A stretch of DNA of 36,440 nt from an uncultured Bacilli bacterium. Its GTDB lineage: Bacteria > Bacillota_I > Bacilli_A > RFN20 > CAG-826. Shown here in pieces: positions 1 to 36,440 of the stretch. A model generated the notes under the pieces. That model worked only from the letters and a program-made list of their open reading frames with translations, searched no databases and was not told where the DNA came from. The DNA is taken from positions 1 through 36,440 of the forward strand of contig CALVXH010000008.1 of the NCBI GenBank assembly GCA_944368945.1, written 5' to 3'. Made by a program: the position numbers and the translations under genes. Each line of letters opens with the position of its first letter. The first letter of the stretch is position 1.

Positions 1-37
1 ATTATTATAACATTTTTAAGCCACGATGTCACGATAT

Positions 38-66
38 ATTTAATAGAATTTTAATTATTTTGTCAA
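38..66 (-). promoter_or_regulatory. Predicted minus-strand promoter reading out of the window
   Basis: Read on the minus strand, 66-61 is a perfect TTGACA -35 box. A 17-base spacer leads to TTAAAT (43-38), a 4/6 match to the -10 consensus. Transcription would start near position 31, inside the tandem CACGAT motifs, and run off the left edge of the window. The gene served is not visible. Confidence 0.45.
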
Positions 67-84
67 GACATTAGAAACATAAAA

Positions 85-108
85 AAACAACGCATTTTAT
101 CGTTGTTT
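85..108 (-). terminator. Terminator-like hairpin in the first intergenic region
   Basis: An 8-bp perfect stem (85-92 with 101-108) has an 8-base loop. On the minus strand it is followed by a run of seven T (87-81), as in intrinsic terminators; on the plus strand the following T-run is weak. No minus-strand gene lies just upstream of it, so it may be an attenuator or a remnant. Confidence 0.35.
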
Positions 109-300
109 CATAACATTTTATCAAAAGGGAAGTTCTAAATTTTTATCGTGGCTTTTTCTAAAGACGGGATTTTATTATTAACCAATATTAATTAGCAATA
201 AAAAGCGAAAAGCATATTTAATACTAACGTAATTTATAAATATGATATTGAAATATAAAAAATAAGTTTTAGAATTTTTAAAGTTAGGAAGTGACTAGGT

Positions 301-1236
301 ATGTATTTAGTTTTAGCTTTATTAAGTGCTTTCTTTGCTGGAGTTGTTAGCATTCTTTCAAAAATAGGAATGAAAGATATAGATAGTGATGTTGGAACAT
401 TTTTAAGGACAATAGTAGTTTTAATATTTACCTGGATAATGGTTTTTGTTTCTAATCAATTTGATTTTAGCGCTTTTGATTGGTTTAATACTTTATTTTT
501 AATCTTATCTGGTTTAGCGACCGGTTTAAGTTGGATTTTTTATTTTAAGGCTCTTCAACTTGGCAACGCTAATAAGGTAGCACCAATTGATAAAAGTAGT
601 ATTGTTTTAACAATCTTGTTTGCCTTTTTAATATTAAATGAAGCGATTGGATTAAATAATATTTTAGGAGTTATCTTCATTACATTAGGAACATTTTTAA
701 TGATTGAAAAGAAAGATATTAAAGAAAATGAAAACACAAATAAATCGAAAAGATGGATTATATATGCAATATTAAGTGCCGTTTTTGCAGCGTTAACATC
801 TATTTTAGGGAAAATTGGAGTTAGTGATTTACCATCAAATTTGGCGACAGCAATTAGAACGATTGTAGTTTTAATTTTTGCGTTTTTTATAATTTTAGGA
901 AAAAGAAAACTTAAAGAAATAAAAAAAGTTACTGTTAAGGATTCAATCTTTTTAATACTTTCTGGAATAGCAACTGGATTAAGTTGGTTATGCTATTATG
1001 GAGCATTAAAAAGTGGAATAACTAATGTTGTAGTTTCAATTGATAAACTCTCAATTGTTTTTACAGTTATTTTTGCTTTTATCTTTTTAAAAGAGAAGTG
1101 TTCAATAAAATATTTAATCGGACTCGTGATATTAGTAGCAGGTACTTTAATTATTGTATTTGTACCATCTGTATTTGAATTTAAAATCTGGGGTGATTTT
1201 AGTATTGAATCAAGCTTTCTATTAAATATAAAATAA
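301..1236 (+). CDS. EamA/DMT-superfamily transporter
   Basis: A 311-residue inner-membrane protein with about ten hydrophobic helices arranged as two homologous EamA halves. The halves match each other clearly: SGLATGLSW in the first and SGIATGLSW in the second, each followed by a short loop and an IDK motif. The family (drug/metabolite transporters) exports or takes up small metabolites; the substrate cannot be told. An AGGAAG ribosome site at 286-291 supports the ATG. The last about 25 residues form an unusual hydrophobic tail after the final helix. The MazG-type gene follows after 4 bases and is probably co-transcribed. Confidence 0.9.
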   Translation: MYLVLALLSAFFAGVVSILSKIGMKDIDSDVGTFLRTIVVLIFTWIMVFVSNQFDFSAFDWFNTLFLILSGLATGLSWIFYFKALQLGNANKVAPIDKSSIVLTILFAFLILNEAIGLNNILGVIFITLGTFLMIEKKDIKENENTNKSKRWIIYAILSAVFAALTSILGKIGVSDLPSNLATAIRTIVVLIFAFFIILGKRKLKEIKKVTVKDSIFLILSGIATGLSWLCYYGALKSGITNVVVSIDKLSIVFTVIFAFIFLKEKCSIKYLIGLVILVAGTLIIVFVPSVFEFKIWGDFSIESSFLLNIK

Positions 1237-1240
1237 GACT

Positions 1241-1570
1241 ATGGAAAAATTAGATTATATAAAACAAGAAATAGATAACTTTGTAAAAGAGAGAGATTGG
1301 GAGAAATTTCATACTCCTGAGAATTTAGCTAAAAGCATATCAATTGAAGCTAATGAATTATTAGAGTGCTTTCAATGGGACAATGATAATTTTGATTTAG
1401 AAGCAGTTAAAGAAGAACTTGCTGATGTATTTAATTATTGTTTTCAACTCGCAAGTGTATTAAATCTTGATATCACTAAAATTATATTAGATAAAATGGA
1501 GAAAAATAGAAAAAAGTATCCAATAGAAAAAGCAAAAGGTGTTTCTACTAAATACGATAAATTAAAGTAA
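1241..1570 (+). CDS. MazG-type nucleotide pyrophosphohydrolase
   Basis: A 109-residue all-alpha enzyme of the MazG/iMazG superfamily, which hydrolyses (deoxy)nucleoside triphosphates to monophosphate and pyrophosphate, often as house-cleaning of aberrant nucleotides. The Mg-binding pattern is visible: ExxE at residues 36-39 and ExxD (EELAD) at 59-62. The length fits the short single-domain class (MazG-like/RS21-C6 type). It starts 4 bases after the EamA gene and has no clear ribosome site of its own, so translational coupling is likely. Its stop lies one base from the end of the convergent permease gene, leaving no room for a terminator. Confidence 0.85.
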   Translation: MEKLDYIKQEIDNFVKERDWEKFHTPENLAKSISIEANELLECFQWDNDNFDLEAVKEELADVFNYCFQLASVLNLDITKIILDKMEKNRKKYPIEKAKGVSTKYDKLK

Positions 1571-1571
1571 A

Positions 1572-2873
1572 TTAAATTATACAGATTAATCCTGTGCCAA
1601 CGATTAATAAAAGTAATCCAATAGGAGCATATTTTAAGTAAGTTAAATAACTTATTTTTTCGCCGTTTTCTTTACATATTCTCATAAACATAAGGCTGGA
1701 TAAAGCTCCACATGGAGTGATTAAAGCACAAACATTACTTGCTAAAATACATGCATATACATTATTTAAATTTGTTGTATTAGAAGCATTTAAAATATCA
1801 CTAAATAATAGAGCCATTGGGACATTATTAACTAAATTAGCACTTAATGCACTAGTGATACCATAAGTAAATACTTGTAAATTTTGATCTTGAATTTTTG
1901 CGAATAAATTACCAATTTCAGAAAGTAAAGGAGTTTCATTTAAAGCAGAAATTATAATAAACATTGAAGTTAAAAATGGGATAAATTCATAAGGCAAAGT
2001 TTTAAGTGGCTTAGTAAAATAGATTCTATCTTTCTTTTTAATAAAGCAATATGCTAAAGCGATTACTAAGTCAAAAATAGCAAAGCCTAATGTAATCATA
2101 TACATTTCAATGCTTATGACATTACTAAGAATTAATAAAACTGTAGTTCCACCTAGGGCAACTAAACCAATCATAAGTAAAAATCTATCTTTAATTGGTT
2201 CTTTATTAACATTAGGAATAATTTTAACCTTTAAATCTTTATAAAATACAAGTACTAATACTAAATAAAGAACAACCATTAATATTAAAGTAATTGGAGT
2301 CATTTTTTTAAAGTAATCAAAGTAGGTTACATCATAAAATGATCCTAAATATAGATTAGAAACATTAGTTGTCAAAAATGTTGTAGATAAGGTATTTAAA
2401 ACAAAACACACCATCATTAAATAAGGTAGTGCTTTAGCTTTACATGCTCTAGCAAAATAAATAATAATAGGAGTAACGATGATGATAATGTCATTATTAG
2501 TAGCAATCGTTAATATTGAAATTAAAAAGTAAAAAATGGTAAATAAGATAAATTGATTACCTTTACCAATTGCACTAACTCTCGTAGCTAAGTAGTCGAA
2601 TAAACCAACTGCATCTAAAAATTTAGATATAAATGTTAGTGACAAAAATAGAACGATAATTTTCAAAGGGTTTGTACTATTATTTTCAATAAATAACTTT
2701 AATATATCTCCATCACTAGGAATGTGAGTTAATAAAATTAAGATTGCTCCAACTAAAGTAATCATCCAATACGTATCTAGTTTCTTTGATTTTATTTTGG
2801 CTTGTGGAAAAAGAAAAAATGAAAGAGTCATTAAAAGAATAGTTAAGCCGCTAATAATAAAAGTTGATATCAT
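1572..2873 (-). CDS. ArsB/NhaD-type (SLC13-like) anion or ion permease
   Basis: A 433-residue polytopic protein with about eleven to twelve helices and the paired re-entrant-loop architecture of the ion transporter superfamily. The stretches ATNNDIIIIVTPI (first half) and LVNNVPMALLF (second half) correspond to the conserved Asn/Pro motifs of ArsB/NhaD proteins. Members export arsenite, exchange Na+/H+, or take up di- and tricarboxylates; which applies here is unknown. No arsR or arsC is adjacent, which argues weakly against a dedicated arsenic operon. No good ribosome site is near the ATG: an AAAAGG lies about 18 bases upstream, too far for usual spacing. Confidence 0.8.
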   Translation of the reverse strand: MISTFIISGLTILLMTLSFFLFPQAKIKSKKLDTYWMITLVGAILILLTHIPSDGDILKLFIENNSTNPLKIIVLFLSLTFISKFLDAVGLFDYLATRVSAIGKGNQFILFTIFYFLISILTIATNNDIIIIVTPIIIYFARACKAKALPYLMMVCFVLNTLSTTFLTTNVSNLYLGSFYDVTYFDYFKKMTPITLILMVVLYLVLVLVFYKDLKVKIIPNVNKEPIKDRFLLMIGLVALGGTTVLLILSNVISIEMYMITLGFAIFDLVIALAYCFIKKKDRIYFTKPLKTLPYEFIPFLTSMFIIISALNETPLLSEIGNLFAKIQDQNLQVFTYGITSALSANLVNNVPMALLFSDILNASNTTNLNNVYACILASNVCALITPCGALSSLMFMRICKENGEKISYLTYLKYAPIGLLLLIVGTGLICII

Positions 2874-3010
2874 ACGATTTAAGATTTTAAACCTTTTAAA
2901 TGAAAGTGAGAAGAGTTAATTATTTTTATGCAATAAAATATATTAAAGAATAAAGCATTACTCTTTTAATCTAACTTTTTAGAATTTAAAATTTAAATAA
3001 TGAAAAATAG

Positions 3011-3058
3011 TTTTTGCTATGTTAAAAATATGTTTATATTTGTTTTTAATAGCAAAAA
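3011..3058. promoter_or_regulatory. 10-bp inverted repeat, possible operator
   Basis: TTTTTGCTAT at 3011-3020 is repeated in perfect inverse at 3049-3058 with 28 bases between, in the 218-base gap between the divergent permease and CoADR-rhodanese genes. Its place just upstream of the redox enzyme suggests a two-half-site operator or a leader hairpin. I recognise no specific regulator. The rest of the gap (2874-3010) shows only AT-rich promoter-like sequence. Confidence 0.35.
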
Positions 3059-3091
3059 TCTCGCAAAATTAAGTTATTTTAGGAGAAAAAT

Positions 3092-4732
3092 ATGAAATAT
3101 GTTATTGTTGGAGGAGTTGCAGGTGGAGCTAGTTTTGCTTGCCGATTAAGAAGACTTGATGAAAAAGCAGAGATAGTAATTTATGAAAAAACTAACTTTG
3201 TATCGTATGCTAATTGCGGATTACCTTATTATGTATCTTCATTAATTAATGATAAAAATAAATTAACATTACAAACCCCAATGAGTTTAAAAGCTAGATT
3301 CAATATCGATGTATTTGTTAATCATGAAGTCATTTCTATTGATAAAGATAATAAAACAATTAAAGTTAAAAATTTAAATAACAATGAAATCATAACCACT
3401 AATTATGATAAGTTAATTTTATCTCCGGGAGCTGAGGCAATTAAGTTAACGGAAAATAGCAAGCGTATTTTTGAATTAAAAACTGTTGAAGATAGTTATC
3501 GTCTTAAAGATTTTATCGTAAATAATAATGTAAAAAGTGCGACAATCATTGGTGGAGGTTTCATTGGCTTAGAAATTTTAGAGAATTTAGTAGAAAGCAA
3601 TATTAAAGTAACTTTACTTGAAGGTAAAGACCACGTTTTAGCTAATCTTGATAAAGAAATGGCTTCATTTGTACATCATGAATTAAGAAATCATGGTGTT
3701 AATTTAAAACTTAATACTTTAGTTACTAAAATTGAAGAAACAAGTGATAAAGTTGTTGTTTCTTCGAAAGAAGAAACATTTACTTCTGATATTTTAATTC
3801 AGGCAGTAGGAGTTAAACCTAATTCTAAATTAGCCATAGATGCTAAGCTTGATTTAGATATTAAAAATACTATTAAAGTAAATGATAACTTTAATACCTC
3901 TGATAAAGACATATTTGCTATAGGAGATGTTATTGCGTTAGATTCATTTTTAGACAATTCAAGAGTAAATATTCCTTTAGCTGGAATTGCTAATAAAGAA
4001 GGCAGAGAACTTGCTAGTTTTTTAAAATTAGGAACGTTTAATAAAGTAAAACCTTTAGGAACTTCTATATTAAAAATCTTTTCTTTAGCTGCTGGATCAA
4101 CAGGTTTTAATGAAGAACAATTAAAGTTAAAAAAGATAAATTATGATAAAGTATATTTATCTCCAGCAAATCATGCAACTTATTATCCAGGTGCTAGTTT
4201 ATTAACTATTAAAGTACTATTTAATAAAGAAAATTATGAACTTTTAGGTGCTCAAATTATAGGTAATAGTGGAGTTGATAAAAGAATTGATGTTTTAGCA
4301 ACTGCTATCAGATTTAAAGCAAAAGCTTATGAACTTACAGATCTTGAATTATCATATGCTCCACCATTTGGTTCAGCTAAAGATCCAATTAATATGATTG
4401 GTTATTTAGTTGAAAACTTGAAAAATAACTTAGTTAAGCAAGTTTTTATTGAAAATATACCATCTTTAATTAAAAATGATTCATATATGATAATTGATGT
4501 AAGAACTCCTGATGAATATCATTTAGGTCATATCCCTACTAGCATTAATATTCCATTAGATAACTTAAGAGAACGTTTAAATGAAATTGATAAAACTAAA
4601 AAGGTTTGTTTAATTTGTCATAGTGCTTTAAGGAGCTACATAGGATGTAGAATATTAACTCAAAATGGATTTGATGTTTGCCATTTAAGTGGAGGATATA
4701 GATTATATAGTTCATATATTAATGACAAATAA
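3092..4732 (+). CDS. CoA-disulfide reductase-rhodanese fusion (FAD/NAD(P)H-dependent)
   Basis: A 546-residue fusion. Residues 1-about 445 are a pyridine-nucleotide disulfide oxidoreductase of the single-cysteine class: FAD-binding GGVAGG near residue 8, the redox Cys42 in YANCGLPYY, an NAD(P)-binding GGGFIGLE near 155, and the second FAD site FAIGD near 275. Residues about 455-546 are a rhodanese domain (IDVRTPDEYHLGHI) with its active Cys509 in CHSALRS. The family reduces CoA disulfide, CoA persulfide or polysulfide, and the rhodanese supplies or accepts sulfane sulfur. An AGGAG ribosome site precedes the ATG. It is monocistronic and ends at a strong terminator. Confidence 0.92.
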   Translation: MKYVIVGGVAGGASFACRLRRLDEKAEIVIYEKTNFVSYANCGLPYYVSSLINDKNKLTLQTPMSLKARFNIDVFVNHEVISIDKDNKTIKVKNLNNNEIITTNYDKLILSPGAEAIKLTENSKRIFELKTVEDSYRLKDFIVNNNVKSATIIGGGFIGLEILENLVESNIKVTLLEGKDHVLANLDKEMASFVHHELRNHGVNLKLNTLVTKIEETSDKVVVSSKEETFTSDILIQAVGVKPNSKLAIDAKLDLDIKNTIKVNDNFNTSDKDIFAIGDVIALDSFLDNSRVNIPLAGIANKEGRELASFLKLGTFNKVKPLGTSILKIFSLAAGSTGFNEEQLKLKKINYDKVYLSPANHATYYPGASLLTIKVLFNKENYELLGAQIIGNSGVDKRIDVLATAIRFKAKAYELTDLELSYAPPFGSAKDPINMIGYLVENLKNNLVKQVFIENIPSLIKNDSYMIIDVRTPDEYHLGHIPTSINIPLDNLRERLNEIDKTKKVCLICHSALRSYIGCRILTQNGFDVCHLSGGYRLYSSYINDK

Positions 4733-4770
4733 AAGTACCTTCGCTTTACCTGCGAAGGTACTTCTTAATT
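4733..4770. terminator. Bidirectional intrinsic terminator
   Basis: A 12-bp perfect stem (4733-4744 with 4752-4763) with a 7-base loop starts directly after the CoADR-rhodanese stop codon and is followed by TTCTTAATTT. It sits between convergent genes and can serve both strands. Confidence 0.85.
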
Positions 4771-4785
4771 TAATTAATGATTTTA

Positions 4786-5490
4786 TTATTCTTCGTTCTT
4801 TAACGAATCTTCGTCTTCCATTTTTTCTTCTTTTTCACAATTTGATTCACATTCACATGTTTTACATTTAAATGGACATTTTATAAAATCATATTCACTA
4901 AATACAGCAAGTGCGAAACCAATAAATGTAGCAAAGAATAAGAAGACTAAGAAAGGCATCGAAAGAGCATCAACACCTGGACATGATGCGATTAGTAATA
5001 CAAAAAATATGGCGTAAGCTAAGATAATAATTAGTTTTTTATTTTTAATTTTTGGTGTATTAACTATAGATAAAACTAATAATACTGTTACTATTAAAGT
5101 AAAAATTAAAGTTGCAACAAATTGGTATCCAATTGAATAATTGGTTGATGTATTAGTGCAATAAAAGATCAATGAAATTATGGAAGATAATAAAGAAGTA
5201 CCAATGTACATTAAAAACAAAATTAAACTAGTTGTTACTACTTTTTCTCTACTTGCTATTTCACCTTTAGTTACTTTAAGAATAGTTTTAATAGACATTA
5301 TAATAGTGATTACACTAACTATTAATTGTAAAATTATACTTACGAGGCTACTCCATAATTGATCTATATAGTGAACATAACTATCAATAGAAGTTAAAAA
5401 TGATGATAGCAAATTCACTAGCAAGATAAAAAAAGCAAAAGCAAATAAGCTAAAAAACGAGATTGATAAAATTTTGGCTGTTTTATTCAT
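4786..5490 (-). CDS. Polytopic membrane protein with Cys-rich acidic tail, function unknown
   Basis: A 234-residue protein that I do not recognise. About six hydrophobic segments are visible (roughly 8-32, 47-70, 86-110, 121-146, 152-170, 177-197). The C-terminal tail is hydrophilic and starts with five cysteines in the spacing C-x3-C-x2-C-x-C-x3-C within KCPFKCKTCECESNCEKEE, then ends strongly acidic. The cysteines could bind metal or be redox-active in the cytoplasm; this is inference. A good GAGAGGAAC ribosome site lies just upstream of the ATG. It is monocistronic and convergent with the CoADR-rhodanese gene, sharing its terminator. Confidence 0.75.
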   Translation of the reverse strand: MNKTAKILSISFFSLFAFAFFILLVNLLSSFLTSIDSYVHYIDQLWSSLVSIILQLIVSVITIIMSIKTILKVTKGEIASREKVVTTSLILFLMYIGTSLLSSIISLIFYCTNTSTNYSIGYQFVATLIFTLIVTVLLVLSIVNTPKIKNKKLIIILAYAIFFVLLIASCPGVDALSMPFLVFLFFATFIGFALAVFSEYDFIKCPFKCKTCECESNCEKEEKMEDEDSLKNEE

Positions 5491-5593
5491 AATATTGTTC
5501 CTCTCTATTTTTATGATAACATGAGATTTTAAATTTAATAAATAAAATTAGGTAAACTATCGAATTTGTTATTCTTTTATCCTGTTTTTGTAA

Positions 5594-5599
5594 TAAAAT
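5594..5599 (+). promoter_or_regulatory. -10 element of a probable leaderless carboxylesterase mRNA
   Basis: TAAAAT at 5594-5599 ends 6 bases before the ATG at 5606, so the expected transcription start coincides with the start codon. No Shine-Dalgarno sequence is present. The -35 is weak (TTGTTA at 5566-5571 is too distant). Confidence 0.4.
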
Positions 5600-5605
5600 A
5601 AGAAT

Positions 5606-6922
5606 ATGAAACAAATTATAAAAGTTAATAATACTTCATTTATTGGATACTTAAATAATGATTGTTTTGAATTTAAAGGAATTAGGTATGCTGATTCTAA
5701 AAGATTTGATGTACCACATCCTTATAACTATAAAGATTCAATAGTGGATTTAAAAGATGACTCTCCAATTTGCTATCAAGGACATTCAAAAATTGAAAGT
5801 TTTATAACTGGAAATTCATATGCTATTTTTATGCAAGTAGAAAATCCTCAATTTTTATCTATAACAATACCTAAAGATACTAATAAAAATTCTCTGCTTC
5901 CTGTTATGGTTTTTATACATGGTGGGACTTTTAGACATGGTGGTTGTGACTCCCCAAGTTATAATAGAACTTATTTAGTTAAAGAAAATAATATTATAGT
6001 AATTGGTATAAATTATAGGCTAGGTGCTTTTGGCTTTTCTAGAGATTTAAATAAAAACTATGCAAATCTAGGACTTTTAGATATTATTGAAGGATTAAAG
6101 TGGATTAAAAACAATATTAAATTTTTTAATGGTGACCCTAATAATATAACTATTTTTGGCCAATCTTCTGGAGGAGAAGCAGTTAAAGCAATTGTTCTTT
6201 CAAATGATACTTTAGACTTATATAAAAGAGTCATAATTCAAAGCGCTCCTAGTGGAACAATGCATCATAGAGAAAACGTTGATAAATATATTTTAGATGG
6301 AATAAATAGTCTAAACGAAAACGCTTCAGCAATTGATATTTTAGAAAAGCAAGAAGAGTTAAATAGTTCATATAAAAGTAATGATAATGATAAGTTTTTA
6401 ATTTATGGACCTCATTATGGAATTTATCCTTTAGTAGATAAAAAAGAAATAAATTTAAAAATTATTGAAGCAAGTAAAAATCATGAACTTTTAATTGGCT
6501 ATAATTCTAGAGAAGTTTCGGTTTATTTAAGAAATTCTAAAACAATTAGAAACTTATCTAAAAGAGCAATTACCAAAAAGATAATAGAAAAAGGCATCGA
6601 GATTAAAGATGATCAACTTTTTACTAAGGATGCCATTGATTTTTATAAAAAATTTAAAAAGAATCAGCCTAATACATATTTATATAAATTATATTGGCAA
6701 GAAGGCGAATCTTTTTTAGGTGGATGCCATGGAATAGAGTTTTTACTTTTATTTGGAGCTAGTGATGGAACGGCAAATGAATTAATGAAAGATTATACTA
6801 TTGAAGACATAATAGAAATTGGTAAGCCATTAAGAAAATTATGGGCTGATTTTGCTAAAACTGGAAAAGTAGAAGTTAATGAAATACCTTCTATTTTAAA
6901 GATAGATGAGAAAGTTAAATAA
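5606..6922 (+). CDS. Type B carboxylesterase-family hydrolase
   Basis: A 438-residue alpha/beta hydrolase that cleaves carboxylic esters. The oxyanion motif HGGTF is at 105-109, and the family block GINYRLGAFGF follows near 134-144. The nucleophile is Ser187 in GQSSG (185-189). An acidic triad candidate lies in GYNSREVS, and the His sits in GGCHGIEF. It is shorter than typical members (about 500 residues), mainly by loss of C-terminal decoration. No signal peptide is seen, so it is probably cytoplasmic. It heads a same-strand run with the HAD, MFS and glycerophosphodiesterase genes. The absent ribosome site and adjacent -10 point to a leaderless message. Confidence 0.88.
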   Translation: MKQIIKVNNTSFIGYLNNDCFEFKGIRYADSKRFDVPHPYNYKDSIVDLKDDSPICYQGHSKIESFITGNSYAIFMQVENPQFLSITIPKDTNKNSLLPVMVFIHGGTFRHGGCDSPSYNRTYLVKENNIIVIGINYRLGAFGFSRDLNKNYANLGLLDIIEGLKWIKNNIKFFNGDPNNITIFGQSSGGEAVKAIVLSNDTLDLYKRVIIQSAPSGTMHHRENVDKYILDGINSLNENASAIDILEKQEELNSSYKSNDNDKFLIYGPHYGIYPLVDKKEINLKIIEASKNHELLIGYNSREVSVYLRNSKTIRNLSKRAITKKIIEKGIEIKDDQLFTKDAIDFYKKFKKNQPNTYLYKLYWQEGESFLGGCHGIEFLLLFGASDGTANELMKDYTIEDIIEIGKPLRKLWADFAKTGKVEVNEIPSILKIDEKVK

Positions 6923-6981
6923 ATGTTAATAATTCTTATGATTTATTGATTAAAAGAAAGGTCTAAATTAAAATTTTGAAT

Positions 6982-7617
6982 ATGAAACGAGCTATATTTT
7001 TCGATCTTGATGGTACTTTATGGGATGCTATTGAAGAAATTAAAGATAGCTATAATGAAGCTATGAAAGTGAATAACTTAAAATATAGTTTTGATTATAA
7101 GACTGTCAAATCTTTTATGGGCTTAACCCCTTTAGAAACAGTGAGACTTGCTTTTAATGATGTTAGTGAGAAAGAAGGCTTAAGATATTTTGATATATGT
7201 TTTAAATATGAAATTAAGTATTTATCTTCTCATCCAGGTAAACTTTATCCTAGTGAATTTGAAGTATTAAGCCTATTATCAAAAACTTATCCACTTTATA
7301 TAGTTTCTAACGCTGATAAAGGTTATATTGAAAATTATTTAAATAACTATGATAAAAATCATTGTTTTAGTGGGCATTTATGTGCAGGAGATACATCATT
7401 AGATAAAGCAGAAAATATACGATTTTTAATGAAAAAAGAGGGAATTGACGAAGTAATTTATGTAGGAGACACTTTAAAAGATTTAAAGGAGTGTGAAAAA
7501 GCTAATGTCAATTTTATTCATGCTAGTTATGGATTTGGTGTAATTAATAATCCTAAATATAAGATTAATTCATTAGGTGAACTACCTAATGTTGTTAATA
7601 AAATTTTTACTAAATAG
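6982..7617 (+). CDS. HAD-superfamily phosphatase (phosphoglycolate phosphatase-like)
   Basis: A 211-residue HAD hydrolase with all four motifs: nucleophile and acid/base Asp8 and Asp10 in FFDLDGTL, a Ser in YIVSNAD, a Lys in SLDKAENI, and the acidic pair in VGDTLKDL. A helical cap between motifs I and II (subclass C1) is typical of Gph/PGMB-like phosphatases. Substrates of this group are small phosphate esters and cannot be read from sequence. I chose ATG 6982 because the protein then begins with the canonical MKRAIFFDLDGTL. A TTG six bases earlier (6976) is closer to AAAGAAAGG (6953-6961) and is a possible alternative. Confidence 0.88.
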   Translation: MKRAIFFDLDGTLWDAIEEIKDSYNEAMKVNNLKYSFDYKTVKSFMGLTPLETVRLAFNDVSEKEGLRYFDICFKYEIKYLSSHPGKLYPSEFEVLSLLSKTYPLYIVSNADKGYIENYLNNYDKNHCFSGHLCAGDTSLDKAENIRFLMKKEGIDEVIYVGDTLKDLKECEKANVNFIHASYGFGVINNPKYKINSLGELPNVVNKIFTK

Positions 7618-7630
7618 AAAGGATTAAGTT

Positions 7631-9076
7631 ATGGAAGGAAATGAAGTTAAAAAGAGTAATACCCCTACCTTAAAGCTTAATTACAAAAGAACGTTTATTA
7701 TTGGATTTGCGTTTTTTGGAATTTTGTTATTATGGCAAGTATATGACTCATGGTGTCCTACGTTTTTAACAGAATTATTTAAAGAAGCTTTAGGTGCAGC
7801 AACTATTGAAGAAGTTCAATATCTAGTTGGTATTATGATGGCTTTAGATAATTTAGCAGCGTTAATCATGCTACCTATATTTGGAGCTTTAAGTGATAAG
7901 ACACACACAAAAATCGGTAAAAGAATGCCTTATATTTTAGTTGGAACGTTTTGTTGCGCTGTAGCTTTTCCATTTGTTCCTGTATTTTTTCATTATCACA
8001 ATTTAGGTGGAACAATTGCCATGATGGCTATAGTCGTTTTCTTTGCAATGATGTATAGAAATCCTGCAGTTTCTTTAATGCCTGACATTACACCTAAGCC
8101 ATTAAGAAGTAAGGCAAATGGTATCATTAATATAATGGGATATATAGGTGGCGCATTTGCTACTGTTGTTGGCATTGTATTTGTTTTAAGCAGTTATTTA
8201 GGCGTAGATAGTTCTAAGTGGTTAAATGGCACCGCTAATATTTGGCTAATTGAAGCTCCATTTTTAGTCGCTAGTGTTTTAATGGTTATTAGTGCTTTGG
8301 TTTTATTTTTCTTAATTAACGAGAATAAAGTTGAAGAAGAAGTTAAACCAGAAATGGAACTTGGCGAAAAGCTTGCTCAAGTTGAAAATAGCGTTGCTCA
8401 TGATGATGAAAAGCCAATGAGTAAAGCAAATAAGATAATGTTATTTTTAATTTTAGGTGCTGAATTTTTATGGTTTATGGCTGATAATGGTATAGGCACT
8501 TTTATGGGTAACTATACTCTTTATTACTTACATTGTGAAACTAGTAGTAATATGATTAACACTATTGTTGGTGGCGTTGGAAGTGTTGTAGGATTTTTAA
8601 TTGGTGGCATTTTAGCAGGGAAAATAGGGAGAAAATGGACAATTATGAGTGGACTAGGTTTAACAACAGTTGCTTTACTTATTTGGCTTATTCTTTCTTT
8701 AAGTATTCCTGTGACTGTACCTAGTGAAGGTTATAACTCATTCCCAATTTACTTATATTTTATTTGGGCTATTAAGGGCTTTGGTATGAGTTTAGTTCAT
8801 GTTAACTCTTACCCAATGGTTGTTGAACTGTGCTCAAGTAAAAAGGTCGGCAGATTCACTGGATTTTATTATGCTTCCTCAATGGCAGCTCAAACAATTA
8901 CTCCAGTTGCTTTAGGATCATTATTATTACTTGAGTCATTCTCATTCCAATTACTTCCAGTTTATTCCTTAGTTTTAGTTGCAGTTGCTGCTATAATCTT
9001 TATGTTTGTTAAAAACATTAAAATTAAAAATGAGAAGGTTAAAAAAGGCTTAGAAGCTTTGGATATTGATGATTAA
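7631..9076 (+). CDS. MFS transporter, GPH/SLC45-like sugar or glycoside symporter
   Basis: A 481-residue protein with about twelve helices. The MFS motif A is clear (GALSDKTHTKIGKRMPYI), in the form seen in the glycoside-pentoside-hexuronide and SLC45/sucrose symporter groups, which couple sugar uptake to cations. A long, charged cytoplasmic loop between helices 6 and 7 contains ENKVEEEVKPEMELGEK. An AGAAAGGA ribosome site precedes the ATG 13 bases after the HAD gene. With the esterase, phosphatase and glycerophosphodiesterase it suggests uptake and breakdown of a glycoside or glycerol-derived compound; the substrate is inferred only in outline. Confidence 0.85.
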   Translation: MEGNEVKKSNTPTLKLNYKRTFIIGFAFFGILLLWQVYDSWCPTFLTELFKEALGAATIEEVQYLVGIMMALDNLAALIMLPIFGALSDKTHTKIGKRMPYILVGTFCCAVAFPFVPVFFHYHNLGGTIAMMAIVVFFAMMYRNPAVSLMPDITPKPLRSKANGIINIMGYIGGAFATVVGIVFVLSSYLGVDSSKWLNGTANIWLIEAPFLVASVLMVISALVLFFLINENKVEEEVKPEMELGEKLAQVENSVAHDDEKPMSKANKIMLFLILGAEFLWFMADNGIGTFMGNYTLYYLHCETSSNMINTIVGGVGSVVGFLIGGILAGKIGRKWTIMSGLGLTTVALLIWLILSLSIPVTVPSEGYNSFPIYLYFIWAIKGFGMSLVHVNSYPMVVELCSSKKVGRFTGFYYASSMAAQTITPVALGSLLLLESFSFQLLPVYSLVLVAVAAIIFMFVKNIKIKNEKVKKGLEALDIDD

Positions 9077-9077
9077 T

Positions 9078-9800
9078 ATGAAAAAAGATGAATTTATTAA
9101 AAGAGTTAATCCTTTATTACTAAAAGGTATTGCTCATCGTGGACTTCATAATGAAAAGTTTACTGAAAATGGTTTATTAGCTTTTAAAAACGCTATTGAC
9201 CATAATGTAGCTATTGAATTAGATGTACATTTAACAAAAGATGATAGATTAATCGTTTGCCATGATGATGATTTAGTTAGAACTACTGGTAAAGAAGGTA
9301 TAATTGAAGAATTAACAGTTAGTGAGATTAAATCAAACTATAAATTATTAGATGGTGAAGAAGTTCCTTTATTTGAAGAAGTATTATCGTTAATTAATGA
9401 AAAAGTTCCTTTAGTTATTGAGCTAAAAGTAAGAAATGCCAATTATAAAGCTTTAGCACAAAGATTGCTTTATGAACTTAGAGATATTAAAGATAAGCGT
9501 AACTATCATTTAATTTCTTTTGATCCTCGTGCTTTACTTGAAATGAAGGAAATTGATATTACTAATTCATTACTTGTTACTACATCTCATATTTGGACAT
9601 TTAAATTAAGACATTTATTTGATTCAGTTGATCTAGAATACAAAATGATTAATATGCCTAAAGTTAGAAAATATCAAAAAAAGCATTTTGTTAATGTATG
9701 GACAATTGAAACTTTAGATGAACTTAATTTAATTAAAGGAAAAGTAGATACGATAACTTTCCAAAAGTTAGATCCTAAATTAATAAGTGAAAGTTTATAA
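9078..9800 (+). CDS. Glycerophosphodiester phosphodiesterase
   Basis: A 240-residue TIM-barrel enzyme that hydrolyses glycerophosphodiesters to glycerol 3-phosphate and an alcohol. The catalytic His20-Arg21 pair (AHRGLH), the metal ligands Glu47/Asp49 (AIELDVH), His62 (CHDDD), the Glu/Lys of VIELKV and the C-terminal VNVWTIET are all present. There is no signal peptide, so it is cytoplasmic. ATG 9078 begins two bases after the MFS stop; in-frame TTG 9066 and ATG 9069 overlap that gene and have no better ribosome site. It is the last gene of its run and is followed by a strong terminator. Confidence 0.92.
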   Translation: MKKDEFIKRVNPLLLKGIAHRGLHNEKFTENGLLAFKNAIDHNVAIELDVHLTKDDRLIVCHDDDLVRTTGKEGIIEELTVSEIKSNYKLLDGEEVPLFEEVLSLINEKVPLVIELKVRNANYKALAQRLLYELRDIKDKRNYHLISFDPRALLEMKEIDITNSLLVTTSHIWTFKLRHLFDSVDLEYKMINMPKVRKYQKKHFVNVWTIETLDELNLIKGKVDTITFQKLDPKLISESL

Positions 9801-9840
9801 AAAAATACCTTGCATCATTCGTGCAAGGTATTTTTAATTT
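9801..9840. terminator. Bidirectional intrinsic terminator
   Basis: A 14-bp perfect stem (9801-9814 with 9822-9835) has a 7-base loop, an A-run on the left and a T-run on the right. It separates the convergent glycerophosphodiesterase and AraC-type genes. Confidence 0.9.
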
Positions 9841-10607
9841 TATTTCTTTTCTGCAGTTATTTTTTTGTATTGCCTATAGAAAGTAGAATAATCTTTAAAG
9901 CCTAATTCTTGAGCAACAACATTCTTTTTAACGCCCGTCTTTATTAACGATTCAGCAACAAATATCTTCTTATGTCTTACATAATCAATTAAAGATATTT
10001 TCATGTATTTTTTAAATTGGTTACATAAGTGAGATTTTGAGAAGTTTAAGCTCTTAGATAAATCTTCTAAAGTTATATCTTCGTAGATGTGACGATCAAT
10101 ATAACTAATTATCTGTTGAATAAAATCGTTATATTGAGTCTTAGAAGCAGTGAATGTTCTTGTGTTAGTTGTAGCAAGAACGATTAATTTAATAAGTTCA
10201 CAACTAAATAAAATAAAAGCACTTTCTTTGTCTTCAATTAAAGCATACTCATCAAAGTTTTTTAAACTTTCGGTTATTATCTTGCTTGAAGAAATAAATA
10301 TAGGCATTTTTTTAAATTTCTCTAATACACTTTGTGGTAAAAAAGAATCAGGAAATTTAAAAACATATCTTTCGTATGCTTCTTCGCTATTAAAATCTAA
10401 AAAATGAAATTTTCCTGCTGGAATAATTACAATATCACCAGGCTCTAAAGTATGAGTTACATTCTCAACTGTATAATTTAGGCTCCCTGAAATGTAAAAT
10501 AGGACCTCATTAAAATGGTGTGCATGTTTCGAATAGTCACTTACTTTTACAGGAACTAAATCTAATTTATGAGAGAAATCAACGTCTTTATAGATAAAGT
10601 TAAACAT
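9840..10607 (-). CDS. AraC-family transcriptional regulator with cupin sensor
   Basis: A 255-residue regulator. The N-terminal half is a cupin sugar-sensing domain (HAHHFNEVLFYISG, then EPGDIVIIPAGKFHF). The C-terminal about 100 residues form the double HTH, with the second helix-turn-helix and signature around ELGFKDYSTFYRQYKK. The start at 10607 is set by a strong GAAAGGAG ribosome site (10613-10620 on the minus strand) five bases before the ATG; a longer frame to 10658 exists but lacks one. It is convergent with the esterase-MFS operon, the likely target by proximity. Many relatives activate carbohydrate genes. A cre-like site lies upstream. Confidence 0.9.
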   Translation of the reverse strand: MFNFIYKDVDFSHKLDLVPVKVSDYSKHAHHFNEVLFYISGSLNYTVENVTHTLEPGDIVIIPAGKFHFLDFNSEEAYERYVFKFPDSFLPQSVLEKFKKMPIFISSSKIITESLKNFDEYALIEDKESAFILFSCELIKLIVLATTNTRTFTASKTQYNDFIQQIISYIDRHIYEDITLEDLSKSLNFSKSHLCNQFKKYMKISLIDYVRHKKIFVAESLIKTGVKKNVVAQELGFKDYSTFYRQYKKITAEKK

Positions 10608-10694
10608 AAATTCTCCTTTCGGATGCACATATTGCTGTTCAAAAAATAAGAATTGCAATATTTCCTCATAAATTCTTACATAATTTATTGAAAA

Positions 10695-10709
10695 ATGAAA
10701 GCGTTTTAA
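10695..10709. promoter_or_regulatory. cre-like (CcpA) site between AraC-type and CorA-type genes
   Basis: ATGAAAGCGTTTTAA matches the Bacillus cre consensus WTGAAARCGYTTWNN at every defined position. It lies 12 bases before the TATAAT at 10721, in the -35 region of the CorA-type promoter, and about 90 bases upstream of the AraC-type start. Binding by CcpA or another LacI-family protein would repress one or both genes. Presence of CcpA in this organism is assumed. Confidence 0.5.
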
Positions 10710-10720
10710 TTAAGCCGAGG

Positions 10721-10726
10721 TATAAT
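10721..10726 (+). promoter_or_regulatory. corA: -10 box of the CorA-type gene
   Basis: A perfect TATAAT at 10721-10726 lies 41 bases upstream of the ATG, immediately downstream of the cre-like site. No good -35 hexamer is seen at 17 bases. Confidence 0.45.
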
Positions 10727-10767
10727 TTCATAGTGAAATAGATTATTTGAAGTGCTAGAATTTTTTT

Positions 10768-11724
10768 ATGGTAATCGTATTTAAGGAAGAAGAAAAGAAA
10801 TTAGTAAGAGTAGAGTATCAAGATGATGAAGATTTCCCAGTAGAGCCTGGCAGTTGGATTCATTTAACAAATCCAAATTCACAGTTAATTGAGAAAATAT
10901 CTACATTAACTTCAATATCAAAAGATATGTTAATGTGTGCTTTAGATGAAGAAGAAAGCGCTCGTGTTGATAGTGATGATGGGGATACTTTAATTGTTTT
11001 AGATACTCCTTATTTATTAGATAAAGAAAAGTCATTTTTCTCTACGGCTCCATTTTTAATTGCTTATAATCGTAGTTACTATGTAACAATTCAAAGACAT
11101 AACTTTGAATTAATGGATGAATTATTTAAACGTGTTAAAGTTATTGAGCCACATAAGCATGTTAGACTAACATTAAATCTTGTTTATAGACTAGCTACTT
11201 TATTTATTAATTACCTTAAAAAGATTAATTTACATACTGAGACATTAGAAACTTCTTTGCGTACTTCAACAAAAAATCAAGAAGTTTTGCAACTTATGGA
11301 CACAAATAAGTCCCTTATTTATTTTTCAACTGCGTTAAATGCTAATAATAGTGTTTTAACTAAACTAATTAAGAATCAAACTTATAAAAAATATGAGAGT
11401 GATTTTGACTTAATGGAAGATGCTCAAGTTGAAATGAGTCAAGCTATCGAAATGTGTTCTATTTCAAGAAACGTTTTGACATCAATGATGGACGCTTTTG
11501 CTTCTATTATTAATAATAATTTAAATGTTGTAATGAAGACTTTAGCAATTGTTACTATAGTCTTATCTATACCAACATTAATCGCTTCTTTCTTTGGCAT
11601 GAACTTTAAAAATATTCCTTTAATGGATACCAACTATGGATTTTGGGTATTAGTTGTTATTTCTTGTTTATTAAGCGGAGTTGGAGCGATCGCTTTGATA
11701 TTTATTGGAAGACAAAAAAAGTAA
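10768..11724 (+). CDS. corA: CorA-family Mg2+/divalent metal transporter
   Basis: A 318-residue protein with a large N-terminal cytoplasmic domain and two C-terminal helices. The family selectivity motif GMN occurs as FGMNFKNIP between the helices (about residues 274-282). Helical segments rich in charged residues before TM1 match the CorA funnel stalk. Members form pentameric channels that take up Mg2+, sometimes Co2+ or Ni2+. The first of the two residues before MN is F-G rather than the common Y-G, a tolerated change. It is monocistronic, with its own promoter and a downstream terminator; the ribosome site is weak. Confidence 0.88.
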   Translation: MVIVFKEEEKKLVRVEYQDDEDFPVEPGSWIHLTNPNSQLIEKISTLTSISKDMLMCALDEEESARVDSDDGDTLIVLDTPYLLDKEKSFFSTAPFLIAYNRSYYVTIQRHNFELMDELFKRVKVIEPHKHVRLTLNLVYRLATLFINYLKKINLHTETLETSLRTSTKNQEVLQLMDTNKSLIYFSTALNANNSVLTKLIKNQTYKKYESDFDLMEDAQVEMSQAIEMCSISRNVLTSMMDAFASIINNNLNVVMKTLAIVTIVLSIPTLIASFFGMNFKNIPLMDTNYGFWVLVVISCLLSGVGAIALIFIGRQKK

Positions 11725-11755
11725 CACTTGATTTGCTACTTTCTAAATAGAAACT

Positions 11756-11796
11756 GTTAATTTCTTCTTTAGAAACTAACTTTCTTTTTTAATTTT
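11756..11796 (+). terminator. Intrinsic terminator after the CorA-type gene
   Basis: The arms 11756-11765 and 11771-11780 form a 10-position stem with one A-C mismatch and a 5-base loop, followed by the T-rich tract 11781-11797. It precedes the promoter of the NatA-like gene. Confidence 0.55.
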
Positions 11797-11809
11797 TATA
11801 GTCCTACTT

Positions 11810-11815
11810 TATAAT
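11810..11815 (+). promoter_or_regulatory. natA: -10 box of a probable leaderless NatA-like mRNA
   Basis: A perfect TATAAT ends 8 bases before ATG 11824, so transcription should begin at or within a base or two of the start codon. There is no Shine-Dalgarno sequence. Confidence 0.55.
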
Positions 11816-11823
11816 GGTTATAT

Positions 11824-12588
11824 ATGAATACACTAAGAACAATTAATCTAAGGAAGGAATTTAAGTTGTCGCAGAAGCAAAAAAGAGCAATGAAGACAGA
11901 TAAAAATGTAATTGTTGCATGTGATGACATTTCCTTAGATATCAAAGAAGGCGAAATATATGGGCTATTAGGTCCTAATGGAGCTGGTAAAACCACTACA
12001 CTAAGAATGCTTGCAACATTAATAAAGCCATTAAAAGGGCAAATTCTTTATAATGACAAAGATATTTATGATGATATTGTAAGTTATCGTAGGAAAATTG
12101 GATTTTTAACAAGTGAATTAAAACTTGATGATTTTTTTACCCCCGATTATACATTTACTTATATGGGTAGACTTTATGGCATGAGTGATGAATTAATTAA
12201 AGAAAGAAAAGAAGAACTCTTTAATAAATTTGGCGTCACACCTTTTAAAGATACAAAAATATCTAGTTTATCTACTGGAATGAAACAAAAGGCTTCATTG
12301 GCTATATCATTATGTCACGATCCAGATATTATAATTTTTGATGAGCCAACTAATGGTTTAGATATTATAGCAAGTAGAGAAGTTGAAAATTATTTACTTA
12401 ATTTGAAAGAAAAGAAAAAAACTATCATCATCTCAACACACATTTTCTCACTTATTGAAAAATTGGCTGATAGAGTAGGTATTATTTTAAATGGTAAATT
12501 ACTCATCGAAGATTCTTTAAAAAATATCACTAAAGATACAACTCTTGAGGATGCTTTCTTTAAAATTTATGAGGAGAGTGAAAAATGA
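11824..12588 (+). CDS. natA: ABC exporter ATPase, NatA-like
   Basis: A 254-residue nucleotide-binding subunit. It has Walker A GPNGAGKT (50-57), a signature LSTGMKQ (149-155), Walker B IIIFDEP with Asp173/Glu174, and an H-loop STHIFSL. The form LSTGMKQ and the spacing match the NatA/COG4555 group, which with NatB extrudes Na+ in Bacillus; related systems export other compounds. The 4-base ATGA overlap with the next gene shows a coupled two-gene exporter. The protein is cytoplasmic and membrane-associated through its permease. Confidence 0.88.
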   Translation: MNTLRTINLRKEFKLSQKQKRAMKTDKNVIVACDDISLDIKEGEIYGLLGPNGAGKTTTLRMLATLIKPLKGQILYNDKDIYDDIVSYRRKIGFLTSELKLDDFFTPDYTFTYMGRLYGMSDELIKERKEELFNKFGVTPFKDTKISSLSTGMKQKASLAISLCHDPDIIIFDEPTNGLDIIASREVENYLLNLKEKKKTIIISTHIFSLIEKLADRVGIILNGKLLIEDSLKNITKDTTLEDAFFKIYEESEK

Positions 12589-13793
12589 AAAATATAGTAA
12601 CTATCTTTTTAAAAGAAATCAAAAGATTTTTCACAGATCGTAGAATGCTTGCAGCACTATTTTTACCAGGAATTATCATTTTTATATTCTATTCATTTAT
12701 GGGGAAGATTGTTTCTTCTAATGTTATAAATAAGCCAACAAGTAATGTTACTTATAAAATTGCATATACTGATAATTACCATCAGGATAGTGAAGAATTG
12801 CCTTTAATTATTCAATCGTTTAATGCTTACTTAATTAGCGACGATTATTTAAATAATACTAATAATGAGGCTCAGTACTATACTTTTTCGACATCAAATC
12901 TTGAAGAGTATAAAGAAAAAACGCTCGCTGGAGATTTTGATTTATTAATTGTATTTAGTAATGATTTTGAATATAACTTAGAAAACAATCTTAATCCTAA
13001 AAAGAACACAATTAATTTTTATTATAATGGTAGTAGTGAAATAAGTTCTAATGTTTATAACGTATTTACTAGTTTAGTTTCAGCTACATATAATAATTAC
13101 TTGGTAAATTTTGATTTAGAAACTAATACAGAAATAAATCCTAATTTAAGTAATGAACAAGCTTTATTTAAAACTATAATCGCTTTTGTTTTCCCTATGG
13201 TTACTATTTCTTTATTATTCTCAACTGTTATGACAATTTGTCCAGAAACAATTGCAGGAGAAAAAGAAAGAGGTACTTTAGCAAGTTTATTATTAACTCC
13301 TTGTAGAAGAAGTGAAATTATTGTTGGAAAAATAAGTGCTTTAAGTGTTACAGCATTTTTAAGTGGTATTGTAAGTTTTATTGCTTTAGTTGGTTCTTTA
13401 CCTCAACTTATTGGCGGCGAGTTTAATTTTGATGCACCAACGATAGTCGCATTGTTCTTTTTAATTACTAGCGCATTAATTTTATTTGTCACTATTGGCT
13501 TAGGAGTTTCTACTTTAGCCTCAACAGTTAAAGAAGCAAATAGCTATATTTCTCCTTTTATGATCGTATCTATGGTATTATCTTTATTACCATCTTTTAT
13601 GGATATGAGTTCGATAGGTTATAGTTTTATTCCAATAATGAATATTTGTATATCAATGAGTTCAATTATTAAAGGGAACTTCGACTTAATTAATATAGCC
13701 ATTACAATCATTGTAAATTTAATTGTTACTGGTCTATTAGTTGTACTTTGCGCAAAATTGTTTAATAACGAACGAGTGATATTTTCAAAATAA
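12585..13793 (+). CDS. natB: ABC exporter permease, NatB-like
   Basis: A 402-residue ABC-2-type permease. TM1 is near residues 20-42, followed by an extracytoplasmic domain to about 190, then five or six helices. The characteristic cytoplasmic motif EKERGTLASLLLTP (about 225-238) is the NatB/YhaP hallmark. It overlaps the ATPase gene by four bases and forms the membrane half of that exporter. Sodium efflux is the family precedent, but substrate assignment is inference. The acetyltransferase gene follows after 12 bases. Confidence 0.86.
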   Translation: MKNIVTIFLKEIKRFFTDRRMLAALFLPGIIIFIFYSFMGKIVSSNVINKPTSNVTYKIAYTDNYHQDSEELPLIIQSFNAYLISDDYLNNTNNEAQYYTFSTSNLEEYKEKTLAGDFDLLIVFSNDFEYNLENNLNPKKNTINFYYNGSSEISSNVYNVFTSLVSATYNNYLVNFDLETNTEINPNLSNEQALFKTIIAFVFPMVTISLLFSTVMTICPETIAGEKERGTLASLLLTPCRRSEIIVGKISALSVTAFLSGIVSFIALVGSLPQLIGGEFNFDAPTIVALFFLITSALILFVTIGLGVSTLASTVKEANSYISPFMIVSMVLSLLPSFMDMSSIGYSFIPIMNICISMSSIIKGNFDLINIAITIIVNLIVTGLLVVLCAKLFNNERVIFSK

Positions 13794-13805
13794 TAGAGGT
13801 GTGAT

Positions 13806-14081
13806 ATGAACTTTGTTTATGAAAGTGAAAAACTAATTGCATTAGAAAATAATATTGAATTAGGATTTATTTGGTATCAATTTAAAAATAGCGAACTAAC
13901 TATAATTCAAACTTATGTTAATGAAAATGCTAGAGGAAAAGGTGTAGCAAAACTCCTTAATGAAGAGTTATTTAAACATTTTTCAACTTTTGGTCCAATA
14001 ACATTACATATTTTTTGTTCGTACACAGAAGGATTTTACTCAAAAAATAAAGACAAGTATCCAATGTTTACTTGTAAGTAA
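13806..14081 (+). CDS. Small GNAT-type acetyltransferase (YjdJ-like)
   Basis: A 91-residue protein matching the short GNAT domain family. ETYVNENARGKGVAK-like sequence is visible as VNENARGKGVAKLL, the acetyl-CoA pyrophosphate loop (RGKGVA), followed by a C-terminal TEGFYSKNKDKYPMF typical of YjdJ-type proteins. These act in the cytoplasm on unknown amines. An AGAGGTG ribosome site precedes the ATG. It is probably the third gene of the NatAB-like operon. Confidence 0.8.
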   Translation: MNFVYESEKLIALENNIELGFIWYQFKNSELTIIQTYVNENARGKGVAKLLNEELFKHFSTFGPITLHIFCSYTEGFYSKNKDKYPMFTCK

Positions 14082-14121
14082 AAATATTTAAATTCTATTT
14101 AAGATTCTGATTGTTTTGTGA

Positions 14122-14130
14122 TGATAAAAT
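14122..14130 (+). promoter_or_regulatory. Extended -10 of a probable leaderless esterase mRNA
   Basis: TGATAAAAT (TG, one base, TAAAAT) at 14122-14130 ends 6 bases before ATG 14137. The expected start site is at the ATG and there is no ribosome site. Confidence 0.5.
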
Positions 14131-14136
14131 TTAACT

Positions 14137-15069
14137 ATGAATTTGATTTTTAGAATTGGCGTAAATATTGTTAGAAAAAACATGGCAAAGCATGATATGA
14201 AAGTTAAGGCTTCTTTGCCAAAAGTAAATAAAGTTAATAAATATTTATCTTTGAATTACACAAATAATGATAAAGATGAATTTAGGAAATTTAATATTTA
14301 TAAACCAGAAAGTGAGAACAAAAATCTCCCTTTAATAATTGATATTCATGGTGGGGGATGGGTTTATGGAGATAAAGATTTAAATGATGAATACGCATCT
14401 TATCTTGCCTCTAAAGGATATAATGTTGTTACTTTTTCTTATAGGCTTTTAACAATGACTAACCTAAAAGGTATGGTAAATGATATTTTCACATTTTTTA
14501 ATCATATTTATAAAAATAAAGATTTATATAAATTGTCTTTTGATAATGTAATGATTAGTGGAGATAGTGCAGGTGGACACTTAGCATTATTAACTTTAGC
14601 AATTAATAACTCTAAAAAGCTACAAGATATTTATGAGGTAAAACCATTTAGTTTTGCGGTTGATTTTTTAGTTTTAGAGCATCCTTGTGCATTTATTAAT
14701 GAAATATTTTTACCTAATAAAGGCTTTAATAAGTTAATTAATAAATGGTATAGAGATAGCTTTTATAAACCTTCTAAAAAATCTAAAGATATAAAAGAAA
14801 ATGCTAGTTTAGACGAATTTATCAAGTATGCATCATATCCTCCTATATTAACTTGTAGTTGTACAGGAGATGATTTAATCCCTTTTTATAATAGGATGAT
14901 AGAAGTTTTTAATCAAAATAGTATTAATTACGAATCTAAAGTTTATAATGGTTTATACCACGTTTTTGAAATACTTGACTATACATTAACTGAAAGTAGA
15001 GAATTTAATGATTATAGTTTGAAACGTTTTAATGAGATTATTGCTAATAAGAGTAATAAGGAGGAATGA
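14137..15069 (+). CDS. Alpha/beta hydrolase (BD-FAE/lipase-esterase type)
   Basis: A 310-residue esterase with the hormone-sensitive-lipase-like motif HGGGW (71-75) and the nucleophile Ser144 in GDSAG (142-146). A candidate Asp lies in TGDDLIP near 248 and a candidate His in YHVFE near 273. Carboxylic esters, including acetylated sugars, are the usual substrates. The first about 15 residues are mildly hydrophobic and then basic, which may be a membrane-proximal helix rather than a clear signal peptide. The M6 protease gene begins 4 bases after it, so it probably heads the export-locus operon. Confidence 0.85.
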   Translation: MNLIFRIGVNIVRKNMAKHDMKVKASLPKVNKVNKYLSLNYTNNDKDEFRKFNIYKPESENKNLPLIIDIHGGGWVYGDKDLNDEYASYLASKGYNVVTFSYRLLTMTNLKGMVNDIFTFFNHIYKNKDLYKLSFDNVMISGDSAGGHLALLTLAINNSKKLQDIYEVKPFSFAVDFLVLEHPCAFINEIFLPNKGFNKLINKWYRDSFYKPSKKSKDIKENASLDEFIKYASYPPILTCSCTGDDLIPFYNRMIEVFNQNSINYESKVYNGLYHVFEILDYTLTESREFNDYSLKRFNEIIANKSNKEE

Positions 15070-15073
15070 TATT

Positions 15074-16684
15074 ATGAAAAAGAATATCTTAATTGGAGGG
15101 GTTAGTGTTGTTGCATTTTTAGCTTTTGTTGGTTCAATTGTTTTATTGACTACAGGTGGATTTTTTAATGATTCAAATATTATTAATAATAATGGTAACA
15201 ATAATGAGCCACCTTTTAATGAAACTCCTCAAGAAAATGGTGAATATTCAAAATTTACTTATGAGGATGTATACAAAAGTTCTTTAACTCCGGTTACGCC
15301 TTCTAAAGGAGATGTAAATATTCTAGTTGTACCAGTTGAATTCTCTGATTTAAATAGTTTTACAAGTGATAATTTGGAATTAATTAATTATGCTTTTAAT
15401 GGTTCAAACGAAGATAATACAACTTCATATTGGGAAAGTTGTAAATCATTTTACTATAAGAGTAGCAATGGGGCTTTAAATTTTAATTTTGAAGTTGCAG
15501 ATGTATTCGTACCTTCAATAACATCAACAACTTTTAATAGATATGCTGATGATTATGGTACTGAATCTTCAATGATTTTAGATGAAATCGCTGCAAAAGG
15601 CCTTACAATTAATAATAGTAGTATTAATTTTAATGATAAAAAATATGACTCAAATAACGATGGCGCTATTGATGGAGTTTGGATGATTTATAATGCTACA
15701 AGTTATTTAGACGTTTATGGTAGACAAAAATACTGGGCTTATACAACTAATTATGGTTCAGAAAATCCTACTGTACCTTTTGGAAAATATGCTAATGGTT
15801 CCATTTTGTTTTTAGGCGAAAATGGTCAACTGCCTAGAGATTCTAAAAATGCTGATGCGCATACAATAATACATGAAACAGGCCACATGCTAGGGTTAGA
15901 TGATTATTATGATTATTGTGGTGAAAATAAGTATTCTTATACTGGATTAGTCGATATGATGGACTTAAATATTGGTGATCATGATGCCTTTTCTAAATAT
16001 GCTTTAGGATGGACTAAGTCATTAGTAGTAGCTGATGAAAGAACCTTAACTTTAAAACCATTTGCAACAAGTTTTGATTCTATTATTCTTCCTAGTGGAA
16101 CTTATAATGGCTCAGCTTTTAGCGAATATTTAATTATTGAATATTATACTCCAGAAGGACTTTTTGCTCATGATAGTGAAAATAAGTATGGCGGTTTAAG
16201 TAGTTCATATCCAAAATTCTTTACTGAAAGTGGACTTAGAATTTATCATATTGATGCTAGACTTAGCGAATTTAATGCCAAATATAATATGCTTACTCAT
16301 TCGATTGAATATGAATTCGGAAATTACTTAACTGATACAAATTTATCATCGATTCCAGGATATAAAGAGAGTATGAATGGCACAGAAGCTAGTTGGACTG
16401 AAATAAGCCATACTAATTGCCCAAATGATTCTACAAGAAACAAAGATCGAAAAGCTTTAATTACTTTAGTTAGCTCTCAAAATGAACTATTATTTGGTCG
16501 TAGAGGTGCTAATAATAATGATTTATATACCGAAAATTTAAGCGATGGAAACGCTTTTAGCTATCAAGACCAGAATAAGTATTTTACAAATGGTAAATTC
16601 AATGATGGCAGTGAAATGAATTATACAATTAAAATAAATGGAACAACTGAAGAAGGAATCAACATTACAATTGGAAGAAACTAA
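15074..16684 (+). CDS. Membrane-anchored M6-family metalloprotease
   Basis: A 536-residue exported zinc protease of the immune-inhibitor-A (M6) type. Residues about 5-28 form one hydrophobic anchor or signal; a low-complexity Asn-rich linker follows (about 36-45). The catalytic signature HETGHMLGLDD starts at His267 (HExxHxxGxxD), and a Met downstream in DMMDLNIGDHDAFSKYALGW is the Met-turn region. DSNNDGAID (192-200) looks like a calcium loop. ATG 15074 is chosen for its AAGGAGG ribosome site at 15058-15064; the frame extends to 15032 without one. It could process surface proteins made by the genes downstream, which is inference. Confidence 0.9.
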   Translation: MKKNILIGGVSVVAFLAFVGSIVLLTTGGFFNDSNIINNNGNNNEPPFNETPQENGEYSKFTYEDVYKSSLTPVTPSKGDVNILVVPVEFSDLNSFTSDNLELINYAFNGSNEDNTTSYWESCKSFYYKSSNGALNFNFEVADVFVPSITSTTFNRYADDYGTESSMILDEIAAKGLTINNSSINFNDKKYDSNNDGAIDGVWMIYNATSYLDVYGRQKYWAYTTNYGSENPTVPFGKYANGSILFLGENGQLPRDSKNADAHTIIHETGHMLGLDDYYDYCGENKYSYTGLVDMMDLNIGDHDAFSKYALGWTKSLVVADERTLTLKPFATSFDSIILPSGTYNGSAFSEYLIIEYYTPEGLFAHDSENKYGGLSSSYPKFFTESGLRIYHIDARLSEFNAKYNMLTHSIEYEFGNYLTDTNLSSIPGYKESMNGTEASWTEISHTNCPNDSTRNKDRKALITLVSSQNELLFGRRGANNNDLYTENLSDGNAFSYQDQNKYFTNGKFNDGSEMNYTIKINGTTEEGINITIGRN

Positions 16685-16688
16685 TAAT

Positions 16689-17765
16689 TTGAATAAATAT
16701 TCAAATGAAGTTCTTTCCTCTAAAAAGAAGATATTATCATATTTAATTGATTATTTTATGGTAATAATTTTTACTGTTATCATTAATTTAATTTCAATAA
16801 ATTTTATTTTAAATAATATCCCTAGTGTAAAAGAAAGTAACTCTAACTTTTATACTCAATATGCAATTAATGAAAAGGTTATTGAAGATAGTTATTTAAA
16901 TGACTTTAACAGCAATAACTATTTAATGATGTTAGTAAGAAGTTCACTTGATGATTCTAATTTTCCTGGCACAGACTTTAGTAAGGTTTTACCTTTATCT
17001 AAAGAAAATGATCCTTTTTATTTATATTATTTTAAATATAAAGATAGTAATTTAGATTTATATAAAAATAATGATAATTATAATCCGAGTTTATATTATG
17101 AAACTTTGAATAAATCAGATTATTTTATTTTTAATAATGATTATTATGCTTTAAAAGAAGATGTCGCTTTAAAAGTTGGAGATAATATTTTTAATAAATC
17201 TAGTAGTAATGAAACATTAAAAAGTGAAGTACTTAACGTCATAAATAAAATATATAATGAAGCAACTAATGATTTAAAAGCTAATAATATAACCTACATT
17301 AATTCTTTAAATTTACTAGAAAAGTCTGCAAATTTAACTAAAAATTATAATTTGATTAATTTATCTATCTCTTATTTGGTAGGGTATTTAATTTATTTTT
17401 TAATTTTACCTTTTATAAATAAAAATCATAAAACAGTCTCAATGATTATCTTTAAATCATATAAAGAATATAAGTATGAAAGTAAAACCTTATCTTTAGT
17501 ATTATTAAATATAGTTAGATTTATTATTTTTTATTCTTCAATATTAATAAGTGGATATTTAAGTTTAGGATATTCAATGACTTTAATTTTATTTAATGAA
17601 TTTAATAATATTTATTACCTATTATTTATTATTTTATTTACTTTACTTTTATATATATTCTCTCTTTTAATAAGTTTAATTAAGCCATTAAATCAAAACT
17701 TTGAAGATAAGCTTAGTGGAATTATATATAAAGATGAAACAAAGGTAATTATAAATGCTAAGTAA
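16689..17765 (+). CDS. RDD-like membrane protein with large external loop (first of pair)
   Basis: A 358-residue protein with one N-terminal helix (about residues 12-38), an Asn/Ser-rich extracytoplasmic region of about 190 residues, then three further helices. It resembles its neighbour downstream: each has a lone first helix with a conserved LID/LDI Asp, and a KNHKTVSMIIFK or RDHATLAMKIFK motif after the second helix. That motif is typical of the RDD family, whose role is poorly known. Start is uncertain: TTG 16689 has GGAAG 11 bases upstream and follows the protease stop by 4 bases; ATG 16638 lies inside the protease gene with no ribosome site. Confidence 0.7.
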   Translation: MNKYSNEVLSSKKKILSYLIDYFMVIIFTVIINLISINFILNNIPSVKESNSNFYTQYAINEKVIEDSYLNDFNSNNYLMMLVRSSLDDSNFPGTDFSKVLPLSKENDPFYLYYFKYKDSNLDLYKNNDNYNPSLYYETLNKSDYFIFNNDYYALKEDVALKVGDNIFNKSSSNETLKSEVLNVINKIYNEATNDLKANNITYINSLNLLEKSANLTKNYNLINLSISYLVGYLIYFLILPFINKNHKTVSMIIFKSYKEYKYESKTLSLVLLNIVRFIIFYSSILISGYLSLGYSMTLILFNEFNNIYYLLFIILFTLLLYIFSLLISLIKPLNQNFEDKLSGIIYKDETKVIINAK

Positions 17766-18678
17766 TGTTATCCATTATAAAAGAGTAGGTTTAATTAAAA
17801 GAACATTTGTCGCTATTTTAGATATTGTTTTTTTATTAGTTTTAGTATTTATACTTTTATTTACTTCTTTAGGCATATTTATTAATACAAGTTACTTCAT
17901 TTCATCTAATGAAACTTTAATTTCTATTAAAAATGATTCTAAGTTATTTAAGGATAATATTGAATATTCGTATATATTAAAAAATGATGATACATTAACC
18001 ATAAATGAAAAAAGTGAACGCTTAAATGAAGTTATTACTAATTTTTACATTTCTTTAGATAATCTAGATTTAAATAATAACTACTATGAAAGTTATTTAA
18101 ATAGAAAACTTGAAGCTAAAAGTAATGACTTAAATTTATTTGTTAAAGTTAATGAAGAAGTAATTAGAAGTAATAATGGAATTAGTGATACAACTTATTT
18201 TGATTTTTATTTAAATGAATATAGTAGTTATAGTGTGCCAATATTATATGGGACTAATGAATATGAATCTATTTCTAAAAATATAGTTATGATTAATTTA
18301 ACTATTATTGTTATATCTATCTTAATAAGTGGATTAATTATATACTTAGTTTTTCCTTTAATTTTTAAACGAGATCATGCGACTTTAGCAATGAAAATAT
18401 TTAAATTAGGCTTAATAAATCAAAATGGATTATCTTTAGAAAATAAAGAATTTCTTTTTAGATTTTTATTTTTATATATAGTGGAATTTATTTTAGGAAT
18501 ACTTTCTTTATTTATCATTCCTTTAATTTCTTATTCATATATGATCTTATCTAAAAAGGAATCTCCTTTTCACGATGCCTTAATTAATGTATTAATGGTT
18601 GATAAAAACATGAATAAAATTTATCTAAATAAGAATGAATATTTAAAGGATGTAAATAGTTTAATTAGTATAAACTAG
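17755..18678 (+). CDS. RDD-family membrane protein (second of pair)
   Basis: A 307-residue protein with TM1 at about 15-42 (KRTFVAILDIVF, the Arg/Asp of the RDD motif), an extracytoplasmic region to about 175, TM2 near 180-205, the motif FKRDHATLAMKIF, and one or two C-terminal helices. RDD proteins are proposed to act as transporters or assembly factors, often beside exported-protein genes. An AAAGG ribosome site (17741-17745) precedes the ATG, which overlaps the previous gene by 11 bases, so the pair is translated together and probably forms a hetero-oligomer. Confidence 0.75.
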   Translation: MLSNVIHYKRVGLIKRTFVAILDIVFLLVLVFILLFTSLGIFINTSYFISSNETLISIKNDSKLFKDNIEYSYILKNDDTLTINEKSERLNEVITNFYISLDNLDLNNNYYESYLNRKLEAKSNDLNLFVKVNEEVIRSNNGISDTTYFDFYLNEYSSYSVPILYGTNEYESISKNIVMINLTIIVISILISGLIIYLVFPLIFKRDHATLAMKIFKLGLINQNGLSLENKEFLFRFLFLYIVEFILGILSLFIIPLISYSYMILSKKESPFHDALINVLMVDKNMNKIYLNKNEYLKDVNSLISIN

Positions 18679-18944
18679 CGATGTAATCAAGATTTTTTCT
18701 ATCAAGATAATATTAAGAAATTGTTAATTTTGATATAAAAACTTAAATAAACTTTAAAAGTAACTTTTAAACAAGTAAAATATCGTTAGAGAAATGAACT
18801 TATCTATAGTCCTACGAACTAATCATTTTTTATAAAAGTAGATTTAACTACAGATATTTTTTAATGTGAAAAAACATTTTCTCAAACGGGTGATATTCTT
18901 TAAGAAATTGCCTCAATTAAATTTTTAAGTTATAGGGAGATAAT
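18679..18944 (+). promoter_or_regulatory. 266-base upstream region of the TasA-headed gene
   Basis: No coding frame is seen here. A perfect 19-base palindrome (TTTAAAAGT-A-ACTTTTAAA) lies at 18753-18771 and may be an operator or a small hairpin at the end of the RDD operon. Several short stems follow (for example around 18862-18880). I found no match to a riboswitch that I can recognise. An AGGGAGA ribosome site near 18934 precedes the ATG. Confidence 0.4.
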
Positions 18945-21900
18945 ATGAAAAAAACTGCAAAAATTTTAATTGGCGTTCTTAGTGTTGGTGCCTTAATTGG
19001 AACTGGCTATGCAACTTGGCACATTAGTGGTGGCTTTACAGGTGATGAAGCTGAACTTCTTCCTGGAGTTGAAACAGTAGTTGATAAAAACTTTGGTTAT
19101 ATTGAAGTTACTGCTGTCGATGGAGATGACTTTATCAATTTTGATGGCGATGCTAATGACGACTTAACAATAAGTTATATGGTTAAAGCTTTTCCTAATA
19201 AAGGAAGCGATAGAGATCCATATGATTTAAAAAATTATGAAGGAATCGCTAATGAATATATTCCTAACTTAAAAGTTGAGACTATTGTTAAAGAAGGTGA
19301 TGTTGAATTAGGAAAAGATGATCCTTTCTTTGACTATGTTGATTTACCTTCAAGTGCTGCAATTGATTATAAAACGTGGTTAGCAAGTGAATATAAAGAT
19401 ACTGGCTATAAAGTAACATTAAATTTCTCTTGGTCAAAAGAGACATTAGGCGGACAAAATCCTGAACAGGCTTGGAAAGGATTATCAACAAGTGAACAAC
19501 AAGCAAATTATGATAGTTTAATTGATGCTTTAAGCAATGTTAAATTTACATTTAAATTTATTGTCGGAAATGATGATGGTGTTATTGAAGAACCAGGCAC
19601 AGAGGAGCCAGATCCAGAAGAACCAGGTACTGAAACACCAGTAACTCCTACAGAAGGTGAATGGGTTAATTTTGGTGGAACACTTGGCTATACTGATGTA
19701 TATCAAGTCACAGAAGATAAAGAAAATAATTCATACAATGTAACTTATACAGATATAGGTGGTATGAGTTATAAGAATTTTGTTTTCAATTTAAAAAATG
19801 CTAGTAGCTATAATCATATAAAATTTACTGTAAAAAATAATGGTGAAAATCTTGTTCAAGCAAGAACTGATGTTAATACTTCAGTTGCAGGTGGAGGAAC
19901 AAGTACTAATACAAGTTCATTAAATTTATCTGCAACTCAAGATGGAACTGCAATTAGAACAGATACTGACTGGGGTGGCAGTTTCTATAACATTGATGCA
20001 GGTCAAGAAACTACTGTTGAAATTGTATTCTCAGGTGATGCTAGTATATTAAGTTTCTTCTTTGATAGTTCAACAAATGATGAATTACTTAGAAGTGGAA
20101 ATTTAACAATTAGTAATATTCAACTCGCTTATATTAATAACGAAGTAGAAGAGCCAGCAGAAGAAAAATATAAAACCATTTATATCAAAGATTTAAAAGG
20201 CTTAAATAATTTTGGTAGTCAAACATTCATTTATGCCTGGAATTCAAAAGATGCAACAATCCAAAATGCAAGTTATCCTGGAATAAAGATGGATACATAT
20301 TGTTGGAATGTATTTGATGATGAGGCTAGTATCTTTAAAACCGAACTTAACATTGGAAAGTATACAGATTTCTTGATTTCATCCTTCTTAAATGGAAATA
20401 ATCCTTATGCTGAAGGTGCTCAGCCAAATGGAAAAACTAGAGACATCTCAATAAGTGAACTTGGAGATAATGATTTTGTTAAATTTAGTACAATTGATGA
20501 CAGTTCAAAACTTTATGATGTAACATTTGATAATTTTGATAAAGCGATAGACCCATATAAAGCTAATATAAATTTAACTTATGATGAAACTAAAGGTTCT
20601 GTTTCTTTTGAAAATAAAGAACATTTTAAGAATGAAACAATGCTATTAAACATTGAACCAAATTCTGGTTGTGTTATAAAATCTGTTACTTTAAATGGTG
20701 AAACTGTCGAAATTGGTAATGATGGAAAGTATTATGTAACACTTACAAATGGCGATAATAATATTGAAGTTATTTTTGAAGATACAATTAAATATGGAAC
20801 TCTAGAACTAACAAATAACGAGTATGTTGCGATAAGTGCAACTATTGATGGTGAAGCAGTTACTACAACACAATTACCTGTTGGAACAACCGTAACTTTA
20901 AATTTTGAGACATTAGTTGATAATTATGAAATTGAAGATGTTTTACTTAATGATACAACTTCAATTTATAATGAAGGTAGTTCGTGTAGTTTTGAAATTG
21001 TTGAAGGTACAAATAAAATCACTGTTGTTGGCAAAACAATTGCAACAAGTGATGCATTTTCAAATCCAAAAGTTGTCGAGCCTTCAGAAATTGTTAATAC
21101 CGAAAACGAATCAACATATTTTGAAACAACTTGTTTAGTAAGTGGCTTAAGAAATAATGGATTTTATATTTCAGATCCTAATAATCTTGATTTAAAGATT
21201 GATTGCAATTTATTATATTCAACTGAAGAAAAATTAATCGACAATTCTGAATACATTGATGGAAAATATAAAGTTATTAAAAATAATGAGAGTTCTGATA
21301 AATTTGATGCTGATTCTTTAGATGTCGGTGATTTAGTTAAAGTACGTGGATTTACAAATTCAACAGGTTACTTTAAAGGTGTATTACTTGAAAAAGTAAA
21401 GGATTCAAGTGAAATTGATTACGATATTAATGTTACTTGTGAAGAAGGTGGAAGTGTAACTGCTTCTAGGACAGCTGCTCCTGTAAATACAGAAATTACT
21501 TTAGATATAACTTGCCCAGCAAATAAAGAAATAGACACTGTTACTTTAAATGGATCGCCACTCAGTACTGAGAATGGAAGTTATAAATTCTTATCATCTT
21601 TTGTTAATAATATTGTTGTAACTTTTAAGGATGTTGGCGTCCTCACATATCAACCTCTTGTGATTGATGTTAATAGTTTAAAAAGTATTGAAGGAAGTTA
21701 TGGGGACGGAAAAAATGATACGCTTAATATAATTGATAGTGATGGTAATATTTATCCTGTTGAATTTTCATATTTCGCATGTAGTCAAAAAAATAAACTT
21801 CAGTTCAAGGATTCTTCTTATATTAAAAATTTAGACGCTTTACCTGCAGAAATTGATTATATAAAAATTAATGATTTTACAGATGCTAACAATAATGAAT

Positions 21901-22076
21901 TAGATGTTACAAATAAATTTTTGTATTCTTTTTCAGAAACAACTTTGGATAAGGGTGAATTTATAAATGAGTCAGATACTTTAAATTCTACTATCGATAA
22001 CGCAAAATATTTTGCATTAAATTCAAATTACAATAGAAGTTTCAGAGTTTCGTCATTCACAATTTATTTTAAATAA
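18945..22076 (+). CDS. TasA-headed multidomain exported protein with OB-fold and InlB-like repeats
   Basis: A 1043-residue protein. Residues 1-about 30 carry a SipW-type signal (VGALIGTGYATWHISGG); about 30-205 resemble a TasA/camelysin head. A Pro/Glu linker (EEPGTEEPDPEEPG) follows near 210-230. About 235-405 look like a carbohydrate-binding jelly-roll, and about 410-530 recall a CBM26-like module; both are tentative. Next come InlB/Flg_new-like repeats (about 535-615 and 615-695), an OB-fold-like segment (about 710-825) with VGDLVKVRGF, another repeat (about 825-900) and a unique C-terminal domain. No sortase motif is present. It is the main predicted client of the signal peptidase encoded two genes downstream. 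Confidence 0.75.
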   Translation: MKKTAKILIGVLSVGALIGTGYATWHISGGFTGDEAELLPGVETVVDKNFGYIEVTAVDGDDFINFDGDANDDLTISYMVKAFPNKGSDRDPYDLKNYEGIANEYIPNLKVETIVKEGDVELGKDDPFFDYVDLPSSAAIDYKTWLASEYKDTGYKVTLNFSWSKETLGGQNPEQAWKGLSTSEQQANYDSLIDALSNVKFTFKFIVGNDDGVIEEPGTEEPDPEEPGTETPVTPTEGEWVNFGGTLGYTDVYQVTEDKENNSYNVTYTDIGGMSYKNFVFNLKNASSYNHIKFTVKNNGENLVQARTDVNTSVAGGGTSTNTSSLNLSATQDGTAIRTDTDWGGSFYNIDAGQETTVEIVFSGDASILSFFFDSSTNDELLRSGNLTISNIQLAYINNEVEEPAEEKYKTIYIKDLKGLNNFGSQTFIYAWNSKDATIQNASYPGIKMDTYCWNVFDDEASIFKTELNIGKYTDFLISSFLNGNNPYAEGAQPNGKTRDISISELGDNDFVKFSTIDDSSKLYDVTFDNFDKAIDPYKANINLTYDETKGSVSFENKEHFKNETMLLNIEPNSGCVIKSVTLNGETVEIGNDGKYYVTLTNGDNNIEVIFEDTIKYGTLELTNNEYVAISATIDGEAVTTTQLPVGTTVTLNFETLVDNYEIEDVLLNDTTSIYNEGSSCSFEIVEGTNKITVVGKTIATSDAFSNPKVVEPSEIVNTENESTYFETTCLVSGLRNNGFYISDPNNLDLKIDCNLLYSTEEKLIDNSEYIDGKYKVIKNNESSDKFDADSLDVGDLVKVRGFTNSTGYFKGVLLEKVKDSSEIDYDINVTCEEGGSVTASRTAAPVNTEITLDITCPANKEIDTVTLNGSPLSTENGSYKFLSSFVNNIVVTFKDVGVLTYQPLVIDVNSLKSIEGSYGDGKNDTLNIIDSDGNIYPVEFSYFACSQKNKLQFKDSSYIKNLDALPAEIDYIKINDFTDANNNELDVTNKFLYSFSETTLDKGEFINESDTLNSTIDNAKYFALNSNYNRSFRVSSFTIYFK

Positions 22077-22079
22077 TCT

Positions 22080-22265
22080 ATGAAAAAGTTTTTACTTGGC
22101 ATATTAATATTATCAGCTTTAGTAGGAACTGGATTTTGTATTCGGCATGTTTCTGGCATTTTGCCAGAAACTGTCGAAAAAGAAGTTACACCTACTATTG
22201 GCTTTGAAAAAGAAGAGACTACTTTAGAAGAGGAAGAACCTTTAATTGAAGAGTCTAATATTTAG
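22080..22265 (+). CDS. 61-residue peptide with SipW-type signal
   Basis: The N-terminus (SALVGTGFCIRHVSGI) closely mirrors that of the large protein before it (GALIGTGYATWHISGG), so both should be cut by the same peptidase. What remains after the signal is about 30 residues and very acidic (EKEETTLEEEEPLIEESN). It begins 3 bases after the previous stop, has no ribosome site and is likely translated by coupling. It may be a small matrix or chaperone subunit, a regulator of the peptidase, or the remnant of a longer TasA-like protein. The gene is supported by position and the conserved signal. Confidence 0.65.
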   Translation: MKKFLLGILILSALVGTGFCIRHVSGILPETVEKEVTPTIGFEKEETTLEEEEPLIEESNI

Positions 22266-22280
22266 AAAGAGTTTTTTATA

Positions 22281-23219
22281 ATGAATAAAGAAACCATACT
22301 TATTATATTGTCTATTTTAATGTTAACCATTGTTTTAGGTTTACTTATTTTAGTAATGCATGAAGTTTATGTTACTAGTTTAGAAAATATGGGTAATAGA
22401 AATAAAATGGTTAAACAATATAAAAAGGATATTGCTTCAAGGGTTGAAAAAGTTAATGTTAATAATAGAGTAATTGTTTATCAACATTTTGATAGTAGAT
22501 ATGGATATTCTGAAGAAAGAGTAACTCCTGAAATGAATCCTGTTTATAAAGATAAGACAATATATTTTTATAAAAAGAATAAAAATAAATATATTAAAGG
22601 TCTAAGAATCTTTTTAGATGTATTTTTTATTGTTATCTTTTTAGGTATTTTAGGATTTAATATTTATTCAAAAGTAACTAATTCACTTTATTCAATTAAT
22701 GGAACGACATATATAACTATAGCTACTGGATCGATGGCTACTAAAAATGAAGAAAATACCTATTTAACTATGAATTCATTGGATAATCAAATTAAACAAT
22801 TTTCTTTAATTGGATTAGACAAAGTCGAAGATCCTTCAAATTTAAAAGTATATGGTATATATGCTTATAAAAATGAAGATAACCAATTAATAGTTCATAG
22901 AATTATTAAAAGTGAAGTTATCGATAATGAAGTTTATTATACGTTTAGGGGTGATGCTAATACAAAAAGTGATTACTTTTTAGTTAACGCTAAAGATGTT
23001 CTATATGAGTATAGTGGTTATCAAAATGTGCCACTTGGATACTTTTTAAGTTTCTTGAGTTCTATAGTTGGCATTACAGCATTAATTTATATAGTTGTCG
23101 CTTTAAGCTTTAATGATTATTTTGATAGCAAAAAAGAAGCAAAATATAGAGTTGGCTTAATGGATTATTTAAATGATTTAAATAAAGAAGAGACTGCAAA
23201 ACTCTATTCTTCCATTTAA
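22281..23219 (+). CDS. SipW/ER-type signal peptidase I with extended N-terminus
   Basis: A 312-residue membrane serine protease that removes signal peptides. The nucleophile is Ser151 in IATGSMATK. The general base position has His206 (LIVHRII) instead of the bacterial Lys, and RGDAN with Asp225/Asp231 follows; this Ser-His-Asp form marks the archaeal/ER/SipW type. SipW of Bacillus matures TasA and is about 190 residues; here about 100 extra N-terminal residues add another helix (6-28) and a cytoplasmic segment before the usual TM (109-129). A C-terminal helix (about 255-277) is also present. Its clients are most likely the two preceding proteins. Confidence 0.88.
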   Translation: MNKETILIILSILMLTIVLGLLILVMHEVYVTSLENMGNRNKMVKQYKKDIASRVEKVNVNNRVIVYQHFDSRYGYSEERVTPEMNPVYKDKTIYFYKKNKNKYIKGLRIFLDVFFIVIFLGILGFNIYSKVTNSLYSINGTTYITIATGSMATKNEENTYLTMNSLDNQIKQFSLIGLDKVEDPSNLKVYGIYAYKNEDNQLIVHRIIKSEVIDNEVYYTFRGDANTKSDYFLVNAKDVLYEYSGYQNVPLGYFLSFLSSIVGITALIYIVVALSFNDYFDSKKEAKYRVGLMDYLNDLNKEETAKLYSSI

Positions 23220-23236
23220 AATTTTTAGGAGAAAGT

Positions 23237-26074
23237 ATGAAAAAAAGCAAAAAAATACCTGTTTACGTTTTATCATCGTTACTTATTTTAGGATCGATTA
23301 GTTTAGTATCTTGTACAAATGATACAAGCGAAACAACTGAGACTAAATATAAAGTTGCATATACTGAAAGTAATGAATATACAGTTACTGGATTAAAAGA
23401 AGAAGGATATCTTGAAGGTGAAGATGTTTATTTTAAAATTGTTGTTAATGACACTACAAAAGAAGTTGATTCGGTAGTTGTAAATCAAACTAAACTTGTA
23501 GCAAAGGATGGAACTTATTCTTTTAAAATGCCTGCTAGTAATGTTTCTTTATCTATAACTTTAAAATCTAAGGAAACAACTCCAGGAGGTGATGAATCTG
23601 GTGATGATGACGAAGATCCTGTTGTTACTGGAGATACTGTTGAAAAAATTAAATCTGGTGAAATTACTGTTGGTTCATTTGTTACATTAAAAGGAAAAAT
23701 TACTTTAACTTCAGGCACTAGTGCTTATTTGTCAGATTCCACTGGTGGTATTTTTATATATAATTGGAGCGATAATGAAAATGATACTGCATTAGTTGAT
23801 GGAAATTTTACTGCGGGGGAATTTGTTGAAATCCATGCAAAAGTTGCGGTAAATACTAATGGTGGAGGCGCTTTACAATTATCATCATATGAAAATGGTG
23901 GTCGTATAGAAGAAGCATATGCTAAAAAATTAACTGAAGAAATTAAAGTTAGTGAGCCTATAAAGTTAGATGAAGAAGCTTATAAAAAGTTAGAAATAAC
24001 TGATACTGGAAATTTATACACTTTTGAAGCAACATATGTTCAAGGTGTTCCTGAATTAGATAAAGCAGCTAACATTGAATTTAAAATAGGCGAAACATCA
24101 ACAACATTAAGAACTGATGGCAATAGTTATAAAATGTATGATGCTAATATTGATAAACTTGTAACTGATTTTGAAGCTTTAGATTTGACAAGCGGAGATA
24201 AGGTTACAATTACAACAGCATTAAGTTGGTATAATGGTCCTCAATTCTCTTATTTTGGCGATGGCACAGTTATTACTAAAAACGAAGTAAGTGCTACAGC
24301 AATTACCATCAGCGCTGATAAAAAAGAATTACTTGTTGGTGAAGAAACGACCTTAAACCATACATTAACTCCAAGTGGTGCTTCAGCGAATGTTTCATAT
24401 GAAATAACTGACGGAAAAGATGTTGTTAGTTTAAAGGGTAACGTATTAACAGCTTTAAAAGCTGGCGAAGCTCATGTTGTAGCTAAAACAGCCACATTAA
24501 CAAGTGAACCATTATTAATAACAGTAACTGAAACAGAAAACCCAACAATTACTATTGAACCAAGTGAAAAAACAATATATGTTGACGAAACTTTTACTTT
24601 AAATACCAAAGTTATTGGCGTTGCTAATTACGAACTAATTTACGAGTCTAATAATGAAGAAGTTGCAACAATTGAAAATTCTATAGTTCATGGACTAAAA
24701 GAAGGTGTTGCTACTATTACTGTATCATTAAAAGACAAGCCAGATGTTAAAGCTAGTTGTACTGTAACAGTTAAGGATGTAGATTTTTCAATTGGTCAAA
24801 TTAAAAAAGAAGGCGAGACTTATACAGTTAAAGGTGTAGTTGCTGCGACTACAACCCAATCATTTACTATTAATGATGGTGTTGATGGTATTTTAGTTTA
24901 TTGTGGTAAGGAATATTCGCAAGAATATAAAATTGGTGATTATCTAAAAGTAAGTGGTACTACGACTATTTATAATGGATTATTACAATTTGATAATAGC
25001 GAAGGTGGTACTAAAATAGATAAAATTACTAATGAAACAGTTCCAACATTACCTACAGCTATTGATTTAACTAGTGAGATTGTTTCTTCATGGAAATCTA
25101 AAGCGTCTGAAGAAGTAAGCACATTAACAACCAGTGACGTAAAACTATATAAACGGAGAGCAGCTTGCGATGAAACTGGTGGATATGAGACATTAAATCT
25201 TGATGGATGTGACATTGATATCGAACCATCATATTTACTTGATTCTATTAAGTTAGAAAAAGGAAAACTTTATGATGTTGAAGCGTATTTTAATGGCTAT
25301 TCAACAAGTCATGATTATGCTAGCGTTATTGTTAAAAGTGCAACATTAGTAGAAGAAACTATTGATGCAACTGATGTAAAAATAAATGCTACATCAACAA
25401 CTTTAGGTGTTAATGAAAAACTAACATTAACATATACAACTACCCCTCAAATAGTTACTACTACACCAACTTGGTCAAGTAATAATGAAGAAATTGCTAC
25501 TGTTGATCAAAATGGTGTTGTTACGGGTCTAAAAGAAGGTGAAGTCAATATTACAGTTGCTTTTAGCGACACTGTTAAAGATACAATTAAACTCACTATT
25601 AAAAATCAAACTATTTTATATTCAAAAGTTTATGAATATACGAGCGATACTCAACCTAGTGGTAATTCACAATATAATGGAGTAGTTGAAAGTGTAGATG
25701 ATCTATTTGTAGATTCAAATTATCCATTAGTTGCTAGTACTAGTACTTTTAAAGGTTATGTTGATAAGAATGGCTTGCCTGGTGTTAAACTTGGCTCAGG
25801 TAGTTATTCTGGTTCCTTAACTTTAAATTTAAACGATCCTACTGCCAAGATAACTAAAATTCAGATTCAAGCCATTTCTTGGGCTAAAAGGAGTCCATCT
25901 ATTATCGCATATCGTGGTGAGACTTTAACTGGCACATATCAAGATATGGAAGGTACAACTGTAGCTAGTTATACATTTGATTTAAGTGGACAAACTGGTG
26001 ATTCAATTACTATTGCTAATGAAAAGAAAAATCAAGCTTTTATAATTACTGGAATAGTAATTTATGGCGAATAA
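23237..26074 (+). CDS. Large surface lipoprotein with Big2 and OB-fold-like modules
   Basis: A 945-residue lipoprotein. The lipobox LVSC places the lipidated Cys at residue 26. In order: an InlB-like module (about 35-112), a Gly/Asp linker, an OB-fold-like segment (about 130-340, beginning VGSFVTLKGKITL), Big2 immunoglobulin-like domains (about 350-432 and 433-515), a second OB-like segment (about 517-700, VKGVVAATTTQSF), a third Big2 domain (about 705-790) and a C-terminal beta-rich domain ending FIITGIVIYGE. OB modules of this kind accompany extracellular nucleases such as YhcR, and a nuclease gene follows directly. A nucleic-acid-binding or nuclease-partner role is inferred. An AGGAG ribosome site is present. 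Confidence 0.78.
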   Translation: MKKSKKIPVYVLSSLLILGSISLVSCTNDTSETTETKYKVAYTESNEYTVTGLKEEGYLEGEDVYFKIVVNDTTKEVDSVVVNQTKLVAKDGTYSFKMPASNVSLSITLKSKETTPGGDESGDDDEDPVVTGDTVEKIKSGEITVGSFVTLKGKITLTSGTSAYLSDSTGGIFIYNWSDNENDTALVDGNFTAGEFVEIHAKVAVNTNGGGALQLSSYENGGRIEEAYAKKLTEEIKVSEPIKLDEEAYKKLEITDTGNLYTFEATYVQGVPELDKAANIEFKIGETSTTLRTDGNSYKMYDANIDKLVTDFEALDLTSGDKVTITTALSWYNGPQFSYFGDGTVITKNEVSATAITISADKKELLVGEETTLNHTLTPSGASANVSYEITDGKDVVSLKGNVLTALKAGEAHVVAKTATLTSEPLLITVTETENPTITIEPSEKTIYVDETFTLNTKVIGVANYELIYESNNEEVATIENSIVHGLKEGVATITVSLKDKPDVKASCTVTVKDVDFSIGQIKKEGETYTVKGVVAATTTQSFTINDGVDGILVYCGKEYSQEYKIGDYLKVSGTTTIYNGLLQFDNSEGGTKIDKITNETVPTLPTAIDLTSEIVSSWKSKASEEVSTLTTSDVKLYKRRAACDETGGYETLNLDGCDIDIEPSYLLDSIKLEKGKLYDVEAYFNGYSTSHDYASVIVKSATLVEETIDATDVKINATSTTLGVNEKLTLTYTTTPQIVTTTPTWSSNNEEIATVDQNGVVTGLKEGEVNITVAFSDTVKDTIKLTIKNQTILYSKVYEYTSDTQPSGNSQYNGVVESVDDLFVDSNYPLVASTSTFKGYVDKNGLPGVKLGSGSYSGSLTLNLNDPTAKITKIQIQAISWAKRSPSIIAYRGETLTGTYQDMEGTTVASYTFDLSGQTGDSITIANEKKNQAFIITGIVIYGE

Positions 26075-26092
26075 TTAAATTAATAATAAACT

Positions 26093-26126
26093 GTTTTAAA
26101 AATGGCCTTTGTGCCATTTTTAAAAC
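26093..26126 (+). terminator. Intrinsic terminator after the Big2/OB lipoprotein gene
   Basis: A 14-bp perfect stem (26093-26106 with 26113-26126) has a 6-base loop and a run of five T in the descending arm. It leaves only 15 bases to the next ATG, so some read-through probably feeds the nuclease gene. Confidence 0.75.
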
Positions 26127-26141
26127 TATAGGTGAATAAAT

Positions 26142-27632
26142 ATGAAAATTATGAAAAGATTATTAGTTTTAGGAATAGCAGGATTTGCATTAACTAGTTG
26201 TGAAGGAAGCAATAACACAATTGAAAAATATGAATTTTCTTTAATATACAATGATAATGAATGTAAAGTTAACTCTTCACATATTAATGGAATATATTCT
26301 GAAGGAACTTTGATAAGTTTATCAATTGAGCAAAATGAAGATTATGTATATACAGGAATTTATGAAGACGATACATTAGTTACATCTGATTTAAATTACT
26401 TTTTTATACTTAACGAGGATACTTCTTTAACCATTAAATGTGAGAAAGTGATTCACAATTATGATTTTAAAATTAATATAGTAGGTGAAGGAAGTGTTAG
26501 TGGATCAAGTAGCGGAAGTTACATTGAAGGAAGCACGATTTCTTTAAATGCTACGCCAAGTGAAGGTTATCATTTTGATGGATATTATGAAAATGAAACT
26601 TTATTAAGTAATGATGAAGTTTATACATTTAATATATCTAAAAATACTGAAATTACTGCAAAATTTACCTTAAATCTTCCAAAATATTCTTTTTCAATTA
26701 CTTCGTCAGAAGGTGGAGTAGTAAGTGGAACAACTAGTGGAAGTTATGATGAAGGAACAAAAATAGAATTAAGTGCTACTCCATTAAGTGGATATAGATT
26801 TGATGGATATTATGATAGTAATGACATTCTTGTATCAAGCAGCAAAACCTATAGTTTTGTGCTTAAATCCAATACATCATTAATTGCTAAGTTTATAGAA
26901 ATTGGCGAAACTGACTTTCCTAATGATACAGAATTAGTATATACAATTACTCCTGGAAGTAATGGTGTAACTAAAACTGCTTATGATGTAGTTCCTATTA
27001 AAGAATACTATGCAAGTTTTGATACTTCTTTAACTGGCGAAGAATTAAGAGATGAAATTCGTAGAGTAACTAAAGTTAAAAAATATTATGGTTATTCATC
27101 TACATCTGATTGCTTAAGTTATATTGATGAAAGCCTTTCAAATCCAGGTAAGTTATTAGGAATATATGATGGTAAAAGCATTAATTATCCTTGGGATGGA
27201 GGAAGCACTTGGAATAAAGAACATATTTGGCCTCAAAGTAGATTTGAGGGTTTATCAAATCATAGTACAATAAAAGGTGATATGCATAATTTAAGAGCTT
27301 CAACCCCAAGCGTTAATTCTAGTAGAGGTAATAAGCCATATAATGAAAAAACTGACTCGACTTATTATTATCCTAATTTAAATAATAATGTTGATTTTAG
27401 GGGTGATGTAGCTAGAATGCTATTTTATATGTATGCTCAATATGAAGATCTTAAACTAGTTGAAAATCCTAGTGGAGGATTAGAAATGGGTAAACTAAGT
27501 GTTTTAATTGAATGGAATAAACTTGATCCTGTTGATGATTTTGAAATTCAAAGAAATATGAAAGTTTCTCAATATCAAGGGAATAGAAATGCATTTATTG
27601 ATTTCCCTTATTTAGTTGACCAACTATTTTAA
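26142..27632 (+). CDS. Lipoprotein endonuclease I (His-Me finger) with InlB-like repeats
   Basis: A 496-residue surface nuclease. Lipobox LTSC gives lipidated Cys20. Three related modules (about 25-110, 110-180 and 182-255) show GSYxEGxxIxLxATP and GYxFDGYY motifs, the divergent InlB B-repeat pattern. Residues about 265-496 are an Endonuclease_1 domain: NKEHIWPQSRF near 357 (His-Me metal-binding motif), then KGDMHNLRASTPSVNSSRGN and a C-terminal WNKLDPVDDFEIQRN. This family degrades DNA and RNA without strong sequence preference, outside the cell here. An AGGTG ribosome site lies upstream. Its stop overlaps the convergent methyltransferase stop by 3 bases. Confidence 0.92.
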   Translation: MKIMKRLLVLGIAGFALTSCEGSNNTIEKYEFSLIYNDNECKVNSSHINGIYSEGTLISLSIEQNEDYVYTGIYEDDTLVTSDLNYFFILNEDTSLTIKCEKVIHNYDFKINIVGEGSVSGSSSGSYIEGSTISLNATPSEGYHFDGYYENETLLSNDEVYTFNISKNTEITAKFTLNLPKYSFSITSSEGGVVSGTTSGSYDEGTKIELSATPLSGYRFDGYYDSNDILVSSSKTYSFVLKSNTSLIAKFIEIGETDFPNDTELVYTITPGSNGVTKTAYDVVPIKEYYASFDTSLTGEELRDEIRRVTKVKKYYGYSSTSDCLSYIDESLSNPGKLLGIYDGKSINYPWDGGSTWNKEHIWPQSRFEGLSNHSTIKGDMHNLRASTPSVNSSRGNKPYNEKTDSTYYYPNLNNNVDFRGDVARMLFYMYAQYEDLKLVENPSGGLEMGKLSVLIEWNKLDPVDDFEIQRNMKVSQYQGNRNAFIDFPYLVDQLF

Positions 27633-28348
27633 GACTTCAAAGAATCAATTCTTTGTTTAGCAATTTTATAGTATTCTGGATTTTTTTCTATACCTATAAA
27701 ATTTCTTTTTAGTTTTTTTGCAACGAAACAAGTGGTGCCACTTCCCATAAAAGGATCTAATACCATATCCCCTTCATTAGAAGTTGCTTTTATTATTCTA
27801 TCTAAAAGTTCTTCTGGCTTTTGAGTTGGATGATAGCCGAACTTTTTTTCATTCATCTTAACGGCTTGAATATTCCAAACATCATGCATTTCTTCATTAT
27901 CGACTTTATACATATCTTGATAATTAAATGTTTTACATCTATCTTTGCATGCCCATATTATAAATTCATACGAAAATTTAAATTTGTTTTTAAAAATTAG
28001 TGGTGGAGGGTCAATTTTATGCCAAATAACAATGTTTTGAATCTTAAAACCCATTTCGATTAAAGCTTCCCTTATATCAAAAATATTATGTTGAGTCCCA
28101 CTAATCCAAATTGAACCTCCAATTTTTAATATTCTATAGCATTCTTTTATCCATGTTTTAGTGAACAAATGTATATCCTTATAGTTTTCTTTTTTATCCC
28201 ATTCGCCTTTGTTCACCGAAACAATTTTTCCACTATGTATGGTTAATCCATTATTAGACAAAAAATATGGCGGATCTGCAAATATTAAATCTATTTTATT
28301 ATCTTTTATTTTTTTCAACACATTTATACAATCTCTATTTAGCAACAT
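27629..28348 (-). CDS. Beta-class DNA adenine methyltransferase (DpnA-like), divergent copy
   Basis: A 239-residue methyltransferase with motif order IV then I, the beta class: catalytic DPPY at 25-28, a central region with IWISGT, then YHPTQKPEELL and the AdoMet-binding DPFMGSGTT near 200. It is clearly paralogous to the plus-strand enzyme at 29498 (shared FADPPYFLSN, VSVNK, WISGT.HNI, HPTQKPE and KFIGIE-type blocks). DpnA-type enzymes methylate GATC-like sites, including single-stranded DNA, in DpnII systems. It is divergent from the XRE-Dam fusion across a 107-base promoter region and has the same AGAGGTA ribosome site. Confidence 0.88.
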   Translation of the reverse strand: MLLNRDCINVLKKIKDNKIDLIFADPPYFLSNNGLTIHSGKIVSVNKGEWDKKENYKDIHLFTKTWIKECYRILKIGGSIWISGTQHNIFDIREALIEMGFKIQNIVIWHKIDPPPLIFKNKFKFSYEFIIWACKDRCKTFNYQDMYKVDNEEMHDVWNIQAVKMNEKKFGYHPTQKPEELLDRIIKATSNEGDMVLDPFMGSGTTCFVAKKLKRNFIGIEKNPEYYKIAKQRIDSLKS

Positions 28349-28378
28349 AAAAGTACCTCTATATGTACAACAATTTGA

Positions 28379-28407
28379 AATTATCTTTTTTTATAAAAAA
28401 TGTTAAT
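28379..28407 (-). promoter_or_regulatory. Promoter of the divergent methyltransferase
   Basis: On the minus strand, TTAACA (28407-28402), a 17-base spacer and TAATTT (28384-28379) form a plausible promoter. The -35 lies 8 bases from the palindrome at 28416-28441, so a bound regulator could also affect this gene. Confidence 0.4.
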
Positions 28408-28415
28408 TAAATATA

Positions 28416-28441
28416 TTATGTGTGTTAAAATACACATAATC
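28416..28441. promoter_or_regulatory. Palindromic operator on the XRE-Dam promoter
   Basis: ATTATGTGT (28416-28424) and ACACATAAT (28433-28441) are perfect inverse arms around an 8-base centre. The arm and centre include an extended -10, TGTTAAAAT (28424-28432). A dimer bound here would block the promoter of the XRE-Dam fusion, whose own HTH domain is the obvious candidate, giving negative autoregulation. The site is seen directly; the binding partner is inferred. Confidence 0.65.
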
Positions 28442-28455
28442 GATAGAGGTAATTT

Positions 28456-29496
28456 ATGCTACAATCACAATTTGGGAATAGGGTTAAAGAAATCAGACTA
28501 GGCCAATCAATTTCTCAATTAGAATTGGCTAATAGAACAGGAATAGAGAGAGCACAAATATCAAAGATTGAACAAGGCAAAATAAATGTTACATTAGAAA
28601 CTATTGAAAAAATAAGTAAAGCGTTAAATGTTCAATTAAATGATCTTTTAACATTTGATAATCCATATAATGTTAGACCATTTGTTAAATGGGCAGGAGG
28701 CAAAACTCAATTATTAAATAAAATAAAAGAATTGCTTCCTATAAACTATAATCGATATTATGAACCTTTTGTTGGAGGAGGAGCGTTATTTTTATATTTA
28801 GCTCCAAAAGAAGCTTTTATTAATGATATAAATAAGGAACTAATCTCTGCTTATTTATGTTTTCAAAATGATTATTTATATGATTCATTGGTTAGAGAAT
28901 TAGAAAGATGTGAGAACGAGCATTCTCAAGAATTCTATTATAGAGTAAGAGAGATTGATAGATTGCCAAATTTCTCAACTCTTCCTATTTCAATACACGC
29001 AGCAAGATTAATTTATCTTAATAAAGCATGCTTTAATGGCTTATACAGAGTTAATGCAAAAGGGTATTTTAATGTGCCTTCGGGAAACAAAGAGAAAGTT
29101 AGGACGTTTGATAGGGATAATTTTATTGCATTAAAGAAATATTTTAGTAGTGCTAAGATTCACATTAGCTCTACTGACTTTGAAGAAGTTGTAGGTAGTG
29201 CACAAAAGGGCGATTTTGTTTATTTTGATCCACCTTATGATGTATATCCAAATAAAAATGGTTTTGTTGACTATAGTAAAGAAGGTTTTAAAAAAGAAGA
29301 ACAAGAGCGTCTTGCTAAAACTTTTAAAAACTTAAACGAAAAAGGTGTATATGTCATGTTGTCTAATCATAATACGGAGTTTATAAATGAACTTTATAAA
29401 GACTTTAATATTCATGTTGTTAAGGCTAAAAGAATGATTAACTCTAAGGCTGATGGCAGAGGGGATGTTGAGGAAGTTTTAATAACTAATTACTAA
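28456..29496 (+). CDS. XRE regulator fused to Dam-type (alpha-class) DNA adenine methyltransferase
   Basis: A 346-residue fusion. Residues about 1-66 form an XRE/Cro-type HTH (SQLELANRTGIERAQISKIEQG). Residues about 72-346 form a D12-class N6-adenine methyltransferase of the Dam/DpnM group: FVKWAGGKTQLL (76-87), the AdoMet motif EPFVGGGALF (103-112), INDINKELI, and the catalytic DPPY at about 258. Relatives methylate GATC on duplex DNA. An AGAGGTA ribosome site lies 5-11 bases upstream. The fused HTH and the palindrome on its promoter suggest the protein times expression of the restriction operon that it heads. Confidence 0.92.
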   Translation: MLQSQFGNRVKEIRLGQSISQLELANRTGIERAQISKIEQGKINVTLETIEKISKALNVQLNDLLTFDNPYNVRPFVKWAGGKTQLLNKIKELLPINYNRYYEPFVGGGALFLYLAPKEAFINDINKELISAYLCFQNDYLYDSLVRELERCENEHSQEFYYRVREIDRLPNFSTLPISIHAARLIYLNKACFNGLYRVNAKGYFNVPSGNKEKVRTFDRDNFIALKKYFSSAKIHISSTDFEEVVGSAQKGDFVYFDPPYDVYPNKNGFVDYSKEGFKKEEQERLAKTFKNLNEKGVYVMLSNHNTEFINELYKDFNIHVVKAKRMINSKADGRGDVEEVLITNY

Positions 29497-29497
29497 A

Positions 29498-30274
29498 ATG
29501 AAAAAAATAAAATTAAATGAATGTTTTACTATTATAGAGGGTGATTCTTTTAAAGTTTTAAAAACGATTGATAAAAAAAGTGTTGATATGATATTTGCTG
29601 ATCCTCCATATTTTCTTTCTAATGGTGGTGTTAGTTGTCACTCAGGTAGACAAGTAAGCGTCAATAAAGCTAGTTGGGACATTACTGATATGAGCATAAA
29701 AGAAAAGATATCATATTCTAGAAAATGGATTAGGCTTTGCAAGGAAATTTTGAAAGATAATGGTACTATTTGGATCAGTGGAACATTACATAATATTTAT
29801 GTAATTGGTGTTGCTTTGGAATATGAAGGATTTTCTATCATTAATAATATCACTTGGCAAAAGAGTAATCCTGCTCCCAATTTAGCATGTCGATGTTTTA
29901 CTCATTCTACCGAAACAATTTTGTGGGCAAGAAAAGTTTTAAGTAATGGTAAAAAAGGTAAGCATTATTTTAATTACAGTTTAATGAAGTCAATTAATGG
30001 AAATAAGCAGATGAAAGATGTATGGATGATAAATCTACCAAAAAAAAGTGAAAAACAATTTGGGAAACATCCAACTCAAAAGCCAGAAGCTTTACTTGAA
30101 CGAATCATATTGGCATCAACAAAAGAAAATGATGTGATTTTAGATCCGTTTGCTGGCAGTGGAACTACTGGAATTGTTGCTAGTAAATTGAAAAGAAAAT
30201 TTATTGGTATTGAAAATCAAGAAGAATATATAAAACTAATTGTAAATAGATTCAATGAGGTAAAGAAAATATGA
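29498..30274 (+). CDS. Beta-class DNA adenine methyltransferase (DpnA-like), operon copy
   Basis: A 258-residue enzyme with DPPY at 35-38, IWISGTLHNIY in the middle, then KHPTQKPEALLERI and AdoMet motif DPFAGSGTT near 216. It corresponds to DpnA (M2) of DpnII-type systems, which protects single-stranded or incoming GATC DNA. It starts one base after the Dam fusion stop and has no close ribosome site, so coupling is likely. The restriction gene overlaps its end by 4 bases. Confidence 0.9.
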   Translation: MKKIKLNECFTIIEGDSFKVLKTIDKKSVDMIFADPPYFLSNGGVSCHSGRQVSVNKASWDITDMSIKEKISYSRKWIRLCKEILKDNGTIWISGTLHNIYVIGVALEYEGFSIINNITWQKSNPAPNLACRCFTHSTETILWARKVLSNGKKGKHYFNYSLMKSINGNKQMKDVWMINLPKKSEKQFGKHPTQKPEALLERIILASTKENDVILDPFAGSGTTGIVASKLKRKFIGIENQEEYIKLIVNRFNEVKKI

Positions 30275-31125
30275 AAAGAGATTTTAATTCGTGGTTTAAA
30301 TCGATGAAAGATAATATTGCAACTTGGGACTATTATACTGATTTTAAAAAGATATATAAGAATGTCAATGAAATTAAAATTGAACTTAACATCTTAAATT
30401 CATTAATTGGTTCTAAGAATATTGAGCAAGAGTTTGTTAATATTATTGACTCTTATCCTAATGTGATAAAGGTTATTCCTATTTTACTAGCAAAAAGAGA
30501 AAAAGAAATTAAGATAAATGATACAAATAAAGAGTATATATTTAATTTTAATAAATTAAATTATGAAATAAATGAATATGTTCGTTTCATGCGATTAACA
30601 GGCTTATTTGATTTATTAGAAAATCATATTATTAATAATCTAGTGGATTATGTAAGTGGTATAGAGGTTGGAATGGATACCAATAGTCGAAAAAATAGAA
30701 CTGGTGATATAATGGAAAATCTTGTAGAAGCATTTATTGTTAAAGCTGGTTATGTTAAAAATAAAACTTATTTTAAGGAAATGACTAAAAGTGAAGTTGA
30801 GAGAAGATTTAATCTAGATTTGTCTAATATTAGCAATCAGGGAAAAACCGAAAAAAGATTTGATTTTGTATTGGTAAAAAATAATCATATATATGCTTGC
30901 GAATGCAATTTTTATGGTAGCAATGGCTCTAAATTAAACGAGACAGCAAGAAGTTATAAAACATTGGCATTAGAATCTAAAGATATCCCTAATTTTTCAT
31001 TTGTATGGTTTACTGATGGAAAAGGTTGGAATGGTGCTAGACATAATTTAGAAGAAACTTTCGATGTCCTCGATACAATCTATAATTTGAAAGATCTTGA
31101 AGAAGGTGCAATTGAAAATCTATAA
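30271..31125 (+). CDS. DpnII/MboI-family type II restriction endonuclease
   Basis: A 284-residue nuclease, near the about 288 residues of R.DpnII. Recognisable family blocks include VGMDTNSRKNRTGDIMENLVEAF-type sequence (the core NSRKNRTGDIMENL), the catalytic region RFDFVLVKN...ACECNFY at about 196-214 (PD-(D/E)xK-like), and NGSKLNETARSYK with FVWFTDGKGW. The enzyme should cut unmethylated GATC. An ATGA overlap and a GAGGTAAAG ribosome site tie it to the methyltransferase gene, and placing it last in the operon delays its synthesis after the modifying enzymes. Confidence 0.92.
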   Translation: MKRDFNSWFKSMKDNIATWDYYTDFKKIYKNVNEIKIELNILNSLIGSKNIEQEFVNIIDSYPNVIKVIPILLAKREKEIKINDTNKEYIFNFNKLNYEINEYVRFMRLTGLFDLLENHIINNLVDYVSGIEVGMDTNSRKNRTGDIMENLVEAFIVKAGYVKNKTYFKEMTKSEVERRFNLDLSNISNQGKTEKRFDFVLVKNNHIYACECNFYGSNGSKLNETARSYKTLALESKDIPNFSFVWFTDGKGWNGARHNLEETFDVLDTIYNLKDLEEGAIENL

Positions 31126-31182
31126 ATAAAAGTTAAAGTTTTTAAAACTCAATTTTAAATAGAAAGATTGGGATTATCATTT

Positions 31183-31188
31183 TATAAT
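31183..31188 (+). promoter_or_regulatory. -10 box of the ABC importer operon
   Basis: A perfect TATAAT lies 15 bases before ATG 31204, giving a leader of only about 8 bases with no Shine-Dalgarno sequence. No convincing -35 is seen. Confidence 0.45.
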
Positions 31189-31203
31189 AAATAAGTATTT
31201 ATT

Positions 31204-32649
31204 ATGAAACTTGTAGTCAAAGATTTAAAAAAGGTTTTTGAAGGAAATCCTAAGAAAAATATTCCTGATACAATCGCTGTATCTGATTTTTCAATCACTG
31301 TTAATGATGGAGAATTAATTGGATTATTAGGCCCAAGTGGATGTGGAAAATCAACTATTTTATATATGCTTGCTGGCTTAAAAGAAGTTACAAGTGGCAA
31401 TATTTATTTCGATGATGAAGATATAACAGATTTACCTAGTGAAAAAAGAGGTGTAGGTTTAGTTTTTCAAAACTATGCTCTTTATCCTCATTTAAATGTT
31501 TATCAAAATATTGCTTTTCCATTAGAGGATACATATGTAACCACCAATATTAAAGATTATAAAATTATTTTTTATAAAAAATACATTGAGCTATTAAAAG
31601 AATATACTGAGATTCAAAAAATAATTTTTAAGTATTTAGGAAGTAATAAAGGCGATTCATTAGAAGCTATTAATGAAATTAGTTTTAAATATAATGTTCC
31701 TTTTAAACTTAGTAAAAAGGTATATAAACTTCTTAAAGATAAAAGACATTCTTATTTAGAAGTTCTTTCTAATATTTATTTTTATAATGAAAAAATAGAA
31801 AAAGAGAAAAATAAACTTAATAAGCGTGGTTATACTATTGATGAAGAATTTAATTTACTTAAAGATAATAAAATTCTTACTAAAAAAAGAAAAATCGCAA
31901 AAGATGAAATAGATTTAGAAGTTCTTCGAGTTGCTCGAATTGTTCAACTTGAAAATTATTTATTTAGAAAACCTAGCGAACTAAGTGGAGGTCAACAGCA
32001 AAGAGTTGCTATTGCTCGCGCTTTAATAAAAAAACCTAGACTTCTTTTATTAGATGAGCCTTTAAGCAATCTTGATGCAAGATTAAGAATTTCTACTCGT
32101 GAAGAAATTAGAAAAATTCAAAAAGAAAGTAAAGTTACTACTGTATTTGTTACTCATGATCAGGAAGAGGCTTTATCTATTTGTGATAGAATAGTAATTT
32201 TAGAAAAAGGAAAAATTAAACAAATTGATATCCCTCAAAGAGCTTATGATGATCCTAAAAATGTTTTTGTTGCTTCTTTTTTAGGAACTCCTCCATTAAA
32301 TAAATTTGATGCTAAAGTTATTAAAAATAAAATTTTAGTTGGAAATTACGTAGTTTTTGAATTAAATAATAATGATTTAGATGGAGAAGAAGTTGTTTTT
32401 TCGGTTAGACCTGAAGGTTTAGAAATAACTAACGACAATAACTTTAAATATTATTTAGAAGGAAAACTTGATAACTATGAAACATTAGGAAGAGATAAAG
32501 AATTAGTCCTTAATAATGAATTTAATGATTCAATTAAAGTTGTTTTTAAAGATGATTTAGTAATTGATAAGTTGTCTTATAAATTATATATAAATCCAAA
32601 AAAGGTTTTACTATTTAAAAAATCTGATGGGGAAAGGATTTATTTATAA
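31204..32649 (+). CDS. ABC importer ATPase (MalK/UgpC type) with about 120-residue insertion
   Basis: A 481-residue nucleotide-binding subunit for an importer of sugars or similar solutes. Walker A GPSGCGKST (43-51), Q-loop FQNYALYPH (88-96), signature LSGGQQQR (260-267), Walker B LLLLDEPLSNLD (about 281-292) and H-loop VTHDQEEAL follow in order; the last about 110 residues are the regulatory TOBE-type domain. Between AFPLEDT (104-110) and the signature helix lie about 120 extra, Lys/Glu-rich helical residues (about 110-230). Similar insertions are known in mollicute ATPases of this family, such as the mycoplasma UgpC-like proteins. Confidence 0.9.
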   Translation: MKLVVKDLKKVFEGNPKKNIPDTIAVSDFSITVNDGELIGLLGPSGCGKSTILYMLAGLKEVTSGNIYFDDEDITDLPSEKRGVGLVFQNYALYPHLNVYQNIAFPLEDTYVTTNIKDYKIIFYKKYIELLKEYTEIQKIIFKYLGSNKGDSLEAINEISFKYNVPFKLSKKVYKLLKDKRHSYLEVLSNIYFYNEKIEKEKNKLNKRGYTIDEEFNLLKDNKILTKKRKIAKDEIDLEVLRVARIVQLENYLFRKPSELSGGQQQRVAIARALIKKPRLLLLDEPLSNLDARLRISTREEIRKIQKESKVTTVFVTHDQEEALSICDRIVILEKGKIKQIDIPQRAYDDPKNVFVASFLGTPPLNKFDAKVIKNKILVGNYVVFELNNNDLDGEEVVFSVRPEGLEITNDNNFKYYLEGKLDNYETLGRDKELVLNNEFNDSIKVVFKDDLVIDKLSYKLYINPKKVLLFKKSDGERIYL

Positions 32650-33584
32650 TGGTTAGAAAAGATAATTATAAAGGCTGGATTTATCTTGCTCCTAGTTTAA
32701 TTTTACTTGCAATATTCACTTTATATCCTTTAATAGATACTTTTGTCATTTCTTTTTTAAAGGATTATAACTATTTAAAAGGAACAAGTAGTGGCTTTAC
32801 TTTGGATAATTATAAGGCTTTATTTGGTATTATACCTCCTCCTGACTATATTTCTGGAATTAGTGGACCAATTAAAGCATTTTTTCAATATGCTTTACCA
32901 AATACAATGATTATTACTTTTGTAACAGTTCCTATTTCTATTATTTTAGCCTTAATTATTGCAGTTTTAATTAACTCAATAAAAGCCTTCCAAAAGTTCT
33001 TTCAAACATTATTTTTTACTCCTTATGTAACTAATATTATTGCGGTTGGTATGGTATTTGGAGTTATTTTCTCTCATGATGGTTTATTTAATGCTATTTT
33101 TAATCTAAATAAATATTGGGTTGAATCTAATCCTGAAACAACTTATTGGAATGCAATGACTGTTATCTTTTTAGATATTATTTGGTATCAACTTCCATTT
33201 AAGATATTAATCTTTGTCAGTGGACTTCAAGGAATTGATAAAAAATATTATGAAGCCGCTAAAATTGATAGCGCAAGTAAGTTTAAGCAATTTTATAAAA
33301 TTACTGTACCTTTACTTTCACCTCAAATTTTATACATTTCAATTACATCATTTATTAATGGTTTTAAAGAGTATCAGGCAATTGCTGGACTATTTAAAGA
33401 TAGAGGTACAAGTGGTAACTCATATAATCTATATACTGTTGTTTACTTTGTTTATGATCAAGTAAATAGTGGCAATGGAGAAAGCGTAAGATATGCTTGT
33501 TGTGGAGCAGTCGTTTTATTTTTAATTATTCTAGTCTTTACTGGACTACAATTTTTGATTTCTAGAAAGAGGATATATTATTAA
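32649..33584 (+). CDS. ABC importer permease, MalF/UgpA type
   Basis: A 311-residue inner-membrane subunit with about six helices. The cytoplasmic coupling motif of importer permeases is visible as YYEAAKIDSASKFKQFYKITVPLLSP (key residues EAA, D and the P-LL). The start overlaps the ATPase stop in TAATG. With the next gene it forms the transmembrane heterodimer. A hydrophilic insertion between helices (FGIIPPPDYISGISGP) lies outside the membrane. Confidence 0.9.
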   Translation: MVRKDNYKGWIYLAPSLILLAIFTLYPLIDTFVISFLKDYNYLKGTSSGFTLDNYKALFGIIPPPDYISGISGPIKAFFQYALPNTMIITFVTVPISIILALIIAVLINSIKAFQKFFQTLFFTPYVTNIIAVGMVFGVIFSHDGLFNAIFNLNKYWVESNPETTYWNAMTVIFLDIIWYQLPFKILIFVSGLQGIDKKYYEAAKIDSASKFKQFYKITVPLLSPQILYISITSFINGFKEYQAIAGLFKDRGTSGNSYNLYTVVYFVYDQVNSGNGESVRYACCGAVVLFLIILVFTGLQFLISRKRIYY

Positions 33585-33585
33585 T

Positions 33586-34569
33586 ATGAAACAAGAGAAT
33601 TTTTCATCATTATATTCTAATGATAATAAAATCGAATTTGTAGTTGATGGTTTTAATAAAGATGCAAAAACTACTGAAAAGTTTGATAAGGTAAAAAAGA
33701 TAATTTTCTTAACTTTTGCATACTTAATTTTAATATTCCTCGCTTTTATTATGATGATTCCTTTTTATTGGATGCTTATTACCAGTTTAAAAAGCGAGGT
33801 TGTTAATGGAAAATATGTAGGTTTAAGTAATGACTTTTTTATCCCATTTAATGAAATAGCTTGGAATAATTATGCATTAATTTTTGATCCTTCTAGATTT
33901 GACTTTTTTAATTATTTAATCAATACATTTATTGTTTTAATTATTTCTACTATTGGAACTTTATTTGTTACTATTTTTGCTGCCTTTGCGTTCACTAGAC
34001 TTCAATTTAAAGGTAGAGATACTACCTTTTATATTTATTTAATAACTATGATGATTCCTAGTGAATTATTTGTTGCTAGTAACTTTATTACTGTATATAG
34101 ATATGGCTTATTAAATGATAGATGGGGAACATATTTTGCGATTATGCTTCCGTTTATTGTTAATGTTTTTTACATTTATTTATTAAGAGAAAACTTTAAA
34201 CAAATTCCTGAAGAATTATATTTAGCGAGCAAAGTTGATGGTAAAAGTGATTGGAAATATTTATGGAAAGTTATGGTTCCAATCGCTTCACCAACTTTAA
34301 TTACTATTACAATATTAAAAGTTATTTCAACTTGGAACGCTTATGCTTGGCCAAAAACAGTTACAGTGGCAAATCCTGAATATACTTTAATTACTGTAGG
34401 CATTAGAGATATCGCTAATTTTGATAGTAATATCGGAGGTTTCTTATTTACCTTACAATCTTTACAAATGGCAGCTACAGTTATAATCACAATTCCCTTA
34501 ATTTTATTATTTATTTTCTTTAGAAAATACATTATGAGTGGAACTAGTAGAACTGGTATTAAGGGATAA
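33586..34569 (+). CDS. ABC importer permease, MalG/UgpE type
   Basis: A 327-residue permease with about six helices after a 35-40-residue charged cytoplasmic N-terminus (DGFNKDAKTTEKFDKVKK) longer than usual for the family. The coupling motif is LYLASKVDGKSDWKYLWKV (the EAA loop with Ala, Asp-Gly). It begins one base after the previous stop. Its partner is the preceding permease. Confidence 0.9.
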   Translation: MKQENFSSLYSNDNKIEFVVDGFNKDAKTTEKFDKVKKIIFLTFAYLILIFLAFIMMIPFYWMLITSLKSEVVNGKYVGLSNDFFIPFNEIAWNNYALIFDPSRFDFFNYLINTFIVLIISTIGTLFVTIFAAFAFTRLQFKGRDTTFYIYLITMMIPSELFVASNFITVYRYGLLNDRWGTYFAIMLPFIVNVFYIYLLRENFKQIPEELYLASKVDGKSDWKYLWKVMVPIASPTLITITILKVISTWNAYAWPKTVTVANPEYTLITVGIRDIANFDSNIGGFLFTLQSLQMAATVIITIPLILLFIFFRKYIMSGTSRTGIKG

Positions 34570-34586
34570 TTAAAAATTTACAAACT

Positions 34587-34605
34587 ATAAAATTAAAAAT
34601 TTTAT
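34587..34605 (+). promoter_or_regulatory. Small inverted repeat before the binding-protein gene
   Basis: ATAAAATT and AATTTTAT flank AAA in the 92-base gap after the second permease. Downstream, TATATT at 34627-34632 could be a -10 for a separate strong promoter of the binding protein. This is common in importer operons, where the binding protein is made in excess. Both are weak calls. Confidence 0.3.
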
Positions 34606-34661
34606 TTCCGGTGCCAATTGTTATATTATATTAAGGTGATTTAAGTAAGGGAGGAAACTTG

Positions 34662-36287
34662 ATGAAACTTAAATTCAAATTACTTACGCCCGTTATTGCC
34701 TTAGGGGCTGTTTGTTCGTTTTTAATCTCTTCATGTTCAAATGCAGATGTTGATCCATATGAAGATACAAATTATAGTGAAATGACCGCTACAGTTACCT
34801 TCTGGGAAAACCTTTATGATGAAGATGGTGCAGCTGGACCAGAACATACAATGATGAATAATATCATCAAAGAATTTAATAAGGTTTATCCAAATATTAC
34901 AATTAAGTTAGAAGATAAGGGTCGTTATTGGGATATTGATGAAGCTATTTCAGGAGTACTTAGCACACCAGATAAATTACCTTCAATGGCTGTTTGCTAC
35001 CCAGACTATGTTGTTGGATATTTAGATAGTGGAAATGTTTTAAATATGGATCCATATATGAGTAATTCTACATATGGATTAGGTTTAAAACCAAAATCAG
35101 GAAGTACAACAGAAGTTGAAACAGATTCAACAACAGCTAAAGATGATTTAAATAGTGCTTTCTTAAAAGAAGGACAAGAATATATTGAAAAAGGAACATA
35201 TTCACTTCCTTGGTATAAAAATAGTGAAGCTCTTTTCTATAATGTTGATGCTTTAGATCAATATTTAGGAAAAGGAAATTATGATTTAACAAACTGGGAA
35301 GATATTATCGATGCTGGTAGAAAATTATTAGCAATGGATAATATTGTTACTGATATATCTGCTTGGGATGATGCAGCAAATGATTATGTTGTTAAACCAC
35401 ATACAGTTACATGGGAAAAAGGAAAAGTCACTCCAATTGGATATGACTCAACTGATAATCTTTACATTACTTTCTCAGAAATGATGAATGTTCCATATGG
35501 TGGAAATAAGGATGAAAATGGCGATGGACAAATTAATAAGTCAGAAGCTGTTAAATTCTATACTGAAGGTGGTGGAGCAAATGAAAAAGCTGTTCAAATG
35601 GTCAAGATGCTTAAATCTTGGTATGATGAAGGCTTAATTACTACTAGTAGTATTATTGATCCTGAAGGTGATGAAGGTGTTTGGAATTATTATACTTACA
35701 ATCAAGAATGTTTCATTTATGTAAATGGATCAAAAAATGCTTGGTATGGAAGTGCTAATTATTTTAGAGGCGAGGCTTTACCAACTCCAGTTATTGATGA
35801 TGGAATGTTAGAAGCAACTCCAACAGTTAAAAATAAGACTGCAAAATCAAAAGCAATGAGCCAAGGTGCTAACATTGTATTCTTTAATAAGAGTAAAGTT
35901 GAAAACATTGCTGCTTGGTTATTCTATAAGTTTATGACTAACTCAATGAATTCAGCTTCTACAGCAGTTACAATGTCTTCAATGCCAGTAAGAGCTACTT
36001 CATATGATGAAGATGCGATTACAGCAATTACCGAAGCTAATGTTTCTTTACCAGAAACACCAAATCAGGATGCTAACTATAACTACTTACAAAAAGAAGT
36101 TTATGAAATCTATGAAGAATATGATACAAATGAGCAAACATTTATCGCTCCTGTTTCACAATTCTCAGATGCTACAAGAAGTGCTGTAAAATCATTACTT
36201 GAAAACGTCTTTAAGTCAACAGCAAAAGGTGCTGCTTTAGATACATATATCGAAGAGCAATTTGAAGCTGCTTGGAACTCAATTTAA
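34662..36287 (+). CDS. ABC importer substrate-binding lipoprotein (family 1)
   Basis: A 541-residue extracellular solute-binding protein. The lipobox ISSC puts the lipidated Cys at residue 25. The start ATG 34662 follows a GGGAGG ribosome site by 7 bases; a TTG just before it is unlikely. The opening TATVTFWENL and later VGYLDSGNVLNMDPYM match family-1 sugar-binding proteins. Residues near 284-295 (DENGDGQINKSE) form a textbook EF-hand-like calcium loop, not usual for the group. The substrate is unknown: a sugar or glycerol-phosphate type is the family default, but a nucleoside-related solute is possible by context. Confidence 0.9.
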   Translation: MKLKFKLLTPVIALGAVCSFLISSCSNADVDPYEDTNYSEMTATVTFWENLYDEDGAAGPEHTMMNNIIKEFNKVYPNITIKLEDKGRYWDIDEAISGVLSTPDKLPSMAVCYPDYVVGYLDSGNVLNMDPYMSNSTYGLGLKPKSGSTTEVETDSTTAKDDLNSAFLKEGQEYIEKGTYSLPWYKNSEALFYNVDALDQYLGKGNYDLTNWEDIIDAGRKLLAMDNIVTDISAWDDAANDYVVKPHTVTWEKGKVTPIGYDSTDNLYITFSEMMNVPYGGNKDENGDGQINKSEAVKFYTEGGGANEKAVQMVKMLKSWYDEGLITTSSIIDPEGDEGVWNYYTYNQECFIYVNGSKNAWYGSANYFRGEALPTPVIDDGMLEATPTVKNKTAKSKAMSQGANIVFFNKSKVENIAAWLFYKFMTNSMNSASTAVTMSSMPVRATSYDEDAITAITEANVSLPETPNQDANYNYLQKEVYEIYEEYDTNEQTFIAPVSQFSDATRSAVKSLLENVFKSTAKGAALDTYIEEQFEAAWNSI

Positions 36288-36326
36288 AATAATTTGTTTT
36301 TCTTAGGGGCTATCAACTGATGGATA

Positions 36327-36371
36327 TTTATTATAAAAAATTATAAAATATTCTTAAATTTTTATAATAAA
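36327..36371. terminator. AT-only inverted repeat after the importer operon
   Basis: A 13-bp perfect inverted repeat (36327-36339 with 36359-36371) has a 19-base spacing. It may act as a weak terminator for the importer operon or mark the end of an element. The rest of 36288-36388 holds no gene. Confidence 0.4.
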
Positions 36372-36374
36372 ATA

Positions 36375-36383
36375 TGTTAAAAT
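36375..36383 (+). promoter_or_regulatory. Extended -10 of the last, probably leaderless gene
   Basis: TGTTAAAAT ends 5 bases before ATG 36389, identical to the extended -10 of the XRE-Dam gene at 28424-28432. No ribosome site is present. Confidence 0.45.
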
Positions 36384-36388
36384 AAATC

Positions 36389-36440
36389 ATGGGAAAATTA
36401 GTTAATATAAGCGAAGCTGCACAAATATTGGGTGTAACCA
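36389..36440 (+). CDS. Start of a MerR/excisionase-type HTH protein, possibly IS607-type recombinase (partial)
   Basis: Only 17 codons are inside the window: MGKLVNISEAAQILGVT. The ISEAAQILGV stretch is the first helix pair of a MerR-like winged HTH. It is found at the start of excisionases, small regulators and the IS607-family serine recombinases. Nothing further can be decided without the next 600 bases. Confidence 0.5.
   Translation, partial: MGKLVNISEAAQILGVT

Follow-up and report, generated by a model that had tools for sequence, protein, structure and literature searches.

Three described systems come close to the locus considered here. In the DNA-degradation loci of Candidatus Izemoplasmatales, genes for a number of extracellular nucleases lie side by side with those for phosphohydrolases, ABC importers and a large exported nucleic-acid-binding protein (Wasmund et al., 2021; PMC8289736), and in Mycoplasma operons an SNase lipoprotein is found next to a sugar-type solute-binding protein, an ATPase and two permeases (MAG_5040 and relatives, PMC3585158). 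In tapA-sipW-tasA of Bacillus subtilis the signal peptidase is adjacent to a SipW-type main exported protein and a SipW-type minor protein, of which the fragment TapA(1-57) is enough for biofilm formation (PMC10151520). The window analyzed here, a stretch of 36,440 nucleotides, is like the Izemoplasmatales loci when compared by gene content but comes from gut bacteria of another Bacilli lineage and adds pairs of RDD proteins, an M6 protease and a SipW/TasA-like cassette. Compared with the Mycoplasma operons the locus is larger, with OB lipoproteins, endonuclease I, 5'-nucleotidases and RDD proteins, and it differs from tapA-sipW-tasA in gene order, in a head domain outside PF12389, in the long adhesive tail of the main protein and in a minor protein that has no folded domain. 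A first-pass annotation knew of no described system with this set of parts; comparable loci that lack the fibre cassette are already known (PMC8289736, PMC3585158), whereas the combination with the cassette is new. On balance we favor the reading that the window holds one end of a nucleic-acid utilization locus together with an accessory TasA-like fibre cassette, in a gut bacterium auxotrophic for purines and pyrimidines.

The nine open reading frames picked out by the first-pass annotation are all present, on the plus strand throughout (the strand of all features given with coordinates below), and belong to a larger locus, of which they form the end. The block starts with a small acetyltransferase (Acetyltransf_CG, 13806–14081, Pfam 39 bits), and a short gene precedes the esterase in the equivalent position in G001, G009, G012, G016 and G025. 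Beyond position 27632 follow a 3.5-kb restriction-modification island and then an ABC importer (31204–36287). A contig end splits the locus in this genome over contigs C8 and C33, and judged by the related genome G009 it would run on from the former to the latter, which encodes UgpC, a 5'-nucleotidase, two RDD proteins, a second UgpC, permeases, a solute-binding protein, an SNase lipoprotein and an OB lipoprotein. G009, which belongs to the same genus, keeps the full gene order, starting with the ABC exporter upstream and ending with the importer downstream, the restriction-modification island excepted, indicating that the arrangement is more than chance. Complete runs of the locus were seen in G001, G009 and G016. 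A promoter scan yielded fewer sites than were found in shuffled sequences.

How could such a locus take hold of nucleic acid? The OB/Big_2 lipoprotein of 945 residues (23237–26074), recognized by domain matches, carries Big_2, as had been claimed, in three stretches, and two OB regions, residues 136–339 (23642–24253) and residues 523–692 (24803–25312). The OB fold is only weakly matched by Pfam (7e-4), but the AlphaFold model of the second region is confident (pLDDT 89) and displays it, in line with the annotation, as tandem OB folds, the nearest solved folds being DNA-binding domains of SSB, RPA, Pot1 and HIN-200 (Z 8.4 to SSB 1o7i; E 5e-5 to HIN-200 2oq0). Judged by this model, surface lipoproteins with tandem OB folds may bind nucleic acid, DNA or RNA, that is set free in the gut. 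The neighboring endonuclease I lipoprotein (26142–27632) scores 92.3 bits with PF04231 against a cut-off of 25, has its catalytic part at residues 354–489 with the motifs EHIWPQS and HNLRAS, and has relatives with solved structures. Together with the SNase lipoprotein encoded on C33 it would cut the bound nucleic acid, and the 5'-nucleotidases would take off the phosphate. Endonuclease I lies beside or near an OB lipoprotein in G000, G001, G006, G009, G017 and G019; linkage to the locus is seen for endonuclease I and a 5'-nucleotidase in some members of the genus. As a constant linked partner endonuclease I was rejected, being near the SNase gene in only six of the 30 genomes with both.

Linked genes in related genomes encode two RDD proteins, UgpC-type ABC importers, solute-binding lipoproteins, the SNase lipoprotein and the OB-fold lipoprotein. 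The genes for the SNase lipoprotein and an RDD protein are at most 20 kb apart in 31 of the 37 genomes that have both (about 2 expected), and those for SNase and 5'-nucleotidase are linked in 20 of 39 genomes (1.6 expected). Thus exported nuclease, phosphohydrolase and importer genes, the mark of a locus for degradation of extracellular nucleic acid, occur in linkage. Moreover, neither purH nor pyrB was found in any of the 19 genus genomes searched, suggesting that the genus, the Candidatus Onthovivens lineage (name taken from a related locus, L065, of Ca. Onthovivens merdipullorum), lacks key steps of its own purine and pyrimidine synthesis and is an auxotrophic gut bacterium. Linkage, predicted OB folds and the missing marker genes together uphold the earlier claim that the locus is concerned with extracellular nucleic acid. 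Of the two RDD proteins annotated in the window the second (17755–18678) is confirmed by Pfam (PF06271, 42.6 bits), whereas the first (16638–17765) has no Pfam RDD match and is RDD-like only by a profile made from the second.

Between these genes lies a conserved cassette that is new: a long SipW-type exported protein with a variable tail, a peptide of 50–70 residues and a SipW-like signal peptidase. The peptidase (ER-type signal peptidase I, 22281–23219) has its catalytic residues at Ser151 and His206, and GSM at 150–152 and HR at 206–207 are invariant in 11 sequences, in agreement with the annotated SipW type. Since it misses the NCBIfam equivalog cut-offs, with 55.6 bits of 190 for NF046067 and 44 bits of 51.85 for TIGR02228, it is to be regarded as a relative and not as a SipW equivalog. 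It would mature both exported proteins of the cassette. The long protein (18945–22076) consists of a SipW-type signal peptide, a head at about residues 24–215 and the variable tail. Within the genus the head occurs only in genomes with a full-length SipW ortholog, and both are found in the same nine genomes. The description as TasA-headed stands insofar as signal peptide and adjacent SipW are concerned and fails for the domain itself, as PF12389 (TasA/camelysin) has no match at E<1 in the long protein and none in the whole genome; TasA membership by sequence is thereby ruled out, and the name rests on signal peptide and neighborhood. A search of PDB sequences using the head alignment found nothing. 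The AlphaFold model of the head, built from ten sequences only, has a pLDDT of 70 and no confident structure for residues 1–38, and at this quality its similarity to the TasA fibre 8aur (Z 3.9, 118 aligned residues, rmsd 3.9 Å; Foldseek, VIA-align) is level with that to other sandwiches.

What such fibres would hold depends on the tails, which may supply the ligand-binding part. In seven of the nine long proteins the tail contains an OB domain as in the lipoprotein of the nuclease locus, suggesting that these matrix proteins could hold DNA, as the first-pass annotation had proposed. No OB domain was found in the window's own long protein in a search with filters off; it contains a module at residues 235–403 (19647–20153) that also occurs in a GH16 lipoprotein encoded by this genome (G000:C6; 76% amino-acid and 84% DNA identity), which adjoins a GH3 enzyme. 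The module is probably carbohydrate-binding, and the window's protein may therefore hold carbohydrate as well or instead. It is a distinct possibility, if one we hold short of probable, that the nucleic-acid locus stands while the cassette is a polysaccharide-binding system (mucus or beta-glucan) for adhesion or matrix formation in general, a neighbor with no common function. Such a separation would fit the tail module, the missing OB domain and the lack of linkage between cassette and nuclease in five of nine genomes. It fits less well with the OB domains in the other genomes and with the remaining four, in which cassette and nuclease are linked in two non-sister clades with differing arrangements. 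In any case, a single dedicated system with fixed parts, as first proposed, is not supported by these numbers: the cassette is tied to the nuclease in a minority of genomes. Of the two outcomes that would have spoken against the first proposal, an absence of OB folds was not observed, and an absence of linkage was observed in part.

The third member of the cassette is a SipW-type minipeptide of 61 residues (22080–22265), whose length is near that of the functional TapA(1-57) of B. subtilis. No clear ribosome-binding site was seen, and dN/dS is about 0.5, based on only 42 codons. A chance open reading frame is ruled out by the conserved position of this short gene in seven genomes; an eighth has a form of 172 residues. 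The codon for its residue 22 is CGG, very probably read as tryptophan in this organism; no tRNA for CGG turned up in the assembly, which has 34 tRNAs, is 93% complete and also lacks other expected tRNAs. The exported part of the minipeptide resembles the N-terminus of the head, with a likeness of 26.3 to heads compared with 20.5 to other SipW-type proteins and 19.9 (sd 0.5) to shuffles, and is most similar to the head of its own genome (36.3, p 0.0006), as would be expected of a TapA-like initiator whose N-terminal segment resembles the donor segment of its partner. Without the first eight residues, which are near the cleavage site, the own-pair signal is weaker (p 0.027). By analogy with TapA the minipeptide is a candidate natural minimal starter of assembly: it would offer a free N-terminal strand as truncated TapA(1-57) does. 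Taken furthest, and only tentatively, TasA-like filaments with DNA-binding OB tails, begun by a stand-alone donor-strand peptide of 50–70 residues (a minimal TapA minus its folded domain), might hold nucleic acid for the bacterium's own nucleases and importers.

The importer at the far end of the window comprises a UgpC-type ATPase identified by profile match (31204–32649), two permeases (32649–33584 and 33586–34569) and a solute-binding lipoprotein of the SBP_bac_8 family (34659–36287; PF13416, 66.6 bits). UgpC-type importers are mostly sugar carriers. With its UgpC-like ATPase and a solute-binding protein from a broad sugar-type family, the importer could be a common transporter for sugar or glycerol phosphate, with phosphate the only thing that the nuclease supplies; this seems unlikely, as a Mycoplasma bovis importer annotated as glycerol transporter turned out to import nucleosides (PMC12838404) and mycoplasma SNase genes are located in such importer operons (PMC3585158). 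In G009 the ATPase gene comes straight after the nuclease gene. In the nucleic-acid utilization locus that we favor, importers and solute-binding lipoproteins would bring in nucleosides or short products.

At the opposite end are an alpha/beta-hydrolase esterase (14137–15069; profile match to BD-FAE/Abhydrolase_3) and an M6-family metalloprotease (15032–16684, its start probably being the ATG at 15074). Both annotations are sustained, the latter by the HETGH motif at residues 281–285 together with a TIGR03296 match (74.9 bits, E 9e-21) that is under the cut-off. The two genes adjoin in the five genomes named above for the short gene, and no more than 20 kb separate the M6 gene from an RDD gene in eight of the 13 genomes with both. 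The protease probably strips bound protein off nucleic acid or cuts back the surface layer. That nucleases and protease serve defence or dispersal (against neutrophil traps or the DNA of rival biofilms) instead of nutrition is quite improbable, since, despite the nearby protease and the discussion of mycoplasma surface nucleases in both roles (PMC9740415), the fixed linkage to importers and 5'-nucleotidases and the absent marker genes of de novo purine and pyrimidine synthesis point to nutrition.

If true, nucleic-acid utilization by this locus would reveal the way in which a gut lineage auxotrophic for nucleotides feeds on the DNA and RNA that surround it, and donor-strand fibres outside Bacillus may start from a peptide that is barely more than the donor strand. 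Small recombinant proteins would allow a direct test of both ideas.

The nine open reading frames claimed by the first-pass annotation are all present on the + strand of C8, a contig of the 1.6-Mb draft assembly G000. Family searches identified the esterase as BD-FAE (94.7 bits) and the 496-residue lipoprotein (26142–27632) as endonuclease I (92.3 bits). The M6 protease domain (15032–16684) scores 74.9 bits, under the model's cut-off, and contains the HETGH motif; of the two membrane proteins the second (17755–18678) matches the RDD family, the 945-residue lipoprotein (23237–26074) has Big_2 matches and a weak OB match, and the peptidase (22281–23219) is of SipW type with scores under the equivalog cut-offs. 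The M6 and first RDD genes overlap by 47 bp (16638–16684), as they do in the related genome G009 (L033, 14888–14934), which suggests translational coupling. Immediately 5' of the endonuclease I gene lies a perfect 14-bp inverted repeat (26093–26126; GTTTTAAAAATGGC...GCCATTTTTAAAAC), followed by no T run on the + strand, possibly a regulatory hairpin or operator. A restriction-modification island (27629–31125; two N4/N6-type methyltransferases, a D12 methyltransferase with HTH and a DpnII-type endonuclease) separates the nuclease from an ABC importer; in G009 this site spans only about 230 bp (L033, 3469–3696).

In other genomes the nuclease is surrounded by a long conserved gene run. In G001 about 22 kb encode the esterase, M6, a UgpC ATPase, two RDD proteins, a second ATPase, two permeases, a solute-binding lipoprotein, an SNase lipoprotein, the OB lipoprotein, endonuclease I and two 5'-nucleotidase lipoproteins. 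The same parts extend in G016 from M6 at 40 kb to a cassette of long exported protein, short peptide and SipW-like peptidase at 77 kb, after endonuclease I. In G000 and G009 cassette, OB lipoprotein and endonuclease lie between RDD pair and ATPase, where G016 has no insert; in G000 the remaining part of the locus is on contig C33, which from the order in G009 we infer to be joined to C8. Among 59 relatives, which are not independent of each other, and with expectations assuming uniform genome size, SNase lies within 20 kb of RDD in 31 of the 37 genomes with both (about 2 expected) and of 5'-nucleotidase in 20 of 39 (1.6 expected), RDD within 20 kb of M6 in 8 of 13 (1.3 expected; stronger M6 matches only) and endonuclease I within 20 kb of RDD in 8 of 31 (2.6 expected). 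One RDD position, that in G006, came from a separate search. The purine enzyme PurH and the pyrimidine enzyme PyrB were absent from all 19 genus genomes searched, nearly all control genomes giving a match, which fits a need for nucleobase or nucleoside import.

The proposed OB folds were borne out by structure prediction: the AlphaFold model of an OB region of the 945-residue lipoprotein (mean pLDDT 89) has two OB-like halves, and the closest solved structures are a Sulfolobus single-stranded-DNA-binding protein (Z 8.4), RPA, Pot1 and HIN-200 domains. Sharing a fold with DNA-binding proteins does not in itself prove nucleic-acid binding. A profile built from this lipoprotein detected OB regions in many genomes in lipoproteins encoded next to endonuclease I or SNase; in seven of nine genomes (G006, G007, G009, G017, G019, G020, G025) it also detected them in the tails of the long protein, none being found in G000 or G016.

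Peptidase relatives occur at ten loci of the genome collection, one from Candidatus Onthovivens merdipullorum and others from gut Bacilli. Nine genus genomes, ours included, have a full-length ortholog, and the same nine have the long-protein head. The order long protein (18945–22076), short peptide (22080–22265), peptidase is kept in G000, G009, G006, G016, G017, G025 and, over two contigs, G020; the middle gene encodes 172 residues in G007, and G019 has a second, short head protein instead. The conserved association expected between cassette and nuclease held only in part: the cassette adjoins endonuclease I in only four of nine genomes (G000, G009, G016, G025). Since peptidase and head trees group G016 and G025 with G017 or G020 and not with G000 and G009, this union would have arisen twice or been lost several times. 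G017 and G020 have M6 genes close to the cassette as well. Residues 235–403 of our long protein share 76% identity (84% in DNA) with one of several tandem modules of a GH16 lipoprotein of the same genome, which adjoins a GH3-type enzyme (contig C6, L053, 113–6288); the remaining long cassette proteins of the nine genomes gave no match to this module. This points to a carbohydrate-binding module recently exchanged between proteins, with L053 as donor or recipient. Three more SipW-like peptidases (L042, L043, L044; contigs C51 and C7) each lie amid several SipW-type exported proteins of about 220–290 residues, some with an ABC ATPase, or with exported proteins of very large size, alongside; this 1.6-Mb genome has many parallel SipW export systems.

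In all seven genomes that have the short form, the short-peptide gene starts 2–15 bases past the long gene; the peptide's tail varies in length and sequence. Codon 22 (22143–22145) is CGG in G000 and G009 and TGG in the five others. CGG, arginine in standard translation, is very rare, with two occurrences among the 31 window genes; it recurs at codon 640 of the OB lipoprotein gene and in L042, L043 and L044, and all five CGG codons in sampled genes align with tryptophan of some or most homologs. This agrees with the tryptophan reassignment of CGG published for Onthovivens (PMC13092985) and a clade of order RFN20 (PMC8629427). So read, the peptide has ...GTGFCIWHVSG and the head ...GTGYATWHISGG. 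The score of its exported part is 26.3 with heads, compared with 20.5 with 30 other SipW-type proteins and 19.9 (sd 0.5) when shuffled; the head of its own genome gave the top score (36.3, permutation p 0.0006; p 0.027 without the first eight exported residues). By AlphaFold model and structure comparison, a TasA-type fold of the head is putative. By analogy, the short peptide may be a natural counterpart of truncated B. subtilis TapA, of which residues 1–57 suffice for biofilm (PMC10151520).

Broadly similar loci have been reported from Izemoplasmatales (PMC8289736) and Hujiaoplasma (PMC10470597), and mycoplasmas carry a small form (PMC3585158); a Mycoplasma bovis importer with a glycerol-transporter annotation proved to act on nucleosides (PMC12838404). 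The general locus type is already known, whereas for its union with a SipW/TasA-type cassette we found no published precedent in an incomplete coverage of the literature. The short peptide is the one part of possibly wider interest.
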